This document shows, piece by piece, positions 1-64,000 of a stretch of DNA of 64,000 bases. The position numbers were made by a program, and so were the translations under genes. The notes under the pieces were generated by a model that had not been told where the DNA came from, did not search any database, and saw nothing but the letters and a program-made list of their open reading frames with translations. Positions within the stretch are counted from its first letter, which is position 1. Every line of letters begins with the position of its first letter. Origin of the DNA: Natronosalvus amylolyticus (GTDB lineage: Archaea > Halobacteriota > Halobacteria > Halobacteriales > Natrialbaceae); assembly GCF_024298845.1 (NCBI RefSeq), contig NZ_CP101156.1, forward strand, positions 682,001 to 746,000. Direction: 5' to 3'.

Positions 1-404
1 GTGACGCCGACGAAGTTATCGAGGAACACCTCCGGCTGGTCCCAGATGTATGCACCGCCTTCGACTGCCAGAATAAACAATGCGCCGTACACTGCAGCGA
101 CGGCGATCCCTCGAGCGACGGCGATAGCCAACCCGGCCCGACGACTGTTCAAGAGTTCGATGACGAACAGAAAAGCCAGGGCGAGCAGGTAAAACGGCTC
201 CGGCAAGGCCTGTCCGAGCATCCGTGGCCCACGAATGCTCAGCCACCCGTAGTAAGCCAACGCGAGTAAGATGCCCGCGACGAAGGTCATCGCGACGCCA
301 TATCCGCTCGTGTTCTCGACACGCGGGGCCACACCGCTGTTTGCCGAGGAGCCAGCGTCGGACTCCGACCGATCCGACGCGTCACTCGAATCCCCATCGG
401 TCAT
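1..404 (-). CDS. Haloarchaeal membrane protein, C-terminus cut by window edge
   Basis: The reading frame opens at an ATG whose codon begins at 404 and runs off the left edge, giving at least 134 residues. A strong Shine-Dalgarno-like GGGAGGT lies just upstream of the ATG and supports this start. The first ~35 residues are Ser/Asp-rich and polar, followed by three hydrophobic stretches at about residues 38-58, 67-82 and 95-120, so this is a multi-pass membrane protein with a cytoplasmic acidic N-terminus. I do not recognise a family. It is divergent from the CBS-domain gene that starts at 575. The function is unknown. Confidence 0.7.
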   Translation of the reverse strand, partial: MTDGDSSDASDRSESDAGSSANSGVAPRVENTSGYGVAMTFVAGILLALAYYGWLSIRGPRMLGQALPEPFYLLALAFLFVIELLNSRRAGLAIAVARGIAVAAVYGALFILAVEGGAYIWDQPEVFLDNFVGV

Positions 405-543
405 GGGTGACCTCCCTCGAGCAGCACTAAAGTTATCGTCCTCGTATTTTCACTCACAACGTCGCTCGAGGGGCGCTTCCCTTTCGGGTCGTTCCTCGAG
501 TACTGCAACGAACGGGACACACAGAACCACTCGACGTCACCAA

Positions 544-552
544 TGTTTATAG
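544..552 (+). promoter_or_regulatory. TATA-like element for the CBS-domain gene
   Basis: The TTTATA at 546-551 lies about 27 bases before the ATG at 575, the spacing expected for a leaderless archaeal transcript. Confidence 0.5.
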
Positions 553-574
553 GGAATCGCCGTCACCTCCACGT

Positions 575-961
575 ATGGACGACATTTTCGTTGCCCGACT
601 GATGACCTCGGAGCCAGTGACGATCAGTGCCGACACGCTCGTCGAAGACGCCGGACAGACCATGCTCGAGAACGGTATCGGCTCGCTCATCGTCGTCGAC
701 GATGACGGCCACCTCGAGGGAATCTTGACGACGACCGACTTCGTCACCATCGTCGCCGAAAGCTTCCCGAAAGCACAGACGACCGTCTCACGCTACATGT
801 CTACCGAAGTCGAAACCGCTTCGCCCCAACAGCCGATTCTCGAGGTTGCCGACGCGATGCTCGAGCACGGCTTCCACCACATGCCCGTGACGGATAAAGA
901 CGGCAGCGTCGTCGGTATCATCTCGACGACCGATCTGGCCGGCTACCTTTCGAAGATATAG
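575..961 (+). CDS. CBS-domain pair protein
   Basis: A 128-residue protein made of two CBS motifs, about residues 5-60 and 68-126. Each has the typical G-I/V-(S/T)-x-x-D end: GILTTTDF in the first and GIISTTDL in the second. Stand-alone CBS pairs bind adenosyl nucleotides and sense energy status or act as regulatory partners of other proteins. No adjacent enzyme identifies its target. The ATG at 575 is preceded by a TATA-like box at leaderless distance, so it is probably transcribed alone. It is soluble and cytoplasmic. The ligand and partner cannot be told from the sequence. Confidence 0.9.
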   Translation: MDDIFVARLMTSEPVTISADTLVEDAGQTMLENGIGSLIVVDDDGHLEGILTTTDFVTIVAESFPKAQTTVSRYMSTEVETASPQQPILEVADAMLEHGFHHMPVTDKDGSVVGIISTTDLAGYLSKI

Positions 962-1103
962 CGTCGCTCTCGAGCACCTTTGTTCTGCATGTGCTCGCCT
1001 TTCACCCCTCTCGAGAGGCAGTCGTGATTCACACATAGCGTGCTGGAGGTTGTGACCACGAGTGCTTCCAATACGTGATGCTGGTCGCAAAAGAAAAGCA
1101 GAC

Positions 1104-1155
1104 GGGGATTTGAACCACGGTCGGAGCAAAGCTCCTCCCTGATTCAAATCCCTCC
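1104..1155. repeat. Imperfect hairpin with tRNA T-arm-like arms
   Basis: An inverted repeat with a perfect GGAGC-AAA-GCTCC core (1123-1135) and outer arms GGGATTTGAA (1105-1114) and TTCAAATCCC (1143-1152). The outer arms resemble the T-arm/3' end of a tRNA. The right arm, read on the minus strand, shares 13 bases with the 3' half of the tRNA-Thr gene just beside it. No acceptor or anticodon stem can be folded, so this is not a tRNA gene. It could be an integration scar, a tRNA trailer structure or a dispersed palindrome. Confidence 0.6.
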
Positions 1156-1193
1156 AGTCGCTCCTTTACTCTCACTTGCGTTCGAACAGAAAG

Positions 1194-1267
1194 AGCCGGT
1201 GGAGGGATTTGAACCCTCGACCTAATCCTTACGAAGGATTCGCTCTGCCAGTCTGAGCTACACCGGC
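1194..1267 (-). tRNA. tRNA-Thr (anticodon CGT)
   Basis: Read on the minus strand, a full cloverleaf forms. The acceptor stem GCCGGTG pairs with CACCGGC, with discriminator T. The anticodon stem AATCC/GGATT encloses the loop TTCGTAA, giving anticodon CGT for ACG codons. The T-arm contains GGTTCAAATCC. There is no intron and no encoded CCA. A hairpin resembling the T-arm lies 39 bases beyond its 3' end. Confidence 0.95.
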
Positions 1268-1384
1268 GCGGATCTCGCGTCCACTTCTACGTACGTTCGA
1301 TAGCCGGCATAAGGATTGCGAATCGAATCGGTCCGTGTGTGGCCCTCGCAGTGGTCGGTTTAGGGAGCACCGTTTCTCGACCGA

Positions 1385-2398
1385 TCACGAGTTGCGGCGC
1401 TCGAGCACGACGTCGAGACAGACGTTGAGTTCGTGCGGAGCGTACGACCGGACGGTTCGACGGGTCTCGACTACGACCTCGTACTCTGGCGCTGCGGCCT
1501 CTCGAATGGCGCGTTCGCCCGGGCCGAACGGATCGTCTTCGTGCTGGATGTCGTAGTAGTGCAGCGTACAGCTGTCACCTGCAATCGTAACCGCCGACTC
1601 GAGGAACTCGTCAGCGCTGTGTGGGAGGTTCATCACGATTCGGTCGGCCCAGCCCTCGTATTCAGGAGCGATTTCTCGGACATCCGCACAGTGGGCGGTA
1701 ACGCGATCAGCCACACCGTTTGTGGTCGCGTTGCGTTCCAGATATTCGATTGCAGCCTCGTTAATGTCGACGCCGACGCACTCCGCGCCACGTTTGGCGA
1801 ACGGAATAACGAACGGGCCGACACCCGCGAACATGTCGAAGGCATGCTCGCCGGGTTCGACCTGCTCGGCGACGCGATGGCGCTCGGTGGCGAGTCGCGG
1901 CGAGAAGTACATGGCCGCGAGATCGAGTTCGAACGTACAGCCGTACTCCCGGTGAACGACCGTCGTTCCGTCGCCCTCAAGCACGTCCCAGTCGCGAACG
2001 CGCGTCTCACCTTTGATTTTCGAGGCCTTGTTGAGAACCGTCTCGAGTGGAAGATCCGACTCGACGATTGCACGCGCAATCTCGGCCGCTCGCTCGTCGT
2101 CCTCTTCCTCGAGTAACGCCGCCTCACCGAGGCGTTCGTACGAGGGTTCCCAGCCCAGAATGTCCTCGGGAGTCGTCTGCGTGTGTCGTGTGGGTGGGTC
2201 AAACGGCACGAGATCGTGGTTCGCCTCCGAGGTGGACTTGAGGGCTGTCGCTGCTGCCTCTTCGTCGACGACTGGAATGTATAGACAGCCATCCTCGACG
2301 GTGATCTCGTACTCGTCGTCGATCAGATCGGCGTCTGCCAGCCGACTCCTCGTCGCTTCCCCCTCGTCGGGGGGCACCCGAACACACGGCACGTCCAT
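1385..2398 (-). CDS. trm5: tRNA (guanine-37-N1) methyltransferase Trm5
   Basis: A 337-residue protein with the archaeal Trm5 layout. It has a small N-terminal domain (about 1-60), a central RNA-binding part, and a Rossmann-fold SAM methyltransferase domain from about residue 185. Motif I reads DMFAGVGPFVIPFAKRG and the catalytic NLPHSA motif lies near residue 265. Trm5 methylates N1 of G37 next to the anticodon and prevents +1 frameshifting; in archaea it also begins wyosine synthesis. The ATG at 2398 gives the usual family start. It is single, facing away from tRNA-Thr. A related TYW2-like enzyme (Taw2) is a less likely alternative because the NLP motif is that of Trm5. Confidence 0.87.
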   Translation of the reverse strand: MDVPCVRVPPDEGEATRSRLADADLIDDEYEITVEDGCLYIPVVDEEAAATALKSTSEANHDLVPFDPPTRHTQTTPEDILGWEPSYERLGEAALLEEEDDERAAEIARAIVESDLPLETVLNKASKIKGETRVRDWDVLEGDGTTVVHREYGCTFELDLAAMYFSPRLATERHRVAEQVEPGEHAFDMFAGVGPFVIPFAKRGAECVGVDINEAAIEYLERNATTNGVADRVTAHCADVREIAPEYEGWADRIVMNLPHSADEFLESAVTIAGDSCTLHYYDIQHEDDPFGPGERAIREAAAPEYEVVVETRRTVRSYAPHELNVCLDVVLERRNS

Positions 2399-2463
2399 AG
2401 ACGATTTCGACTCGCGAGGGTACTAACGCTGACGTTTCCGACGAGTGGTTCGTTCTGGCTGGC

Positions 2464-3789
2464 TCACCAGGTCAGACCCTCATAAACCTCGAGATTCGTT
2501 CTCTCGGGATCGATGTCGATTCGACGCCCGTCGACGAGTACCCTGGTAGCCATCTTTTCGAACACCGACGCGTCCATATCGTCGAACTCCGGCCAGTCCG
2601 TCGCGACGATAGCGCCATCGGCACCCTCGAGTGCGTCCTCCACCTCGTCGACAAACGTGAGTCCCGCGAGGTCGGTGTAACGCGGATACTGTCGATCCAG
2701 CGCATCTCTGGCGACCGGGTCGTACGCGACGACGCTCGCGCCGCACTCGAGCAACGAGTCGATCACCACGAGAGCACGCGATTCACGCACGTCGTCGGTG
2801 CCAGGCTTGAACGACAACCCGAGGACCGCAATCTGACTCCCCTCGAGATCGACGTGATGGGCGAGCAAGTGGACCAATCGGCGCGGTTGCCCGTCGTTGA
2901 CCTGCACGACGGCATCGAGGAGCGCCGGTTCGTATCCCTGCTGTCGGGCTCCGGCCCGGAGCGCGTTGACGTCTTTTGGGAAACACGACCCACCCCAGCC
3001 GAGTCCCGAGCGCATGAAGCGCTCACTGATTCGGTCGTCGAGGCCGACTGCCTCGAGCACCTCGTAAGCGTCGACACCGTAGGCCTTCGCGATGTTCCCC
3101 AGTTCGTTCACGAGCGACACCTTCGAAGCCAGGAACGCGTTGTTGGCGTACTTGATCAGTTCCGCTTCGCGAACCCCGGTTTCGACGAAGGAAGCGCCGG
3201 TTTCGACCATGGGCTCGTACAGCGTGCCCATCGTTGTGGCAGCATCCTCGCTGGTCGCGCCCACCACGATCTTTTCGGGCTCGAGGAAGTCCTCGACAGC
3301 CGTCCCCATCCGGAGAAACTCGGGGTTCATCGCTAACTCGAGGCCGTCGGGAGCACCGATTGCTTTCTCCGAGCGCTCGGCGACGACTGGGCCGATGACG
3401 TCCTCAGTGGTTCCTGGAAGAACGGTGCTTTTGACGACGACAAGGTGGGACCCCGCCTTGCCAGCTAACGCGTCGCCCAGCGATTCGCTCGCTGCCTGCA
3501 TGATGGAGAGATCGAGGCTGCCGTCGTCGTGTTGGGGTGTCGGCAGGCAGAGAAAGGTGAGATCCGTATCACACACGGCATCGTAGTCTGTCGTCGCACG
3601 AAGACGTGTACCGGCGTGCTCGGCGATTCGTTCCTCGAGACCGGCTTCGTGGATCGGAGCCTCACCGGCGTTGATCTTCTCGACGATCGTTTCATCGATC
3701 TCGATATTCGTGACCTCGTGGCCCAGATCGGCGAGACAGGCGGCAATCGTCGTGCCGACGTAGCCGCTGCCGACGATAGAAACGTGCAT
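2464..3789 (-). CDS. aglM: UDP-sugar 6-dehydrogenase (UDP-glucose dehydrogenase family, AglM-like)
   Basis: A 441-residue NAD-dependent enzyme that oxidises C6 of a UDP-hexose to a uronate, the hexuronic-acid donor for haloarchaeal N-glycans. It begins with the Rossmann motif GSGYVG (about residues 7-12), has the central dimer domain, the active-site motif GGSCFPKD with catalytic Cys, and the C-terminal UDP-binding domain with GLSFKPGTDDVRESR. I start it at the internal ATG at 3789 (protein begins MHVSIVGSGYVG), because the 20 upstream residues of the longer frame have no family counterpart. Its proximity to an AglF-like gene and aglB supports the glycosylation role. UDP-ManNAc dehydrogenase is an alternative substrate assignment. 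Confidence 0.85.
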   Translation of the reverse strand: MHVSIVGSGYVGTTIAACLADLGHEVTNIEIDETIVEKINAGEAPIHEAGLEERIAEHAGTRLRATTDYDAVCDTDLTFLCLPTPQHDDGSLDLSIMQAASESLGDALAGKAGSHLVVVKSTVLPGTTEDVIGPVVAERSEKAIGAPDGLELAMNPEFLRMGTAVEDFLEPEKIVVGATSEDAATTMGTLYEPMVETGASFVETGVREAELIKYANNAFLASKVSLVNELGNIAKAYGVDAYEVLEAVGLDDRISERFMRSGLGWGGSCFPKDVNALRAGARQQGYEPALLDAVVQVNDGQPRRLVHLLAHHVDLEGSQIAVLGLSFKPGTDDVRESRALVVIDSLLECGASVVAYDPVARDALDRQYPRYTDLAGLTFVDEVEDALEGADGAIVATDWPEFDDMDASVFEKMATRVLVDGRRIDIDPERTNLEVYEGLTW

Positions 3790-3873
3790 GCCGAGAGATT
3801 GGACTCGAGGGGGTAGTGGTTTTTGGGTTGTCGACGATGTGATGGACATCGAGTCCGGACTACGGGCTGATCC

Positions 3874-5124
3874 TCAGCGCTGTAATCGATCCTTTCCCTT
3901 TTTGACGAACGCCGACGGTTTGACGACAGCATCGTTGAAGAAGTACTCCTCTGCTGATCGGCCGACGGCGTAGGTCGTTGCACTCGCGACCGTCCCGGAG
4001 ACCACCTGTCCGACACCCGGGACGAGTTGTGCCAGTGACCGAGCCACCCCTCGAGCGGCCAGCCCGGCAACCGTGGTTCCGCCCATCGCCGTCAGATACT
4101 CCTCGACGGTCCCGCGCTCGAGTTCGCGACAAGAAAAACTCCCGATCAGGCCCACCAGAAACAGCTGTAATCCGGTTAACACCGGAAAGTCTGCCCCTGG
4201 CGTCGGTGCACTCCCGATACCACCCGCGATGCCCGAGAACCGTTTCGTCACGTCTCGAGATAACTCCTGCATCAGTTCCTCTCGCTGTTGGGCCTGGATG
4301 AACTGCAGGCGAGCATCAACCGGCAAAAAATCTCCCACCAACCAGGCGAGCGTATCGACGTTCCAGTACGGTTCTTCCTTCAGGTACACTGGGACGACGC
4401 CGACGTGATCGTCCGATTCGAACTCGTAGCCGTGGAGCGGCTGGCTCTCGTCGAACGGCGTCGTTTCTTCCTCGTTCAGGATCTTCGCCACGAACTCGAG
4501 CGTGTGCTTGATATCACCGGCCAGCGACGGGTTCGATTCTGGCGGCCAGTCACCACCAGGAGCCAGATAGGTGTCCACCTTGTTGAGACAGTATACGACA
4601 GGTGGAAAGACACCCGGCAGTTCCCTTCGCAGCGTTTCGACCGTCGCGAAATCGTCCTTCCCCGCGCGCACCTGATCGGGCGTCATGACGTGAATCGCAA
4701 TATCCGGACGATACTCCTCGAGGTCCGCTTTGAGATGGGAGATCGTGTCGCCAGGGATGTCGCCATCTGGAGACACACTTTCGAAGAGTCCTCGAGAGTC
4801 GACGACGTCCCAGCTGGCGTAGCGGTCTGGAAAGGAGACGTGGTACAGTTCGGAGTCGACGGTCGTCGGCTCGACGGACCCGACATCGGCGACCGGCTTG
4901 TTCGCCAGCGCGTTGATCAGTGATGATTTTCCGGCCCCGGACCGGCCGAACACGTACAGTCGAGGCGGCCGTGAATCGTCGATCAATCGCTCCGTTTCCC
5001 GGAGCGCGTCGCCAAACGCCGTGTCCATCAGTCGCCCCACGGTTCGTTTGCCGCCGGGAGCCATCGCCACGATATCGTCCACCTGCTCCCGAAATCGTTT
5101 GAATTTGTCCGGGTCGACTGCCAT
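3874..5124 (-). CDS. GTPase with DUF697-like hydrophobic C-terminal domain
   Basis: A 416-residue protein. A helical N-terminus precedes a G domain with P-loop GRSGAGKS (residues 60-67), a switch II-type DSRG near residue 108 and NKVD near 162 as the G4 guanine-specificity motif. The last ~130 residues hold two Gly/Ala-rich hydrophobic hairpins and a PGVGQVVSG motif, the pattern of DUF697 domains found in Era-like and membrane-remodelling GTPases. It is probably a membrane-associated GTPase whose process is unknown. It stands upstream of aglM in the same direction, but the 84-base gap does not prove an operon. The start at 5124 is the first ATG and fits the helical N-terminus. Confidence 0.75.
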   Translation of the reverse strand: MAVDPDKFKRFREQVDDIVAMAPGGKRTVGRLMDTAFGDALRETERLIDDSRPPRLYVFGRSGAGKSSLINALANKPVADVGSVEPTTVDSELYHVSFPDRYASWDVVDSRGLFESVSPDGDIPGDTISHLKADLEEYRPDIAIHVMTPDQVRAGKDDFATVETLRRELPGVFPPVVYCLNKVDTYLAPGGDWPPESNPSLAGDIKHTLEFVAKILNEEETTPFDESQPLHGYEFESDDHVGVVPVYLKEEPYWNVDTLAWLVGDFLPVDARLQFIQAQQREELMQELSRDVTKRFSGIAGGIGSAPTPGADFPVLTGLQLFLVGLIGSFSCRELERGTVEEYLTAMGGTTVAGLAARGVARSLAQLVPGVGQVVSGTVASATTYAVGRSAEEYFFNDAVVKPSAFVKKGKDRLQR

Positions 5125-6293
5125 AGGAGAATAATCTCATCAATACAGAAAAAGCTAGTACTCCGTTAAGCGTCGACGCGAGCGCCGAACTCACAGATTG
5201 TCATCGGTTCAACCCGCTCGGAGAGGCTAGACAAACACCCGTCAGTTAATCGTCCGAGATCACCGATCGGAACGCTGGTCGACACCTCCGTCCTCGAGGT
5301 CGGGCATCCTCGAGCGCCTGTGAACCGCCTCTGGTGACTACGATACCTACACGATGAACGCTCTCACCCTATCGACGCTTTTCGGTTATGCCAGTGCGTT
5401 CATACGCCATTTCAGTGGCCCTCACAGCACTAACACGCCTGCTAATTGGATTTGTATGGCTATTCAGGAGTCATAACGACTGCCTACCTCCGCAAGGGAG
5501 TATCCCAATAACGAAGCGACCGAAACTAGGATTCATAGAACGGGACTGGTCACAGTCCCAACCTCGAGAGCCGAGGGATCCGTCTCGATAGACGAAAGCA
5601 TTACGAGGGACCCTCCGTGGTGTTCACGCCACTCGAGCCGTGATGAGAAACAGAATACTGAGGCAGTCTGTGATGGGGCGTAAACGAACAAGAGAGGCGA
5701 CCTCTTTGAATTTTGCCCACTCGAGAAACTTCATAATCGGCCTTCGTCTTGCGGTTTCCGTTCTCAAACATGGCCGGGTTTCAATCGAGGGGTGATGTCC
5801 GCTCGAGGCGATCTCCGAAAAGAGAATATCGGTGTTTGAGGGGCTGTCGCGTTAGATCTCAACGCGGGATTCACGTCACATTGAGGTGCAATCCCATCGT
5901 CGTCCAGATTTTCATAATCGGTCGCAGGCTAGCGCTTTTGGTGGCATATTCGAGTGCCAATATTTCTGATTTTGAGCCCCCTCGAGATGGTCATCGACCT
6001 CGTTCTCATGAGATACCCTCTTTTGCGGACTAACCAATCACCGTGAGTCGCTCTCGAGACGGCTGAACGTCACTGAATAGAGGGCACCTCGCCTGTAGAA
6101 CGAGGAAACTGCAAAACAGCGATTCTGTGACCATACACAGCAGCTACTTCGTTACCAACGTGACGCACTCTCGAGCGACTCGAAAAACGCCTATACGGCT
6201 CCTAGATTACACCACTGTCTCACTCAGATCTATTCTTGCGGATTGGAATCCAATTATGAATGGTGACCGGTTTGGGTAGCTTTCGAAAGTGGG
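5125..6293. other. 1.17-kb gap without a supportable gene
   Basis: No frame here shows a recognisable domain or sustained haloarchaeal codon usage. CTCGAG is still present, so it resembles host DNA. An 11-base direct repeat TTCATAATCGG occurs at 5730-5740 and 5911-5921. A 40-codon frame begins at an ATG near 5672, but I do not support it as a gene. The region separates the GTPase gene from the AglF-like gene and may hold remnants of lost genes. Confidence 0.5.
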
Positions 6294-7028
6294 TCAGTCT
6301 GTAATTGCAAGTTCGGGTTCGTCACTGAGCCGTTCCTCGGCCTCATCTCTGTCTTCTGGGTATCCCACGTCGATTCGCCAGCCATCCATCCGGATCGCGT
6401 CGATAGTTCGCCCGGACTGGATCAACAGGTCGATTGCGTCAGGGAGCTCGTACTCGCCGCGGTCGGAGGGCTGGACGAGGTGACACGCGTGGAAGATGGC
6501 CGGCGTAAACGTGTAAAAGCCAGTCATCACGAGGTTAGATGGTGGCTCATCGGGCTTCTCCATCACCTCGACGATCTCGCCGTACTCGTTCGTGTCGAGG
6601 ACCCCGTACCGGGAGGCTTCCTCCCAGGGGACTTCTTCGACGAGGAAGGCTGCGTCAGCACGCTCTTCTTGCTGGCGATTGATCACGTCGCCGAGGTTTC
6701 CGCGGAAGACGTTGTCCCCGAGCATCAGCACGAAATCGTCGTCGATGTGGGGTTCTGCCTGGAGGATAGCGTGTGCGAGACCCAGCTGTTCGCGCTGGTG
6801 GGCATAGGTGATCGGTATGTCTTCGTAAGCATCGCCGTAGCGCTCGATGATCTGCTCTTTGAGATGACCGACGACGACCACGAACTCGGTGACGCCAATC
6901 TCGATGAGGTTGTCGAAGACGTCCTCGAGGAGAGGCTTGTCGTCGACTTCCACGAGCGCCTTCGGCTTGTCATCGGTGAGCGGCTCGAGCCGCGTGCCTT
7001 TGCCGGCGGCGAGGACGACAGCTTGCAT
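6294..7028 (-). CDS. aglF: NDP-sugar nucleotidyltransferase (glucose-1-phosphate thymidylyl/uridylyltransferase, AglF-like)
   Basis: A 244-residue nucleotidyltransferase that joins a sugar-1-phosphate to a nucleotide, supplying activated sugar for the glycan pathway. The N-terminal pyrophosphorylase motif AAGKGTRLEPLT is followed by DKPKALV, and the metal-binding GDN lies near residue 100. I start it at the ATG at 7028 (MQAVVLAAGKG). The frame is open for 83 codons further upstream, but those residues are not family-like. The length matches short archaeal AglF-type enzymes lacking a left-handed helix domain. It clusters with AglM-like, glycosyltransferase and aglB genes. The exact sugar and nucleotide are not determinable here. 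Confidence 0.85.
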   Translation of the reverse strand: MQAVVLAAGKGTRLEPLTDDKPKALVEVDDKPLLEDVFDNLIEIGVTEFVVVVGHLKEQIIERYGDAYEDIPITYAHQREQLGLAHAILQAEPHIDDDFVLMLGDNVFRGNLGDVINRQQEERADAAFLVEEVPWEEASRYGVLDTNEYGEIVEVMEKPDEPPSNLVMTGFYTFTPAIFHACHLVQPSDRGEYELPDAIDLLIQSGRTIDAIRMDGWRIDVGYPEDRDEAEERLSDEPELAITD

Positions 7029-7605
7029 TGTTAGCATGACTTGGGTCTTTTGCCATATACTTTGTGAGCGAACCCTCTGTCGTGCTTTCGTCGTACAACC
7101 GAAGCAGTAGCACGTTGCGATTAATGCTGAACCCCCTGTAAGCCACCTAATAATCAAGAAGTGAAACAAGGCCTTATTGCCGACACTCGGTAATGGCCGG
7201 TATCTACTCGTCGCCCCTTCGAAGAGTTGATAGCCGAGGCTGATGTACCCCGTCTCCCAGATCGGCATTACATCCATTAACTGCTCTACTCGCCGGATTG
7301 AACCGTTTTGTCTTCCTCCACCGCTGGATACGGGACGGCATTCGACACACCAAATTGGCCGTCTCGGATACGACCGGTGAGGCCGATTGTTTGCTCGAGA
7401 GCCGGTATATTTCGCCCTTCTGCTGGCTTGACGTCGAGCGACTCTTCATATGGGGTAGCACGGACCGTCACTGCCACGAATATTGTATCCGAAATATAAC
7501 GACAGGCGACATCTCGTCAGTCAGCGCCCTCACCGAACTATATAAAATTCATCTATTATTTTCACCGGGCAGACCATGGATAGGGGCTAATACGCGTTTT
7601 GACAT
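7029..7605. other. Intergenic stretch upstream of the aglF-like gene and a mobile element
   Basis: Lower GC than the surroundings. A small candidate gene lies at 7286-7477 on the minus strand. A TATA-like TTTATATAG-type sequence occurs near 7537-7546. Nothing else is supportable. Confidence 0.4.
7286..7477 (-). CDS. Possible small hypothetical protein or gene remnant
   Basis: A 63-residue frame from a GTG at 7477. Its residue composition (acidic, with codon use closer to real genes than the overlapping frames) makes it the best coding candidate in this gap. No family is recognised and there are no membrane segments or Cys motifs. A TATA-like sequence lies 60-70 bases upstream, further than leaderless distance. 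It could be the 3' remnant of a larger gene, because the frame stays open for about 14 codons upstream of the GTG. I assign it weakly. Confidence 0.25.
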   Translation of the reverse strand: MAVTVRATPYEESLDVKPAEGRNIPALEQTIGLTGRIRDGQFGVSNAVPYPAVEEDKTVQSGE

Positions 7606-7694
7606 GATACAAAGGCTTTGTTGAAATCCTATTCTTCGGATACATTATCGTCTGAAACAGCCGGTCGCCGAAGAGTGCATATTCAGCGCGACGA

Positions 7695-8141
7695 TTATTG
7701 CCACATAACATGTCTGTCATAAAGATCAACCAGATGTCGTAACCACCAGAAGTTCAGCACGACGGTCAGAACGGTTCCAAGAGCAGTCTTCAGCGGGTGC
7801 TGACGCCACGCAGCATACAGCGTGTAGATGCTTGTCAGCACAGCTGCCGTACTGAAAATGTTTGGCTTGGATACCCCGAGGATACCGTGGCCTTCTTCTC
7901 GAACCCACCACTGTTGAGCGAGAACGCCCCGCGTCATCCATGCTTCTTCATCCTTGGGAGGAGAGAATGAGATCGGGTTGACTACTCCCCACAGTATCGA
8001 GAGTAACAAGAGACGCCAAGAACGCCGGTAAATAGCATACGCAACAGCAGGAGCAATCGGGATTCGCGTCCAGACGCTTTTTGGGTTCGAATGGCGCCTC
8101 CAAAACCACTCCTCAACCTCATCAGAATCACCGGAAGCCAT
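7695..8141 (-). CDS. DUF6653-like small membrane protein
   Basis: A 148-residue protein with an N-terminal W-x-x-RHSNPKSVWTR signature, an NPISFSPP motif near residue 55 and two or three hydrophobic segments (about 29-50, 95-112 and 120-135). This pattern matches what I recall of the DUF6653 family of archaeal and bacterial membrane proteins, whose function is unknown. A TATA-like GTTTATTC at 8166-8173 (minus strand) sits about 27 bases before the ATG at 8141, so it has its own leaderless promoter. Both the gene and the promoter lie inside the TIR-bounded element, so this is a candidate cargo gene. Confidence 0.75.
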   Translation of the reverse strand: MASGDSDEVEEWFWRRHSNPKSVWTRIPIAPAVAYAIYRRSWRLLLLSILWGVVNPISFSPPKDEEAWMTRGVLAQQWWVREEGHGILGVSKPNIFSTAAVLTSIYTLYAAWRQHPLKTALGTVLTVVLNFWWLRHLVDLYDRHVMWQ

Positions 8142-8165
8142 AGCTAACAGTACGAGTTTCTCGAG

Positions 8166-8174
8166 AATAAACGT
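8166..8174 (-). promoter_or_regulatory. TATA-like element of the DUF6653-like gene
   Basis: On the minus strand GTTTATTC lies about 27 bases before the ATG at 8141. It is inside the mobile element, so the cargo gene moves with its promoter. Confidence 0.45.
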
Positions 8175-8418
8175 TGTCGGTAGTGAACACAGATGATGAC
8201 TACAGTCTCTGTACTGACTGCAACCGGGGCAGAAAATATCACTTACTGAGGATTTTAACAGAGCCGATACAAAGGAACGACTAGATATGACCTTAACCTA
8301 CGCTGGAGTCCGGACGGAACGCTCGTCTCGATACATTCCACCTTCTCCAACGTAGGACACTCTTACGCCGTCCACGTCGAATCGATTGTAGGCAAACACC
8401 CGAATCGGTCGATCCTGA

Positions 8419-9444
8419 TTATCGTCGGTCGTTGGCGTGCAACTGCCTGAATAATTTGTCGTACCCATCTGCAATCTCCGCCCAGCTCCACTCGTTCGCG
8501 ATCTCGCGGCCGGCCTCACTATAACTCCTGTACTCCACCTCACCATTCCGTAACTCCTCCAGCCGCTCAGCAATCGCTTCGGGTTCGGGCTCGACGAAAA
8601 TCAGTTCGTTTTCGTCGTGCCATTTTGACAGCTCGCCGGGCCGGACGACGATCGGTAAGCCCGCGGCACCGTACTCCTTGAGCTTCAGTGGCTGTTCGGC
8701 GTCCTTGAAACAGAACCCGACCTCAGCATGCGCCAAAAAGCCCGGCATCAGGTGGTAGGGAAACGAACCCGGGTAGTGAACATTCTCAACCTCACGTGCG
8801 ACCCCCCGAACGTGCTCTTCGAGCCCCCCTTCGCCGACGAAGACGAACTCCCATTCGGGCGCGTGAGCAGCGGTCGCGAGCATCTCCTCGGTACAGTACC
8901 GCGGTGAGAAGATGCCGATATAGATGGCGAGTGGCTTCTTCAGGTCGATGCCCTCGTCTTCGAGGATACCCCGCGCCCTCTCCACGGCTTCCGGCTCCGG
9001 ATTCGAGAACTGGTCGTAGTTGACCGCGTTGGGAAGCTTCACGGCGTCGTCGATGCCGCGGTTCAGAGCCTCTTGATACGTTGACTCGTACACGAACACG
9101 GTCGCGTCAGCACGTTCGAGGACCTGCCACTCGTACCATTCGAAAAAGCGAAACAGGGGGGAAGCGAGGTAGTCAATGTCTGAGATTGGGTCGCTGACGT
9201 CCCCCAGGAACGGCGTTCGCAACAGCCGCGCGAGTGGGAAACCGAGATAGAGTCCGACACGGACGTTTCCCGCGATGACGTCGTAATCTCCGACAAGTGC
9301 CTGTTTGATTGCTTCAAAGGCGTCAAGCCCTGATGCGTCATGAATATCTATCTCGTACCCTCTCTCGCGAAGTTCCTCGGCGATGCGCTCTCGCCGGACG
9401 CTGATGTTCTCGCCCGTCGAGGGGCGAAGCCAGAGTACTTTCAT
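8419..9444 (-). CDS. Glycosyltransferase family 4 (GT-B fold)
   Basis: A 341-residue GT-B glycosyltransferase. The N-terminal acceptor domain begins KVLWLRPSTGENISVRRERI. The C-terminal donor domain contains VGEGG, a PLKLKEYGAAGLPIV segment (residues about 265-280) that corresponds to the E-x7-E region of GT4 enzymes, and a Trp-rich helix near the end. It would transfer a sugar from a nucleotide-activated donor to a glycan or lipid carrier at the cytoplasmic membrane face. Its ATG at 9444 overlaps the stop codon of the upstream epimerase-like gene by four bases (ATGA), so the two are translationally coupled. The gene lacks any CTCGAG hexamer, unlike the rest of the window, which suggests transfer. 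Confidence 0.85.
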   Translation of the reverse strand: MKVLWLRPSTGENISVRRERIAEELRERGYEIDIHDASGLDAFEAIKQALVGDYDVIAGNVRVGLYLGFPLARLLRTPFLGDVSDPISDIDYLASPLFRFFEWYEWQVLERADATVFVYESTYQEALNRGIDDAVKLPNAVNYDQFSNPEPEAVERARGILEDEGIDLKKPLAIYIGIFSPRYCTEEMLATAAHAPEWEFVFVGEGGLEEHVRGVAREVENVHYPGSFPYHLMPGFLAHAEVGFCFKDAEQPLKLKEYGAAGLPIVVRPGELSKWHDENELIFVEPEPEAIAERLEELRNGEVEYRSYSEAGREIANEWSWAEIADGYDKLFRQLHANDRR

Positions 9445-10058
9445 TGGAAATAGTCGACTGTTCGTTTCAACTCCTCTTTCAACTCAACGTCCGGTTCGTA
9501 TCCGATACGATCGACCGATTTCGAAATGTCCCCCACCGAGTGACGTATTTCTCCTGGTCTCGGGTCGTCGTACACTGGTTCGAGGTCGATAGCGAGAATG
9601 TTGTTCACCAGTTCGATGAATTTGTTTATAGTCTTTTGTTTACCCCACACAACGTTCAACACTCCGGCAAACTCTGATTCTGCTGTCAGCATATTCGTCT
9701 CCACTACGTCAGAAACGTAGACAAAATCACGAGACTGTTCGCCGTCACCGAAAACCACGGGCCGCTCGCCACTAGCCATCAATTCGATGAACTTGGGAAT
9801 CACAGCGGCATACTGTCCACTTGAATCTTGTCGGGAACCGAAGACGTTGAAATACCGAAGTATGATAACTGCCGTGCCACTCCGCTCACTAATTTGTAAG
9901 CCAACCTGTTTGGCGTTTTCGGGTACAGATTCGAGATTCTCTCGTCCACCTGTCGAGAAGTCATCCAGGCAGCGGACAATCAACCCTCCTTGGATAGGTT
10001 TCTCAACGAGATGCGACCCAGCAAATCCGGCTGCACCGGTGACCTGTGCGGTATCCAT
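9441..10058 (-). pseudogene. NAD-dependent sugar epimerase/dehydratase with an internal deletion
   Basis: An uninterrupted 205-codon frame related to UDP-glucose 4-epimerase/dehydratase family (extended SDR) proteins of about 305-315 residues. The N-terminal nucleotide-binding GAAGFAGSH (about 8-16) and the DDFSTG loop are present, and from about residue 67 the C-terminal half is normal (LRYFNVFG, QYAAVIPKF, GDGEQSRDFVYV). Between about residues 47 and 50 the sequence jumps straight to the segment after the catalytic YxxxK, so about 100 residues including the active-site Tyr are missing. The deletion is in frame. It overlaps the GT4 gene by 4 bases. It is either a dead gene or a small domain kept for another purpose. 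Confidence 0.75.
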
Positions 10059-10168
10059 CTACTCAAAACGTGCATTCAACGGGTGTTAATAGCTGTCGAA
10101 CATGTGTCGTGACCACTTGAGAAGCATCACGATATGGAGCGAGAAAATACCGGAACGAAGAAGACGAA

Positions 10169-10177
10169 AGATATACG
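10169..10177 (+). promoter_or_regulatory. TATA-like element of the methyltransferase gene
   Basis: AAGATATAC at about 10168-10176 precedes the ATG at 10202 by about 28 bases, fitting a leaderless transcript. Confidence 0.5.
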
Positions 10178-10201
10178 CACGAGACATCAGGATACCTTAG
10201 C

Positions 10202-10948
10202 ATGGGTGCTCCCGCTCTGGATGACCTACCGCTTGCATTCCGTCGCCATCTCTCCGAAAGAGACCTCAATAAAAATTCGACCCTCCAGTCGTTCGATAGC
10301 ATCCGGACACAACTAAGGATTCTCGATAATCACCGCGATTCTATCGATTCGATTCTCGACGTAGGCTGTAACCGTGGAGGATTCGTCACTGCACTGGGAG
10401 ATCATCTCGATGCAGATACAGTCTATGGAATCGATATCGACAAGAACATGAGGGAACAGGCATCAGAGCGAGGTGTCTCGACTTTCGGGATTGATGTCGA
10501 AACTGAACCGATTCCACTCAGTGATGATTCTATCGACCTTGTACTCTCGTTCGGACTCGTCGAGCACCTTCGATACTATGACAATCTCTTCGAACAAGTG
10601 AATCGGGTCCTTCGAGACGGCTGGTTCTGGATTGCGACGCCAAACCTGGCGAGTTGGGTCAACCGGTTCGCTCTACTTAGCGGCCACCAGCCACGCAACG
10701 TCGAAGTCTCACGAGAATACACTCCCGGCGTGCTCCCAATCTACAAGAGACCCCAACCAATCAACCATGTCCACGCCCCTACCTACGCTGCCTTGATAGA
10801 GTTGCTCGAACACTACAAGTTTGAACCACGGACGAGTGTTCCACTGTATCCCTATCAACGGTCGATGACAGCCAAACTGCTCGATACACTGTTCAGCGTT
10901 CGTCTATCCTGGAGCCGTCGAGTGAGTGTTCTCGCCTCTCAACGCTAG
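10202..10948 (+). CDS. Class I SAM-dependent methyltransferase
   Basis: A 248-residue protein with a central Rossmann methyltransferase domain: motif I ILDVGCNRGGFV (about 54-65), acidic loop YGIDID near 81, motif IV region SIDLVLSFGLVEHL and the following RVLRDGW. The ~90-residue C-terminal extension is typical of enzymes methylating sugars or lipid-linked glycans. Its location between a GT2 and the epimerase/GT4 pair suggests a glycan methyltransferase, which is inference. It converges with the GT2 gene and the two overlap by four bases at their 3' ends. A TATA-like box at leaderless spacing precedes it. It lies wholly in the CTCGAG-free tract. Confidence 0.8.
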   Translation: MGAPALDDLPLAFRRHLSERDLNKNSTLQSFDSIRTQLRILDNHRDSIDSILDVGCNRGGFVTALGDHLDADTVYGIDIDKNMREQASERGVSTFGIDVETEPIPLSDDSIDLVLSFGLVEHLRYYDNLFEQVNRVLRDGWFWIATPNLASWVNRFALLSGHQPRNVEVSREYTPGVLPIYKRPQPINHVHAPTYAALIELLEHYKFEPRTSVPLYPYQRSMTAKLLDTLFSVRLSWSRRVSVLASQR

Positions 10949-11877
10949 TTCCTGCGAACATCTGCAATCAACGACCGGACCACACTGTAGACGTACCCGA
11001 ACCCAACAACGGCAGTAAACACGAAGATTGCTCCCAGTTGCAACGTCTCGTCCTTCGACGGAGACTCGACTAGCCTACGAATCCGCTCGGGAACGAATAC
11101 CAGCAGTAAATCGCGCAGATATGCCGACTCGTTCTCACCGGACGCCTCGGGCACGAGCGTTCCGAGAACATGTTTCGAATAACCCTGCCAGAATGCTCGC
11201 TCCAGCAACCAGGTCGGCTCCCTTCGATAGTCGAACACCTTGTGTGCGACCACCGCGTCGGGATTATACACCACGCCACGACCGAACTTTTCCTGCATCC
11301 TGACACAGAACACCGTCTCTTCGGCCTGGACATTCAACGACCCACGACGCCCAAGTTCCGGGTCAAACGTCCCAATCTCTTCGAACACCTCCCGACGAAA
11401 CGAGATGTTCGACCCGAACGTATTCCGAACTTCCTCACCTGGCTCGGCAAAGCCGCGATGTGTCACGCCCACGAGCCAGTAGAACTCTTCGGGGAGAAAT
11501 GACGGTTTTCCGGCCAACCACTCGCCGCACATCTTCCCGCCGACGGCAATCGCATCCTCAGCTTCGTAGACCGAAACCAGCTCTTCGACCCATCGTTCGT
11601 CGGCAACCGCGTCGTCGTCCAGAAAGGCGATGACGTCACCAGTCGCGAGTGAAACGCCACGATTTCGGCTCCTCGAGAGGCCCAGATTCTCCTCGTTCAG
11701 GTGCACCGTCATCGAGTCGTACCGCTTTATGAGACGGTCGTACAACTCCTCGTTGCCGTCGACAACCACCACGAGTTCGAGGGCTTCGTAAGTCTGTGCG
11801 AGCACGCTCTCGATTGCCTCACGACAGGCGTCGAAGGTATCCAGCGAATACGTACACAAGACGACAGAGACCTTCAT
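10945..11877 (-). CDS. Glycosyltransferase family 2 with C-terminal membrane segment
   Basis: A 310-residue GT-A enzyme. It starts MKVSVVLCTYS, has DDDAVAD (the D-x-D-type metal/nucleotide motif, about 90-96), and the ETVFCVRMQEKFGRG segment near residue 190. A hydrophobic stretch at about 278-300 would anchor the protein to the membrane. I use the ATG at 11877; the codon before it is TTG. Membrane-anchored GT2 enzymes of this kind (AglE/AglG/AglI-like) add sugars to dolichol-phosphate-linked glycans in haloarchaea. A TATA-like CTATAG at 11896-11904 lies upstream at leaderless distance. It is adjacent to aglB and divergent from it. Confidence 0.85.
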   Translation of the reverse strand: MKVSVVLCTYSLDTFDACREAIESVLAQTYEALELVVVVDGNEELYDRLIKRYDSMTVHLNEENLGLSRSRNRGVSLATGDVIAFLDDDAVADERWVEELVSVYEAEDAIAVGGKMCGEWLAGKPSFLPEEFYWLVGVTHRGFAEPGEEVRNTFGSNISFRREVFEEIGTFDPELGRRGSLNVQAEETVFCVRMQEKFGRGVVYNPDAVVAHKVFDYRREPTWLLERAFWQGYSKHVLGTLVPEASGENESAYLRDLLLVFVPERIRRLVESPSKDETLQLGAIFVFTAVVGFGYVYSVVRSLIADVRRN

Positions 11878-11895
11878 CAAAGGAGCTATTCAACG

Positions 11896-11904
11896 CCTAT
11901 AGAA
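11896..11904 (-). promoter_or_regulatory. TATA-like element of the GT2 gene
   Basis: On the minus strand TTCTATAGG is centred about 23-24 bases before the ATG at 11877. Confidence 0.4.
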
Positions 11905-12005
11905 TAACCATTGTGAATGCAAGACCGCAAACCTTCCTTTGAGGCGATCAAGACCTGCTACGTAAATAACAAAGTTTATTCGCCGCTTGCCACTGGTGAG
12001 AGCTA

Positions 12006-14906
12006 ATGAGTACGGAAACCGAACGCATCGGTGAGGATACCACCGAATCCACACTTGAGGCGGTCCAACGGTGGTATCACGTCCCTATTATCGCGGTTGC
12101 GATGGCGTTTATGTTCTGGGTCCGGATGCAGGAGTATAGCGAAGTGGCGATGCGCGATGGCCAGGCGAGGCTCTCCGCGGTCGACTCCTGGTATCACTGG
12201 CGAAGCGTCCAGTGGACGGCCGAGAATTATCCGTATACGATGCCGTACGAGATCTGGACGAGTTTTCCTACGGGACAGTACGTCGGTCAGTTCGGGACGC
12301 TGTTCGATCAGATCCTCGTGACGGTGGCATTTATCGTCGGCCTCGGCGATCCATCGACCCACCAACTATACACCGTCGCTATCGTGATGGTACCAGTACT
12401 CGCCGCTCTCGTCGCGATTCCGGTCTATTTCATCGGCCGTCGTCTCGGCGGACAGATCGGCGGTCTCGTCTCAGTTATTCTCCTGGCACTCGCTCCAGGT
12501 CAGTTCCTCTCGCGGACGACCGTAGGGCAACTTCAACATCACGTTGCTGAGGTCCTTTTCATGGCCATCGCGATACTTGCGATGATGGCGGCCCTCCGCG
12601 TTGCCGAACGTGAGCAACCGATCTGGGAACTCGTTCTGGATGGGGACTGGGACGGGCTGCGCGAACCAGCTCTCTACAGCGCCCTCACGGGCGTCGCCCT
12701 CTCGTTGTATCTCTGGTCGTGGCCACCGGGTGTCGTGCTGCTGGGTATTCTCGGCGTTTTCTTTGTCGTCCAACTCTCACTCGATTTCGTCCGTGGACGT
12801 TCCCCCGACCACGTCGCATTCGTGGGCATCGTGTCCATGGTTATCCCGGGCGCATTCATGCTCCTGATGCTCGAGGTTTGGACCTTTAGCAGTGTCACGA
12901 GCTTCGGTTTACTCCAGCCGACTGTTGCGTTCCTCGTCGGTGCCGGCTGTGTATTCATGGCCTGGCTCGCTCGACAGTGGGAGGGGCACGGACTCGAGCG
13001 ACAGTATTATCCAGTCGCAATAGCCGGTTCAATTATCGGGTCGTTGATCGTGATGTCGTTGGTACTCCCCGATCTGTACAGCACCCTTATCGGGAACTTG
13101 ACCGGGCGATTGATCCCGATCAATGTAAGTGAGACAGCACTGACAGTGTCTGAAGCACAACCACCCGACAACTTCGGCCAACACGTTTTCAACGAGTTCG
13201 GTGCAGCCTTCTTTACCATGCTCGGCGGTCTCGCGTTCCTCCTCCTTCGACCGCTGTTCGGTCGTGAGTTCCGCGCCGAACACACCCTTATCATCGTCTG
13301 GGCACTGTTTCTCACGAGCATGGCGGCCACGCAGATTCGATTCGCGTACTATCTCGTGCTCGCGGTCGCCGTCCTCAACGCCGTGTTCGTCGCCGACATC
13401 GCTCGACTGCTCAATCTCGATTTCCAGCGCAGTGCACAGTCCATCCGCGACGTCGAGACCTACCAGGTGATCGCTATCTTCCTCGTCGTCATGATGCTCT
13501 TCATGCCGTTGTTGCCACCCATCGCTGCCCAGGGGTCGACCGCCTGGGAACGCGGTGCGCAGGCCGGCCCGAGCGGCGACGCGATGGTCTGGCAGGAGTC
13601 CACCGACTGGATGCTCGAGAGCACGCCCGAACCCGGTAACTGGGCAGGTGCGGGCCATCAGGACGACCTCGAGTACTACGGCACCTACGAGTACCCCGAG
13701 GGTGGCGACTATGACTACCCAGAGGGAGCCTACGGCGTGATGTCGTGGTGGGATTATGGCCACCTGATAACGACGAACGCCGAACGGATGCCGCATTCGA
13801 ACCCGTTCCAGTCCAATGCTCGGTCCTCCTCGTGGTATCTCCAGGCGGGCGATGAAGCACACGGTGAGGCTATCCTCGATGGCATTTCCGCCGGCGTGTC
13901 CGTCACCGACCGTTCGGCAGACGAGATTCGGAGCGATATCGACGAACCGGGCCACGAAGACGTCCAGTACGTGATGATCGACGACCAGATGGCTGGTGGG
14001 AAGTTCAGTGCGATTGCGACGTGGTCCGGTCCCGGGATGAGCGCCTACGAAACCGCTGAACCAGTCTCGGTGATGGGAACCGAGATCGAGGCGACCACGA
14101 CGAACGAAGCCTACGAGGACACGATGCTCGCCTCGCTGTATCTCGAGGACGCCGAGGGGATGGAACACTACCGGCTGGTACACGAGTCGAGTACGTACTC
14201 CATCGTTGGCAGTCAGATTCTGGTGTTGCCAGACGGCCAGGCTGTCGATATTTCGACCGGTTCGGAGCGATTCGCCGCGGGCGGCTACACCGATGCAGTC
14301 GCGGAAGCCGAACAGCAATTCGAGATGGCAGAAGCGACGGACCAGGCACTGTTGCTCAACAGTCAGTATCCGTTCCAGGGCTTCATGACCCAGCAGTACG
14401 TCCACAACGCACAGGTAGTGTCCGCAGTCAAAACCTTCGAGCGAGTCGAGGGGGCGACTATCACCGGAAGCGCACCGGGCGTTGCTGACGGCGAAACGGT
14501 CTACGCACAGGTGGAACTCGAGACCGAGCCCGGTCGGACGTTCACCTACACCCAGCAGGCGACCGTCGAAAACGAGGCATTCGAGCTGACGGTTCCGTAC
14601 GCAACTGACAACGAACTCGGGCCGGAAGATGGCTACAGTGACAGTGCTGTCGAAGCACTGGATGACGAGTATACGATCTTCGTGGGTAGCCCGGAAGACG
14701 GTGAGATCGAACGCGAGTACATCACGACGACCGACGTGTCAGAACTCGCCGTCGTGGAAGGCGAGACACTCGAGGTCACGCTCGAGGAAGGAGACGGTGA
14801 GGTCGTTCCGGATCCGGATGCAGAGCCGGATTTCGACGGTGAAGCGGTAGAAGGCGAAGAGGTTGATGATGAAGATGTCGATGACGAAGAAATAGAAGAC
14901 GAGTAA
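12006..14906 (+). CDS. aglB: Oligosaccharyltransferase AglB (STT3 family)
   Basis: A 966-residue catalytic subunit that moves the lipid-linked glycan to Asn of N-x-S/T sequons on surface proteins such as the S-layer glycoprotein, acting outside the membrane. The N-terminal ~500 residues are multi-pass membrane. The hallmark WWDYG is at residues 581-585 in the extracellular domain, and an MIDDQMAGGKF segment near 657-667 is in the place of the second conserved STT3 motif. The C-terminus is a β-rich region ending in a very acidic tail (about 930-966), a haloarchaeal trait. An SD-like GGTGA lies 9 bases before the ATG. It is the anchor gene of the glycosylation region. Confidence 0.96.
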   Translation: MSTETERIGEDTTESTLEAVQRWYHVPIIAVAMAFMFWVRMQEYSEVAMRDGQARLSAVDSWYHWRSVQWTAENYPYTMPYEIWTSFPTGQYVGQFGTLFDQILVTVAFIVGLGDPSTHQLYTVAIVMVPVLAALVAIPVYFIGRRLGGQIGGLVSVILLALAPGQFLSRTTVGQLQHHVAEVLFMAIAILAMMAALRVAEREQPIWELVLDGDWDGLREPALYSALTGVALSLYLWSWPPGVVLLGILGVFFVVQLSLDFVRGRSPDHVAFVGIVSMVIPGAFMLLMLEVWTFSSVTSFGLLQPTVAFLVGAGCVFMAWLARQWEGHGLERQYYPVAIAGSIIGSLIVMSLVLPDLYSTLIGNLTGRLIPINVSETALTVSEAQPPDNFGQHVFNEFGAAFFTMLGGLAFLLLRPLFGREFRAEHTLIIVWALFLTSMAATQIRFAYYLVLAVAVLNAVFVADIARLLNLDFQRSAQSIRDVETYQVIAIFLVVMMLFMPLLPPIAAQGSTAWERGAQAGPSGDAMVWQESTDWMLESTPEPGNWAGAGHQDDLEYYGTYEYPEGGDYDYPEGAYGVMSWWDYGHLITTNAERMPHSNPFQSNARSSSWYLQAGDEAHGEAILDGISAGVSVTDRSADEIRSDIDEPGHEDVQYVMIDDQMAGGKFSAIATWSGPGMSAYETAEPVSVMGTEIEATTTNEAYEDTMLASLYLEDAEGMEHYRLVHESSTYSIVGSQILVLPDGQAVDISTGSERFAAGGYTDAVAEAEQQFEMAEATDQALLLNSQYPFQGFMTQQYVHNAQVVSAVKTFERVEGATITGSAPGVADGETVYAQVELETEPGRTFTYTQQATVENEAFELTVPYATDNELGPEDGYSDSAVEALDDEYTIFVGSPEDGEIEREYITTTDVSELAVVEGETLEVTLEEGDGEVVPDPDAEPDFDGEAVEGEEVDDEDVDDEEIEDE

Positions 14907-14983
14907 CGATAGGCCAGGTTTTTCGAGCGGCGACGGGAGGTTTGCTGCATCGTGGGGGTCGATATCCGAAACTCGATTCTGCG

Positions 14984-17143
14984 TTAGCCCAGTTGTGGGT
15001 GGAGCTCCTCCGGGAGGCCGATCGCTGGTGGCCAGTGTACCTTCCCATCGTAGATGACTGGCGTAGTCGACCACTGCAGATCTTCTTTCAACGCCGATAA
15101 CGGAACCGCCGGGAGGCAATGTGCGACAGGGGCGAGGGTACTGCCGTCGTACTCTGGAAACCCGGTGTGGGCCGTCGAGCCGAGGTTTCGATTTAATAAC
15201 GGGAGTTCGAACGAACAGAGAGAAACCGGATCGGTGAACGAATCGATGAGATAGAGCGCAGAGGAACTCCCATCCGACTGTGCGATCGTGATCGTTCCAT
15301 CGCCGATGATGCTGTATTCGCCAACCGATTCGACGAGCGCCGTAAACTGCACAGCGTCGTGCAACCGAAGCCCCCTGCTGAGAAACCGTGAGAGCGTTTC
15401 ACCTGCGCGTATCGCCCGTTCGTTGAGAAGGTCGCTGTGGGTGGCCAGACCGCCGTGTGCGCCACCGTCGACGAGCGCCAATCCTTGCTGGGCGGATCGA
15501 CAGGCGTTCAGTATGAACGCGTCGATAGAGACCGCCTCGAGCGTTCGAACATCCAGGAGGCCATCGTGGCAGGTGAGGCCGTCGGGGCTAGCGTGACCGA
15601 TAAAATGAAACAGATCGATGGCCGAACTCGTCAATAGCGTCGTCAGCCGGTCCGTCGAGACGCCATATTCGACCTGAACGTCGAACGGATGGACATCTCG
15701 GTCGGCGTATAGGTCCTCGAGGTGTTCGACTTCCGAGAGCATTTCAGCCTCGTTGCAGACGACTTGCACTCTCGTTTCCTCGCTCGCTGGTTCTCGGTCG
15801 AGTCGGCGTCGATACGACGCTACCGTAGCGCGGCTCATTCCGGCTGGAATACCCGGTCCGAACCAGATGTGTTCGAGCGAATGTGGGAAGACCCCCTCGA
15901 GTCGCTGTGCACCCCCTGGATTGGACGAAACAGCCTCACCCTGGTCCGCAGACGGAGAAGCAGTTCTCTTTGTGAGGATGGATTCAGGTATCGAGAGGGT
16001 GGATTCCGGTACCGAGAGGCTGGAATCGACAGCTGACGTCTCGGACGACTGGCCAAATCCGGTGGCGGCCGTGAGTGGTTTGATCAGGGCAAACTGGTCG
16101 AGTAACAGCGGCACGAGCTCGGCGGTCTCAGGGGTTTCCGGAACGAAAGCTGTTGCTGGCCACGGCGGGATGTGCGGTTCGACCATCTCGAACGGGACCT
16201 CGAGATACCTCTCGAGTTGCGTGGCGATCGGTGCGGCGTAGATAGTTTCGAAATCGAACGGTGCCGCTTCCTCGAGGGCGTCGGCCCCGTTGAGCCGATC
16301 TTTGACGATCCCAGCAGACCGAACGAAACAATCGAGGACGAACACGTGTTGTAAGAGCCGTTCGACGGCGGCCTCCAGGGGACGGCTGGTTCCGAGAGGA
16401 TATCGTTCTCGAGGCGTATCGATGGCTGCACTCGACCCCGAAACGAGGTCGGCTCCGAGATAATAGGCCAACGGTGCGACCGTATACACGGCCTCGAGCG
16501 TTGGCGGGACCGTGATCGTGATTTCTGTATTCGGTTTCGACAACGAGTCGGGAATCTCGAGCGCGTTCCCTCGCTCGATCAGCGGCGGATGGCCCCGGAG
16601 GGTTGGCCACGAACGGTCGGGCGTCATCGTTTTCATCGCCGTGGTAGCCATCGATACGGCGTTCATGATGGAACCGGGGTCTTCAGTCGTGGTTATCGTC
16701 GTCGCCGGTGTCGTGTGCGTCGAGCGAACACCGAGCGTGACGATTGTCGGTTGTTCGAAATTAATCGAGACGTCGTGGTGTCCCAGTGTAACCGTACCGG
16801 GATGGTCGGCGGCCACGTACAGAATAGGTTGTCCGTTGAGGCCAACCGTCTCGGTCGAGTGCTCGAGGTGGTGGTGATCACCGGGAACGATCCGCTTTGC
16901 CGTCGTCCCGTCCTGGTCGTGAATCCGAACGTGAAACCGCTTATCGAGACTGAACGACGTCGTCGTAAATCGCCTTACGGCGTCGACTGGATACGCAAAT
17001 GGCTCGTGCTCGATTGGCACGAGCGTCGTCGGTTCCGCAGTTTGCAGCGTGACGAAGCGATTTTCGATTGTGTCACGTATCGTCCACTCGGTTGCTTGGT
17101 CCCCCCGTTCGAAGGCAATCCAATCGGAGTCCGTATCGACCAC
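14984..17143 (-). CDS. CHAT-domain (caspase-like) protease family protein
   Basis: A 719-residue protein. The C-terminal third carries a CHAT-type caspase-like core: LFHFIGHAS with candidate catalytic His517, and AFILNACRSAQQGLALVDGGA with candidate catalytic Cys548, followed by SFLSRGLRLHDAVQFTALVES. The N-terminal ~450 residues are β-rich with no recognised domain, and a Ser/Pro-rich linker lies near 390-430. CHAT proteases act as effectors or processors in several prokaryotic immune and cell-death systems and in separase-like roles. The gene follows the degenerate Orc1/Cdc6-like ATPase gene by 79 bases in the same direction, so the two may work together. The substrate and trigger are unknown. 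I saw no signal peptide. Confidence 0.8.
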   Translation of the reverse strand: MVDTDSDWIAFERGDQATEWTIRDTIENRFVTLQTAEPTTLVPIEHEPFAYPVDAVRRFTTTSFSLDKRFHVRIHDQDGTTAKRIVPGDHHHLEHSTETVGLNGQPILYVAADHPGTVTLGHHDVSINFEQPTIVTLGVRSTHTTPATTITTTEDPGSIMNAVSMATTAMKTMTPDRSWPTLRGHPPLIERGNALEIPDSLSKPNTEITITVPPTLEAVYTVAPLAYYLGADLVSGSSAAIDTPRERYPLGTSRPLEAAVERLLQHVFVLDCFVRSAGIVKDRLNGADALEEAAPFDFETIYAAPIATQLERYLEVPFEMVEPHIPPWPATAFVPETPETAELVPLLLDQFALIKPLTAATGFGQSSETSAVDSSLSVPESTLSIPESILTKRTASPSADQGEAVSSNPGGAQRLEGVFPHSLEHIWFGPGIPAGMSRATVASYRRRLDREPASEETRVQVVCNEAEMLSEVEHLEDLYADRDVHPFDVQVEYGVSTDRLTTLLTSSAIDLFHFIGHASPDGLTCHDGLLDVRTLEAVSIDAFILNACRSAQQGLALVDGGAHGGLATHSDLLNERAIRAGETLSRFLSRGLRLHDAVQFTALVESVGEYSIIGDGTITIAQSDGSSSALYLIDSFTDPVSLCSFELPLLNRNLGSTAHTGFPEYDGSTLAPVAHCLPAVPLSALKEDLQWSTTPVIYDGKVHWPPAIGLPEELHPQLG

Positions 17144-17222
17144 TACCGGATACTATTGTCGCGTTGATATAAGCCCGGCGGCCGGTTCAAGACGATCGAT
17201 CGCAACTGTTAGGCGATTCAGG

Positions 17223-18389
17223 TTACCGACGCTCCATCGCTTCCGGACTCAACGCCCGAAACGCTAGCTGTGGAAAACGGGGCTCGAGCGTGCTGGGGCG
17301 GCGACCGCTTCCGGGGCGCTCGAGCGGGACTCTGGCAAGGATTTGCTTGTCGGCCAGTTCGTAGAGAAATCGTTTGACAGTCCCAGTCGTAAGCGACGAG
17401 TCGCTTGCAATTTCGGCGGCGAGTTCACGGATTGGAAGCAGGTTGTCCGCACACTCGAGTTCGAGCAGTGCAAGGAGAACGCGCTGTCTGGTCTCGGGAA
17501 GCGCCAGGACCCGGTCGAGATGGACGCCATCTGTTGGGACGGCAGCCTGGGCCTGACGAATATCTGCGGATGAAATGGAGTCGCGGTCGGCTTCGGACGC
17601 CAACAGGGCGGCGCTGAACAGCGCAGTCAACGCATCGTGGGCGCTCCCATCTGCCCACTCGGCAATACGACGTAATTCGTGATGTTCGATCGCACCGGCA
17701 GCCAACCCGACAGACGAACGGGCGGTTAGAATGTCGACGAGTTCGTGGCGACGATAGTGCGGAACCTCGACGACGGCTCCGTGCCAGTCTGTGGGTGGCT
17801 GCTGTCCAACGGGAACCGTCGTCGTCCCGTTTGCTATCGGTTCGAGCAAGGTCCCCACGCGATCGAAGGTGAGCGTCTCGGGTTCGTCGTGATGATCGAT
17901 GGCGATGACGGCCCGACGGTCCGGGCGGGAAAGTTGCTGTGTGAGCCGCTCTCGTAACGCATCCGTTCCGACGCCGCTGGCCGGGACAGGCTCGGCAGAC
18001 ACCGTCGAAAGGACGGCTCGGTAGAATCCGAACGCGCTCGTCACTCGCCGACCATCGACGTAGACGAACCAGGTCGTGGGGTCGGGGGCACCCGTCCGCG
18101 TCGTCGTGCCGATAGTTCGGGCCGTCGTCCCCAGCTGCCTCGTCAGTGCGCTAAATAGCGCGGTGATGACGGCAGACGTGCCCGAGCCGGCCGGACCAGA
18201 GACGGCAAACGGCTCCGGAAGGCTATCGGCAAACGCTGGCTCGAGTTTGTCGAGCAACCGTTCGAGCACCGAGCCACGACCGATCGGTTCGGGTCGATGG
18301 CCCGTCGGGTTGAGTGCCTCTCGGTCGGTGAAGATACCACTCCCGCCACGAACACCGAGTCGGCGAGTGATTCGTTCCTCGAGATCCAT
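17223..18389 (-). CDS. Orc1/Cdc6-like AAA+ protein with degenerate nucleotide-binding motifs
   Basis: A 388-residue protein resembling archaeal Orc1/Cdc6. The N-terminal segment (FTDREALNPTGHRPEPIGR, residues 20-38) is like the Orc1/Cdc6 entry into the AAA+ domain, and the last ~90 residues look like a winged helix (REL...SLTTGTVKRFLYELADKQIL). The Walker A reads GPAGSGTS (65-72), with Thr71 where Lys is expected. The Walker B reads AVIAIDHHDE, with His replacing the catalytic Glu. ATP hydrolysis is therefore doubtful. The ATG at 18389 overlaps the glpC stop codon by one base (TGATG), indicating translational coupling. Replication initiation is unlikely; a regulatory or STAND-like partner of the CHAT gene is my inference. 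Confidence 0.75.
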   Translation of the reverse strand: MDLEERITRRLGVRGGSGIFTDREALNPTGHRPEPIGRGSVLERLLDKLEPAFADSLPEPFAVSGPAGSGTSAVITALFSALTRQLGTTARTIGTTTRTGAPDPTTWFVYVDGRRVTSAFGFYRAVLSTVSAEPVPASGVGTDALRERLTQQLSRPDRRAVIAIDHHDEPETLTFDRVGTLLEPIANGTTTVPVGQQPPTDWHGAVVEVPHYRRHELVDILTARSSVGLAAGAIEHHELRRIAEWADGSAHDALTALFSAALLASEADRDSISSADIRQAQAAVPTDGVHLDRVLALPETRQRVLLALLELECADNLLPIRELAAEIASDSSLTTGTVKRFLYELADKQILARVPLERPGSGRRPSTLEPRFPQLAFRALSPEAMERR

Positions 18390-19753
18390 CAGGCCGCCTC
18401 CGGCCCCTCGAGTAATGCCACCTCCAGAATCTCGAGTGGATGTCGGATTTCGTATCCGGTTCCGTGTTCCATCTGCATCGAACAGGTTGGGCACTCCGTC
18501 ATGCCCGTCTCGCCCGAGGCTCCCTCCATATGATGGAACATATCCTCGCCGATTTTCATAGAGGTGTCGTAATTCTCTTCTTTCCACCCGTAGGTGCCGG
18601 AGATGCCCGAGCAGGAATCGCCCACGTCTTCGACTTCGACGCCGTTGATGACCGAGAGTACCTCGACAGCCTGCCCATCGAGGCCCTGATTTCTCGCGTG
18701 ACAGGGCGCGTGATAGGCTAGTCCGGGAACATCGGCTGTCGTCCCCTCGAGTTCGGACTCGAGGTCCTCGTGGACGCGCAGGAACTCGAGGCCCTCCCAG
18801 GTGTTGTTCGAAACGCGTTCGACGTCTTCGATGTCGAACAGTTCGGGGTACTCCTGGCGCAGCGACATCGAACACGAGGTACAGGAGGCGATAATGTCTG
18901 CTCCTTCGTCGATGGCGGCAGCGAGTTCGGGAACGTTGGTGTCTGCAGCCCGCTTTGCATCCTGCAACATCCCGTTTGCGTACATCGGCGTCCCCGAACA
19001 GCGCTGTTTGGGAACCAGCACTTCGTACCCGAAGTGTTCGTAGACACGGACGAGGGCTTTCCCCACCTCCGGGGTGTTGTAATTCGAGTAACAGCCGTGG
19101 AAGTACGCGATTCGTTTTGGCTCGTCGCCGTCGATACCGCGGGAGGTCCGAGCCGCTTGCGCACGGTCTCTCGAGGCGGCAGCACCCCCTCGTTTGTGCC
19201 ACCATTCACGGAAGGTTTCGGTCGCGAAGTCGGGGAACTCGCGTTCGCTCGTGATACCGAGGACTTTCTCGTTGAAGACTCGAGTCACACTCAGTCCCAT
19301 CACGAAGTTCGTAAGCCGCGGAACCTTGCTCCCGAGGTGTGCCATAATTCGATAGTTCGACAGGAGTCGGTTTCGCCAGTACTCACGCGACAGTTTGTTC
19401 ATCTGCTCGTCGACGTACGCCCCGCGAGCCGTGTTGTGCATCTGTGAGAGCGGGACTGCCGAGGGGCAGGCATTGTCACACCGCATGCAGTTCGAACACT
19501 TCAAAATTGAGTCGTCGATGTCGTGGTCCTCGGTTCGCTTGAGTCGCCACTGCTCCGGTCCCTGGAACTTCGGACCAGGGAAATCGTCGTCGACTTCGGC
19601 GACCGGACAGTTAGTGTCACACGTCGAGCACTTGTAACAGTCATCAGCGCCAGGACGGAGGTCCATTTCGGTCGACTCCGGGAACACCTGAATCGGCTCG
19701 AATTCGTCGTCGGTCGATACGCCGTCGTCTGGTGTGTGTGCTGCGTCGCTCAT
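18389..19753 (-). CDS. glpC: Anaerobic-type glycerol-3-phosphate dehydrogenase subunit C
   Basis: A 454-residue iron-sulfur membrane-anchor subunit of the GlpABC complex, which passes electrons from glycerol-3-phosphate oxidation to quinone. Two [4Fe-4S] clusters are seen at CYKCSTCDTNCP (about 40-51) and CSNCMRCDNACP (about 87-98). Two CCG (cysteine-rich) domains follow, with FHGCYSNYN, CTSCSMSL, HAPCHARNQ and CPTCSMQM. I start at the ATG at 19753 (MSDAAHTPDD), because the frame's 185 upstream residues are Ser/Arg-rich antisense-like sequence. It is in an operon with glpA and glpB, and the next gene (Orc1/Cdc6-like) starts within its stop codon. Confidence 0.92.
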   Translation of the reverse strand: MSDAAHTPDDGVSTDDEFEPIQVFPESTEMDLRPGADDCYKCSTCDTNCPVAEVDDDFPGPKFQGPEQWRLKRTEDHDIDDSILKCSNCMRCDNACPSAVPLSQMHNTARGAYVDEQMNKLSREYWRNRLLSNYRIMAHLGSKVPRLTNFVMGLSVTRVFNEKVLGITSEREFPDFATETFREWWHKRGGAAASRDRAQAARTSRGIDGDEPKRIAYFHGCYSNYNTPEVGKALVRVYEHFGYEVLVPKQRCSGTPMYANGMLQDAKRAADTNVPELAAAIDEGADIIASCTSCSMSLRQEYPELFDIEDVERVSNNTWEGLEFLRVHEDLESELEGTTADVPGLAYHAPCHARNQGLDGQAVEVLSVINGVEVEDVGDSCSGISGTYGWKEENYDTSMKIGEDMFHHMEGASGETGMTECPTCSMQMEHGTGYEIRHPLEILEVALLEGPEAA

Positions 19754-19874
19754 CGAATCACCTGGTTGGCTCCGTGACCGCCCGCATCGTTCGTCGCTGC
19801 ATCCCCTACCGGGGAACCGAATCGAGTGTACTCCACGCCTGAGACCGTTGTCCCTCGAGTCGTGCGTGAGTTGG

Positions 19875-21155
19875 TCATTTGACCACCTCGCCGGCACGAG
19901 CGCCGGCGACGAAACCGGTCGCGATAGAGACACCGCTTCCGGACTTCTCCGCGGCGAAGTCGTAGCCCCCAAGCACCGAGCCGGCGGCCCGGAGGTTTTC
20001 GAACTCGATCGCCCCATTCGCTTTTTGAGGCCGTAACTCGGCGTCGACGGTAAGGCCGTAACGAGCGAACGGATGGTGTCCGAAAGCGTCGCCGTCGAAC
20101 CACTCGTATCGGTCGCCGGCGTGCTCGACGTAACAGTCGAAAAGTGGCTCGAACACGCGCTCACGTTCGGAGTCGATACCCTTTCCGACGAGACCGCCCG
20201 TCGCGAGGACGTATTCCTCGGCCTGGTAGGGAACTCGCTGACCCGTTCGGTCGACGATGACGTGATCGATGTGGCCGTTCGAGGATTCGTAGTCGACCAC
20301 CTCGACACCTGTCGTCACTCGGACGCCGGCTTCCTCGAGCGCCTCGTACAACAGGTCCTCGAGTCTGAGCCCGGGCAAACTCGGTGGGCCAGAGGGGACC
20401 TCGAACACGTCGACGCCGAGTCGTTCTTCGAGGTCACGGCGAACGACGTCGTGATTGTCGTCGCCAAGCACCGGTGGGAACCCGATGCGAGATTCTCCCT
20501 CGAGGTGGGCAGACACTGTCGTGGCCAGTGCGGGCCTGGCTGCGGTTTCGCCGTGTCCGATGTCGACTCGTTCGTCGTAATCGAGGATGTGGGCATAGCG
20601 GATGACCTTGGCGTCGTCTCGTCGGATTCCGGGAAAATCCAGCGTGACGCCGCGAACGTCGAACGGAACGCCAGTTGCTCCGAGGTGGGCCGCCGCGAGC
20701 GGTGCGTTGAACTCCGGGAGTCGTTCGAATCCGACCAGGAGCGTGTCTCGAGGAACGCTTGCCAGCCCGGGGGCGACGCCGACGGGATACCTGGCAGTCG
20801 GCTTGACCGCGCCACTGCTGGTCGGAACCAGAGCGTTCGCGTCCGTGTGGTTACCCGCGTACGCATCGTCTGCCACCGCGTCGAAAAACAACAGTGCTTC
20901 TCGCACCGCGTCCGTTCCGACCCGTTCGTACGGGTGTCCTTCCGGTAGGTCCTCGAGTACAGCGAACGGATCTTCCAGCGGTCCTTCGCCCTCCGGAGTG
21001 TAGCCGAGCACGTCGATCAATCCGCTCGCGTGTCTGAGTGTACTCTGTTTGTACGAAATGAGGCGTACCTGCCTGTCGTACTCCGCGGCGGACAGAGCAG
21101 CCGTGACGCCGGCGAGTCCACCGCCGATAACCAGCACGTCGTCGGTGATCGCCAT
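19875..21155 (-). CDS. glpB: Anaerobic-type glycerol-3-phosphate dehydrogenase subunit B
   Basis: A 426-residue FAD-dependent subunit. The dinucleotide motif VIGGGLAGVTAALSAAE is at the very N-terminus (about 8-24), with a second redox-enzyme segment (EEYVLATGGLVGKGI) near 330 and a final GGYDFAAEKSGSGVSIATG segment. It forms a complex with GlpA and GlpC and couples glycerol-3-phosphate oxidation to the quinone pool. The start is the ATG at 21155, one base after the stop of glpA, so it is co-translated. The longer open frame upstream overlaps the end of glpA and is not used. Confidence 0.9.
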   Translation of the reverse strand: MAITDDVLVIGGGLAGVTAALSAAEYDRQVRLISYKQSTLRHASGLIDVLGYTPEGEGPLEDPFAVLEDLPEGHPYERVGTDAVREALLFFDAVADDAYAGNHTDANALVPTSSGAVKPTARYPVGVAPGLASVPRDTLLVGFERLPEFNAPLAAAHLGATGVPFDVRGVTLDFPGIRRDDAKVIRYAHILDYDERVDIGHGETAARPALATTVSAHLEGESRIGFPPVLGDDNHDVVRRDLEERLGVDVFEVPSGPPSLPGLRLEDLLYEALEEAGVRVTTGVEVVDYESSNGHIDHVIVDRTGQRVPYQAEEYVLATGGLVGKGIDSERERVFEPLFDCYVEHAGDRYEWFDGDAFGHHPFARYGLTVDAELRPQKANGAIEFENLRAAGSVLGGYDFAAEKSGSGVSIATGFVAGARAGEVVK

Positions 21156-21156
21156 C

Positions 21157-22905
21157 TCAGCGGTCACCTCCTCGAGTACCGACCCGTTTCCCGCCATCAG
21201 TGGTCGCCCTCCCTGGCGTCCCTCCATCCGAGTCGGATTGTCCGCCGTCGAACGCCGCGAAATCGAGAGACGTGCCCGAGCGCGCAACATCCCCATCGGC
21301 GTTGAACGTCGTCGCGTGCAGGGCGTAACTGAGCATCGCCTGGGAGAGCTGTTCGCCCCACAGGGCGTGACGCTGTCCCTTCCAGCGTTCCTGCAAGAGT
21401 TCGTCGTAGGCCGCTCGAGCCGTTGGTTCGTCGTATTCGTCGGCGAGTTCGTTCGCGATCTGATGGGTGCAAAAGCCACCCTGGCAGTTCCCCATCGAGG
21501 CACGCGTGCGAATACGAACGGCGTTGAGGTCCGAGCCGGATTGCTCGATGGCGTCTCGAATCTCCGCGCGCGTGACGCTCTCGCAGTTACAGATCACGGG
21601 GTTTGGCTCGTTCGTGTCGAGCACTTCCTGTGACCGACTCCCGAGGCGCTGTTTGCTCCGTCGTGCAACTGGCGAGCGGAGACCGAAGTCGTCCATCGCG
21701 GTCTCGAGTGTCTCGAGATTTTCGCTTCCGGGTAACGGTTCGTCGGCCGTGGCACAGGATGCCTGATGCCCGAGTTGAGCACAAACGTGGTCGGCGATCT
21801 GTTCGGCCATCAAGCGGTAGGTAGTAAGCTTCCCGCCGACGATACTGGCCATTCCGGTGACGCCATCGCGCTCGGCGTGATCGAGCAAGAAGAAATCTCG
21901 AGTGATGTCAGTAGGGTCTTCGGTACCGGTTCCCGGTGGCTCGTACAGTGGCCTGACGCCCCAGAACGAGCGTATCGTGCGAGCGTCTCGCAAAATCGGG
22001 ACGAGTTCGGACAGCGTGTCGATCATCATGTCGACTTCCCACTGTTCTTCGGGGTAGTCGTCGGGGTCGCTCACCTCCTCGTCCGTGGTCCCGAGAATCG
22101 CCGTCGTTTCGTGAGGCACGATGATGTCGGCATCCCCTTTCGGTCGACACCGGTTGATTACCGTATCGACTTGTCGGACGTTCATAATCGTCATCACACC
22201 TTTCGACGGACGAACAGCGACCTCGAGGTCTGCCATATCGCCGATCTGTCCCGCCCACGCGCCCGTCGCATTGACCACGTACTCGGCGGTGATGTCCTCG
22301 GTCGTCCCGGGCGTTTTGTGTGTGCGTTTGCCCGGGCCGGAGTCGTGCCTGACGGTGACGCCGTAAATGTCGTCACCATCTCTGAGCAGGTCAATGACCT
22401 CTGCGTGGGTCTCGATCCGTGCCCCGTGACGTTCGGCATCGATCGCGTTCGCAACACAGAGTCGGAACGGGTCGATGGCTCCGTCAGGCACCTCGATGGC
22501 CCGCTTAATGTCCTTCGCGAGATAGGGTTCGATCTCTCGAGCCTCGCCGCCGGACAACACGCGTGCGGGAATATCGCACTCTTTACACCCCGATAGTTTC
22601 TGCTGAAAGTAGTCGTCGGGGTCCTCCGGTCGCTGGACGAACAACCCACCTGTCATCTCGACGCAGTGGCCAGCGATATCACGCAAGATGATGTTTTCGT
22701 CGATGCACTCCCGGGCACTGGCCTGATCGGAAACAGCGTAGCGACCCCCACTGTGTAACAGTCCGTGCATCCGTCCCGTCGTTCCGTGTGTCAGATTCCC
22801 TCGCTCGACGAGCGTTACCTCGACTCCCCGCATTGCGAGATCTCTGGCGATCCCACAGCCCGTTGAGCCACCGCCGAGGACGAGAACCGTCGTGTCGTAT
22901 GCCAT
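21157..22905 (-). CDS. glpA: Anaerobic-type glycerol-3-phosphate dehydrogenase subunit A
   Basis: A 582-residue FAD flavoprotein oxidising glycerol-3-phosphate to dihydroxyacetone phosphate. It has [17 protein letters not shown] (about 10-26), the substrate-site region [15 protein letters not shown] near 44-58, and a C-terminal BFD-type [2Fe-2S] module (CNCESVT ... GNCQGGFC, about 418-455). The ~90 residues after it are haloarchaeal in type. I choose the ATG at 22905 rather than the one at 22920, because a TATA-like box at 22935-22945 puts transcription start near 22915. It is the first gene of glpABC and is divergent from glpK. Confidence 0.93.
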
Positions 22906-23329
22906 CCTTTGGTGAAACATAGTAGTCGCGTACCTTTATTTTATCGACGCTTGGGGAACAGCCGTAACTATCGCTATTTTTACACTGTTCTGTCGGTCAC
23001 AAATCGCTTCGCTATCCGGGCCAGCGGCCGACTGCAAATCGCTGATCGCCGCTACGGCAGTGTTAGTCAATGAATTCGTTCGAATAACAACGGCACTCGA
23101 GCGCTATCGAAACCTCAATTTACTCGAGTTTCGTCACGACCCCTATCAAGACGTCGTAGACGCCCAGAAGTTGGGTATAGCGACCAGCGCGGAGGTTTCC
23201 TCTCGTGTCGTCCGACCTGGACACGTGGCACGTCGATTTGGGGAATGTTTATAACGAATGTGCGGATTGTTTATTATTGCATAGCAACCGTCGGTAAACA
23301 CGGAGACACCACACCAGGGGTGACCAGTA
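22906..23329. promoter_or_regulatory. Divergent glpABC / glpK control region
   Basis: A 424-base gap between divergent genes. Facing glpA on the minus strand, TTTATTTTATC at 22935-22945 is a TATA-like box. Facing glpK, TTTATAA at about 23248-23254 and TTTATTATT at about 23270-23278 are TATA-like boxes, and GGGGTGACC near 23318-23326 is SD-like. Glycerol or a sugar repressor probably controls both directions, but no operator could be confirmed. I support no gene in this gap. Confidence 0.5.
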
Positions 23330-24868
23330 GTGACAGACACATATGTTGGCGCAGTAGACCAGGGGACGACTGGAACGCGGTTTATGGTATTCGACCATGC
23401 CGGCCAGGTCGTCGCAAACGCATACGAGAAGCACGAACAGATCTATCCGGAACCGGGCTGGGTCGAACACGACCCGATAGAAATCTGGGAAAACACGAAG
23501 TCGGTCATCACGACGGCACTCGGACAGGCCGGCATCAGTCCGGACAAACTCGAGGCGATCGGCGTGACGAACCAGCGCGAAACGACGCTGCTCTGGGACG
23601 CCGATTCGGGCAAACCCGTCCACAACGCACTCGTCTGGCAAGACCGGCGGACGACAAATCGGATCGAAGCGCTCGAGGAAGACGGACTCGTCGAGTCGAT
23701 CCGAGAGAAAACGGGCCTCGAGGCGGACGCCTATTTCTCGGCGACCAAAGCAGAGTGGCTCCTCGAGAACGCAGACCCGATCAAGATGGAGCGCACCCGG
23801 CCAGACGACATCCAGGACCGGGCCGAACGCGGCGACATCCTCTTCGGGACGATCGACACCTGGATCATCTACAACCTGACCGGGAATCACATCACCGACG
23901 TATCCAACGCCTCCCGGACGATGCTCTACAACATCCACGACCTAGACTGGGACGACGAACTCCTCGAGGAGTTCGACGTTCCCCGCGCGATGTTGCCCGA
24001 AGTCCGGCCCTCGAGTGACGAAGCCACGTACGGGTCGACCCATCCCGATGGGTTCCTCGAAGCAGCGGTTCCGGTCGCCGGCGCGCTTGGTGACCAGCAA
24101 GCCGCACTATTCGGCCAGACCTGTTACGATGCAGGGGAAGCCAAGAACACCTACGGTACCGGATCGTTCTTCCTCATGAACACCGGCGAGGAAGCCGTCG
24201 AATCAGAACACGGCTTGCTCACGACCATCGGGTTCCAGCGCTCTGGTGAACCCGTCCAGTACGCCCTCGAGGGGTCGATCTTCATCACCGGAGCGGCGAT
24301 CGAGTGGCTCGAAGATATGTCACTGATCGACGATCCCGTAGAAACCGCTGAATTGGCTCGGAGCGTAAATTCGACCGACGGTGTGTACGTCGTCCCCGCG
24401 TTCACCGGCCTCGGTGCACCCCACTGGGATCAGCGCGCACGCGGTACCATCGTCGGGATGACACGAGGAACGCGCAGAGAACACGTCGTCCGCGCGACAC
24501 TCGAGTCAATCGCCTACCAGACTCGCGACGTGGCCGAAGCGATGGAGGCCGATTCGGGCATCGAGATGCAGAGCCTGAAAGTGGATGGCGGTGCGGTGAA
24601 AAACAACTTCCTCTGTCAGCTACAGTCCGACATCATCGGATCAGAAATTATTCGGCCGGTCGTCGACGAGACGACCGCTCTGGGTGCGGCATATGCTGCT
24701 GGTCTCGCAGTCGGGTACTGGAACGACCTCGACGAACTCCAACACAACTGGCAGGTCGATCGGGAGTTCACGCCACAGATGGACGAGAAACGAGCGGACG
24801 CCATGTACAGCCGATGGGGAGACGCGATCGAGCGGTCACGGGGCTGGGCGACCGACGACGCCGAGTAA
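23330..24868 (+). CDS. glpK: Glycerol kinase
   Basis: A 512-residue FGGY-family kinase that phosphorylates glycerol to sn-glycerol-3-phosphate with ATP. It begins at a GTG with the ATP-site phosphate-1 motif GAVDQGTTGTRFMVFD (7-22). The family signature regions NQRETT and WQDRRT (about 82-105), the C-terminal GLGAPHWDQ segment and LKVDGGAVKNNFLCQLQ are present. An SD-like GGTGA precedes the GTG. It acts upstream of GlpABC encoded divergently; together they convert glycerol, an abundant substrate in hypersaline waters, to dihydroxyacetone phosphate. The length and motifs are those of ordinary GlpK. Confidence 0.96.
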   Translation: MTDTYVGAVDQGTTGTRFMVFDHAGQVVANAYEKHEQIYPEPGWVEHDPIEIWENTKSVITTALGQAGISPDKLEAIGVTNQRETTLLWDADSGKPVHNALVWQDRRTTNRIEALEEDGLVESIREKTGLEADAYFSATKAEWLLENADPIKMERTRPDDIQDRAERGDILFGTIDTWIIYNLTGNHITDVSNASRTMLYNIHDLDWDDELLEEFDVPRAMLPEVRPSSDEATYGSTHPDGFLEAAVPVAGALGDQQAALFGQTCYDAGEAKNTYGTGSFFLMNTGEEAVESEHGLLTTIGFQRSGEPVQYALEGSIFITGAAIEWLEDMSLIDDPVETAELARSVNSTDGVYVVPAFTGLGAPHWDQRARGTIVGMTRGTRREHVVRATLESIAYQTRDVAEAMEADSGIEMQSLKVDGGAVKNNFLCQLQSDIIGSEIIRPVVDETTALGAAYAAGLAVGYWNDLDELQHNWQVDREFTPQMDEKRADAMYSRWGDAIERSRGWATDDAE

Positions 24869-24934
24869 AAACCCGTCTGATCGCCTCGAGAGGCTCTGGC
24901 GGAAACAGGCTGACTCGAGTATCTCTCTCTATAA

Positions 24935-25744
24935 CTACTCCCGGTGTTTTTCGAGCCACTCGACACCGAACTCGACCATTTCGGGCTGTGAAAAGGTGAT
25001 CGCAGTCGCCGCACCGACCGTCCCACGGCCAACCTCGTGAGCGGCTTCGAACGCTTCACCGATAGTCCCGAAATCGCTGTCGTCGTACTCGAGGTCGATG
25101 TAGTGTCGTAACACCCGTTCACCGTCCTCGAGGACGGGAGCACACGTTTCGAACGACGGGAGGTCGATATCCGCACGTGATTCGGCGAGATGCAACGACG
25201 TGTTCGGTTCGTAGCCGACGCCGAGCAAGAGGACCGAGCCATCGTGATCGTAAACTCTCGAGAGCGGTGATTGCTCTCCCAGTCCGTCGTCGAACGCATG
25301 GTCAGCAACGATCGAGTCGGCATCCTGTCCCCAGGCGGCAAACGAGTAGACGGGGTGTGCACTACGCTGCACGTCAGGATAGGTTCGGAAACACTCAGCG
25401 ATGGCCCCCATTCCCCGGGTCGGGGTCGTCTCCGGTCGATACGGCGGTCTGTTTTCACGCACGGTTTCGATCCAGGACTCGGGCACGGGTGGGTTCGACC
25501 AGTTCGCCGGGTCGCTGTACTGAGCGCTGTGAGTCGGCATCACGATGGTTCCTGCAGGGGTAATCGTTTGCATCAACGCATCGACGACTACCTGCGCGTC
25601 GACACAGACCCACCCGAGTTCCTGCAGGGAGGCGTGGACCAGTATCGTGTCGCCTCGAGCGAGCCCCAGATCCTGAAAATCGTCGACGAGCGACGAGACA
25701 GTAACTGGCTCATCGACAGCCGCGATTGCATCTGCTTCTGCCAT
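24935..25744 (-). CDS. AAC(3)-fold N-acetyltransferase
   Basis: A 269-residue protein of the aminoglycoside 3-N-acetyltransferase family. It has the family start (LVDDFQDLGLARGDTILVHASLQELG), GTIVMPTHSAQY with the expected catalytic His (about 86-97), the substrate region PTRGMGAIAECFR, and AHPVYSFAAWG. The ATG at 25744 is 24-25 bases after a TATA-like CCTATAATG on its strand, consistent with leaderless transcription. Family members transfer acetyl from acetyl-CoA to amines; haloarchaeal homologues need not act on antibiotics, and a cell-wall or cofactor substrate is possible. It is convergent with glpK. Confidence 0.85.
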   Translation of the reverse strand: MAEADAIAAVDEPVTVSSLVDDFQDLGLARGDTILVHASLQELGWVCVDAQVVVDALMQTITPAGTIVMPTHSAQYSDPANWSNPPVPESWIETVRENRPPYRPETTPTRGMGAIAECFRTYPDVQRSAHPVYSFAAWGQDADSIVADHAFDDGLGEQSPLSRVYDHDGSVLLLGVGYEPNTSLHLAESRADIDLPSFETCAPVLEDGERVLRHYIDLEYDDSDFGTIGEAFEAAHEVGRGTVGAATAITFSQPEMVEFGVEWLEKHRE

Positions 25745-25763
25745 ACGGAAGGCTCGAGAGCCA

Positions 25764-25772
25764 CCTATAATG
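25764..25772 (-). promoter_or_regulatory. TATA-like element of the acetyltransferase gene
   Basis: On the minus strand CATTATAGG lies about 24 bases before the ATG at 25744. Confidence 0.4.
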
Positions 25773-25847
25773 GTTTTAATGAAGCGTGCTACCAGACCGC
25801 GTGAGCGTATCGGGGCCTTCTTTTGGGTCCGTTCCGAGAGTCGACCA

Positions 25848-26489
25848 ATGAGTATTCCCTCGTTCGTCGTCGGCATCGCGGGTGGGACCGGTGCCGGCAA
25901 GACGACGGTTGCCCGCGAGGTTGCGGGAGCCGTTGGCGAAGCCGTCACCAGGATACCACTGGACAACTACTACAAAGACCTCTCACATCTCGAGTACGAA
26001 GACCGGAAAGAGATCAACTACGATCACCCCTCGGCCTTCGAGTGGGAACTGATTCGAGAGCACCTCGACAATCTCTCTATGGGGCAACCGATCGAGATGC
26101 CCCAGTACGATTTCGAACGGCACAACCGAACCGACGAAACCGTGAGCGTCGAACCGACAGACGTCATCGTCATCGAGGGTATCTTTGGCCTCTACGACGA
26201 CGCTATCCTCGATATGCTCGATCTCCGGGTGTACGTGATGACCGACGCCGACGTCCGTATCCTGCGTCGCATTCAGCGCGACGTCATCGACCGGGGCCGT
26301 GCCCTCGAGGGCGTCATCGATCAGTACCTCGAGACGGTCAAACCGATGCACGAGCAGTTCGTCGCGCCGACGAAAAAAGAGGCAGATATCATTATTCCGG
26401 AGGGGGCAAACCGCATTGCAGTCGACTTGCTGACGGACAAAATCGAAGTCGAGGTCGCAGACAGAGATGTCGAGACGGACCTCGAGTGA
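25848..26489 (+). CDS. udk: Uridine kinase
   Basis: A 213-residue P-loop kinase of the uridine kinase/PRK-like family. Walker A is GGTGAGKTTVARE (about 12-24). It has the nucleoside-site segment YYKDLSHL...DHPSAFEW, PQYDFERHNR, and VIEGIFGLYDD as Walker B-like region. It converts uridine and cytidine to the monophosphates in salvage. I start at the ATG at 25848 (MSIPSFVVGIAGG); the 26 residues upstream in frame are not family-like. It is transcribed away from the acetyltransferase gene. It is soluble and cytoplasmic. Confidence 0.92.
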   Translation: MSIPSFVVGIAGGTGAGKTTVAREVAGAVGEAVTRIPLDNYYKDLSHLEYEDRKEINYDHPSAFEWELIREHLDNLSMGQPIEMPQYDFERHNRTDETVSVEPTDVIVIEGIFGLYDDAILDMLDLRVYVMTDADVRILRRIQRDVIDRGRALEGVIDQYLETVKPMHEQFVAPTKKEADIIIPEGANRIAVDLLTDKIEVEVADRDVETDLE

Positions 26490-26539
26490 ACCGACCTGGA
26501 GAAAATACCCTGTCGACTCGGGTGTGTCTCGTGGCGCGG

Positions 26540-27193
26540 TCACTCACTCGTTAGCCGTCGTTCGGCCTCGAGTAACGCCTCTTTCGTATCAATGCTCTCG
26601 AAGGCAGTTCCAACCGGCGTTTCGAGGTCGCTTTCTTCGACGACGATACAGTCGATGGCCTCGAGCGCTCGAACGATCCGTTTATCGTCGCTCTCGAGCA
26701 CGGCGCTACAGGCAGTGGCCATAGGTTGGGCCCGATAGACGGCATGGGTCGGCTGATACCAGCCATCCTCGAGGCGGACGACCGCGCCGTTATGACCGGC
26801 CGCACGCGCGGCCAACTCCTCGAGAAGCGCTGGCGAACAAAATGGCATATCACAGGCCACTACGGCCGCATACTCGTTCGAGACCGCCTCGAGGCCCGTC
26901 TTGATGCCACCGACAGGTCCCTGGTCCGGAACCGGGTCAAACGCGAACTCGATGGTCACGGTGGGATCTCCTGACAGCGACTCGAGTGCAGATTCGATTG
27001 GCGACTGTTGTTCAGCCCGACAGTTCACCACGATCGTATCGACACTCACAGACAGACGCTCGACGACGCGTCGGATCATCGGCTTGCCCGCGAGGTCGGC
27101 GACGGCTTTGTCGTCCTCACCGAACCGAGTGGCGTAGCCGCCAGCGAGGATTACGGCCGAAAACGAGGGGTGGTCTCTGGAAGTAGGCGTCAT
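26540..27193 (-). CDS. mobA: Molybdenum cofactor guanylyltransferase MobA
   Basis: A 217-residue nucleotidyltransferase attaching GMP to molybdopterin to make the MGD form needed by DMSO-reductase/formate-dehydrogenase type enzymes. It starts with AVILAGGYATRFGEDDKAVADLAGKPMI (about 13-40), and the second motif DQGPVGGIKTGLE and CDMPFCSP (metal-site Asp) follow. It lies just downstream of the molybdoenzyme gene at 27355 in the same direction, with a 161-base gap, so the two are functionally linked though not necessarily one transcript. It converges with udk. Confidence 0.93.
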   Translation of the reverse strand: MTPTSRDHPSFSAVILAGGYATRFGEDDKAVADLAGKPMIRRVVERLSVSVDTIVVNCRAEQQSPIESALESLSGDPTVTIEFAFDPVPDQGPVGGIKTGLEAVSNEYAAVVACDMPFCSPALLEELAARAAGHNGAVVRLEDGWYQPTHAVYRAQPMATACSAVLESDDKRIVRALEAIDCIVVEESDLETPVGTAFESIDTKEALLEAERRLTSE

Positions 27194-27354
27194 ACCTTCG
27201 GTATATTGCTACTACCTCGGGGCCACGTATGAGGGCTCTGACTCGAGCGATCCAGCCTCGAGCGGATCAGGCTCGACCGCCTCAGTGTTGTCGTCTCTTC
27301 GACGTTTGCGACGGAATGGGGGAGGAAGACAGGTGCACAATGACCCTGGTCCGA

Positions 27355-29433
27355 TCAGTCGTCAGCCGATGCTTCGGAGCCGACGGGTTCGACCTCGGCA
27401 GCGGCCGCTTTGTACTCCGGAATCTTCGCCAGCGGGTCCAACACGTCGTTCGTGAGCGTGTTCGCTCGAGCGTCAGAGAAGTGTGGCGTCGTCCAGACCA
27501 CGCCCTCTTTGATGTCTTCGGTGACGTGTGCCTCGAGGACGATTTCACCGCGCCGGGAGCGAAGCGTGACGTAATCCTCGTCCTCGATGCCACGTTTTTC
27601 CGCGTCTGCTGGATGAATGTCGACGAAGTTATCGGGCGTTTTCCGTCTGAGTGTCGGCGAGCGGGTACTCATCGTGCCCGTGTTGTAGTGTTCCTCGAGT
27701 CGGGCCGTCGTCAACACGAGCGGGAACTCGTCGTCAGGTACTTCTTTTGGGTCCTGGTGACGAACGCCGCGAATCACGCCCAGTCCGTCCTCGGTGTCGA
27801 ACGTCTCCTCGTAGAGGTACTGGTCGCCTTCGTCGCCTTCCTCGTAGCACGGCCACTGGATTCCCTCGAAGCCGATGCTCTCGTAGGTCATCCCGTGATA
27901 GATCGGGCAGACCTCCCGAAGCTCTTCGAAGACGGCTTCCGGGCCATCGAAGTCGAAGCCGTCGCCGAACAATCTGGTCCCGACTTCACAGAGAATATCC
28001 AGATCGTGACGGGTGTTTCCGGGGACATCCGTCACTTTGCGCATACGCTGGACGCGTCGGTCCGTGTTCGTCACCGTCCCGCCGCGTTCGGCCCACGACG
28101 TTGCCGGGAGCACCACGTCTGCGAACTCGGCCGTTTCGGTCATGAAGATGTCCTGTACGACGAGGAATTCGAGGTCCTTCATCCGGTTTTCGACCTCGAG
28201 GGCGTCCGGTTCGCTCATTACCGGGTTCTCACCCATGACGTAGAGTCCGTGAATAGCGTCGCCGATGGCGTTCGAGACTTCGACGTTCGTCAGGCCCGGT
28301 TCGGGCGGGATGTCGAAGCCCCACACGTCCTCGACTGATTCGCGGGCTTCGTCGTCGTCGACTTCCAGGTAGCCGGGCAAGACGTTCGGCATCGCCCCGA
28401 CGTCACAGGTTCCCTGCACGTTGTTCTGCCCGCGCAGCGGATTGACGCCCGTTCCCGGTCGGCCGAGGTTCCCCGTGAGCAGCGCGAGGTTGACCTCGTT
28501 CTGAACGTTGTCCACACCACAGGCGTGCTGGCTCATGCCCATTCCGGTGAAAATAGCCGCGTTGTCAGCTTCGGCGTAGATCCGCGCAGCCTCCTGAATA
28601 TCCTTCAGCGGGACGCCACACCGTTCGGCTGCTTCCTCAACGTCGAAGCCCTCGAGCGTCGCCTCGAGATGGTCGAAGCCCCTCGTCCGTTCCTGGATAA
28701 ACGCCTCGTCGTACAGTTCTTCGTCGATGATGGTCTTCAACACGACGTTGAGCAAGGGAATGTCGGTCCCTGGCTCGAGTTGGAGGTGGATGTCGGCGTC
28801 ACGCGTCGTCTTGTTCGCGTGTGGGTCGACCTGAATAAGGGTCGCGCCGTCTCTCGTCGCCTGCCGAAAGTAGTTGCTGTGGGCGATGACGTGCTGTTCG
28901 GCCGGATTTGCCCCCTGCACCCAGTAAACCTCGCCGTGGTCCTCGAGGTCGACCATGCTGTTGGTCATCGCTCCCGCACCCAGGCTCTGGCGGAGCGTGT
29001 AGACGGTCGAGGCGTGACACATTCGCGTGCAGTTGTCGACGTTGTTCGTCCCGTACCGTCGGGCGAGTTTCTGTAACAGGTAGTTCTCCTCGTTCATCAC
29101 CTTCGAGGAGGCGAAAAAGCCGGTCGCATCGGGACCGTACGTTTCGGCGAGTCGCTCGAGTTCGTCGACGATTACCGTCAACGCCTCGTCCCAGGTAGCG
29201 GTTCGGAACTCGCCGTCGTCGTCCCTGATCAGCGGCTCGGTGAGCCGATCTTCGTGGTTGACGACCTGCGGAGAGGCGCCGCCTTTGATGCACAGCGCGC
29301 CCTCGTTGACCGGAGCGTCGAACCACGGCTGAAGCGACACGTCGCCGTCTTCTTCACCCGGTTTGAGTTTGAGACCACAGCCGACCCCACAGTAGGGGCA
29401 GATGGTGTGCACGCCGTCGTCCTCGGTTGCCAT
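27355..29433 (-). CDS. fdhA: Formate dehydrogenase-type molybdopterin oxidoreductase, catalytic subunit
   Basis: A 692-residue molybdoenzyme. At the N-terminus is a [4Fe-4S] site CPYCGVGCGL ... CIKGG (about 11-52). The likely molybdenum ligand is the Cys in NCTRMCHAST (about 130-140), replacing the Sec found in some formate dehydrogenases. C-terminal molydopterin-binding residues include TGTMSTRSPTL. It resembles the single-cluster formate dehydrogenases of FdhF/FdhA type, but no β or γ electron-transfer subunit gene is beside it. The start is the ATG at 29433; the extra 51 residues upstream in frame are not conserved. mobA follows it. Substrates other than formate cannot be excluded. Confidence 0.87.
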   Translation of the reverse strand: MATEDDGVHTICPYCGVGCGLKLKPGEEDGDVSLQPWFDAPVNEGALCIKGGASPQVVNHEDRLTEPLIRDDDGEFRTATWDEALTVIVDELERLAETYGPDATGFFASSKVMNEENYLLQKLARRYGTNNVDNCTRMCHASTVYTLRQSLGAGAMTNSMVDLEDHGEVYWVQGANPAEQHVIAHSNYFRQATRDGATLIQVDPHANKTTRDADIHLQLEPGTDIPLLNVVLKTIIDEELYDEAFIQERTRGFDHLEATLEGFDVEEAAERCGVPLKDIQEAARIYAEADNAAIFTGMGMSQHACGVDNVQNEVNLALLTGNLGRPGTGVNPLRGQNNVQGTCDVGAMPNVLPGYLEVDDDEARESVEDVWGFDIPPEPGLTNVEVSNAIGDAIHGLYVMGENPVMSEPDALEVENRMKDLEFLVVQDIFMTETAEFADVVLPATSWAERGGTVTNTDRRVQRMRKVTDVPGNTRHDLDILCEVGTRLFGDGFDFDGPEAVFEELREVCPIYHGMTYESIGFEGIQWPCYEEGDEGDQYLYEETFDTEDGLGVIRGVRHQDPKEVPDDEFPLVLTTARLEEHYNTGTMSTRSPTLRRKTPDNFVDIHPADAEKRGIEDEDYVTLRSRRGEIVLEAHVTEDIKEGVVWTTPHFSDARANTLTNDVLDPLAKIPEYKAAAAEVEPVGSEASADD

Positions 29434-29598
29434 ATGGATACTTGCTACCAAGAACCATTTGAGTCTTTGGCCGAAACTGGCAGCTAGCCAATAGTCTACT
29501 GCCATCGCTTCCCCGTGATTACCGATTCTGGATGGCGAGTACTGGATTGCCACCGAACTGAGCCACGTTTTTGCCCCTCGCCCCATTCAACCCATCCA

Positions 29599-30198
29599 AT
29601 GACAGCGCTCACCACGGCCGAACTCGAGGATGCCGTCATCGAATACGAACGGCAAGAACCGTTCGCGACCGTCGAAGCCGAACGCCTCGAGTCGATGCCG
29701 GAGGCGTTTGCGGACGGTTCGTACAACTGGAAGGACGTGGAGTGGGTTGTCCGCTGGTTTGGAAGACGTCGACGCACGAGTGCCGTCCATCCAGCTGAGG
29801 AAGCCTTTCGGACGAACGACTGGGGCGACGTCCAAGACGCGATTGGGGCGACACTCGAGGCGATGGAGCACACCGATGACGCTGAGCGGATCCCACCCCC
29901 ACAAACTGAAATCGAGCAGGCGCTAGAGGCGCTGGCCGATCTCGAGGGGTTCGACGTGCCGGTCGCGTCGGCGCTGCTGTTTTATGCCGATCCGGATCGG
30001 TATCTCGTGGTCGATGATCGCCTGTGGGAAGCGCTGGTGAGCGCTGGCGCCCTCGAGGCGGTCTCGAGCACTCCAGACCCGTTCGATGCCGTGTCGTATC
30101 ATCAATACCTCGAGGCCTGTCACGAACTCCGTACGGAACACGATATCACCATGGTTGGTCTGTACCGGGCATTGTGGCGAATATCTGGGTCCGAATAA
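29599..30198 (+). CDS. Hypothetical protein with helix-hairpin-helix-like C-terminal motif
   Basis: A 199-residue soluble, acidic protein. The C-terminal half contains LEGFDVPVASALLFYADPDRYLVVDDRLWEAL (about 122-153), which resembles helix-hairpin-helix signatures of the type G-x-(P/G)-x-ASALL...P-x-x-Y-x-(V/I)-x-D-x-R found in DNA glycosylase-like folds. The N-terminal half has WVVRWFGRRRR near 55. The catalytic Asp/Lys of DNA glycosylases is not evident, so I give no enzymatic role. The ATG at 29599 starts MTALTTAELED; the 28 residues upstream in frame are unlikely. Its neighbours (divergent molybdoenzyme, convergent membrane protein) say nothing about function. Confidence 0.75.
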   Translation: MTALTTAELEDAVIEYERQEPFATVEAERLESMPEAFADGSYNWKDVEWVVRWFGRRRRTSAVHPAEEAFRTNDWGDVQDAIGATLEAMEHTDDAERIPPPQTEIEQALEALADLEGFDVPVASALLFYADPDRYLVVDDRLWEALVSAGALEAVSSTPDPFDAVSYHQYLEACHELRTEHDITMVGLYRALWRISGSE

Positions 30199-30225
30199 CA
30201 GGCGACAACTGCAGCGCTCGGGCAG

Positions 30226-31080
30226 TCACCATTTTGGACTTCGGATCTTGTAGAATACCGAAACTATCACCACCAGGTAGATGACGAAGCCGCCGATAAA
30301 TCCCCAGGTCAATGGATTGGTCACGTCAAAATCGTTCCACGCGAGACCGGCACCAAGGAGCACTAACCCAAACCCGATCACTTGTGTCTGCACGACGATT
30401 TGAACAGCACTCAACCGAGACTCGAACGCAACAGCGAGGTTAACCACGCCGAATAACGCGAACCATCCCAACAGAATACGTGCGGTCAACGGGGAAACGT
30501 CCCAGGGCCAGTAGGCTATCAACACACTCGGGAAGAAAAACAGGACAATCGCTGTCCCGGTAATGAGGAGACCGGTTAGCCCGCTCAACTGTCGGACGAT
30601 TTTGGGCAGCGATGGATCCTTTCGGTTTTGTACGCGTGGATCGGTTCGCCTGTTGAGGAGCCAGATTGCCGGCACCAGAAACGGGGCCACTACGTAGATG
30701 AATACCCAAATCCAGAACGTCACGTGGTCGTGATTGAAGTTCTCCCAGTGAAGGAGCGTAGCGAGGAGCATAAACCAGGTGAAAACTGAGATGCCGGGAA
30801 AGATGAGGGCTACTTCGTGCCAGTGATTGTGGGTTGCGACTCGGTAGAAAAAGTACGCACCCACCCCATACCCAGCCCCCATCAGAATCGGCGTCATGTC
30901 CGGCCTGATGGTCCACGCGAAGAGTTCGGTTGTTCGGTCTGGAAACCCATAGAGTATGACCGCCGCAACGGCAAGTACTGGGACGAGAATCCGACCGACC
31001 CATCGAGTAACGGGAAGGACTTGATCCTCTCGAGTCAAAGCCTGTTCATCAATGCCGAGAAATCTTCTCAGTTGGCTCAT
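30226..31080 (-). CDS. Seven-helix membrane protein of unknown function
   Basis: A 284-residue protein with seven predicted membrane helices, at about residues 28-46, 62-79, 88-110, 120-142, 165-185, 200-215 and 223-275 (the last may be two). The N-terminal ~20 residues are polar. A WHEVALIF helix contains an exposed His/Glu pair that could bind a metal or cofactor, and HWENFNHDH sits in a loop. It is not obviously a rhodopsin: there is no Lys in the last helix at a Schiff-base-like position. The family is unknown to me. Its ATG at 31080 is the first methionine. It is convergent with the preceding gene. Confidence 0.75.
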   Translation of the reverse strand: MSQLRRFLGIDEQALTREDQVLPVTRWVGRILVPVLAVAAVILYGFPDRTTELFAWTIRPDMTPILMGAGYGVGAYFFYRVATHNHWHEVALIFPGISVFTWFMLLATLLHWENFNHDHVTFWIWVFIYVVAPFLVPAIWLLNRRTDPRVQNRKDPSLPKIVRQLSGLTGLLITGTAIVLFFFPSVLIAYWPWDVSPLTARILLGWFALFGVVNLAVAFESRLSAVQIVVQTQVIGFGLVLLGAGLAWNDFDVTNPLTWGFIGGFVIYLVVIVSVFYKIRSPKW

Positions 31081-31463
31081 TCGTCCTGGTCCTTACTGGT
31101 ATCACCCGGACGGTGATACCGCTTTTCGACAGTCGATTTCGCTTCTTCTATCGTAACAGTTACAGCAAGCAGTACGTGGCCTTCAAGTAGTGCTAGCTCG
31201 CACTGGTTATGTCCGCTGCTAACAATTAACAGATCCATGAGATTCCAATGCTATGGTATGATATAATCGTTTCTGTGATTTGGATCAGTTCACCAAACAC
31301 CTCTGTACTGTTTAGAGAATCTATGGACGGAAGGCCGTCAAAAAGCCGCTATCGCATCGGGGCCGGCTGGTTCTACAAAAAAGCAGGCTAACTGCCCCGA
31401 ATCGGTTCACAATAGGTTCGGTCCTCTGAAACCTATTTGTGGGTTGGTGACATATGACATTCG
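31081..31463. other. Divergent promoter region of a membrane protein and an epimerase
   Basis: A 383-base gap between divergent genes, low in GC in its middle. TATA-like CTATTTG near 31431-31437 precedes the epimerase start (31464), with SD-like GGTTGGTGA at 31443-31451. A 22-codon frame begins at an ATG near 31323, but I do not support it. I see no other structure. Confidence 0.45.
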
Positions 31464-32480
31464 ATGAGATACTTTGTCACGGGTTCGACCGGGTTAATTG
31501 GCTCACACGTCGTAACCAAACTCCTCGAACATGGTCACGAGGTTGTTGCGCTGACCCGCTCGAGGGCAAATGCGGATCACCTCCCGGAAGGGGCCACAGT
31601 GGTGGAAGGAGACATCACCGAGAAAGAAAGTATGCGGAATTCGATGAAGGGTGTGGACGGAGTGTTTCATATCGCCGCGTGGTTTTATGTCGGGCCCGGG
31701 CCTGGCAATGTCGAAAAGGCCGAACAGATCAACGTAACGGGAACCCGAAATGTGCTCGAATTGATGGACGAACTGGCCATCCAAAAGGGAGTTTACACCA
31801 GTACGATAGGTGTGTATCCCCTCCGAGAGTTAGAATATATCGATGAAACGATTGCGCCGAGGTGCCCGGAATCGGCCGTGTATTACCGGACGAAATGGGA
31901 GGCTCATTACGAGGTCGCTAAACCCATGATCGACGACGGGCTTTCGCTCGTCGTCGTGCAACCGGGCATCGTCTACGGTCCGGGAGACAAGGTGTACGGG
32001 TCGATTCGGGGCCTGTTTCGGGGCTATCTCCAAGGTGAGATTCCGATGATACCGCGCGTCCACTACGCACCCTGGGACCACGTCGGAGATATCGCAGACG
32101 GGCACGTACGCGCAATGGAGCAGGGTACCCCCGGAGAAACGTACATCATTTCAGGACCATCGAGAGAGATTGTCGACGTACTCCGGTGTGCCGAAAACAT
32201 AACCGGAATTCCGGTCCCCCGAATCGTCTCACCGAAGGTGATTGGAGGGGTCGCCAAACTAATGGGTGCAGTAGAACGATTCGTTACGCCTCCCGAGGGC
32301 TTAGAAGCTGAAACCCTCAGGTTTCTCGCCGGCCCGCAATGGCCAGTCGATAACAGCAAAGCAACCGAAGAACTTGGCATCGTACACAGACCGCTCGAGA
32401 ATGGACTGCGTGACTACCTGGAGTGGGAGATGGATCAGCTTGGAATCCAGGGAGAGGGGCTAGCCGTAGCGCAGCGTTAA
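31464..32480 (+). CDS. NAD-dependent epimerase/dehydratase (dihydroflavonol reductase-like SDR)
   Basis: A 338-residue extended SDR. It opens with the NAD(P)-binding motif VTGSTGLIGSHV (5-16), with VVEGDITEKE following, and the active-site pair is in VYYRTKWEAHYEV (YxxxK, about 137-150). The QPGIVYGPGDKV segment is typical of dihydroflavonol 4-reductase-like and NDP-sugar epimerase-like members. Its length of 338 and C-terminal helices fit the family. Likely substrates are a NDP-sugar or a hydroxy-ketone; none can be assigned. It is monocistronic as far as can be seen. Unlike the copy at 9441, its catalytic residues are intact. Confidence 0.85.
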   Translation: MRYFVTGSTGLIGSHVVTKLLEHGHEVVALTRSRANADHLPEGATVVEGDITEKESMRNSMKGVDGVFHIAAWFYVGPGPGNVEKAEQINVTGTRNVLELMDELAIQKGVYTSTIGVYPLRELEYIDETIAPRCPESAVYYRTKWEAHYEVAKPMIDDGLSLVVVQPGIVYGPGDKVYGSIRGLFRGYLQGEIPMIPRVHYAPWDHVGDIADGHVRAMEQGTPGETYIISGPSREIVDVLRCAENITGIPVPRIVSPKVIGGVAKLMGAVERFVTPPEGLEAETLRFLAGPQWPVDNSKATEELGIVHRPLENGLRDYLEWEMDQLGIQGEGLAVAQR

Positions 32481-32515
32481 CCATCAGTTTCTCCAGCAAT
32501 GGTGGACCGATTGTC

Positions 32516-33310
32516 TCACTCGAGAACGTCGACCAGCGGGTCCTGTTCGATCATACTCGTGAGGACGACTTTTTCGATTCGGTCGTCACCACCGTCATCG
32601 AGCACGAGTCGGCCAATCTCGCGAGCGACCTCGAGGTCGGCTTCGTCGTCGACCATGTTGATAACGGGGATGGGAGTCGCCGATGGAGGAATCCCCTTCA
32701 TCCCACCGTCGCTGTGAGTCAACACGGTCGCGATGTCCGCTGGCTCGAGGACGTCGCCCACCGAACGACCAGTGAGCGCGGCGACCCGTTCCGGGCGGTG
32801 AACGACGTCGGCCTCGAGCGAACGGCCAACCGCGTGACAGCTCGCAATCGCGAGGACGGTATCCGCCGACCGCGGGAGTTGTGGTTCGCGGTCGTTCGGC
32901 GCTTTCAACAGCCGCGTTCTGGCTCCATCGGCTTTCACTAGGACCTGATCGATACCGTCGAGAGCCGCGATACGGTCCACGGTTTCCGGATCGTAGCCAC
33001 GATATCTGTCGGTCCCATCGCGTTCAGGAACGACGCCGAGCGGCCAGAATTCTTCCGAACCGCTGTCCTCCCGCTGAATCACCTGCTCGAGCGTCCTAAC
33101 GGGATCCGAAACGACGTCGACCTTCGCTACCTGCTCGTCGAAAATTGGAATCCGAACGGTTGCCGTCAGGACGCACCGCTCGAGGCGACCGGCCAGTTCG
33201 TACAGAGTAGATTTCTTTCCCCCAGCGCCGACGACACAGACGACGCCTGTGCCGGCCTCGAGTGTGTGTACGAGACCGTTCGACCGAGAAGTGTCCGACG
33301 AGTCTGCCAT
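32516..33310 (-). CDS. yqeC: YqeC-like protein (selenium-dependent molybdenum hydroxylase accessory family)
   Basis: A 264-residue protein with VVCVVGAGGKKSTLYELAG (P-loop-like, about 20-38), a TATVRIPI segment, DQVLVKADGARTRLLKAP (about 122-139), LPRSADTVLAIASCHAVG and VVHRPERVAALTG, which together are the pattern of YqeC proteins. YqeC is a predicted GTP/ATP-binding accessory factor for selenium-dependent molybdenum hydroxylases in bacteria. The start is the ATG at 33310; the longer frame (to 33397) gives a non-conserved extension. It is convergent with the epimerase. The molybdenum genes (mobA, fdhA-like) lie 6 kb away, and I saw no selenium-insertion genes in the window. Confidence 0.8.
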   Translation of the reverse strand: MADSSDTSRSNGLVHTLEAGTGVVCVVGAGGKKSTLYELAGRLERCVLTATVRIPIFDEQVAKVDVVSDPVRTLEQVIQREDSGSEEFWPLGVVPERDGTDRYRGYDPETVDRIAALDGIDQVLVKADGARTRLLKAPNDREPQLPRSADTVLAIASCHAVGRSLEADVVHRPERVAALTGRSVGDVLEPADIATVLTHSDGGMKGIPPSATPIPVINMVDDEADLEVAREIGRLVLDDGGDDRIEKVVLTSMIEQDPLVDVLE

Positions 33311-33436
33311 AGCAGGGTCTTCTGGCTCTGTCCCTAAAAATACGCGCAACGGAGTGGCATACGATTTACCGTCATCTCTTATCCACGATGCCGCCATGAA
33401 ATCCCGATCACCAATACAAAGATACAGGAAACCGTA

Positions 33437-34459
33437 TCAGCCCTGCCAGGTCAACACCGTAGCGGCCCAGGTGTAGCCCGTTCCCGCAGCGAGGAAACAC
33501 ACCAGGTCACCTGCCTCGAGCAACCCGTCCTCGAGTGCGTCCCCGAGTGCGAGAATCTGGTCGGCGCTCTGGACGTGGCCGTAGGTGTCGAGATAGACAC
33601 CGTCGGTCTCGTGATCGAGTCCGAGTTCGTCGAACACTACCTCGTGGAACGAGCGTTTCATGTGGGTAACCGCGACGAAATCGAGGTCGGCCCGTTCGTA
33701 GCCGGAGCGCTCGAGGGCAGTATCGGCCACGGTCAGATAGTTCGGCAAAGAAACCGGTGCGAGGCGTTCTTTCATCCCGTCCGGGTCGGGAACGTCGAGA
33801 CGGTGGCGGTCAGCCGCGACGGTCTCGGAGGATGGTGGCTCGAGTGAACCGCCCGCTGGCATGACGACGTCGTGTGCGAACGAGCCATCCGTGAGGGCTG
33901 CGCTTTCGTGAACGATGGCTCGAGAACGGCTTCCGGGGTCTGCCTCGAGAACCATCGCACTGGCTCCAGAGCCGAAGTTGAACATGAACGACGACCGCTC
34001 GTTTTCGTAGTCGATCAGGTCCTCTTCACGACTTGCAGCGACCAGCAACGCCGTGTCGACGTGGTCGACCTGGAGTTGCGCACGGGCCTGTCGAATCGCA
34101 ATCGGCGCGCTGGCACAGAGTGTGTGACTTTCCGTGGCGAACGCGCTCTCGGCCCCTAATTGCTCCGTAATGTTTGCGGCAGCCGACCAGACGACGTGAT
34201 CTTTGTACTCGCTGCCGTGATAGAGGACCATGTCGATATCCGTCGGTGAGCGATCGGCCATCTCGAGGGCGTCTTGGGCAGCGGCGACACACATATCCGT
34301 AACGTGATCTTCAGCTGGCGGACAGACGTGTTTCCGACGAACGCCCATCTTATCGACGACCACTGATTCAGGAATACCGCTTTCGGCGGCGATCTCACTC
34401 CCCGATAGCGTTTTGTCGGGGAGGTACCGACCGAAACCGGTGAGGCCAACGGTCGTCAT
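33437..34459 (-). CDS. KAS III-like (FabH-type) condensing enzyme
   Basis: A 340-residue thiolase-fold protein with the KAS III order of motifs. Cys115 lies in SHTLCASAPIA, the position of the nucleophile. His266 lies in VTHMKRSFH. At the position of the catalytic Asn the sequence is DTYGHVQSAD with His295 instead of Asn, so ordinary decarboxylative condensation is not assured. Its ATG at 34459 overlaps the upstream acyl-CoA ligase stop codon by four bases, making it the last gene of the Liv-ligase operon. A role in condensing or transferring an acyl-CoA made by that ligase is my inference. 3-oxoacyl-ACP synthase III annotation should not be taken literally, since haloarchaeal lipids do not need it. 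Confidence 0.8.
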   Translation of the reverse strand: MTTVGLTGFGRYLPDKTLSGSEIAAESGIPESVVVDKMGVRRKHVCPPAEDHVTDMCVAAAQDALEMADRSPTDIDMVLYHGSEYKDHVVWSAAANITEQLGAESAFATESHTLCASAPIAIRQARAQLQVDHVDTALLVAASREEDLIDYENERSSFMFNFGSGASAMVLEADPGSRSRAIVHESAALTDGSFAHDVVMPAGGSLEPPSSETVAADRHRLDVPDPDGMKERLAPVSLPNYLTVADTALERSGYERADLDFVAVTHMKRSFHEVVFDELGLDHETDGVYLDTYGHVQSADQILALGDALEDGLLEAGDLVCFLAAGTGYTWAATVLTWQG

Positions 34460-36093
34460 CGCCCCCCACCCTCGCTGTTATCGGTACCCTCTCCCGCTCG
34501 TCCCACCGCCTCTTCAGCCGACGGACCGTACTGGTCCTCGAGTGTGCCCCGGTCGAGTTTACCCGCTCCGCTGCGTGGCACGGCCTCGACCACCTGAATC
34601 TCGTGTGGCACCTGGAAATCCGCGAGTGTGTCACGGGCAAACGCCTCGAGCGTCGATGAATTCTCGAGTGAACCGGTCACGATAGCTTTCGGAACGGTTC
34701 CCCAACGGTCGTGTGGGATTCCGACGACGCCAACCGAATCGACCGCTGGATGGTCCTCGAGGGCGGCTTCAATCTCCTCGGGATAGACGTTCTCTCCGCC
34801 GCTGACGAACATATTGTCGGTTCGCCCGGTAATCGTGTAATCTCCGGCGTCGTCCCGTCTGGCCAGGTCACCCGTCGACACCCACTCGCCCGTAAACGTG
34901 CCGTCCTCGGTCTCGAGGTACCCTGCCGCAGTCATCGGGCCACGAACCTCGAGTTCGCCGATTTCGTTTGCCCCGAGCACCGTGACATCGTCGTCGACGA
35001 CCCGTGCCTCGCAGTCGGGGAACGGTCGCCCGACACTCGAGATGGACTTCTCCAGGCCGACCGTTCGCTCGGGGTCGAGGTACAGGTTGTTCGGCCCGCC
35101 TTCGGTGAGGCCGTATCCCTGTGAAAATCGCTGACCACGGTCGCGATAGGCGTCCATGACCGCCTCACTGGTCGGACCACCGCCGCTCATGAACCAGTCG
35201 ACGCTCGAGAAGTCGGTGGCCCCGAAGTCGGGGTGGTCGGCCATCGCTCGAAAGATGGCGGCGACGCCAAAAGCGTGGGTTGCCCCGTACCGCTCGATAG
35301 TGTCGAGTGCGAAACCTGGCTCGAACTCGCGGTGAAGGACCACCTGCCCGCCGACGTACAGCGTCGGGACCGTCAGGAGGTTCCAGCCACCGGTGTGAAA
35401 GAGGGGCAAGAACACGGGCGAAACATCGGTTTTGCCCAACCCCCAGGCAGCCAGTTCGGTGATGCAGTTCCACTCGAGTTGCCGGTACGGACAGACGACG
35501 ACTTTCGGCACGCCGGTCGTGCCGCCGGTGTGCAGATACAACACCGGTCGGTCCGGATCCCGTGGAACGGTGTCGACGGTACGGGCGTCCAGGTCGACGT
35601 CATCGGCGACACTCTCAGCGGAAGCGTCCGCGACCGACAGGTCGAAGAAACGCTCGAGGGTCCGATAGGTCGTCTTCTCGTCGGCAGTTTCGCCCCCCGT
35701 CGATTCCTCGGTACCGGTTTCGAGCAGTGCCTCGAACTGTGGTTCATACAGTGTGAGGGCCGGGTCGATTCGTTCGTGGAGGGTGCACACCGATTCGGCT
35801 GACAGCCGATACGAGATCGGTGCGACGATAGCGCCACGGTCGACGGCGGCGAAAAACAGGATCAGGAGTTCGACCCGGTTTCGAGCGAGTACCGCGATCA
35901 CATCGCCCTCGCCGACCGCATTGGCTGCGAGCCGACGATTACAGGCTCGAGTCGCTGCGGCGAGGTCGCCGTAGGTGTACTGGTCGTCACTCGCCCGGTC
36001 GCCAGCCGCCTCGGGGCCGGGGGCCATCCCCCGGTCGACGACGGCGACCCGCGAGCCATACTGTGCTGATCGGTCGTGAATTGAAAGTGTCAT
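34456..36093 (-). CDS. Acyl-CoA ligase (ANL superfamily)
   Basis: A 545-residue adenylate-forming enzyme that activates a carboxylic acid with ATP and CoA. The AMP-binding motif is LYLHTGGTTGVPKVVV (about 180-195). A later GYGLTEGGPNNLYLD (about 305-320) and STGDLARRDDAGDYTITGRTDNMFVSGGENVYPEE give the A7-A8 region, with the C-terminal PKAIV and SGAGKLDRG (catalytic Lys). I choose the ATG at 36093; the alternative TTG lies four codons upstream. It follows livM by 36 bases and overlaps the KAS III-like gene by four bases. Its substrate could be an aromatic, branched or medium-chain acid imported by the adjacent transporter. Confidence 0.88.
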   Translation of the reverse strand: MTLSIHDRSAQYGSRVAVVDRGMAPGPEAAGDRASDDQYTYGDLAAATRACNRRLAANAVGEGDVIAVLARNRVELLILFFAAVDRGAIVAPISYRLSAESVCTLHERIDPALTLYEPQFEALLETGTEESTGGETADEKTTYRTLERFFDLSVADASAESVADDVDLDARTVDTVPRDPDRPVLYLHTGGTTGVPKVVVCPYRQLEWNCITELAAWGLGKTDVSPVFLPLFHTGGWNLLTVPTLYVGGQVVLHREFEPGFALDTIERYGATHAFGVAAIFRAMADHPDFGATDFSSVDWFMSGGGPTSEAVMDAYRDRGQRFSQGYGLTEGGPNNLYLDPERTVGLEKSISSVGRPFPDCEARVVDDDVTVLGANEIGELEVRGPMTAAGYLETEDGTFTGEWVSTGDLARRDDAGDYTITGRTDNMFVSGGENVYPEEIEAALEDHPAVDSVGVVGIPHDRWGTVPKAIVTGSLENSSTLEAFARDTLADFQVPHEIQVVEAVPRSGAGKLDRGTLEDQYGPSAEEAVGRAGEGTDNSEGGGR

Positions 36094-36129
36094 GAACTCA
36101 GTCAAATCGCAGCCCTGCCCCGATCCGAG

Positions 36130-37485
36130 CTAGCGCCGATACCGCTCGAGGTGGGCAGGGAGACATTTCGCAACGGTGCCGCCGAGTCGATCACGGACCG
36201 ACCCGAGCAAGCCGTTGGGGACGAACAGCACGAACAACACGAACACGATACCGAGATACAACGGCGCGCGTCCGTCGATGAGCGTATTGATCAACTCGAG
36301 GAACGTCAACCCTGCAACATCCACACTCAACAGGCCCTCCGGGAGGGTTTCGCGGAGGTACGGGGCGAGACCGCCCTGTTGTGAAGAGAGGATGTCCTCG
36401 AGCCACTCGAAGAGGAACGAGCCGAATAGCGGCCCAGCCAGCGTTCCGATACCACCGATGATGGTCACGATCAGCGCGTCGGCAGTCACGAGGAAGTAGA
36501 ACGTGCTGTCCGGTGACGCGCTGCCGGTGTAGGCGGCGAACAACGCACCGGCGATGGCAGCGAAGAAGGCGCTCATGGCGAACGCGCCCATCTTGTACCA
36601 GAACACGTTGTAGCCGACCGCTTCTGCGCGCTCTTCGTTCTCGCGGATGGCGATCATCACGCGGCCGAACGGCGAGTGGATGATTCGCTGCATCGCGAAA
36701 TAACAGATGACGACGATGACCCCGATAGCGTAGTAGGACGTGAGCGTTGCCGAGATGTCGATGCCGGTACCCAGGACGTTGTTGAAGCTGTCACCCGACA
36801 GTCGACCGAGTCCAACCGAGAGCGAGTCGACGAACGGCACGCCGATTTCGGGAGTTGGGCCCGCGTGGTTTGGCCCCTCGAGTGGGTTCGAACCGACGTA
36901 TCCCCAGTTTCGGATCAGTTCGTAAAGCACCTGTGCGAACCCGAGGGTCAACATGGCGAAGTAGACGCCCGTCAGCCGGAACGAAACGGCGCCGATGGCG
37001 AGGGCGGCGATAATCGCGATAACGCCGCCAAGTACCATCGTCAGCATGAACGGTGTACCGCCCGGCACTCCCGGAATTTGGCCATTAGCGGCCAGTACGA
37101 TGGTGTAAGCACCGATGCCGTAGAAGGCCGCATGGCCGAACGACAGGTAGCCGGTGTAGCCGCTGATGAAGTCGAAGCTCATCGCAAACAAGCCCAGGAA
37201 CAACATCCCGATGAGGAACGTCGTCGCCGGCAAGAAGGCGTTGAAGAACGCGCCGGGATCGACGGTCCCAACACCGATATCGAGTGCCGGAAGTCCAGTC
37301 AAGACGCTGTAGAGAGGTGGATAGACGATGAAGAAGCCGATGACGAGCACGTGAGCGAGATGATCGTGCACGTAGCCTCGAGCCCAGTGTGTCGACTCGG
37401 CTTCGTCGGCGTCAGTGGCGTCGCTCGCGGCGGGCTTCTCGTCCGTTGCCTGCGCCAGATCGCTATCAGGGGAGCTAATGGCCAC
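36130..37485 (-). CDS. livM: Branched-chain-type ABC transporter permease (LivM-like)
   Basis: A 451-residue inner permease with about ten hydrophobic helices. It includes the LivM family motif YTGYLSFGHAAFYGIGAYT (about 115-133), SFRLTGVYFAMLTLGFAQ and RIIHSPFGRVMIAIRENEERAEAVGYN (EAA-like loop near 275-295), and the final GGIGTLAGPLFGS. A ~45-residue acidic N-terminal extension precedes the first helix. It overlaps livH by 11 bases. With LivH it forms the membrane channel of a high-affinity importer; specificity comes from the binding protein encoded upstream. Confidence 0.9.
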   Translation of the reverse strand: MAISSPDSDLAQATDEKPAASDATDADEAESTHWARGYVHDHLAHVLVIGFFIVYPPLYSVLTGLPALDIGVGTVDPGAFFNAFLPATTFLIGMLFLGLFAMSFDFISGYTGYLSFGHAAFYGIGAYTIVLAANGQIPGVPGGTPFMLTMVLGGVIAIIAALAIGAVSFRLTGVYFAMLTLGFAQVLYELIRNWGYVGSNPLEGPNHAGPTPEIGVPFVDSLSVGLGRLSGDSFNNVLGTGIDISATLTSYYAIGVIVVICYFAMQRIIHSPFGRVMIAIRENEERAEAVGYNVFWYKMGAFAMSAFFAAIAGALFAAYTGSASPDSTFYFLVTADALIVTIIGGIGTLAGPLFGSFLFEWLEDILSSQQGGLAPYLRETLPEGLLSVDVAGLTFLELINTLIDGRAPLYLGIVFVLFVLFVPNGLLGSVRDRLGGTVAKCLPAHLERYRR

Positions 37486-38539
37486 CCACCTCCTCGACGC
37501 CGTAAAGGCCCTGTGGGCGCACGATCAGTGCGATCACGAGCAACAGGAAGATGGTGACCTCCGGGAGTCCCGAGAAGTCGATGATGCCTCGAGCGAACAC
37601 CCAGGTGGTAAACGAGTCGGCCATTCCGACGATGATCGCCGCCACGAGTGTGCCTTTGAACGAGCCGAGGCCACCGATCACGACGACGACGAACGCGTAC
37701 AACAAGACGTCGAGGTTGAGCATCACACTGGGTCCCTCCGTGGGATCCCACATGAGGAAGACGCCCCCGACTGCAGCTAATCCGATTCCGAGGCCGAAGA
37801 CGACGGTGAACGCCTTCCGAACGTCGATCCCGAGGGCTTCGACCATCTCCGGATCCTCGCTGCCCGCTCGGATGTACAGGCCGTAGAGCGTTTTCGTGAG
37901 GAACGCCCAGACGATAGCCGCCAGTATCGCACCGGCGACGATGGCGAACAGATAGAAGCCCCTGATTCGGGCACCGAAGAGGTTCAGCAGAATCTCCGAT
38001 GGCGTCCCGAGGACCGTCGGAATGGTCGCCTGCGCAGCAGCCCACGTGGGCTCCGGCTGGATACCACGGGCAGATGCGATTATCCGCGCGAGTTCCTCGA
38101 GGATCAAGCCGACACCGAAAGTCAGCAGAATCTGGTACATCGGCGTGCGGTCGTAGATTGGTCGAACCAGACCGATCTCGAGGGCAGCGCCGACGGCAGT
38201 CAATAGGGCGAAGATGACGGCGACGACCACGACGAAAAACGCGATTCGTGTAAACGTTCCCGACCCGGACGAGAGGCCGACTACCATCAGGATGCCACCG
38301 AGATACGCGCCGACCATCGCGAACGCGCCGTGGGCGAAGTTGAGGATGCCCATCAGCCCGAAGACGAGGGTCAATCCGATGGCGATAATGAAGTAGATGG
38401 CCGCCTTGCCGAGTCCTTCGATAAAGATACGAGCCAACGTATCGGGTCGGAAGAAACTGCGAACCCCGTCAGTAAACAGGGGTGTGAGTGTATCGCTTGC
38501 GAACAGTACCTCGAGCGCTGGGGTAAGTGACCCAATCAT
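37475..38539 (-). CDS. livH: Branched-chain-type ABC transporter permease (LivH-like)
   Basis: A 354-residue permease with about eight helices. The LivH features GLTLVFGLMGILNFAHGAF (about 55-75), DPEMVEALGIDVRKAFTVVFGLG (EAA-like region, about 231-255) and a FVVVVIGGLGSFKGTLVAA segment near 285-305 are present. A 40-residue amphipathic N-terminus precedes helix 1, longer than in bacterial LivH. Its ATG at 38539 overlaps the livF stop by four bases (ATGA). It pairs with LivM in the membrane. Confidence 0.92.
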   Translation of the reverse strand: MIGSLTPALEVLFASDTLTPLFTDGVRSFFRPDTLARIFIEGLGKAAIYFIIAIGLTLVFGLMGILNFAHGAFAMVGAYLGGILMVVGLSSGSGTFTRIAFFVVVVAVIFALLTAVGAALEIGLVRPIYDRTPMYQILLTFGVGLILEELARIIASARGIQPEPTWAAAQATIPTVLGTPSEILLNLFGARIRGFYLFAIVAGAILAAIVWAFLTKTLYGLYIRAGSEDPEMVEALGIDVRKAFTVVFGLGIGLAAVGGVFLMWDPTEGPSVMLNLDVLLYAFVVVVIGGLGSFKGTLVAAIIVGMADSFTTWVFARGIIDFSGLPEVTIFLLLVIALIVRPQGLYGVEEVGGH

Positions 38540-39234
38540 GCAGAGAGATACCTCCGAATGCGTTCGTCATCAGCGGTAACGCCTTCCGTCGAGCCAGACT
38601 CGACGACCGTGCCGTGATCGAGCAGATAGAACCGGTCCGCGAGGTCCATCGCGAGCGGGAAGTTCTGTTCGACCAGGACCATCGTCGTCTCGGTCGAGGC
38701 TTCACGGAGTACCTCTACGACCTGTTCGACGATCAGTGGAGCCAGCCCCTCACTCGGTTCGTCGACGAGCAATAGATCGTTGTCACCGACCATACCGCGA
38801 GCGATGGCGAGCATCTGCTGTTGGCCGCCGCTCAAATTTCGCGCTTCTTTCTCCCGAAATCGCTCGAGGTCCGGAAACAGTTCGAACATCTCGTCTCGAA
38901 GGCGTTCGAAGTCATCCTCCGGCGGCACCGCGACGCGGATGTTCTCCTCGACGGTGAGATAGCCGAACATTCGTCGTTCTTCGGGAACCCAGCCGATTCC
39001 GTTCGTAGCCACTTCGTGTGTCGGCCGTCCAGTCACGTCGACACCATCGTATCGAACGATCCCCTCTCGAGGCGGCGTCAACTGCATGATCGTTCGAAGG
39101 GTCGTCGTCTTCCCGACGCCATTGCGGCCGATGAGCGCGACGACTTCGTTCTCCTCGACGTGAAGGTCGACACCCTGTAAGATGTGGCTCTCGCCGTAGT
39201 AGGTGTGAACGCCCTCGAGTTCGAGCAACGCCAT
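38536..39234 (-). CDS. livF: Branched-chain-type ABC transporter ATP-binding protein (LivF-like)
   Basis: A 232-residue ABC ATPase with Walker A GRNGVGKTT (about 35-43), signature LSGGQQQMLAIARGM (about 136-150), Walker B LLLVDEPSEGLAPL and the switch His region beyond. The ATG at 39234 overlaps the livG stop codon by one base (TGATG); the TTG one codon before it is not needed. It energises the permease pair with LivG. The GVDLHVEENEVVALIG stretch is typical of LivF. Confidence 0.92.
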   Translation of the reverse strand: MALLELEGVHTYYGESHILQGVDLHVEENEVVALIGRNGVGKTTTLRTIMQLTPPREGIVRYDGVDVTGRPTHEVATNGIGWVPEERRMFGYLTVEENIRVAVPPEDDFERLRDEMFELFPDLERFREKEARNLSGGQQQMLAIARGMVGDNDLLLVDEPSEGLAPLIVEQVVEVLREASTETTMVLVEQNFPLAMDLADRFYLLDHGTVVESGSTEGVTADDERIRRYLSA

Positions 39235-40094
39235 CAAGCACTCACCCCGGTTGCGGCGTCGTCACCGTCGGTGGTCTCTTCGGTACCATCGTAGCCGCCG
39301 AGATACGCACGCTGGACGGCTTCGCTATTTCTGACGGTTTCGGGGTCGCCATCGGCGATCAACTCGCCGCGGTTCAACACGGCGATCCGGTCACTGATCC
39401 CCATCACCACATCCATGTTGTGTTCGATCAACATCACGGCGTGATCGGCCGCGACGTCTTCGATGATGTCGGTGACCTGTCCGACGTCCTCGCTCGAGAC
39501 GCCGGCCGTCGGTTCGTCGAGCAAAAGCACGTCCGGATTGCCTGCAAGCGCAATACCGATCTCGAGGTTGCGTTTTTCGCCGTGACTGAGGTTCTGTGCG
39601 GTTCGGTCGGCGTACTCGGTCAGGCCGATTCGGTCGAGAATCGCTTCCGCCTCTGTGTAGTGATCATCGAACGCGTTGACGTTGCGCCAGAACTGCCAGG
39701 AGTCGCTCCCCCGGTGTGCCTGGACCGCTACGCGAACGTTCTCGAGGACGGACACCGTCGGGAAAATGTTGGTGATCTGGTACGAACGGTGGAGTCCCAT
39801 CAGTGCTGTCTCGTGTGGTTGTGCGTCCGTTATATCGATTCGACCGTCCTGTCTCCCATCCCTGACGGTGTCGCCATCCGCGTCCCCAACACCACCATTC
39901 CCGGTCGGCGCAAACTCGATCGAACCCGCCGTCGGCTCGAGTACCCCGGTCAACAGGTTGAAAAACGTCGTCTTCCCCGCACCGTTCGGCCCGATGACCG
40001 AACAGAGTTCGCCCCGCTCGAGGCTGAAGTCGACGCTATCGACGGCGGTCACGCCGCCAAACCGTTTCGTCAAATTCGACGTCCAGAGTACCAT
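39234..40094 (-). CDS. livG: Branched-chain-type ABC transporter ATP-binding protein (LivG-like)
   Basis: A 286-residue ABC ATPase. Walker A GPNGAGKTTFF (about 36-46), signature LSHGEKRNLEIGIAL (about 165-180), Walker B VLLLDEPTAGVSSEDV and the D-loop/switch sequence after it are present. An insert of about 20 residues between Walker A and the signature (acidic, GGVGDADGD) and a short acidic C-terminus are haloarchaeal. The gene starts four bases after the livK-like stop codon. It forms the heterodimeric ATPase with LivF. Confidence 0.92.
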   Translation of the reverse strand: MVLWTSNLTKRFGGVTAVDSVDFSLERGELCSVIGPNGAGKTTFFNLLTGVLEPTAGSIEFAPTGNGGVGDADGDTVRDGRQDGRIDITDAQPHETALMGLHRSYQITNIFPTVSVLENVRVAVQAHRGSDSWQFWRNVNAFDDHYTEAEAILDRIGLTEYADRTAQNLSHGEKRNLEIGIALAGNPDVLLLDEPTAGVSSEDVGQVTDIIEDVAADHAVMLIEHNMDVVMGISDRIAVLNRGELIADGDPETVRNSEAVQRAYLGGYDGTEETTDGDDAATGVSA

Positions 40095-40098
40095 GAGA

Positions 40099-41526
40099 TC
40101 AGTTGAGCGAGCAGCTAGCCTCGTCTGCTGGCACCATGACCTCCTCGGGTTCGAACGTCTCGATGGGTTCGCCGGGCATCACCGACGCGTCCCAGTACTC
40201 GGCAACATCGTCGTCGGTCGGGACAGGCCAGGCGACGGTCATGGCCGACGCAGCCTGGTTGTTGTGTTCCTGGAAGGTGTAGGCGTTCTCGCCTTTCGGC
40301 GTATCGATGACCGTCATCCCCCGCATCGCCTGGGCGATGTCGCCGCCGTCGACCGAACCGGTCTCGTCGATGGCCTGGACGAGCGCCGACCCGCCGACGA
40401 ACGTCCCGGCACTGAACAGGTCCGGCATCAGCCCGTACGTCTCAGTGTGCATGTCGATGAAGGCGTCGTTGATCGAGTTGTCGTACTGGTTCCAGTGATA
40501 GCGGGTCGTGAACGGACCCAGTCCGGCATCCTGGATATCTTCGGCCGTAAAGCCTTCGCCGAGTGTGGCCTCGACGGTCTGGCCGGTGACCTGTGTCGTC
40601 ACCAGTTCGGCAAAGCCACCGAACGCCTGGATCTCGTCGTAGGCCATCGCCGTCGGGAGGAACTCCGGCAACGTGATGAAAGTGAACCCACCGACCACGC
40701 CGTCTGCACCCTGATCGATAGCCTCGTCGAACAGCCCTTCGAACTCGCTGTAACCGGGTTCGACGAACCGTGGGTCCAGGACTTCCACACCCTGTCCTTC
40801 CAGGACTTCGCGGTAATTGTTCGCGACACCCTCACCGAACGCCCCTTCTGCAGCGAAGATGGCGACAGTCGAGACGTCCCCCTGCTCGGCGACGTATCGA
40901 CCACCCGCTCGGGCGTCCATCGCGGTGTGCTCACTAGCACGGAACAGCAACTCGTGACAGTGGTCGGATGACACCGTGATGTCGGCGTCTGCCGCTGGCC
41001 CTGCGATGTAGGGGATCCCGGCATCGTCGAGAATGTTCGCCGAAATGCGGCGCGCCGAATCGGAACTCGAGGCCCCGAACAGGACGTCGACATCCTCGTC
41101 GACAACCAGATCCTCGGCCACCTGCTGGGCCGTATCCGGGGTGAAAACGGTATCCTGGACGATGAACTCGAAGGTCGGCCCGTCGTCCGGGTCGAGCGTA
41201 TACGTCCCGGTTGTCATCTCCTCGATCGGGTCGAGGTCGTACTTGTAGGCGATTCCCGAGTAAAAGCCCATCAGGCTGATCTGTCCGTAGTACTCGAGGT
41301 CGCCTGAAACGGGTTGCATCGCCCCGATTCTGATCGTCTCATCAGCAACGTCCTCGCTCCCGTCGCCCCCGTTTCCGGTGCCATCATCGCCGTTCCCATC
41401 GTCAGCACCGTTCCCACTGTCGTCGCCGTTCTCGTCTGCGATACACCCTGCCAGTCCAGCCGTCCCGAGCGCTGCCAGTGTTCCCGTCCGTCGGAGCACC
41501 GTACGCCGGTTGGTATCTCGTGGCAT
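40099..41526 (-). CDS. livK: ABC transporter substrate-binding lipoprotein (LivK-like)
   Basis: A 475-residue extracellular binding protein. It begins with a twin-arginine-like lipoprotein signal: RRTVLRRTGTLAALGTAGLAGC (residues 7-28) with the lipobox Cys, followed by a ~30-residue Asp/Gly-rich spacer and the type I periplasmic-binding fold (IRIGAMQPVSGDLEYYGQ). Two Rossmann-like lobes follow. Binding proteins of this branch can take branched amino acids, amides, urea or aromatic acids; the ligand cannot be told here. It is the first gene of the operon that ends with the KAS III-like gene. A TATA-like TTTAGG at about 41552-41558 is near the start. Confidence 0.88.
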   Translation of the reverse strand: MPRDTNRRTVLRRTGTLAALGTAGLAGCIADENGDDSGNGADDGNGDDGTGNGGDGSEDVADETIRIGAMQPVSGDLEYYGQISLMGFYSGIAYKYDLDPIEEMTTGTYTLDPDDGPTFEFIVQDTVFTPDTAQQVAEDLVVDEDVDVLFGASSSDSARRISANILDDAGIPYIAGPAADADITVSSDHCHELLFRASEHTAMDARAGGRYVAEQGDVSTVAIFAAEGAFGEGVANNYREVLEGQGVEVLDPRFVEPGYSEFEGLFDEAIDQGADGVVGGFTFITLPEFLPTAMAYDEIQAFGGFAELVTTQVTGQTVEATLGEGFTAEDIQDAGLGPFTTRYHWNQYDNSINDAFIDMHTETYGLMPDLFSAGTFVGGSALVQAIDETGSVDGGDIAQAMRGMTVIDTPKGENAYTFQEHNNQAASAMTVAWPVPTDDDVAEYWDASVMPGEPIETFEPEEVMVPADEASCSLN

Positions 41527-41550
41527 ACTAATTCTCTAGATGGACTAGGG

Positions 41551-41559
41551 GTCCTAAAC
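41551..41559 (-). promoter_or_regulatory. TATA-like element of the liv operon
   Basis: On the minus strand GTTTAGGAC is centred about 29 bases before the ATG of the binding-protein gene (41526). Confidence 0.35.
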
Positions 41560-41787
41560 GCCGAAGGTTGGTATACAAACCTCGAGGGTTGGGTGACTAC
41601 CGTTGGGGAGGACACAGCAGGTGGTTTCGCTCGACGAATTCGGTTACTATCCTCCATTCGTGTCCACCATACCGCTCGAGAGACGGCCTGAACCCACTTA
41701 CAGAGATGCTACTATAGGAAAAACACCGACTTCAGTTCTGGGGAAAATCACGAGTGGTGGTCTGGCAAGGCCACAGAATCGTAACCC

Positions 41788-41801
41788 TCATATACTATAT
41801 T
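41788..41801 (+). promoter_or_regulatory. TATA-like element of the HAD hydrolase gene
   Basis: CTCATATACTATAT at about 41788-41800 lies about 23-28 bases before the GTG at 41817, so translation probably starts at the 5' end of the mRNA. Confidence 0.5.
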
Positions 41802-41816
41802 TACAATTGACAGAAG

Positions 41817-42479
41817 GTGACAGAATACGATATCGCGCTCTTCGACAGTGATGGCGTTCTGGTCGACCCACCTGCTTACGAGACCCAGGTCGAAGCCACA
41901 GTGAAAGCCTTCGAAGCAGTGGGCGTTACAACAGTGGACCAGCGACATATTGACGACATCGTGAACGGCACTACTGTTGGCCGGCTCCAGGAAATCTGTA
42001 GCGTATACGATATCGATCCAGAGACGTTCTGGGAAGCTCGAGAACGTCACGACGAACTATCCCAGTTCGAGAAATTCGAAGCCGGTTCTCGGGATCTATA
42101 TGACGACGTAGCGGCTATCACAGCCCTTCCGCATCCCTGTGGAGTCGTTAGCAACAATCACCACAGTACAATCGCCTACGTTCTGGAGCATTTCGAGCTA
42201 GCTCCGCTGTTCGAGGTCTATTATGGACGGGAAAAAACGATCGAAAGTCTCGACCTGAAAAAGCCGAACACGCATTACCTCGAGAAAGCCCTCGCGGACC
42301 TCGAGGGAGAATCTGCACTGTACATTGGTGATAGCGAGAGCGATGTGATCGCGGCCCACCGCGCAGGGATGGATTCGGTTTTCGTCAGAAGACCCCATAG
42401 CACAGACGTGGCACTCTCAGCGACACCGACCTACGAGGTAGAGAGTCTCCATGCCATCACGGACATCGTGAATAGCTGA
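41817..42479 (+). CDS. HAD-superfamily hydrolase
   Basis: A 220-residue haloacid dehalogenase-type phosphatase. Motif I is FDSDGVL (residues 8-14), with nucleophile Asp9 and general acid Asp11. Motif II is VVSNNHHST (about 109-117), motif III Lys is in LKKPNTHYL (about 148-156), and motif IV is IGDSESD (about 170-176). The cap between motifs I and II is helical (C1 type), as in phosphoglycolate phosphatase-like enzymes. It starts with GTG 41817, a leaderless position after a TATA-like box. The substrate is unknown. Confidence 0.87.
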   Translation: MTEYDIALFDSDGVLVDPPAYETQVEATVKAFEAVGVTTVDQRHIDDIVNGTTVGRLQEICSVYDIDPETFWEARERHDELSQFEKFEAGSRDLYDDVAAITALPHPCGVVSNNHHSTIAYVLEHFELAPLFEVYYGREKTIESLDLKKPNTHYLEKALADLEGESALYIGDSESDVIAAHRAGMDSVFVRRPHSTDVALSATPTYEVESLHAITDIVNS

Positions 42480-42480
42480 C

Positions 42481-43212
42481 TCAGAGTTTGAGTGCCATCA
42501 TCACTTCGTCGACGTACTCGCCGTTGAGTTTGTAGTGATCCGCCCGGACCGCTTCGATCTCCCAGCCGTGGGTCTCGAGGAAGTCGATTGCCTCTTCGTT
42601 CGTGGAGGGAACGCTGTTGTAGACCTTTTCGTATCCGTTCGAACCGGACCACTCGAGGCCACGCGAGAGCAGGTGCGAGCCGATGCCGTGTTCTCGGTAC
42701 TCCTCGATGACGCCGACGGTCAACTGCGCGGTGTGACTGAGTTTGTCCAGTTCCTGCCCGTGGATGTGGACCCAGCCGACGACTTCGTCGTTGACCGTCG
42801 CGACGAAGAACATCCGGGCCTCGAGTTCGTTGTACCGCAACAGTGCGTCCTGATGGTCGACCTCGTCGGCGACGGACTCGGCGACGATGTAGGTCTTCTC
42901 CTCGGCGACCTGTCGAATCGCGCCGACGATACCCGCCAGATCTTCCTGTCTGGCCGGCCGAATGTGGAACTCGAGGTCGTCGCTTTGGTACTCTTCCTCA
43001 GCACCCGCATCGATCGTTACCCGGAGCGTTCCGTCCCGGTCGTCGAGACGGCCGTCCCGTTTGAGGATGGCGACGTGGTGTCTGAATCCACCGGGGTCGA
43101 TCTGTAATCTGCGTCTGACTTCGTCCGGATCGACTGCCCCGTGGCGCTCGACGTGTTCGTAAATGCGTTTGCGGTCCTCGTGCCCAAACTCGATTTCCTC
43201 GGCGAATGCCAT
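42481..43212 (-). CDS. GNAT-family acetyltransferase with N-terminal winged-helix domain
   Basis: A 243-residue protein. The first ~70 residues look like a winged-helix DNA-binding domain (RKRIYEHVERHGAVDPDEVRRRLQIDPGGFRHHVAILKRDGRL). From about 78 to 233 is a GNAT fold with the acetyl-CoA signature VIEEYREHGIGSHLLSRGLEWSGSNGYEK. A fusion of a DNA-binding domain and an acetyltransferase points to acetylation of chromatin-associated or ribosomal proteins or a self-regulating enzyme; the role is inference. It is convergent with the HAD gene, with a one-base gap between stops. Confidence 0.85.
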   Translation of the reverse strand: MAFAEEIEFGHEDRKRIYEHVERHGAVDPDEVRRRLQIDPGGFRHHVAILKRDGRLDDRDGTLRVTIDAGAEEEYQSDDLEFHIRPARQEDLAGIVGAIRQVAEEKTYIVAESVADEVDHQDALLRYNELEARMFFVATVNDEVVGWVHIHGQELDKLSHTAQLTVGVIEEYREHGIGSHLLSRGLEWSGSNGYEKVYNSVPSTNEEAIDFLETHGWEIEAVRADHYKLNGEYVDEVMMALKL

Positions 43213-43443
43213 GCCATGCTATCTCTCACCAAAGTACTTAATGATTGTTCAGGCACCAGGTCTTCGAACAGCGACTCGAGGAGAATGCCGACGAATAGCG
43301 ACTCGAGTGTAGCCTCCCGTTATAACAGACCAATCAGTACAGGCTTGGGCCTTTGCCTCGAGCGACGAAGCCACACAGATACCGAACGCGCCCTTCGACG
43401 GATTGATAATGCCGTCATCGAATCCAGAAACGTACACTCCGAT

Positions 43444-43875
43444 ATGATCGAGCTCACACCCGACCGACTGCTTGCCGTCGTCATTTTGCTCCCTTCGGTG
43501 GCGGTCGGGTTGGTGCTCCACGAGTGGTTGCACGCACTTGTGCTTCGACTCGTCGGTATCGAGTACACCATCGTCTTCGGCGGCGAGCGAACACCCGGCG
43601 TCCTCTCCGGAATGCTCAGTCATCCCTGGGCTGTCGTCCACCCCGAACCGACGGGCGAGGAACCTGCCTGGCACCTTCGAGTCGCTGCAATGAGCCCGCT
43701 CCTCCTGGCACTCCCCACACTTACCGTCGCGACCGACTTCGTCATTGTACCCGCCCATCCTGCAGTGACAGCGATACTGTTGGCCACTCTCGCGTGTGCT
43801 ATTCCATCACCACAGGATTTCTCCGTCGCGTTTTACGCACACAGCGTGCTCGAGGATTTCACCTCACCAGAGTGA
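43444..43875 (+). CDS. Small membrane protein with HExxH motif (DUF3267-like)
   Basis: A 143-residue protein from the ATG at 43444 (MIELTPDRLLAVV). The motif LHEWLHALVLRLVGIEY (about 27-43) contains HExxH, the zinc-binding core of membrane metalloproteases, placed in the first hydrophobic region as in the DUF3267 and M50-like families. Two to three further membrane helices follow (about 75-95 and 100-125), and a second-His/Glu ligand is not obvious beyond SPQDFS. It could be an intramembrane protease or a non-catalytic relative. It is convergent with the small gene at 43887. Confidence 0.7.
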   Translation: MIELTPDRLLAVVILLPSVAVGLVLHEWLHALVLRLVGIEYTIVFGGERTPGVLSGMLSHPWAVVHPEPTGEEPAWHLRVAAMSPLLLALPTLTVATDFVIVPAHPAVTAILLATLACAIPSPQDFSVAFYAHSVLEDFTSPE

Positions 43876-43886
43876 AAACGTGCAAA

Positions 43887-44330
43887 TCACTCACTCGAGC
43901 GTTCGGGCACGCCGGTCAACAATACCCCCACGTCGTGGATATTGTGTGTCTTGAGCAGGAGTTCGGCCACTTCACGGACGGTAAACTCGGCCTCGAGGTC
44001 GACGCCGTGGCAGGCAGCATAGCACTCGAACCAGAGGTTCATCGCCCGCTCGAGCGCCGCCATCTCTGCCGCCGAAAAGCGACTCAGGTCACCACCACTG
44101 CGTCCCTCGACGTACACCCAGACGGCCGGGCCAACACCGTGTCTGAGGTACTCGAGTCCGCAATCGTTGTCAGATTCATCTTCCTCATCCGTTTGGACGC
44201 CCTCTGGCACAGAGACACCCGTCGGCACCGCCTCGCCGGACGGACAGTCATGTGACGACTGCTCGAGGGCTTCCCGGTCCCGTTCGGCACGCCGCTCGAG
44301 GGCAGCAATCTGTGGCCCGTACTCGCTCAT
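43887..44330 (-). CDS. Conserved hypothetical protein of the etf operon
   Basis: A 147-residue soluble protein with an acidic middle and a C-terminal helical region (AEMAALERAMNLWFECYAACHG ... REVAELLLKTHNIHDVGVLLTG). Two pairs of Cys are scattered and do not form a recognised motif. Its start lies two bases from the fixC stop codon (44333), so it is probably the last gene of the etfB-etfA-fixC operon. I do not recognise the family; a role as an accessory of the ETF-quinone oxidoreductase is possible but unproved. Confidence 0.65.
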   Translation of the reverse strand: MSEYGPQIAALERRAERDREALEQSSHDCPSGEAVPTGVSVPEGVQTDEEDESDNDCGLEYLRHGVGPAVWVYVEGRSGGDLSRFSAAEMAALERAMNLWFECYAACHGVDLEAEFTVREVAELLLKTHNIHDVGVLLTGVPERSSE

Positions 44331-44332
44331 TG

Positions 44333-46030
44333 CTAGCCCTGTTTGTACTCGACGCCTTTCTCACCGCGCGGGTGTGTCCACTCGGTATCGGCGACAATAG
44401 CACACGTCCCACATTCGACACAGGGTTGTGTGTCGAGACTCACCAGTTTCTCCTCGCTCCCGTTGGTCTTGACCGTCTCAGCCCGGTAACAGCCGCCACC
44501 GAAGTCTTCAGCACTGACCGGACAGGCGTAGACGGCGGCCCCGCTGGCCTCGAACGATTCGTCCTGCAACAGGATGTGTGGATTGCCGACGTCCGTGTTG
44601 TACGTCAGATCACCGATGCGTTCCTCGAGCGATGGTGGCTCGATTTCGTTCTCCCAGTGGACGGTCCGGCCGTGTTTTTCGCCGATGAGCGACGGTAACG
44701 TCGTGTACGCCATCGACGTATCCGGAAGCATTCCCACGAGGAACGGGGAGTTGTACGCTTTGGGCAACAACCGTTTCGCAATCGGATTGCCGACGGCGAT
44801 CGAGCCGACGGGCGAGTTCAACACGCCTTCGACTGCTTTGGTGACCAGATCGTGTTCGCCGACGGTGCTCGTGAGTTCGTAGCGGCGTGGCCGCAGTTTG
44901 CCCATAGTGCCCGACTGCTCGAGCATCGTGGTGTACCGACGACCGGCGGCCTCGGGGTCAGCGTTGCCCCGAGTGAGTGCGTAAGCGTCAGCGGCCAGCG
45001 CACCGGCGGTGACAGCGTGATTCATTCCCTTGATGATCGGTCCCTGAGCTTGCATCTGGCCGCCAGCGTCGCCGACGAGGACGAGGTTGTCGGCGTAGGG
45101 TTCGCGGTGAGCCACCTTCTTCGAGTCGGGAACCAGTTTGGCCGAGTACTCGAGTTCGTTGTACTCGCCGTCGAACCACTGTGCCAACAGGGGGTGGGTC
45201 AACAACGCATCGAGCAGTTCGTGCGGTTCGGCCTCTTCGGCGACGAGGCTATCGAGGTGGAAAACGGTCCCAATCGAGAGGGTGTCTTCGTTCGTATAGA
45301 GGAAGCCACCGCCCCGGACATCCTCGAACAGATCGCCCGAGAACAGGTGCGCGACACCTTCGCCCTCCTCGATGGAAAACCGATCGTTGATGACGTCGGC
45401 GTCCATGTCGACGACGGCTTTGACGCCCTGGAACCACTCGTCCGGTTCGTCCCAGTCCATCAGATCCGCGGCGCGCGCTAACTCGGAGTTGACGCCATCG
45501 GCGGCGACGATGTAGTCGGCCCTGATCGGGTCGAGTTCGTCACAGGTCACGCCGACGATCTCTCCGTTCTCCCGGAGCAAGCCGTTGACGCGTACGCCGG
45601 TCAGAACCCCGCCGCCGGTCTCACTCGTTTTCTCGTGGACACGTTGTTCGAGCCAACTGTCCATCGTCCGGCGCAAGACCGCGTCACACCAGTCCGTGTC
45701 GTGTTCGTGCAGGTCGGTCAGGTCGTAGGTCGTGACCTGCCGACCGTCGATATTGTGGATGTGATAGTCGGTGACCGGCCGTTCTGCCGCTTCCTCCCGG
45801 AAGTCGGGGAACAGGTCGTCGATCGTGTACGGTGCCGAATCCTCCGCGTAAATCAATCCGCCCGAAACGTTCTTCGACCCGGCCTCGACGCCGCGCTCGA
45901 GGACGAGCGTCTCGATACCGTGTTCGGCCAGGCGAGCCGCGGCGGCAGCCCCACCTGGGCCACAGCCGACGACGACCGCTTCGTAGTGTTCGTAGTCCTC
46001 GCTGCCACCATCGGTTCGTGTTTCACTCAT
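44333..46030 (-). CDS. fixC: ETF-quinone oxidoreductase, FixC with fused FixX-type ferredoxin
   Basis: A 565-residue flavoprotein. The FAD motif VVVGCGPGGAAAAARLAEHGIETLVLERG is near residues 18-47, a flavin segment NLVLVGDAGGQMQAQGP lies near 320-336, and the C-terminal part has CPVSAED ... CVECGTC, four Cys for one [4Fe-4S] cluster (about 496-535), which is FixX-like and fused to the FixC body. It accepts electrons from ETF and reduces menaquinone at the membrane. The start ATG at 46030 overlaps etfA by eight bases. The alternative start at 46045 would only add MEVNP. It is downstream of etfB and etfA. Confidence 0.92.
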   Translation of the reverse strand: MSETRTDGGSEDYEHYEAVVVGCGPGGAAAAARLAEHGIETLVLERGVEAGSKNVSGGLIYAEDSAPYTIDDLFPDFREEAAERPVTDYHIHNIDGRQVTTYDLTDLHEHDTDWCDAVLRRTMDSWLEQRVHEKTSETGGGVLTGVRVNGLLRENGEIVGVTCDELDPIRADYIVAADGVNSELARAADLMDWDEPDEWFQGVKAVVDMDADVINDRFSIEEGEGVAHLFSGDLFEDVRGGGFLYTNEDTLSIGTVFHLDSLVAEEAEPHELLDALLTHPLLAQWFDGEYNELEYSAKLVPDSKKVAHREPYADNLVLVGDAGGQMQAQGPIIKGMNHAVTAGALAADAYALTRGNADPEAAGRRYTTMLEQSGTMGKLRPRRYELTSTVGEHDLVTKAVEGVLNSPVGSIAVGNPIAKRLLPKAYNSPFLVGMLPDTSMAYTTLPSLIGEKHGRTVHWENEIEPPSLEERIGDLTYNTDVGNPHILLQDESFEASGAAVYACPVSAEDFGGGCYRAETVKTNGSEEKLVSLDTQPCVECGTCAIVADTEWTHPRGEKGVEYKQG

Positions 46031-47432
46031 CGGGTTCACCTCCATCAGCTACGGCCTCAACCGTCAGTTCGCCGGATTTCACCGCGTCGGTGAGCATCGG
46101 GAGCACGTCGAAGAGATCACCCTCGATGAAGTAATCGCTGAAATCACGAATCGTCGCATCGGGGTCTGTGTTGATCGAGACGATCGTCTCCGACTCGTCG
46201 ACGCCGACTTTGTGCTGGACCGCTCCGGAGACCCCCGCTGCGATGTACAGCGGCGGTTCTACCTCCTGGCCGGTTTCTCCGATCTGGCGTTCTTCTTTCG
46301 AGTACTGCTCGACGTGCCCGTCGAACTGGTACGACGAGGTAACGATCCCGCGGGTGATACCAAGGGCAGCGTCGTCGAAGGCATCGACCAGTTCGAGTCC
46401 AAGTTCCATGCCAAGCGTCGGATCATCACCGATGCCACGACCCAGACAGACGACGACCTCGTGTCCAGTCAGGTCGACGCCCGCTTCGAGCGTATCGTGG
46501 GATTCGATGTCGACGCTAAACCACTCGTCCTCGAGTTCCATGTCGTGTTCGACGACGAGTCCCTCCCGGTCGTAATCGGGTTCGGGAACGTCGAACGCGC
46601 CGGGGATAACCGAGGCACCCTGTGGGTGAAAATCCCGGTCGGGGTTGTCCAGACAGAGGATCGTCGAGTACTCGAACCCCGAGAAGTCCGGTCGCTTCAT
46701 GTGCAAGGTGCGTTCGAACGTCTTTTTCACCCCTGGCTCGCCTGTTTTGACTGGGTTCGAAACTTCCTCCGGCTGAATAAACAGATCAGAGCAGTCAGAT
46801 GCGAGGCCGGAATCGAGTTCGGCCTGCACGAGTGCCGAGAGATCACGGCCGTTGTTCGTCGCCGGGAACAACGTGTATCGTGGTTCGTCGTACGACCGCC
46901 AGTCAGTGCTTTCGGTCGTCCCCTGCCCGCGAGCCATGTGGGCCGAAATTTCGGTGTAGGGCTTGTGCAAGAAGCGCTCGAGTCGGTCGTCATCGTGATA
47001 GACGGCGACGTCCGCTCCGTAGGCGATACACTCCTCAGCGAGGTCTGCACAGCCGTCACCTATCAGGAAGGCCACGACATCCTCTTCGTCGCCGAAATCC
47101 TCGGCATACCCGTCCATCAGCTCACGGGCCTTCCCGAGCATCTCCTTCGAGACGTCGAGCAGTTCGCCGTGTTGTGTCTCACAGAACACCCACATGTCGG
47201 CGTAGTCTCCACCGACCAGGGCTCGAACGTGCTTTTTGTCTCGAGTTGGCTCGTCATCGCTACTGTCAGCGTCGAGTGTATCCAATCGCTCCTCGAGAGC
47301 TTCCAGGGCGGTCTTTCGCTCCGCTCCCGAGCGCTCTGTCTCGAGCGCTTCACGTACTTCCTCGACGTCGTCGATTCCGTCCAGTTCCTCTCGCAGTTCG
47401 TCAACCGTGTAGTCGTCCGGGTCGAGTGTCAT
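46023..47432 (-). CDS. etfA: Electron transfer flavoprotein, alpha subunit, with N-terminal extension
   Basis: A 469-residue protein, about 100-150 residues longer than the typical alpha subunit. The first ~70 residues form an acidic, helical extension with DELREEL and EALEERLD repeats. Then follow an ETF N-domain and the C-terminal FAD-binding domain with CLGRGIGD, GITRGIVTSS (about 357-366) and YIAAGVSGAVQHKVGVDES (about 398-416). ETF carries electrons from dehydrogenases to FixC. It starts two bases after the etfB stop codon. Confidence 0.93.
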   Translation of the reverse strand: MTLDPDDYTVDELREELDGIDDVEEVREALETERSGAERKTALEALEERLDTLDADSSDDEPTRDKKHVRALVGGDYADMWVFCETQHGELLDVSKEMLGKARELMDGYAEDFGDEEDVVAFLIGDGCADLAEECIAYGADVAVYHDDDRLERFLHKPYTEISAHMARGQGTTESTDWRSYDEPRYTLFPATNNGRDLSALVQAELDSGLASDCSDLFIQPEEVSNPVKTGEPGVKKTFERTLHMKRPDFSGFEYSTILCLDNPDRDFHPQGASVIPGAFDVPEPDYDREGLVVEHDMELEDEWFSVDIESHDTLEAGVDLTGHEVVVCLGRGIGDDPTLGMELGLELVDAFDDAALGITRGIVTSSYQFDGHVEQYSKEERQIGETGQEVEPPLYIAAGVSGAVQHKVGVDESETIVSINTDPDATIRDFSDYFIEGDLFDVLPMLTDAVKSGELTVEAVADGGEPDE

Positions 47433-47434
47433 GC

Positions 47435-48298
47435 TCAGTCACCTCCTGCATACGGCTGTAGTTCCTCGAGTACCTGTTCCATCCCGCCACTGTCGCCCGG
47501 ATCGATCATCGTCGCCTCCCGTTCGGAGGGCGCTTTCGGAATGGGGTCAACCGAGGAAACGATCGTCGGTGAGCCATCGAGACCGATGTATTCGGAGTCC
47601 AGACGCAGGTCCTCGTGGTCCCAGGTCGTCAGATGGTCGTCGAAGTCCTCGACGCGTTCTTCCGTGGCCGCGCGCAACCGCTTGTGCTCGAGTCGGTGGG
47701 CCGCCTTCCGGTAGGTCGGTTCGAACTCGGGGTCGGTGACAACGAAACACGGAAGTGGGGCTTCGACCGTCTCGATCTCGTCAACGTCACCCTCGACCAG
47801 TCTTTTGGCCCGGAGGACGCGTTCGTCGGGGTCGATATCCAGTGCGATGACGTGCGTGACGATCGGCCACTCCAGACACCAGGCGGTCTGGGGCCCTGTG
47901 TGACCGGTCTCGCCGTCGGCTGTTTTGAACCCCGCAAACACCAGATCGACGTCTGTGACTTCCTCCTGGTACTTTTCGATTGCTGCTGAGAGCGTGATCG
48001 CAGTGGCCCAGGTGTCCGAGGCCGCGAGTTCTCGGTCCGAGAGCAGATAGCTGTCATCCGAATAAATCTCGCCCATCGCCTCCTCGAGCACGCTCGAATA
48101 ACTCGGCGGCCCCATACTCATCCCACTCACGTGTCCACCGTGACGAACTCGCGTCTGGAGGGCCGCGCGCAACGCGAAGTGGTCGTTCGGGTTCATTACC
48201 GTCGGTGTCTTCCCGCGCTCGAGGTGCCCGTCCTCGTCGAATGATACCGCACCCTCAGAGAAGTCGGGGACCCCTTTTGTCAAGACGATCGATCTCAC
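47435..48298 (-). CDS. etfB: Electron transfer flavoprotein, beta subunit
   Basis: A 287-residue ETF beta subunit. The N-terminal segment RSIVLTKGVPDFSEGAVSFDEDGHLERG is typical, then NPNDHFALRAALQ and the AMP-binding region ending in DLVFAGFKTADGETGHTGPQTAWCLEWPIVTHVI. I start at the GTG at 48298, because GAGGTG just upstream is a good SD-like sequence; a GTG three codons further up is the alternative. It is the first gene of etfB-etfA-fixC-hypothetical. Confidence 0.9.
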   Translation of the reverse strand: MRSIVLTKGVPDFSEGAVSFDEDGHLERGKTPTVMNPNDHFALRAALQTRVRHGGHVSGMSMGPPSYSSVLEEAMGEIYSDDSYLLSDRELAASDTWATAITLSAAIEKYQEEVTDVDLVFAGFKTADGETGHTGPQTAWCLEWPIVTHVIALDIDPDERVLRAKRLVEGDVDEIETVEAPLPCFVVTDPEFEPTYRKAAHRLEHKRLRAATEERVEDFDDHLTTWDHEDLRLDSEYIGLDGSPTIVSSVDPIPKAPSEREATMIDPGDSGGMEQVLEELQPYAGGD

Positions 48299-48494
48299 AA
48301 CTCCCACCTCGAGTGTGTTATGATTGTTCGTAGCATACTCATCTGGGCGTTTCGCAACATTAGTTATTAAGGATGTGGGGTAAAATCCGAGTGCGCAACG
48401 GTGGAGTTCACGCTGTGAGGATTGTCACAGATATCGATCAGTCCGTATCCAAGATAGTCCTGCTCCCTATGACTTTTCCTGAATCTGGCCGCGC

Positions 48495-49349
48495 CTACTC
48501 GATGTCGCGATTAGTCGTCTCCATCGTGATCTCACCGCTAGCGCGAATTGAGCCGTCAACCTCAGCACCTGGCCCAAGGTCGAGGTCGCTACAGGAAACG
48601 TCCCCCAATATACGCACGTCAGGACCCAGCGCAACCGCACCGTCACGGGTCGTCACATCGCCGTGGATTCGTGTTTTCTCACCGATGGTGATGTCGCCTC
48701 GAGCGCGAACACTACCGAAGACGTTCCCATCGCTCCCGATCGAAACCGTTTCGGCGCGAACGTTGCCGTGGAGTCGACACTCGTCACCGATTCTGGCAGG
48801 TGTCGATACTCGCCAAGCATCGTCGCTGACAGTTGCGTTAGCCGGGATAACGAGCGGTTCTGCGCCCCTCTCGAGGTCGTCATCGACGACCTCCGAAATG
48901 AGCTGCTGGGCGGCGTCTTCCTCGCCGATAACCAGCAGGTGTTTGAGGTACATAAACAGGAAAATGATCGTCGGCATCGGGTTCCGGATGACGATCCAGC
49001 CGTTCGCCTCGAACCCCTCCTCGATGTCGACGTCGTCCCCGATATCGAGGTCGCCAGCTACTTTGAGCTGGCCACCGACGTGGACTCGTTCACCCAGATA
49101 CGCGTCCTCGCCGACGAGGACGTTGTCGGCGACGTCACACCACATGTCCAGTCGGCAATCTCCGTCGGCCTCTATCGACCCGCCAAAGGTTGCGCCCTCG
49201 CCCGCGAGAACGTTCCGGCCGCGAACGCCGAATTCGACGGTCGCCCGACCACCGACGAGCACATCACCGTCGGTCACGAGATCGTGCTCTTCTGCTTCGG
49301 TTCCGGACGGGACGACGAGTTCGTCGAGCGGATCGGTACTGAACGCCAC
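48495..49349 (-). CDS. Bactofilin-like (polymer-forming cytoskeletal) protein
   Basis: A 284-residue protein built from short right-handed β-helix repeats rich in G-D/N-V, in two blocks: about 20-115 (DVLVGGRATVEFGVRGRNVLAGEG...) and about 165-275 (ARIGDECRLHGNVRAETVSIGSDGNVFGSVRARG...). Between them is a ~50-residue insert with a hydrophobic stretch (PTIIFLFMYLKHLLVIG) and a helix. Bactofilin-related proteins polymerise into filaments that shape the cell; haloarchaeal members have been called halofilins. The GTG at 49349 is about 27 bases after a TATA-like GTTTATTAC; the GTG at 49367 is too close to that box. Confidence 0.82.
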   Translation of the reverse strand: MAFSTDPLDELVVPSGTEAEEHDLVTDGDVLVGGRATVEFGVRGRNVLAGEGATFGGSIEADGDCRLDMWCDVADNVLVGEDAYLGERVHVGGQLKVAGDLDIGDDVDIEEGFEANGWIVIRNPMPTIIFLFMYLKHLLVIGEEDAAQQLISEVVDDDLERGAEPLVIPANATVSDDAWRVSTPARIGDECRLHGNVRAETVSIGSDGNVFGSVRARGDITIGEKTRIHGDVTTRDGAVALGPDVRILGDVSCSDLDLGPGAEVDGSIRASGEITMETTNRDIE

Positions 49350-49371
49350 ACTCTGTGGCAGAGTCACTGCC

Positions 49372-49383
49372 GGGTAATAAACC
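49372..49383 (-). promoter_or_regulatory. TATA-like element of the bactofilin-like gene
   Basis: On the minus strand GGTTTATTACCC lies about 28 bases before the GTG at 49349, which decides that start over the one at 49367. Confidence 0.45.
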
Positions 49384-49525
49384 CCGCGCGAACGTCAGAC
49401 GCGTGGCAGACAGTAGTGCATCGAGTATCCGATTTCTCGGTTCTCATCTCGAGGGAGCCGTGTCTCGGCCTCGAGGACCGGTGCAAGTCGCTTCATTTTT
49501 CCACCGGCACCCCGAGAGTGTGGGT

Positions 49526-49723
49526 ATGACCACGCTCGCTTTCGACGACGCCGGCGTCGACGTCGTCTACGAAGGAACCGAATTTCGCCTCGAACGAGAC
49601 CTGATCGAAGAGGCTATTGGCAAACCCTATCCCGAAGTGACCGACCACGAAGTCCTCAAGATGGTCGCCGAACAACCCTCACTTTCCGGCGAACCGCGGC
49701 GCATTGCCGATATCATTCGATAA
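49526..49723 (+). CDS. Small conserved haloarchaeal protein (DUF5800-like)
   Basis: A 65-residue acidic protein (MTTLAFDDAGVDVVYEG...), with FRLERDLIEEAIGK and a C-terminal SGEPRRIADIIR. From memory, this small single-domain layout matches DUF5800, found across haloarchaea, whose function is unknown. No Cys or metal motif and no membrane helix are seen. It is divergent from the bactofilin-like gene. The ATG at 49526 is the only start that gives the conserved N-terminus. Confidence 0.65.
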   Translation: MTTLAFDDAGVDVVYEGTEFRLERDLIEEAIGKPYPEVTDHEVLKMVAEQPSLSGEPRRIADIIR

Positions 49724-49788
49724 CACCATCGGGCAATCAGCTTCGCTCGCCATTTTCAGGACACTACAACGACGCTCGAGTGGGTCGC

Positions 49789-50364
49789 TCACTCCCGGTC
49801 CGTCCGTTCGGCCGCCGTCTGAAACCCCAGTTCCTCGAGTTCGCGGTCTCGACGACCTTCACGGGCCCCAATCGCTTCCGGGTCGGGTGCAACGTCGTCG
49901 GTAATTCTGGCCCACGAGGAGTGCACTTTCGCGTGACACCACCGACAGAGATAGACCGTGATTTCGTGACTCAGGGTTCGTCCATCGCTCGCATAGGACA
50001 GGTGATGTTCCTCGAGCAGGGGACGCTCGTCCGACTGTCCCATTCGCCGTTCCTCGAGGCCACAGCGTACGCATTCGTGGTCGTGGTTCCGTGAGCGAAA
50101 GTGCGGACAGTCTGCCCACTCCGGGTCGGCGTCCGCGCCGCTACAACCAGTACAGCTACCGGCGGCGTCACCCTGTTCGCTCTCCGGATCGACCACGAAA
50201 CAGGCGTAGTCGGCGTGTGCGCGTTCGCGAGCAAACTCGGGGTCGTGCTGGTAGTGGTCGTAGGCGTAGCGGCATTTTCCTTCGCCGGTGAGGTAATCGC
50301 AAACCCCAACGAACGAATAGGGGTCGTCGACGCCGACCGACGTTCCTCGTGGCGTCTTTTCCAT
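49789..50364 (-). CDS. HNH-like zinc-binding protein
   Basis: A 191-residue protein. The C-terminal half has ECVRCGLEE...LLEEHHLSYAS...VYLCRWCHAKVHSSW, an HNH-type layout of C-x2-C, HH and C-x2-C-H-x3-H. The N-terminal half has CDYLTGEGKCRYAYDHYQHDPEFARERAHADYACFVVD and CTGCSG, with further Cys pairs suggesting additional zinc sites. I start at the ATG at 50364 (MEKTPRG); the residues upstream of it are not conserved in type. It may be a nuclease-fold protein with unknown activity. It is convergent with the DUF5800-like gene and divergent from the DUF192 gene. Confidence 0.7.
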   Translation of the reverse strand: MEKTPRGTSVGVDDPYSFVGVCDYLTGEGKCRYAYDHYQHDPEFARERAHADYACFVVDPESEQGDAAGSCTGCSGADADPEWADCPHFRSRNHDHECVRCGLEERRMGQSDERPLLEEHHLSYASDGRTLSHEITVYLCRWCHAKVHSSWARITDDVAPDPEAIGAREGRRDRELEELGFQTAAERTDRE

Positions 50365-50499
50365 CGAGTGAACGTTAGCCTCGAGATACAAGTAGACTGC
50401 CCACGAGCGTTTGCCCGGCACCGGGTGCTGCGGGCAGGCGAAAGACGCGGCCAGTTACTGGCCATCGATTATTTACCTTCCGGGCACCCAGACGCCTTC

Positions 50500-50847
50500 G
50501 TGCGACTCGTGTACGATTCGGACGGTGCGGAGACACCACTGGCCACGAACGTCGAGACGGCCGATTCACTAATTCAACAGACTCGTGGGCTCATGTTCCG
50601 TCGCTCTATCCCTGACGACTACGCCCTCGCATTTCGGTTCGACACGGCGAAAATGCGGGACATCCACATGCTGTTCGTCTTCACCTCGCTCGACGTTATC
50701 TGGGTCGAAGATGGCACCGTCAGCCGTGTCGAAACGCTTCGACCGTGGCTCGGTTTCGCTCGTGCACGAGCAGACCTGATACTCGAACTCCCCGCTGGTG
50801 GGGCTGACGGAGTCGAAGCGGGCGATGAAATCAGACTCGAGGACTAA
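50500..50847 (+). CDS. DUF192 family protein
   Basis: A 115-residue protein beginning at a GTG (MRLVYDSDGAETPLATNVETADSLIQQTRGLMFRRSIPD), with QTRGLMFR near the N-terminus, AFRFDTAKMRDIHMLFVFTSLDVIWVED and a final ILELPAGGADGVEAGDEI. This is the DUF192 fold; in bacteria these are often exported, but no signal peptide is present here. The role is unknown. The upstream open frame overlaps the opposite HNH-like gene and is not used. Confidence 0.82.
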   Translation: MRLVYDSDGAETPLATNVETADSLIQQTRGLMFRRSIPDDYALAFRFDTAKMRDIHMLFVFTSLDVIWVEDGTVSRVETLRPWLGFARARADLILELPAGGADGVEAGDEIRLED

Positions 50848-50892
50848 TCGTATTCGTGCCGGTCGAAGCGACTCGAGTAACGAACCGCTTAC

Positions 50893-51180
50893 TTATCGAC
50901 GCCGGGCCAGTAGCGCAATCGAGAGCAGGGCAACGAGCGCACCAATCGCGGTGAATCCTGGCTGACCGTCGACATCGTCACCGAGTCGCAGTGGGAGACC
51001 ACCACGATTCACCACCGACCGGTCTACTGTGACAACAATCCGGAATATGACAGTGACTGAGTGTGTGGCAGGTAGTGCCGATACCGGCGTCCTTAATGAC
51101 CGGTAGGGCCACCTCCGAGATACAATGGCACGAGACACACTCTCAACGCCGGCGTCCGAGGATAGAGGAAGTCGGGGCAA
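50893..51180 (-). pseudogene. Fragment encoding a PGF-CTERM-type sorting tail
   Basis: An open frame that ends in DGQPGFTAIGALVALLSIALLARRR: a PGF motif, a hydrophobic helix and a basic Arg cluster at the very C-terminus. That is the tripartite PGF-CTERM signal used by archaeosortase to process and lipid-anchor surface proteins in haloarchaea. The preceding ~50 residues show no signal peptide or known domain. A normal PGF-CTERM protein begins with a Sec/Tat signal, so this is probably the end of a truncated surface-protein gene. It lies upstream of and antisense to the LeuA-type start. Confidence 0.45.
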
Positions 51181-51305
51181 CCCGGCTGGGCGTGAAATTC
51201 ACCGCCAACACTGACTCTCGGACTCGAGCCGAGACCGACGTCGATACCGTTTTCGAAGCCGACTATACAGACTCTCGCCTTCGAGCCGATGGCGGGCAGG
51301 CTGTA

Positions 51306-51311
51306 GGTGAC
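51306..51311 (+). promoter_or_regulatory. SD-like site deciding the start of the LeuA/CimA-type gene
   Basis: GGTGA at about 51306-51310 lies four bases before the GTG at 51315, and a TATA-like ACTATACA at about 51263-51270 lies about 47 bases upstream. Together they favour 51315 over starts further upstream. Confidence 0.35.
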
Positions 51312-51314
51312 ACC

Positions 51315-52799
51315 GTGAAACTACTTGATACAACACTCCGCGACGGTGAGCAAGCGCCAGGCGTTTCGCTCTCCCCAGACGAAAAGGTCGAAATCGCCCG
51401 TGCGCTCGAGCGCACTGGCGTCTCCGTAATCGAAGCCGGCAGCGCCTGTACGGGCGCTGGCGAACGCGAGGCGATCTCCAGGGTAACCGACCTCGATCTC
51501 GACGCCCGCGTGACGAGTTTCTGCAGAGGGATCCACACCGACATCGACCTCGCCCTCGAGTGTGACGTCGACGGCATCCATCTCGTCGTCCCCTCGAGTG
51601 ACCGCCACGTCGAAGGGAAAGTCGGCAGTACGCGCGAGGATAACCTCGAACGAACGGCCGAACTCGTCGAGTACGCCAAATCCCACGGTCTCTGGGTCGA
51701 AGTCATCGGCGAGGACGGCTCTCGCGCTGACCTCGAGTACCTCGAGACGCTGATGGCGACAGCGCTCGATGCCGGTGCAAACCGCACCTGCTTTGCCGAC
51801 ACCGTCGGACACACGGGCCCCGAGCGAACGGCCGAAGTCGTCGGCCGACTGGCCGAACTTGGCCCCGTGAGCGCACACACGCACGATGACCTCGGTCTCG
51901 GCGTCGCCAACGCTCTGGCCGCCGTCGATGCCGGCGCAGACTTGATCCACTGTACCGTCAACGGCCTCGGCGAACGGGCTGGAAACGTCGCCCTCGAGGA
52001 AGTCGCCATCGCGCTCTCGCACGTCTACGATATCGACACCGTCGAGCTCACCCAGTTGTACGATCTCGCACAGCTCGTGGCACGTGCTACGGGCGTCGAA
52101 CTGCCGCCGAACAAGGCCGTCGTCGGGCAGAACGCCTTCACCCACGAGAGCGGTATCCACACCGACGGGACGCTCAAAGACGACAAGATGTACGAGCCGT
52201 ACCCGCCGGAAACTGTCGGTCGCGAACGACGATTGGCGCTCGGTAAACACACCGGTCGCGCCGGTGTCCGGGCCGCTCTCGAAGAACACGACGTCGAGGT
52301 TTCCGAAGATGCGGTCGCAGAGATCGCCAACCGAGTAACCGAACTCGGTGATCGCGGCCGACGAGTCACCGATGCCGACCTCCTCGCAATCGCCGAAGAC
52401 GTCACGGGTGCCGACCGCGAGCGAACGGTCGAACTGCTCGACCTGAACGCCATCAGCGGGGGCTCGGTCCCAACGGCGAGCGTTCGGTTGCTCGTTGCCG
52501 GCGACGAACGCGTCGCATCCGGGACCGGATCAGGGCCCGTCGACGCAGCCGTTTCCGCCGTCCGCGCCGCACTGGGTTCGGGAGCCGATGCCGAACTCGA
52601 GGCCTACCACGTCGACGCCGTCACCGGTGGCACCGACGCACTCGTCACCGTCGAAGTGACGATGTCTCGAGACGACCGAAGCGTTACCGTTGCCCGAAGT
52701 GAAGCCGACATTACTCGCGCCAGTGTCGAGGCAATGGTCGACGCATTGGACCGCTTGCTCGAGGCAGACGCCCAGGCGTTTGCCCCGGCAGACGACTGA
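51315..52799 (+). CDS. 2-isopropylmalate/(R)-citramalate synthase family enzyme
   Basis: A 494-residue DRE-TIM metallolyase. It has LLDTTLRDGEQAPGVSLSPDEKVEIARALERTGV (about 3-36), the Claisen-type active site LPPNKAVVGQNAFTHESGIHTDG (about 258-280), AHTHDDLG (metal-binding His pair) and a C-terminal LeuA-type regulatory dimer domain (about 380-490). It condenses acetyl-CoA with 2-oxoisovalerate (leucine) or pyruvate (isoleucine via citramalate); the sequence does not decide which. I start at the GTG at 51315; the frame is open 84 codons further upstream but not conserved there. An SD-like GGTGA precedes the GTG. Confidence 0.87.
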   Translation: MKLLDTTLRDGEQAPGVSLSPDEKVEIARALERTGVSVIEAGSACTGAGEREAISRVTDLDLDARVTSFCRGIHTDIDLALECDVDGIHLVVPSSDRHVEGKVGSTREDNLERTAELVEYAKSHGLWVEVIGEDGSRADLEYLETLMATALDAGANRTCFADTVGHTGPERTAEVVGRLAELGPVSAHTHDDLGLGVANALAAVDAGADLIHCTVNGLGERAGNVALEEVAIALSHVYDIDTVELTQLYDLAQLVARATGVELPPNKAVVGQNAFTHESGIHTDGTLKDDKMYEPYPPETVGRERRLALGKHTGRAGVRAALEEHDVEVSEDAVAEIANRVTELGDRGRRVTDADLLAIAEDVTGADRERTVELLDLNAISGGSVPTASVRLLVAGDERVASGTGSGPVDAAVSAVRAALGSGADAELEAYHVDAVTGGTDALVTVEVTMSRDDRSVTVARSEADITRASVEAMVDALDRLLEADAQAFAPADD

Positions 52800-52824
52800 T
52801 CGGATAAAAACACGCTTTGTCCAG

Positions 52825-53046
52825 CTACTCCGTTTCTTCCTCGTCCGCCTCGAGACCGTGGGTCCGTGTGATAAGATTGGCTGGGTCGAGACCGTATAAC
52901 GTGGCGAGAAAGAGCGCTAACACCACCACTGCTACTCGTGCCATGTCACCGAGTGTGCTCGGTATCGTTGGCTCGAGCGTCGTGGCCATCACGATGGCGA
53001 CCGCAAGCCAGAGGAGCGTTAGTACGGTTCGTTGACGACTGTCCAT
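52825..53046 (-). CDS. Small two-helix membrane protein
   Basis: A 73-residue protein with two hydrophobic helices (about 7-23 and 37-52) and an acidic C-terminus (ADEEETE). It begins at an ATG at 53046, with a TATA-like sequence upstream. No family is recognised; small proteins of this type are common in haloarchaea. It is convergent with the LeuA/CimA gene and divergent from the small membrane gene at 53104. Confidence 0.6.
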   Translation of the reverse strand: MDSRQRTVLTLLWLAVAIVMATTLEPTIPSTLGDMARVAVVVLALFLATLYGLDPANLITRTHGLEADEEETE

Positions 53047-53103
53047 ACCGTTGCTTCTAGGTGAATGTATAAGACTGATACGTCTGGCGCTCGCAGTTCT
53101 CGT

Positions 53104-53304
53104 ATGACCGAATGGCTCCGAATCGGCGGGCTCGCCCTGCTGGCGCTTATCGCACTCTGGGTCGTCCTCGAGATCGTGTCGCTGGTGCTTGGCTTTCTCA
53201 CCTGGGCCATTAGCCTCCTCGTCTCTATCGTGATCGTCGCCCTGTTGCTGGCTGGGGCTTACTATTTGTTGACCGACGTCCTCGGTGTCGACCTCGGGAT
53301 CTAA
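53104..53304 (+). CDS. Small membrane protein, two hydrophobic helices
   Basis: A 66-residue protein from the ATG at 53104 (MTEWLRIGGLALLALIALWVVLEIVSL...), with one long or two adjacent hydrophobic helices (about 8-32 and 38-58) and a short acidic C-terminus. It belongs to a small conserved type seen in haloarchaea (perhaps DUF7554; the number is from memory and uncertain). The function is unknown. It is divergent from the neighbouring two-helix protein. Confidence 0.65.
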   Translation: MTEWLRIGGLALLALIALWVVLEIVSLVLGFLTWAISLLVSIVIVALLLAGAYYLLTDVLGVDLGI

Positions 53305-53446
53305 TCGCTCGAGTAGACGTTTCGATTCTGTCGAACGGTTGCACTCATCTTTCGAAGGTTGAGATTGAGAATTTTCTGCAGCAAATTTGCTGGTTGACTA
53401 TCGAGAACAGCGGGTATGCCTCGCTCACCGGGTAGTCGTCGAAAAA

Positions 53447-53531
53447 CGCCGAGAGGGAGATTTGAACTCCCGTGTCCGTGGGGACAGCAGATTTCGAATC
53501 TGCCGCCTTGGCCGGGCTAGGCTATCTCGGC
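53447..53531 (-). tRNA. tRNA-Ser (anticodon CGA)
   Basis: On the minus strand the acceptor GCCGAGA pairs with TCTCGGC, with discriminator G. The anticodon stem GCAGA/TCTGC encloses the loop TTCGAAA, anticodon CGA, for UCG codons. A long variable arm (TGTCCCCACGGACA) is typical of serine tRNAs, and the T-arm contains GAGTTCAAATCTC. There is no intron. Confidence 0.95.
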
Positions 53532-53704
53532 TCACCTCACAGTACCAGGGTTATGATTTTAGCCGTTTCGGTTCGTCGCCTCCGTGTGGGTGACCCACGT
53601 AGCGGTCCTCCCTCGAGCCAGTCTGTCAAATTCGATCGCGACGATGACGCCACAAACGTGACAGAAACAGAAGAAATATGGCCGGCCATCTCGAGTCACC
53701 GCCC

Positions 53705-54655
53705 ATGGACGTCACTCAGGCGAGCGAGGAGTGTGAAGCGGTCCTCGATGCCATCAGCGAAGCGGTTATCTCCGAACGAGAATTCCTCGAGACCGTGTTA
53801 CTCGGCGTCGTCGGCCGTGGACACGTCCTCTTAGAAGAAGTACCCGGGACCGGGAAAACGCTGACTGCACGCAGTTTTGCCAGCGCGCTCGGGCTCTCGT
53901 TCTCTCGGATTCAGTTCACGCCCGATCTGTTGCCCGCCGACGTCACCGGAACGCACATTTTCAACGAACAGGATCGGTCGTTCGAGTTCAACGAAGGGCC
54001 GATTTTCGCCAACATCGTCCTCGCCGACGAAATCAACCGTGCTCCGCCGAAAACCCAGGCGGCGCTGCTCGAGGCGATGGAAGAAGGCCAGGTGACGACC
54101 GACGGCGAAACCCGTCAGCTCCCACAGCCGTTTTTCGTCATCGCCACGCAGAACCCGGTCGAACAGGAAGGAACCTTCCCGCTGCCCGAAGCGCAGGTCG
54201 ACCGATTCCTCGTCAAAACCTCGATGGGATATCCGGACGAACTCGGCGAGGTCGAACTCCTTAGACGTCGAGCTGCCCGCGACGAGATGAGCCCGAGTGT
54301 CGACACCGTGTTCGAACCCGAACACGTCGAAGCCCTTCGACAGGTCCCCGAATCCATCACTGTCGACGAGGACCTCCTCGAGTACGTCGTCGCACTGGCT
54401 CGAGAGACTCGAAACGATGGCCGCGTCTCCGTCGGCGTCTCTCCCCGTGGGACACAGCGCCTGTTCGAAGCCGCTCGAGCGTATGCGACGCTCTCCGGGC
54501 GAGAGTACGTCACGCCAGATGATATCAAACGCGTTGCCCAGCCGGTGATGGCTCACCGACTCGTCTTGACCCCTGATGCGACCGTCAACGAGGTCAAAAA
54601 GTCCCAGATCGTCGACGCCGTGCTCGATTCGGTTCCGGTACCGACCGTCGATTGA
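53705..54655 (+). CDS. moxR: MoxR-family AAA+ ATPase
   Basis: A 316-residue AAA+ chaperone-type ATPase. Walker A is EEVPGTGKTLTA (about 44-55), with the MoxR signature RIQFTPDLLPADVTGTHIFNE and Walker B ANIVLADEINRAPPKTQAALLEAMEE. Sensor 1 ATQNPVEQEGTFPLPEAQVDRFL and the sensor 2 region SPRGTQRLFEAARAYA are present. MoxR proteins usually work with DUF58 and VWA-domain proteins in complex assembly, but no such gene follows in this window. I start at the ATG at 53705; the ATG at 53678 would add nine residues. Confidence 0.9.
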   Translation: MDVTQASEECEAVLDAISEAVISEREFLETVLLGVVGRGHVLLEEVPGTGKTLTARSFASALGLSFSRIQFTPDLLPADVTGTHIFNEQDRSFEFNEGPIFANIVLADEINRAPPKTQAALLEAMEEGQVTTDGETRQLPQPFFVIATQNPVEQEGTFPLPEAQVDRFLVKTSMGYPDELGEVELLRRRAARDEMSPSVDTVFEPEHVEALRQVPESITVDEDLLEYVVALARETRNDGRVSVGVSPRGTQRLFEAARAYATLSGREYVTPDDIKRVAQPVMAHRLVLTPDATVNEVKKSQIVDAVLDSVPVPTVD

Positions 54656-54960
54656 GAGGAGCGTTTTGGTCACCAACGGCGGTTTGTCGTAACCCCCCTG
54701 GCGTTCTGTCTCAACACTCCGAAATACGGTATTCCAGCCCATCGCGGACAGCGGCTGCCAGAGAAGCCACGTCGACTTTCGAAGGAGCGCCCACGAAAGG
54801 CCTCGAGAGAGCGCCACCGTTCGGTCGAAGTGTCGCCAGTGAGCGTCTGTTTCACGTATTCATTTTCGCTGTCGAAAACGTCTATGTGGGTTGAGAGGGT
54901 AGGTACCTTGGTGGTTGGTGACAATTCGCATGGCCTAACCACCGAACACAGGGGAGAGAC
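54656..54960. other. Gap with no supportable gene
   Basis: About 300 bases between moxR and the DUF1059 gene. Several open frames overlap and none is convincing. On the minus strand a short stretch (VDVASLAAAVRDGLEYRIS) looks gene-like but stops soon after. GGTTGGTGAC near 54911-54920 could belong to the promoter region of the DUF1059 gene. Confidence 0.4.
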
Positions 54961-55134
54961 ATGGCACGAGCACACAAACTGGATTGTGAAGCGGCGGAAT
55001 CCGGCTGTCGTTTTATTATCCAATCCGAAAACGAGGAAGAGGCGATCGAACTGGCGCGAAACCACATGCACGAGGTACACGGCAAGGAGTTCTCCGACGA
55101 CGAACTCCAGGATGAGTATCTGCAGATTGTGTAA
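54961..55134 (+). CDS. DUF1059 family protein
   Basis: A 57-residue protein from the ATG at 54961 to the TAA at 55132-55134. The sequence MARAHKLDCEAAESGCRFIIQ, then EEEAIELARNHMHEVHGKEFSDDEL, carries the DUF1059 layout with conserved Cys9 and Cys16 and two His in a helix. This small domain is common in archaea and actinobacteria; its function is unknown, perhaps a redox or metal-binding role. It is its own transcription unit. Confidence 0.8.
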   Translation: MARAHKLDCEAAESGCRFIIQSENEEEAIELARNHMHEVHGKEFSDDELQDEYLQIV

Positions 55135-55167
55135 TCTGCAGGCCTGTCGTTCTGTGAGAAGGGATTC

Positions 55168-55187
55168 GTTTTCCTTTTTCGATTTTG
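55168..55187 (+). terminator. T-rich probable terminator of the DUF1059 gene
   Basis: A T-rich stretch (GTTTTCCTTTTTCGATTTTG) follows the stop codon by about 35 bases. Archaeal termination mainly needs such U-tracts. It also lies between two convergent genes. Confidence 0.4.
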
Positions 55188-55273
55188 ATCGAACTGATCC
55201 TCGGAAACAGAACCCGCGATGTCACCGACGTTGCGTTGCAAGTCTGAATATACGACGCAGTAAAGCAGGAATG

Positions 55274-57964
55274 CTATCCGGTATTTTTCATCCCGGCAGC
55301 GATTCCTTTGACCGTTAGCCGAAGCGTCCGTTCTTCGACGTCGGTCCGGTGGGTCTGCCCAAGCAAGTGCGTCTGCAACAGATTGAGCGGGTCGACGTAC
55401 GGGTTTCGACGCTCGAGGTTCTCGCCCAGCCAGTCCCGAGTGTGTAACTCCTCTCGTTGCCCCACCGTCGTCACCAACTCGACGGCTCGTTCGTACTCAT
55501 CGGTGATTCGCGGGAAGTACGTTTCACGGAGGTCGGCCTCTGCAAGGTCCGCGTACTGTTCGGCAATCTCGAGTTCGGTTCGTGAGAGCGAGAGCGCCGC
55601 GTTATCGAGCGTGGACCGGAAGAAGGCCCACTCGTCGTACATCGTCTGGAGCGTTTCGACGTCGCCACCGTCCTCGAGGTAGGCGTCGAGTCCCGCAGCC
55701 AGCGCGTACCAGCCGGGAAGAATACAGCGCGATTGAGTCCAGGAGAACACCCACGGAATAGCCCTGAGGTCCTCGACCGTCCGCTCGCCGCTTCGCGAGG
55801 CCGGCCGCGAACCCAGGTCCAGATCTTCGATGACGGTGATCGGTGTCGCTTGTTCGAAGTACTGGACGAAACCCTCACTCTCGAGGAGGTCGCGATACTC
55901 CTGGCGGGCGGCGTCGGCCATCGTATCCATGGCGTCGATCCACTCGTCTTCGATACGCTCTTTTGGCTGTTCGATAGCCTGTTTTCGCGCCCGGAGCTGG
56001 GCATTGAGCATCTGTTCGATGTTTCGCTCGGCGATGCGTGGATTACCGTACTTCTCGGCGATGGCTTCCCCCTGTTCGGTGAACTTCACCTGGCCGGTGA
56101 CCGTGCTGTTTGGCAGCGCGAGCAATGCTTCGCTCATCGGGCCACCACCGCGTGAGATGGAGCCACCACGACCGTGGAACAGCCGCATCGTCACGTCGTA
56201 ATCATCACAGATCTCCCCGAGCCGGCGCTGGTTCTTGTACAACGACCAGTTCGCTGCCAGGAAGCCGTTTTCTTTGTTCGAGTCGGAGTACCCCAACATG
56301 ATTTCTTGCGTGCGACCGCGGGCCTCGAGCGCCTGGGCATAGGCTTCGTTCTCGAACAGCGTCCCCATGATACGACGGGCGCCCGAGAGCGCGTACTCGG
56401 TTTCGAGCAGCGGAACGATGTCCAACCCACAGTGTTCGGGGAGCGAGACGATCCCAGCCTGGTCGGCGAGGAACAGCACCTCGAGGACGTGGGATGGCTC
56501 GTTGTTCATCGAGATGCAGTAGGTGTCGATGGCCTCGACGCCGTACTCACGCTGCCACTCGGCGAGCGTGTCAAAGAGGGTGACGACGCGGCTCGAGGTA
56601 TCCGTCAGGTCGTCGGTTTTCGAGAGATCGATCAGTGGCTCGTCCTGTAAGACGGCCTCAGTCAGCAGTTCGACGCGCTCGTCTTCGTCCAGTGCCGCGT
56701 AATCGATTCCCTCCCGTTCGAGAGTTTCGGTGATCGCGTCGGTGTGGTTCTGGCGATGGTCCCGAAGGTCGAGGCTAGCCAGCGAGAGGCCGAACGTCGC
56801 GACCTGACGGCGGAGCGGGTCCACGTGGGCTTCGACGACCGTTTCCGCATCGTTGTCACGGAGACTCTCCGCGATGACCTCGAGGTCAGTGGTAAGTTGG
56901 TCGGCGTCGTCGTAGCCGCCCGGTCGTACGTCGCCGACCCGCGCGAGGCGCTCGCGCATCAACTTGAGTTTCTGTCGGTAGGGTTCGCCCGGATAACGGT
57001 CTTCTGCGGTGCGCGCCACCCCTGGGAGCCGCTCGCGGTCTGCTTCCAGCGAGCTATCGAACGCACTGCCCGTGGTGATTCGGCTCCCATCCTGGCTCAG
57101 GACACCCGAGAGGCGTTTGAGTTGTTCGCGATAGCGCTCGAGAACGACTGCCCGCTGGCGCTCGAGGGTGTTCGCAGTCACTTCGGGTGTGACGTAGGGG
57201 TTGCCGTCACGGTCGCTGCCGGCCCACGAGCGAAACTCGAATAGTTTAGGAACGTCGGTCGGCCCATCGAGTTCGTCATCCAGTGCGTCGGCCAGTTCGT
57301 CGTACACCTCTCCGACGACGTCGAAAAGTGTGTTCTCAAGATACCACTGCACGTTTCTGGCTTCGTCCTCCGGTTCTGGTTGACGCTTTCTGACCTGGGG
57401 CGTCTGCCAGAGGCTCGTCACTTCGGCGTCGATATCGCGCCAAACCTGTTTGCGCTCTTTGTCGGTCAAAAGCCGCTCGTCCAGGGTCTCGAGGTGGTTG
57501 GCGACCGAGCGAAGCTTCGCTTTGACCGTCTTTCGTCGTGCTTCGGTTGGGTGTGCCGTAAACGTCGGTTCGATGAGGACGTCGTCGAGAATCCCCTCGA
57601 CCGTTTCGTCGTCGACTTCTGCGAGTTCTGCAGCGGCCGTTTCGAGACTGTCTTCCAGCGTCCCCTCGTGTGAATCCTGTCGAATCGTCCGCACCCGTTC
57701 GCGCTCTTCGGCGAGATTTATCAGTTCGAAATAGGTAGTAAATGCTCGTGCAACAGTTCGCTGTTTGTGCGTCGAAAGGTTCTCGAGTTCGGTGATTAGC
57801 GATTTCCGTGAGTCGAGTTCGCCCGACCGGTAATCGATCGCGGCCGTCCGACACGATTCGACTGTTTCGAACGCGCGTCGAGACGTTTGGTCCTCGAGGA
57901 CGTTGCCGAGCAACGCCCCGAGTTCCCGCACGTCCTGTCTGACTTCCCTGTTGTGCAGTGGCAT
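55274..57964 (-). CDS. ppc: Phosphoenolpyruvate carboxylase
   Basis: An 896-residue bacterial-type PEP carboxylase that makes oxaloacetate from PEP and bicarbonate to replenish the TCA cycle. The catalytic motif FTAHPTEA (about 132-140) and the glycine-rich FHGRGGSISRGGGP (about 595-608) are present, as are the MLGYSDSNKENGF active-site region (about 556-568) and the C-terminal MKNTG tail. Its length is close to the usual 880-970. It is not the short archaeal type. The ATG at 57964 is the first start. It is convergent with the DUF1059 gene. Confidence 0.95.
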   Translation of the reverse strand: MPLHNREVRQDVRELGALLGNVLEDQTSRRAFETVESCRTAAIDYRSGELDSRKSLITELENLSTHKQRTVARAFTTYFELINLAEERERVRTIRQDSHEGTLEDSLETAAAELAEVDDETVEGILDDVLIEPTFTAHPTEARRKTVKAKLRSVANHLETLDERLLTDKERKQVWRDIDAEVTSLWQTPQVRKRQPEPEDEARNVQWYLENTLFDVVGEVYDELADALDDELDGPTDVPKLFEFRSWAGSDRDGNPYVTPEVTANTLERQRAVVLERYREQLKRLSGVLSQDGSRITTGSAFDSSLEADRERLPGVARTAEDRYPGEPYRQKLKLMRERLARVGDVRPGGYDDADQLTTDLEVIAESLRDNDAETVVEAHVDPLRRQVATFGLSLASLDLRDHRQNHTDAITETLEREGIDYAALDEDERVELLTEAVLQDEPLIDLSKTDDLTDTSSRVVTLFDTLAEWQREYGVEAIDTYCISMNNEPSHVLEVLFLADQAGIVSLPEHCGLDIVPLLETEYALSGARRIMGTLFENEAYAQALEARGRTQEIMLGYSDSNKENGFLAANWSLYKNQRRLGEICDDYDVTMRLFHGRGGSISRGGGPMSEALLALPNSTVTGQVKFTEQGEAIAEKYGNPRIAERNIEQMLNAQLRARKQAIEQPKERIEDEWIDAMDTMADAARQEYRDLLESEGFVQYFEQATPITVIEDLDLGSRPASRSGERTVEDLRAIPWVFSWTQSRCILPGWYALAAGLDAYLEDGGDVETLQTMYDEWAFFRSTLDNAALSLSRTELEIAEQYADLAEADLRETYFPRITDEYERAVELVTTVGQREELHTRDWLGENLERRNPYVDPLNLLQTHLLGQTHRTDVEERTLRLTVKGIAAGMKNTG

Positions 57965-58142
57965 ACCTACTCCGTATGCGGCCTACTGCAAAAAACTCAG
58001 TACCTCGCGAAAGTTTGCCACGTGCATCGTTTTTCGTTACGTTAGTCGATGGTCGGATGAAGAAGAACGTCGGCCCCGCTATCGGTTCGTACGCGAAATC
58101 CGCTGGTGAGCGCAGATGGGTTGTGGAAACTCGAGAATTCGC

Positions 58143-58472
58143 TCAATTGTATTCACGCCACCGATAGCCACACTCGGTGCACTTGAAGAACCGGGTCGGT
58201 GGTTCGTCCGCCGAGGCGGTTTGTTTGATCGTGTACCACGCTTCCTCAGTTCCGCACTCGTCACAGCGTACGTCGGTCGCAATGGGTTTACCTTCGAAAT
58301 TGGCGGACTCGTCGGATTCGATGACGTCGTCGAAGGTCTGTGATTCGGTCGTCACGAACGCGGCCTCCTGGTCGCGATCTCGGACACTCGAGTGGCCACA
58401 GTCGTCGTTCGTACAAACCATGTGGTCCCCATCGGCTTTCATCATCGAACCGCAGGCATCACAGAACTGCAT
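58143..58472 (-). CDS. tfs: Transcription elongation factor TFS (RPA12/TFIIS-type)
   Basis: A 109-residue protein with an N-terminal zinc ribbon (MQFCDACGSMM ... MVCTNDDCG, about 1-30), a linker, and a C-terminal zinc ribbon (RCDECGTEEAWYTIKQTASADEPPTRFFKCTECGYRW, about 69-106). The acidic DE loop region between the last Cys pairs reads SADEPP and carries the DE pair needed for RNA cleavage. TFS stimulates transcript cleavage by backtracked RNA polymerase. The start is the ATG at 58472. Confidence 0.92.
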   Translation of the reverse strand: MQFCDACGSMMKADGDHMVCTNDDCGHSSVRDRDQEAAFVTTESQTFDDVIESDESANFEGKPIATDVRCDECGTEEAWYTIKQTASADEPPTRFFKCTECGYRWREYN

Positions 58473-59062
58473 ATCCGGACTACTGGGTCGGCCCTGAAAA
58501 GGTATACGTTCATCCCTTTTTCGCACTGTTATGTTGAACGGGCGAACTGCCGATGAACGAGTATGACAGCGTTACCGGGACACCCCATAGACCGAGGTGG
58601 TGACCGATTGACGCGTGTATAATCGGATTTTCTACTCGAGGGTGGACAAGTGCTCACAAATCTTCGTATTATTTTAGATTGTGCACCTGAACGGGCACAA
58701 CCCACCGTACTTACACCAACAGTTAGCTTTATTATTGGACGAACACTACACTGTGATGTCGACGGGAACTCCCGACGACGCGACGCATTGGCAAACAAAC
58801 GACCCTGTGAGTGCCGGTGGTATGCGAACGTCCCACTGTTCGCCTACTCAATGACGCGAAACCCGTGTCATGGTGGATCACTCATGCTCAACAATCCATT
58901 TGCGACCATTCGTGGCTGTGTGGTCGCCCACTGCTCGTTCGGCCGCCATTTTCGGAGGCCGACGAACTGCCTTTCTTGCACTGGTGATCGGTGAGAATCG
59001 ACGTGTTCACTCGAGGTGGCAATCGAAAACGGACACACCACGATGGCCAACCGTCTCTGTAC
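58473..59062. other. Gap with a possible gene-start remnant
   Basis: About 590 bases. On the plus strand a TATA-like CTTTATTATT (58728-58738) lies about 25 bases before an ATG at 58756 that opens a 32-codon frame ending at 58854 (MSTGTPDDATHWQTNDP...). This looks like a leaderless gene start whose body is lost or frameshifted. The rest shows no supportable gene. GC is lower around 58630-58740 than in the flanks. Confidence 0.4.
58756..58854 (+). pseudogene. Possible truncated gene start, 32 codons
   Basis: An ATG at 58756 behind a good TATA-like box gives MSTGTPDDATHWQTNDPVSA and then stops at 58852-58854. The first 20 residues have typical haloarchaeal composition. Downstream frames carry on in other phases without a clear domain. 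It may be a small peptide gene, but a decayed gene start is more likely. Confidence 0.25.
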
Positions 59063-59689
59063 TTACGACGACTGATCGAGATAGGCCATCGCTTCCTCGT
59101 CTGAAACCTGGCCGAAGTTGCGGTAGTACTGTCCCACTGCGCGGAAATCAGGCGGCGTCTGGAGGGCGATAACCTCGTCTGCCTCCTCCTTGAGTGTACG
59201 GAAGGAGTCCGGCGAACTCACCGGAACCGCGAGGATAACCGACGACGCACCGGCTTCCCGAACCTGACGAAGGCACGCAGTCGCCGTAGCCCCCGTCGCG
59301 ACGCCGTCGTCGACGACCACCACGTGAGCATCCGTGAGCGAGACCGCATCGCCGTCACGATATCGGTCGGCTTTCTTCGCTGCGTTCTCGGCTTCCTCCT
59401 GGCGAACGTCCTCGAGGTAGTCCTCGGAGACGTTCAACTGGGAAACCAGTCGGTCGTTGAGCCAGACGGTGCCATCGCTACCGACAGCACCCAGTGCGAG
59501 TTCTGGATTCATCGGCGCACCGAGTTTTCGCGCAACGACCACGTCCAGTGTGGCATCGAGCGCGTCCGCGACCGGTCGGGCGACGGGTAATGCCCCACGG
59601 GGAATTCCGAGCACAACGTCGGCTTCGACACCCTGGTGCTCGAGTTCGTCGGCCAGTCGCTCACCGGCGTCCGTTCTGTCAGCGAACAT
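59063..59689 (-). CDS. Phosphoribosyltransferase-family protein
   Basis: A 208-residue PRTase type I fold. DVVLGIPRGALPVARPVADALD (about 25-46) and the PRPP-binding loop VVVVDDGVATGATATACLR (about 123-141) are present. The KLGAPMNPELALGAV segment (about 55-69) and a final VGQYYRNFGQVSDEEAMAYL are typical of a haloarchaeal branch of ComF/phosphoribosyltransferase-like proteins. The base used is unknown. I start at the ATG at 59689 (MFADRTD). It is divergent from the methyltransferase gene. Confidence 0.85.
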   Translation of the reverse strand: MFADRTDAGERLADELEHQGVEADVVLGIPRGALPVARPVADALDATLDVVVARKLGAPMNPELALGAVGSDGTVWLNDRLVSQLNVSEDYLEDVRQEEAENAAKKADRYRDGDAVSLTDAHVVVVDDGVATGATATACLRQVREAGASSVILAVPVSSPDSFRTLKEEADEVIALQTPPDFRAVGQYYRNFGQVSDEEAMAYLDQSS

Positions 59690-59773
59690 AACACAGCGTA
59701 CAACCTCGAAGACATTGATTATTGGCCCTGCTCGTTCCACAGAAACACGGATATCGAATCGATCGTCCACCGG

Positions 59774-59781
59774 AATATATA
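59774..59781 (+). promoter_or_regulatory. TATA-like element of the methyltransferase gene
   Basis: AATATATA at 59774-59781 lies about 34 bases before the ATG at 59812, implying a leader of under ten bases. It decides this start over the further upstream one. Confidence 0.45.
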
Positions 59782-59811
59782 CCGGATTCCGTCACGATTC
59801 TACGAACACAA

Positions 59812-60480
59812 ATGCTCCGTCGGGATACCAGTAGCGACGACGACTCGAGCGCTACAGACGAGATAGACCATCCGTTGGTCGCCCGTCTGTACGGATCGCT
59901 CACACCGATGGAGTGGGTGTTCGCGCCACATCGTCGCTATCTCGCGGCGGACCTCTCCGGACGGGTTCTCGATCTCGGTGCCGGAACCGGCGGCATGTTC
60001 GAACCGGTTCAGACGGCAGTCGATTCCGATCTCGAGTATCACGCCATCGAACCCGACGAGACGATGCGCGAGCAGGCCGCAACACAGGCCAGAGAACTCG
60101 GCTTTCCGGTCGATCTCCGAGACGCTCGAGCCGAAGCCCTTCCGTACCCCGACGATGCGTTCGACGTCGTCCTCGCGAGCGTGGTCTTCTGTACAATTGC
60201 CGATCCCGAAGCCGCCCTCGAGGAGGTTGCTCGAGTACTCAAACCCGGTGGCGAGTTTCGATTTTTCGAGCACGTTCGCGCCGATGGCTGGCGTGAAACG
60301 GGCCAGGACATCGTCGATCCACTCTGGACTCGGCTTGCCGGTGGCTGTCACGTCAATCGGGACACCGTGGACCTGTTCGTCTCTCACGACGCCTTCGACG
60401 TCCTCGAGATCGAACGGATCCGGTTCGGTGTGTTCCCGGCAACCCCGTTCGTTCGGGGGACCCTTCGTCGACGGCGATGA
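59812..60480 (+). CDS. Class I SAM-dependent methyltransferase
   Basis: A 222-residue methyltransferase of the UbiE/COQ5-like type. It starts MLRRDTSSDDDS, an acidic leader of ~20 residues. Motif I is VLDLGAGTGGMFEP (about 52-65), the acidic loop is YHAIEPDETMR, motif IV PDDAFDVVLASVVFCTI and post-motif ARVLKPGGEFRFFEHV. The substrate is unknown; small-molecule or quinone-type targets are usual. The ATG at 59812 follows a TATA-like box; the ATG/GTG further upstream is not favoured. It is divergent from the phosphoribosyltransferase gene. Confidence 0.85.
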   Translation: MLRRDTSSDDDSSATDEIDHPLVARLYGSLTPMEWVFAPHRRYLAADLSGRVLDLGAGTGGMFEPVQTAVDSDLEYHAIEPDETMREQAATQARELGFPVDLRDARAEALPYPDDAFDVVLASVVFCTIADPEAALEEVARVLKPGGEFRFFEHVRADGWRETGQDIVDPLWTRLAGGCHVNRDTVDLFVSHDAFDVLEIERIRFGVFPATPFVRGTLRRRR

Positions 60481-60657
60481 GGCGATTGTCGAGTAGCGAC
60501 GCTTCGGTGGTCGGTAGTCACAGAGTGCTCGCTGGTCACTCGAGATCTCGTCTCCCCTGCCAGAACGTGGAACACGCGCCTGAGTCATCACGCGTCGAAC
60601 GACCCCGATACGCCCCAGGACCCGTCTCTCTTTTACCATCGAACACGACGACCGTGT

Positions 60658-61731
60658 ATGGAGCACCCAGACGAAATCCTGCGCATGACGCCAGGGCCGA
60701 CGACTGTGCCCCAGCGCGTCCGAGAGCGAATGGCTGAGCCAGCCTGGAATCCCGACGTCGAATCCGAGTTCGTCGACTTCTATGCTGCATTGACGGCCAA
60801 ACTCGAGCCAGTGTACGGCGACGGTGACATCGCCATCCTCGGTGGGGAAGGCATCCTGGGACTCGAGGCAGCCATCGCCTCACTGGTCGAACCGGGAACG
60901 GAGGTGCTGTGTATCGCCAACGGCCTCTACGGCGAGGGGTTCGCCGATTTCGTCGATATGTACGGCGGAGAGGCGACCGTCTGTGGCGGTGACTGGCGAG
61001 AGCCACTCGATATCGCGTCCGTCGAACGGGAACTCGAGACCGGAACGTACGACGTTGCGACGATGGTCCACTGTGAGACGCCAACGGGCGTCCTGAACGA
61101 CCTCGAGCCGGTACTGGAACTCCTCGAAGCACACGACGTGCTCAGCGTGGTCGACGCCGTTTCCTCGCTCGGTGGGACGGCCGTCTCAACAGAACTGATC
61201 GACGTCGTCCTCGGTGCGAGCCAGAAGTGTTTCAGTGCCCCGCCTGGTCTGACGGTGTGTGCGATCAGCGACCGTGCCTGGGAGCGAATCGAACGCGTCG
61301 AGACCCGCTCGTTTTACGCCAGCCTCGAGCCCTGGCGGACCGTCATCGAGGACCGCTGGTTCCCCTATACGCACCTCTCTTCGAACCTACTTGCACTCGA
61401 CGAGGCAACCGACCTGTTGCTCGAGGAGGGGGTCGAGGACGTCTACAAACGCCACGAACGAGTGGCGAACCGCTGTCGACAGCGAGTCGATTCGATGGGC
61501 CTCGAAGTGTATCCCTCGAGTGATGCCCTCGCATCGCCGACAGTGACGGCGCTCGCTGTGGACGGGCAAGCGACCGCACTGCAACGACGGATTCGGGACG
61601 AGCACGATATCGTGCTCGCGACGGGACTTGGCGACCTCTCGGACGACATCATCAGAATCGGCCACATGGGCTACAACGCGCGTCTCGAGTGGGTCGATCG
61701 GACGATGGACGCGCTCGAGGACGTGTTATAA
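60658..61731 (+). CDS. Class V aminotransferase (alanine-glyoxylate/serine-pyruvate aminotransferase family)
   Basis: A 357-residue PLP enzyme. It begins MEHPDEILRMTPGPTTVPQRVRERM. The glycine-rich ILGGEGILGLEAAIASLVEPG is near 59-79, the PLP Asp is in SVVDAVSSLGG (about 161-171), and the Schiff-base Lys is in GASQKCFSAPPGL (about 182-194). This is the typical series for archaeal alanine-glyoxylate or serine-pyruvate aminotransferases. A weak TATA-like element (CTTTTACC near 60629-60636) is about 27 bases before the ATG. It is in the same direction as the ychF gene. Confidence 0.88.
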   Translation: MEHPDEILRMTPGPTTVPQRVRERMAEPAWNPDVESEFVDFYAALTAKLEPVYGDGDIAILGGEGILGLEAAIASLVEPGTEVLCIANGLYGEGFADFVDMYGGEATVCGGDWREPLDIASVERELETGTYDVATMVHCETPTGVLNDLEPVLELLEAHDVLSVVDAVSSLGGTAVSTELIDVVLGASQKCFSAPPGLTVCAISDRAWERIERVETRSFYASLEPWRTVIEDRWFPYTHLSSNLLALDEATDLLLEEGVEDVYKRHERVANRCRQRVDSMGLEVYPSSDALASPTVTALAVDGQATALQRRIRDEHDIVLATGLGDLSDDIIRIGHMGYNARLEWVDRTMDALEDVL

Positions 61732-61874
61732 GGGGCCAGTCTACGGGTTGAAACGATCGAGTGGAGGAGAGTTTTCAGGACTGTAACGGTTCTTCTCGTA
61801 TGCCAGAGGACTGTGTCAGGCCCAAACATACCACTCCAGCGACAGACCAAAACCCGTTTAGTCGGGCCGCTCAC

Positions 61875-61880
61875 AGGAGG
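61875..61880 (+). promoter_or_regulatory. Shine-Dalgarno site of ychF
   Basis: AGGAGG at 61875-61880 lies four bases before the ATG at 61885 and is one of the clearest SD sites in the window. It decides the start in favour of 61885 over the upstream open frame. Confidence 0.6.
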
Positions 61881-61884
61881 GATA

Positions 61885-63084
61885 ATGAGTAAGAGTCACC
61901 GAATCGGACTCGTCGGCAAACCCTCTGTCGGCAAGTCCTCCTTTTTCAATGCGGCCACGATGAACGACGTTCCCGAGGGGGCCTACCCGTTCACGACAAT
62001 CGATCCCAGCGTTGGTGAAGCGTACGTCCGCGTCGAAGACGCCGCCCCTGAATTCGACGAAGTGTCGACACCCAGCGTGGGCTATCTCGAAGGCGACGTT
62101 CGATTCGTTCCGACGAAACTGGTCGATGTCGCGGGATTGATTCCCGGCGCACACGAGGGGAACGGCCTCGGCAATCAGTTCCTGACCGACCTGAACGAGA
62201 CGGACGTCCTGATCCACGTCGTCGACTTCTCGGGAGAGACGGACCTCGAGGGCGAACCAACCGAGGGGCACGACCCACGCAAGGACATCGACTTCCTCGA
62301 GGAGGAACTCGATCAGTGGTACCTGGGCGTCCTCGAGAAAGGGATCAACCGGTACGCCTCGGGCTACGTCACCGAAGAGGACGATATCGAGGAGGACCTT
62401 GCCGAGCAGATGAGCGCGTTCAAGATTAGCGAAGACGAGATCAAACTCCTGATTCGTCGGGTCGGTATCGGATTCGACCCCGATGAGTGGGACGACGACG
62501 ACCGCCTCGAGTTGGCTCGTGAGATTCGCAAAGCGACCAAACCGATGGTGATTGCGGCCAACAAAATGGACACGCCACAGGCACAGGAGAACTTCCAGGA
62601 AATCGCTGCCGACCCCGAGTACGAACACCTCACGATGGTCCCCTGCAGCGCACATGCGGAAAAAGCACTCAAGACGGCCGGCGAGGCGGGCGTCGTCGAG
62701 TACCGACCCGGCGACGATGACTTCGAAATCGTGGGCGATATCTCTCCCGAGCAGGAACAGGGCCTCGAGCAGATTCGCGAGTTCGTGTCCGAGTACGGCG
62801 CGACTGGCGTTCAGGCTGCCCTCGAGACCGCACTCTTCGACGTGCTGGGCGTCGTGCCGGTGTTCCCAGGTGGCGCGAACGGTCTGGGCAACGAGCGCGG
62901 TGAGGTCCTCCCCGACTGCTATCTTATCCCGTCGGAGTCGACCGCCGAGGACTTCGCTTACAGTCTGCACTCTGACATCGGCGACGGCTTTCTCTATGCC
63001 ATCGACTGTCGGAGCAACCGCCAGCTGGGCAAAGATTACGAGGTCGAGCCTCGAGACGTGATCGAAGTCGTCACGACGAACTGA
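61885..63084 (+). CDS. ychF: Obg-like ATPase/GTPase YchF
   Basis: A 399-residue P-loop protein with G1 GLVGKPSVGKSSFFNAAT (about 8-25), switch region PFTTIDPSVGEAYV, G3 LVDVAGLIPGAHEGNGLGNQFL (about 83-104), and NKMD (about 230-233). The C-terminal TGS domain (GEVLPDCYLIP...) ends in RSNRQLGKDYEVEPRDVIEVV. YchF-type proteins bind ribosomes and are conserved across all domains. An SD AGGAGG lies just upstream of the ATG. The frame is open upstream to 61813, which I do not use. Confidence 0.95.
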   Translation: MSKSHRIGLVGKPSVGKSSFFNAATMNDVPEGAYPFTTIDPSVGEAYVRVEDAAPEFDEVSTPSVGYLEGDVRFVPTKLVDVAGLIPGAHEGNGLGNQFLTDLNETDVLIHVVDFSGETDLEGEPTEGHDPRKDIDFLEEELDQWYLGVLEKGINRYASGYVTEEDDIEEDLAEQMSAFKISEDEIKLLIRRVGIGFDPDEWDDDDRLELAREIRKATKPMVIAANKMDTPQAQENFQEIAADPEYEHLTMVPCSAHAEKALKTAGEAGVVEYRPGDDDFEIVGDISPEQEQGLEQIREFVSEYGATGVQAALETALFDVLGVVPVFPGGANGLGNERGEVLPDCYLIPSESTAEDFAYSLHSDIGDGFLYAIDCRSNRQLGKDYEVEPRDVIEVVTTN

Positions 63085-63261
63085 TCGGACGGTTCGCATC
63101 GCCCCCTCTCCATTACTTCATCATCCATATCATTTAGTATTACGCACGAACCAAATTGATTCAGTTGTGATAGTCGAAGCTTGCCACGAGAACGGTACAG
63201 GCACTCGAGTCGGCGATAAAATCCAACAGGTACTCACGGGTGGACCCGCTCTGTCCCGGTA

Positions 63262-64000
63262 ATGGACGTCCAGCGGGCCCTCGAGTCCGGGCGACTGACG
63301 AAGGCGGAACTGGCCGTGTTCGTCTCCGGAATCACGAGTATGGGCCTCGAGATTCTCGCCGTGCGCATCGTCGCACCACAGTTCGGGAGTCACATCTACA
63401 CCGTCGGCGGCCTACTGACCGTCTTCCTCGCCGCACTGAGTCTAGGCTACTGGCAAGGTGGGAAGCTGGCCAAAACGGCTTCGAATCGCCAGATGACGTG
63501 GATTTTACTCGCAACGGCAGTCTACATCGCCGTCGTCATCTATGCGAGCGATATGCTCTTGTATTACACCGCGACGATACCACTCGGACCGCGCTACGCC
63601 GCGTTGCCATCGATCGTCATCCTGTTCGGTCCACCGACGTATCTCCTCGGTTTTATCAGCCCGTATGCAGCCGAACTCTCAGCAAAGGAGGGGGTCGGCG
63701 AGGCATCCGGACACGTCTATGCCCTCGGCACCATCGGCAGCATTCTCGGCGCTGGTGCGACGACCTACCTGTTGATTCCCTCGCTCACGATCGACGAGAT
63801 CGGGCTCCTCTTTGGCCTGATTCTCGTCGGGACGGCGCTCGTCCTCAGTCTCCCCCGGCCTTCGAAGGCAGTTGCCGTCACGCTCGTCGTCGTCACACTC
63901 GTCCTCTTTACCGCCTCGAGCAGTGCCGCCCTCGGTCTCGACCCGCGCGGTGAGGTCGTTTACCAGACACAGACCCCACATCAGCAACTCGAGGTCATCG
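63262..64000 (+). CDS. Membrane protein with spermidine-synthase-like C-terminus, 3' end cut by window edge
   Basis: The frame opens at the ATG at 63262 and runs off the right edge (246 codons seen). It begins with MDVQRALESGRLTKAELAVFVSGI, then about six hydrophobic helices (about 17-35, 41-59, 73-90, 105-125, 145-160, 170-190 and another), including GYWQGGKLAK and GTIGSILGAGATTYLLIP. Near the edge it turns polar (DPRGEVVYQTQTPHQQLEVI), the usual entry into the spermidine/spermine-synthase-like domain fused to membrane helices. That domain is a SAM-like fold, not shown to make polyamines here. Confidence 0.8.
   Translation, partial: MDVQRALESGRLTKAELAVFVSGITSMGLEILAVRIVAPQFGSHIYTVGGLLTVFLAALSLGYWQGGKLAKTASNRQMTWILLATAVYIAVVIYASDMLLYYTATIPLGPRYAALPSIVILFGPPTYLLGFISPYAAELSAKEGVGEASGHVYALGTIGSILGAGATTYLLIPSLTIDEIGLLFGLILVGTALVLSLPRPSKAVAVTLVVVTLVLFTASSSAALGLDPRGEVVYQTQTPHQQLEVI

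Follow-up and report, generated by a model that had tools for sequence, protein, structure and literature searches.

A 652-bp element with IS5-type ends and a DUF6653 passenger gene, very probably a mobile insertion cassette, in Natronosalvus amylolyticus

MIC231 of Bacillus cereus is an example of a mobile insertion cassette (MIC). Cassettes of this kind, which have insertion sequence (IS) ends but no transposase, and ISs which carry passenger genes (tIS) are known classes of element (PMC3129680). The ~520-bp haloarchaeal MITEs ISH2 of Halobacterium and HqIRS32 of Haloquadratum contain a non-transposase ORF that is reported to be expressed, ISH2 being described as the sole coding MITE of Haloquadratum (PMC3119063). 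The element considered here resembles these in its small size and non-transposase ORF, and is set apart by their description, in which no cargo exchange appears. Like a MIC, it has IS-type terminal inverted repeats (TIRs) around a coding passenger without a transposase and a duplication of the length made by its candidate partner, a related IS whose cognate transposase would mobilize it; it differs in having IS5-type ends, an archaeal host, DUF6653 cargo, and many sister cassettes with a common junction. Its autonomous relatives (L090, L095, L110, L174, L177, L186, L187 and C1:948826-950767) combine a transposase with a passenger as the tIS do (PMC3129680), whereas the element itself lacks the transposase. 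A search of the open-access literature returned no report of this cargo-carrying IS5 group. What looks new is the scale and modularity, that is, an IS5-type backbone found across the Halobacteriales with near-universal, apparently exchangeable cargo at one junction.

The window analysed is a 64,000-nucleotide stretch of contig NZ_CP101156.1 of N. amylolyticus (positions 682,001 to 746,000). The element occupies 652 bp of it (7614-8265) and has the following features.

7606..7613, no strand: left copy of the 8-bp target duplication, GATACAAA
7614-7630, no strand: left TIR, GGCTTTGTTGAAATCCT
7614..7678, no strand: left end, consisting of TIR GGCTTTGTTGAAATCCT and subterminal sequence, of the cargo-side type of autonomous IS5 elements
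7678..8217, minus strand: DUF6653 cargo module of ~540 bp, with breakpoints common to three other genera and 92-94% DNA identity
7695..8141, minus strand: passenger gene for a 148-aa DUF6653 membrane protein (PF20358), with hydropathic segments and clade support of 1.0
8167..8173 (approximate), minus strand: predicted TATA-like box (TTTATT region), ~28 bp upstream of the ATG and kept in four copies
8218..8265, no strand: right end, consisting of TIR GGCTCTGTTAAAATCCT and subterminal sequence, of the transposase-side type
8249-8265 (read 8265-8249 on the minus strand): right TIR, the reverse complement being GGCTCTGTTAAAATCCT
8266..8273, no strand: right copy of the 8-bp target duplication, GATACAAA

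An earlier note, made from the letters of the window alone, had described 15-base TIRs with 13 identical positions, flanked by an 8-bp direct repeat, around a 652-bp unit without a transposase. These particulars were exact. The two GATACAAA copies match perfectly (8/8), the repeat finder having returned 10 bp because GG adjoins both; the TIRs are identical at 13 of their first 15 positions and extend to 15 of 17; and the DUF6653 ORF is the only sizeable gene present. A perfect 8-bp duplication with TIRs matching at 13 or more of 15 positions and spaced 100-2000 bp apart occurs once in the real window and arose three times in 100 shuffled windows, so that ~0.03 such structures are expected per window from structure alone. 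That figure, together with the fact that DUF6653 is a common chromosomal family mostly without such ends, is what could be said for coincidental repeats around an ordinary chromosomal gene. We give this explanation virtually no credence, and regard it as refuted, because an IS family that occurs throughout the order matches both ends together with 34-68 nt next to them, which settles the reality of the element; furthermore, the gene's close relatives are found at other, unrelated loci, accompanied by remnants of these ends.

The earlier note would have counted it against its reading if these ends had no other copy in any haloarchaeal genome, which is not the case. Within the family, 106 of the 125 genomes contain the 17-mer GGCTYTGTTGAAAYCCT, and within the order 274 of 392 do, against 0 for the reversed control pattern. 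A DNA search with the element matched a similar left end in many genomes of the family, and brought up same-end elements bounded by perfect 8-bp duplications. Among them are the autonomous ISs that the note had suggested looking for, namely L090 (1238 bp), L095 (1177 bp) and L110 (1192 bp), which come from the same family of organisms and each encode a 273-aa transposase. The L090 transposase is assigned to the IS5 family (NCBIfam NF033579, 219.6 bits; cut-off 140), as is that of L067 from the same genome as the window (203.6 bits; cut-off 140), and those of L090 and L110 match Pfam DDE_Tnp_1 (PF01609). The duplication made by L090, L095, L110 and C1:948826-950767 is 8 bp long, the same as that of the window element. 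This length is compatible with the ISH1 subgroup of IS5, and we take the partner elements to be candidate members of an ISH1-like subgroup. They resemble the IS5 family in transposase and duplication, but differ in the presence of a passenger gene.

The correspondence extends beyond the TIRs. At the 7614 end, identity to the cargo-side ends of L090, L095, L110 and L186 is 85-89% over 53-68 nt. At the 8265 end it is 82% over 34-38 nt against the transposase-side ends of L090, L095 and L110, and 83-86% over 57-70 nt against the corresponding part of the transposase-less elements L093 and L101. Judged by these alignments, the window element keeps both unequal ends of an IS5-family insertion sequence, in the right polarity. 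An IS6-family transposase also makes 8-bp duplications, and the N. amylolyticus genome does encode an IS6-like transposase (PF13610); nevertheless, movement of the unit by such an enzyme is scarcely conceivable, since the IS6-type ends of that genome (GGCACTGTCTAGTTTA) differ, and the intact elements with window-type GGCTYTGTTGAAAYCC ends carry IS5 transposases. The IS6-type element of that genome, with ends GGCACTGTCTAGTTTA/GGCACTGTCTAG unlike those of the window, was rejected as the partner.

The 652-bp unit is thus very probably a non-autonomous element of the mobile insertion cassette type, having unequal IS5 ends, an 8-bp duplication, and DUF6653 in place of a transposase. An IS5-type transposase from another element in the cell would recognize the ends and move the unit, leaving the 8-bp duplication. 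The 4.2-Mb genome is that of N. amylolyticus, which belongs to the Natrialbaceae, as do Natronoglomus and Salinadaptatus. It contains two further short elements with window-type ends and perfect duplications, of 312 bp (C3:100112-100423) and 125 bp (C4:21740-21864). A 1942-bp element with a perfect duplication (C1:948826-950767) encodes an intact 283-aa transposase and an 84-aa ORF; its ends (GGCCTTGTTGAAACCCT) are 2 and 4 of 17 bases off those of the window element. One end of each kind is present in a 2111-bp element (C1:2284165-2286275, L069 666-2776; duplication 7/8) that has genes for a BAT/HTH_10 regulator and for a HalOD1 protein, and none for a transposase. This mixture of ends suggests that a single transposase may tolerate such variation and accept both variants, and the C1:948826 transposase, or an imported relative, may have moved the window copy. 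A second IS5-type group, with ends GGCYNTGGTGAATC, is represented by L082 1466-2403 in N. amylolyticus, which has the duplication GATAATTG and a stop within its transposase, and by L136 2985-3922, which adjoins the DUF6653 copy in Natronoglomus.

Movement without a resident transposase can be followed in a sister element. A 438-bp HalOD1 element is present twice in genome G108 (L199 470-907 and L200 427-864). Both copies lack a transposase; they are 90% identical throughout their length and are flanked by different perfect 8-bp duplications (TACTCAGT and ACTATTTC). By this comparison, which concerns the sister element of G108 and not the window copy, the two are separate insertions made without a transposase of their own, from which we conclude that elements of this design transpose in trans. 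Movement in trans by a host IS, the reading given in the earlier note, is consequently the best one for the window element also, in view of the same-end IS5 elements in the family, the related IS in the genome, and the sister that inserted twice.

The same note had called passenger genes on such small elements rare, which proved wrong for this group. Exact 17-mers facing each other within 5 kb gave 28 pairs among the matches listed, 16 of them with an identical 8-bp duplication and two with 7/8. Among these 18 listed elements the 273-aa transposase is intact in six, broken in three and missing from nine, and 17 of the 18 have an additional ORF, 55 aa or longer, the exception being a 125-bp element. 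Passenger genes are the rule in this IS5 end group. The cargo supported by Pfam comprises Amphi-Trp, a TehB-like methyltransferase, alpha/beta hydrolases, a GNAT acetyltransferase, GYD, a PQQ-repeat protein and HTH_10, to which the DNA search added HalOD1, PAS and RDD proteins. For several other cargo ORFs, of 56-106 aa and with hydrophobic stretches, curated Pfam gave no match, and chance could account for some of them. Small membrane and signalling proteins (HalOD1, PAS, HTH_10/BAT, RDD, GYD, Amphi-Trp and DUF6653) seem to travel between haloarchaea in minimal IS-ended units, which are easily missed because they are so short, and such travel offers a testable mechanism for the patchy distribution of these proteins.

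Two larger structures were also seen. L195 2-4911 (G031:C32) is an entire 4.9-kb contig with these TIRs at both ends, a transposase, and three further long ORFs, one of which specifies a nine-TM protein; its target duplication is unreadable because the contig stops at the TIRs. L191 and L192 (G032) are the same 1471-bp element, with a DUF4870 gene, present twice in the chromosome, where the second copy looks like a segment duplication rather than a transposition because the flanks are reverse-complementary.

The passenger of the window element was correctly recognized as a DUF6653-like membrane-protein gene. The ORF (7695-8141, minus strand) specifies 148 aa with about three hydropathic segments and matches Pfam DUF6653 (PF20358; E = 2.4e-14, 53.7 bits, cut-off 27). 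We know of no function for this family. The TATA-like box noted previously corresponds to GTTTAT ~28 bp 5′ of the ATG, a distance conserved in four copies of the gene and as expected for the predicted promoter of a leaderless haloarchaeal transcript. The gene is presumably transcribed from its own box, and its product may well be made and useful. Pairwise dN/dS values between three copies are 0.22, 0.45 and 0.87, with few changes each, and give a weak indication of selection; W, R, N and P residues that do not vary among 14 aligned homologues suggest a constrained protein.

Three other genera have close copies of the gene (90-92% identical in protein, 92-94% in DNA), which group with the window gene in a single clade (support 1.0). 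Chromosomal DUF6653 genes lie apart from it, at 28-53% identity, and have no such ends. The wider family was considered as IS-borne and rejected, the TIRs around the 28-53% identical genes being chance pairs only. The flanks of the three relatives are unrelated to those of the window but include remains of the same ends; no intact sister insertion is found among the three because each has lost one or both ends, and a single intact copy of this DUF6653 element is known. The Salinadaptatus copy is frameshifted. The empty site that had been proposed for a search of relatives was not found: the joined flanks match no other genome among the 125, and at this locus the genus shares the neighbouring rmlA-like gene only. 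This result, the single intact copy, the incomplete relatives and the differing ends of the intact 283-aa transposase element count against the cassette reading.

The four copies share a common 5′ junction at TCAGTACAGAG (~8217), which is identical in the four genomes and preceded by four different sequences. These are a short left end in the window, a short left end plus ~27 bp which repeat the motif in Salinadaptatus (L138), the last 26 codons and the stop of an IS5 transposase of the same family in Natronoglomus (L136), and something else in L137. In L136 a further IS5 element is situated immediately upstream. The 3′ junction lies at GCTGAATAT (~7680), beyond which the window and L136 have the same IS end; L137 and L138 diverge right after CTGAATAT. 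The DUF6653 cargo probably came from an autonomous relative with both a transposase and DUF6653, partly preserved in Natronoglomus mannanivorans, and the cassette would have arisen either by loss of the transposase module or by transfer of the cargo module.

The arrangement in Natronoglomus, where the same cargo lies behind the 3′ end of a transposase, and the frequency of autonomous elements with cargo could be taken as signs of decay in place, in which transposase and DUF6653 arrived together, the transposase was deleted later, and the window copy never moved without a transposase of its own. We consider this unlikely. The compact left end is also present in the transposase-less elements L093 and L101 and in the C3 element, and Salinadaptatus has the same short form, which argues that the transposase-less form is older than the window insertion; the sister element, moreover, did transpose without a transposase.

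The autonomous elements have ~888 bp in common (~73-95% identity); this stretch begins at the TIR and runs ~14 bp beyond the transposase stop, where the similarity ends. L177, L191 and L194, for example, are 94-95% identical over the shared part and have unrelated cargo beyond it. Many autonomous elements have a TCARTACAGG-like motif at the cargo junction, and many transposase-less ones have it ~45-55 nt in from the left end. In relaxed form it occurs at 0.70 per kb in 37 elements versus 0.08 per kb in the window, a contrast that is partly circular because the pattern was chosen after the junctions were seen. Of the 10 sites in the 4.2-Mb genome that have the motif TGCTGNATANAGRG (0 for the reversed control), most prove, by comparison with the positions of the ends, to lie in or close to elements of this family. 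Several related border sequences fold as hairpins of 8-11 bp, the window's own copy folding no better than shuffled sequences. The motif rule is not universal, since the 84/82-aa ORF region shared by L067 and L069, both of N. amylolyticus, does not break at the motifs.

It is possible, though we put it forward only tentatively, that the cargo consists of discrete gene modules exchanged between backbones at a fixed junction marked by TCARTACAGG, just past the transposase stop or a little way in from the left end, and that TGCTGAATA-type motifs, some of which form hairpins, mark the opposite border. Cargo might be gained through use of the outer ends and exchange at short shared motifs. If so, this would be a haloarchaeal transposon-borne cassette system which shuffles single genes via motif recombination or a dedicated recombinase. 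Integron cassettes offer an analogy only: they are likewise single-gene modules with repeated border motifs, some hairpin-forming, whereas here only one module has been traced in several contexts. With a fixed cargo junction, and with many natural donor/recipient pairs available, it becomes directly testable how simple ISs acquire genes. L201 545-2195 (G141) may be read as a snapshot of element growth: a transposase module is adjoined by a 507-bp cassette that has an inner end of its own, and the 1651-bp composite is flanked by the duplication GAAATAGA at its outer ends only. Short hairpins of the form TGCTGAAT-loop-ATTCAGCA were also observed near module borders in L177, L203, L067, L020, L137 and L138.

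Follow-up and report, generated by a model that had tools for sequence, protein, structure and literature searches.

The window analysed here, a stretch of 64,000 nucleotides from Natronosalvus amylolyticus, carries an operon in which the genes of a Liv-type importer are followed by those of an acyl-CoA ligase and of a KAS III-like protein. This cluster is real and well conserved, is built of known kinds of parts, and is probably misnamed. All seven open reading frames, at 33437-41526 on the minus strand, were confirmed with the families given for them, in the order livKGFHM, acyl-CoA ligase and KAS III-like gene, and an eighth gene of the same strand, yqeC, begins 39 nt downstream of the KAS stop:

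40099..41526, minus strand: livK-like substrate-binding protein (475 aa; PF13458, 166 bits)
39234..40094, minus strand: livG-like ABC ATPase (286 aa; PF00005, PF12399)
38536..39237, minus strand: livF-like ABC ATPase (233 aa; PF00005; alternative ATG start at 39234)
37475..38539, minus strand: livH-like permease (354 aa; PF02653)
36130..37485, minus strand: livM-like permease (451 aa; PF02653)
34456..36105, minus strand: acyl-CoA ligase of the ANL superfamily (549 aa; PF00501 and PF13193; alternative ATG start at 36093)
33437..34459, minus strand: KAS III-like protein, NF005308 (340 aa; PF08541, PF08545; changed active site)
32516..33397, minus strand: yqeC, selenium cofactor biosynthesis protein family (TIGR03172, 163.3 bits against a cut-off of 73)

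A binding protein, two permeases and two ATPases, assigned by their Pfam families, are thus encoded by five adjacent genes as in a Liv-type ABC importer, and the N-terminus of the livK product is Tat/lipobox-like when read from its sequence. The earlier note had described seven coupled genes on one strand, and this is borne out by overlaps or short gaps at every junction: livK and livG are separated by 4 nt, the livF start is overlapped by the livG stop (CTTGATGG), livF and livH overlap by 4 nt, livH and livM by 11 nt with GTG as the livM start, and the ligase and KAS genes by 4 nt (ATGA). The 36 bases that it counted between livM and the ligase are correct for the ATG start at 36093, and become 24 nt for the TTG start at 36105. 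As yqeC is present in just five of the 97 haloarchaeal KAS loci described below, it is probably a lineage-specific neighbour.

Among 391 Halobacteria genomes, 95 carry a protein over the cut-off of the NCBIfam family NF005308, the window's own genome included. We compared 97 KAS loci, mostly of about 19.5 kb, from 95 other genomes, two of which (L163 and L164) hold partial or fragmentary matches below the cut-off. All five liv genes are found upstream of KAS in 89 of these loci, with livM less than 450 nt upstream in 88, a recurrence that rules out chance adjacency of the operon genes; six loci have no liv gene upstream. Further partners are an HTH_10/HVO_2525_N regulator (83 of 97), a ligase anywhere in the locus (80), an alpha/beta-hydrolase (76), MaoC (57), an SDR related to 3-hydroxybutyrate dehydrogenase (25), DUF35 (13) and a close thiolase (12). 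The usual haloarchaeal order is MaoC, alpha/beta-hydrolase, ligase, HTH regulator, livKGFHM and KAS, sometimes with thiolase-DUF35 or the SDR; the best NCBIfam matches of the hydrolase are 3-oxoadipate enol-lactonases, far under their cut-offs. Similar arrangements occur in annotated plasmid records: pJOR178 of Salarchaeum carries MaoC, hydrolase, an AMP-binding protein, HTH, five Liv genes and a 3-oxoacyl-ACP synthase, and a Halomicrococcus plasmid record shows such an arrangement without ligase and hydrolase nearby.

The dependence between the KAS-like gene and the importer is one-sided: KAS accompanies the importer in 94 of 96 genomes, while the importer often occurs without KAS (43 of 137). 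These counts derive from a search for LivK at E ≤ 1e-60, which gave matches in 137 of the 391 genomes, with both genes in 94, KAS alone in 2, LivK alone in 43 and neither in 252; the 96 KAS-positive genomes include G327, which has a partial copy below the cut-off, and as the counting was done over related genomes we do not lean on a p-value. Loci were fetched for 20 of the 43 genomes with LivK only. In five of them regulator, liv genes, hydrolase and ligase are all retained and no KAS was found among them, two combine ligase, regulator, thiolase, DUF35 and liv genes, six consist of the Liv operon alone with no ligase or hydrolase detected nearby, and the other seven are mixed. Together with the 43 genomes that have LivK alone, the first five indicate that KAS is dispensable for part of the function. 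A close thiolase accompanies LivK and KAS in 17 of 94 genomes, versus 17 of the 43 with LivK only (Fisher p 0.01, for genomes that are related), as might be seen if KAS had replaced a close thiolase, but in five of the KAS-minus loci no close thiolase was seen in the vicinity. Co-occurrence counts for the hydrolase were left out, because its paralogs overlap in score.

Whether all seven genes recur together, a check proposed alongside the original description, thus has a divided answer: the KAS–Liv link recurs as given above, while a ligase at the window's position, between livM and KAS, was found in just three of the 97 loci besides the window. In a midpoint-rooted FastTree phylogeny the four ligases group as a single clade, whose sister is made up of the haloarchaeal ligases from the usual position, and two of the three other genomes also carry a ligase at the usual position. 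Such a local occurrence, together with the ligase tree, rules out that the window's ligase and KAS form a conserved haloarchaeal pair. The earlier note had held that finding the ligase and KAS genes apart from any Liv genes in relatives would refute its reading; the KAS gene is not so placed, and for the window's ligase this is partly the case. The protein itself has both its AMP-binding domain (PF00501) and its C-terminal domain (PF13193) over cut-off, as in the ANL superfamily, none of the 25 best of 103 matching NCBIfam families scores over its curated cut-off, and its solved relatives carry varied names. Its closest paralog within the genome (43% identical, 324 bits; the next reaches 128) is the ligase of a block about 0.48 Mb away from the Liv–KAS operon on the same contig. 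This second block (~C1:1.196-1.203 Mb; L181:4340-10767) is of the type usually found upstream, with MaoC, hydrolase, ligase, HTH regulator, thiolase, DUF35 and an aldo-keto reductase, and it is here rather than in the operon that the conserved-type ligase of the source genome resides. Judged from these sequence relationships, the window's ligase is a diverged, lineage-specific paralog and not the conserved one.

Bacterial relatives of the NF005308 protein, at 40-45% identity, come from Chloroflexi/Anaerolineae MAGs and one deltaproteobacterial MAG. In Chloroflexota, the phylum of one of these Chloroflexi relatives, 19 of 201 genomes hold a protein over the NF005308 cut-off, and 20 loci were compared, from these 19 genomes and one further genome. 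All 20 have a ligase at no more than 1.7 kb and on the same strand, 19 a hydrolase and 12 MaoC, and at least three kinds of liv gene occur in 13 (on the same strand in 11), where several contigs are so short that absences carry little weight. As such, the KAS-like gene, ligase and hydrolase cluster together in two domains. The haloarchaeal node of the KAS tree has a support of 0.095, too low to give the direction of an inter-domain transfer. An Anaerolineae-type cluster also contains a second KAS III-like gene (L025:15280-16266), which has Thr and Tyr at the positions of the His and Asn of FabH and falls just under the KAS III cut-off (243.5 versus 249 bits).

The KAS III-like protein of the window is a member of NF005308 (PRK06840) by score, at 415.6 bits against a cut-off of 315, and is the sole PF08541 match in its genome. 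It remains under the cut-offs of fabH models (110.3 versus 292.1 for TIGR00747; 127.8 versus 249 for PRK09352), and far under those of HMG-CoA synthase (HMGS; 64.4 versus 244 for PRK04262; 41 versus 353 for TIGR00748). Its AlphaFold2 model (pLDDT 91.2) has a complete KAS III fold, and a search with this model placed BioZ, FabH and PKS priming ketosynthases level, with a Z of about 38-39, so the fold leaves the reaction unnamed. A BioZ (pimelate) route was set aside, given that BioZ is among the tied best folds but FabH and others are equally so. In the open-access literature searched, we found no described function for NF005308 or PRK06840.

We therefore turn to the active site, compared by sequence alignment rather than by model coordinates, in 120 NF005308 members (95 haloarchaeal including the window's, 7 bacterial from the loci of the first relatives and 18 from Chloroflexota), with eight FabH-like proteins and four archaeal HMGS as controls; an NCBIfam check covers five of the FabH-like proteins, plus one at 243.5 against a cut-off of 249. 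Three matches, L137 (with a stop), L163 (partial) and L164 (a fragment), were excluded from the residue counts, and their loci were kept in the locus counts. In a tree with both sets of controls, the NF005308 members form one clade (FastTree support 0.87). They share with KAS III enzymes such as FabH and BioZ the PF08541/PF08545 domains and the Cys nucleophile, Cys115 being retained by 119 of the 120 members. At the position of the FabH His (265), however, all haloarchaeal members have Thr and the bacterial ones vary, with a His at the adjoining position 266 in 119 of 120 (an offset of one residue that rests on the same alignment), and the FabH Asn position is His295 in all 120. In the FabH-like controls these positions hold His at 265 in 7/8, Gln at 266 in 8/8 and Asn at 295 in 7/8, and in archaeal HMGS they are His, Gln and Asn in 4/4. 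The aligned Arg, which we take to be the ACP-side residue of FabH, is present in seven of the eight FabH-like controls and is Ser in all 120 members, while Lys86, Trp91, Lys268, Ser270 and Asp300 are invariant. The glutamate of archaeal HMGS is matched in the alignment by Glu84 (GSEY versus GSES), which is found in 95/95 haloarchaeal, 7/7 other and 12/18 Chloroflexota members; the catalytic roles of the aligned FabH and HMGS residues, including that of the HMGS glutamate, are presumed here.

Consequently, the Cys-His-Asn triad of KAS III is not found at the aligned positions, and with the FabH His and Asn positions changed in 120 members the protein is not a canonical KAS III. Of the Glu-Cys-His site of HMGS, Glu84 and Cys115 align and the His position does not. 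With a site that matches neither enzyme, condensation and acyl transfer are both candidate reactions; a Cys-His-His site could be compatible with condensation, as in KAS I/II. The family name '3-oxoacyl-ACP synthase' is probably misleading, since the ACP chemistry that it implies is supported neither by the changed residues nor by the gene context.

What the importer carries was approached through LivK, which is far from the NCBIfam model of branched-chain amino-acid (BCAA) binding proteins (53.9 bits against a cut-off of 477). In a profile search its best matches are 3n0x (5.1e-54) and 3nnd (3.5e-52), with the next at 1.3e-26; by fold, 4zpj and 3n0x (Z of about 42), the titles of which name no ligand, lie closest to its model. 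Neighbours at Z 40-41 are mostly binders of aromatic acids, some solved with 4-hydroxybenzoate or vanillate, and Leu/Ile/Val-type binders follow at Z 38-40. The predicted ligand thus leans to an aromatic or related acid, although the fold search is not decisive. That the substrate is not an obvious amino acid, as had been proposed, receives modest support from the ligand-titled folds nearest to LivK (Z of about 41), set against amino-acid binders close behind. The binding proteins of the aromatic-acid Liv importers of Rhodopseudomonas palustris are alike in fold; the fold alignments have 16-23% identity in their first ten rows.

So what could this operon do? An uptake followed by CoA activation, as first suggested, would be the natural reading of gene content, given the conserved link of KAS with the five liv genes and a ligase somewhere in most loci. 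We consider it an even call that the operon supplies the uptake function of a cassette for carboxylate catabolism, with the NF005308 enzyme forming, cleaving or transferring an acyl unit at the level of CoA thioesters. LivK and LivHMGF would import an organic acid, by our guess an aromatic or a short or branched acid rather than an ordinary amino acid, and the ANL ligase would convert it to its CoA thioester. The acyl chain may then be processed by the alpha/beta-hydrolase, the MaoC hydratase and sometimes the 3-hydroxybutyrate-dehydrogenase-related SDR or a thiolase with DUF35, the genes of which are in the same cluster in many relatives and mostly in the second block of the same contig in the source genome. 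Of these partners, MaoC, SDR and thiolase-DUF35 belong to a beta-oxidation-like sequence. CoA thioesters, and not ACP, are what the KAS-like enzyme most likely acts on. It may form an acyl-S-Cys115 intermediate, and His295, His266 and Lys86 would then assist in making, breaking or transferring a bond. Our first choice, a guess, is a thiolase-like cleavage or acyl transfer that would release a usable acyl-CoA. Import, CoA activation and processing of a carboxylate would join the conserved partners; counting against the catabolic reading are the absence of KAS from 43 of the 137 LivK genomes, and the limited presence of MaoC (57 of 97 loci), SDR (25) and thiolase (12). More tentatively, and with a probability that we place well below even, NF005308 may represent a distinct catalytic class of the thiolase superfamily (Cys-His-His with the invariant Lys86 and Trp91) that acts on CoA thioesters, and be the signature of an undescribed carboxylate-degradation pathway, with a module of Liv importer, ligase, alpha/beta-hydrolase, MaoC and KAS-like enzyme common to haloarchaea and Chloroflexota.

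The same parts could also be read as a biosynthetic cassette, in which the KAS III-like enzyme condenses the imported, activated acid to a beta-keto product that would serve as a lipid, a signal or a secondary metabolite, MaoC and SDR acting alongside. A KAS III fold that BioZ, FabH and PKS priming ketosynthases match equally well and the near-complete conservation of Cys115 agree with such a role, and the MaoC and SDR families may work in the reductive direction as well. We nevertheless regard it as unlikely: the gene keeps company with an importer and a CoA ligase, other residues stand at the positions of the FabH His and Asn, the ACP-side Arg has given way to Ser, and part of the clusters carry thiolase-DUF35 instead of reductases. 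An enzyme resembling HMGS, in which an acetyl-enzyme with Glu84 serving as the base attacks a ketone of the acid after its import and CoA activation, would account for the glutamate that it has in common with archaeal HMGS in all haloarchaeal and all seven other members. The HMGS His and Asn, present in 4/4 HMGS, are however changed here, no more than 12 of the 18 Chloroflexota members retain Glu84, and the HMGS models score far under cut-off (64.4 versus 244 bits), which makes this very improbable.

The operon could also encode an ordinary importer of branched-chain amino acids, with the metabolic genes as passengers. In favour of this, each of the five transporter genes belongs to the Liv class, and in six of the 20 KAS-minus loci neither a ligase nor a hydrolase was detected in the vicinity of the Liv operon. 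An acyl-CoA ligase, though, is not needed for amino acids, LivK is far from the BCAA model, and ligase, hydrolase and KAS recur as a group in bacteria, so that we consider this explanation quite unlikely. An olefin pathway of the OleABCD kind was also rejected, as the SDR at 31464-32480 scores 79.4 bits against the OleD cut-off of 580; the likeness is superficial, and consists in the co-occurrence of a KAS-like enzyme, a hydrolase, an ANL enzyme and SDRs.

A precedent for the catabolic reading is provided by the steroid side-chain aldolase Sal and by Shy, where a repurposed thiolase-fold enzyme is reported to act in catabolism with MaoC and DUF35 partners (PMC12329534, PMC11321319). Sal, as there described, is of the thiolase type and not KAS III-like, and DUF35 is near KAS in just 13 of the 97 loci. 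The earlier note had stated that haloarchaea lack a fatty-acid synthase role for KAS III. PMC11948995 likewise takes the view that long-chain fatty acids are not made de novo in haloarchaea: its results support that Natronomonas pharaonis is unable to do so, as is generally considered for archaea, and its main text gave no match for FabH. The open-access literature searched yielded no account of a Liv-ligase-KAS cluster. In general, haloarchaea are considered unable to make fatty acids de novo, and yet 95 of 391 Halobacteria genomes carry a protein that NCBIfam names for fatty-acid synthesis. The conserved cassette, which named strains carry, is a concrete and testable way into an acid-degradation pathway and perhaps into a reaction new to the thiolase superfamily.

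Several other genes of the window deserve mention. A few kb from yqeC, 27355-29586 encodes a molybdopterin oxidoreductase of the formate dehydrogenase alpha kind (767.8 bits, cut-off 666). On the other side of the operon, a FixC-like dehydrogenase and two electron-transfer-flavoprotein-like subunits stand in a row on the minus strand (44333-48307). The protein encoded at 24935-25966 is of the AAC(3) aminoglycoside acetyltransferase kind and under the family cut-off (194.8 versus 270 bits), and at 21157-24868 the genes for glycerol-3-phosphate dehydrogenase GlpA and glycerol kinase GlpK are arranged divergently.
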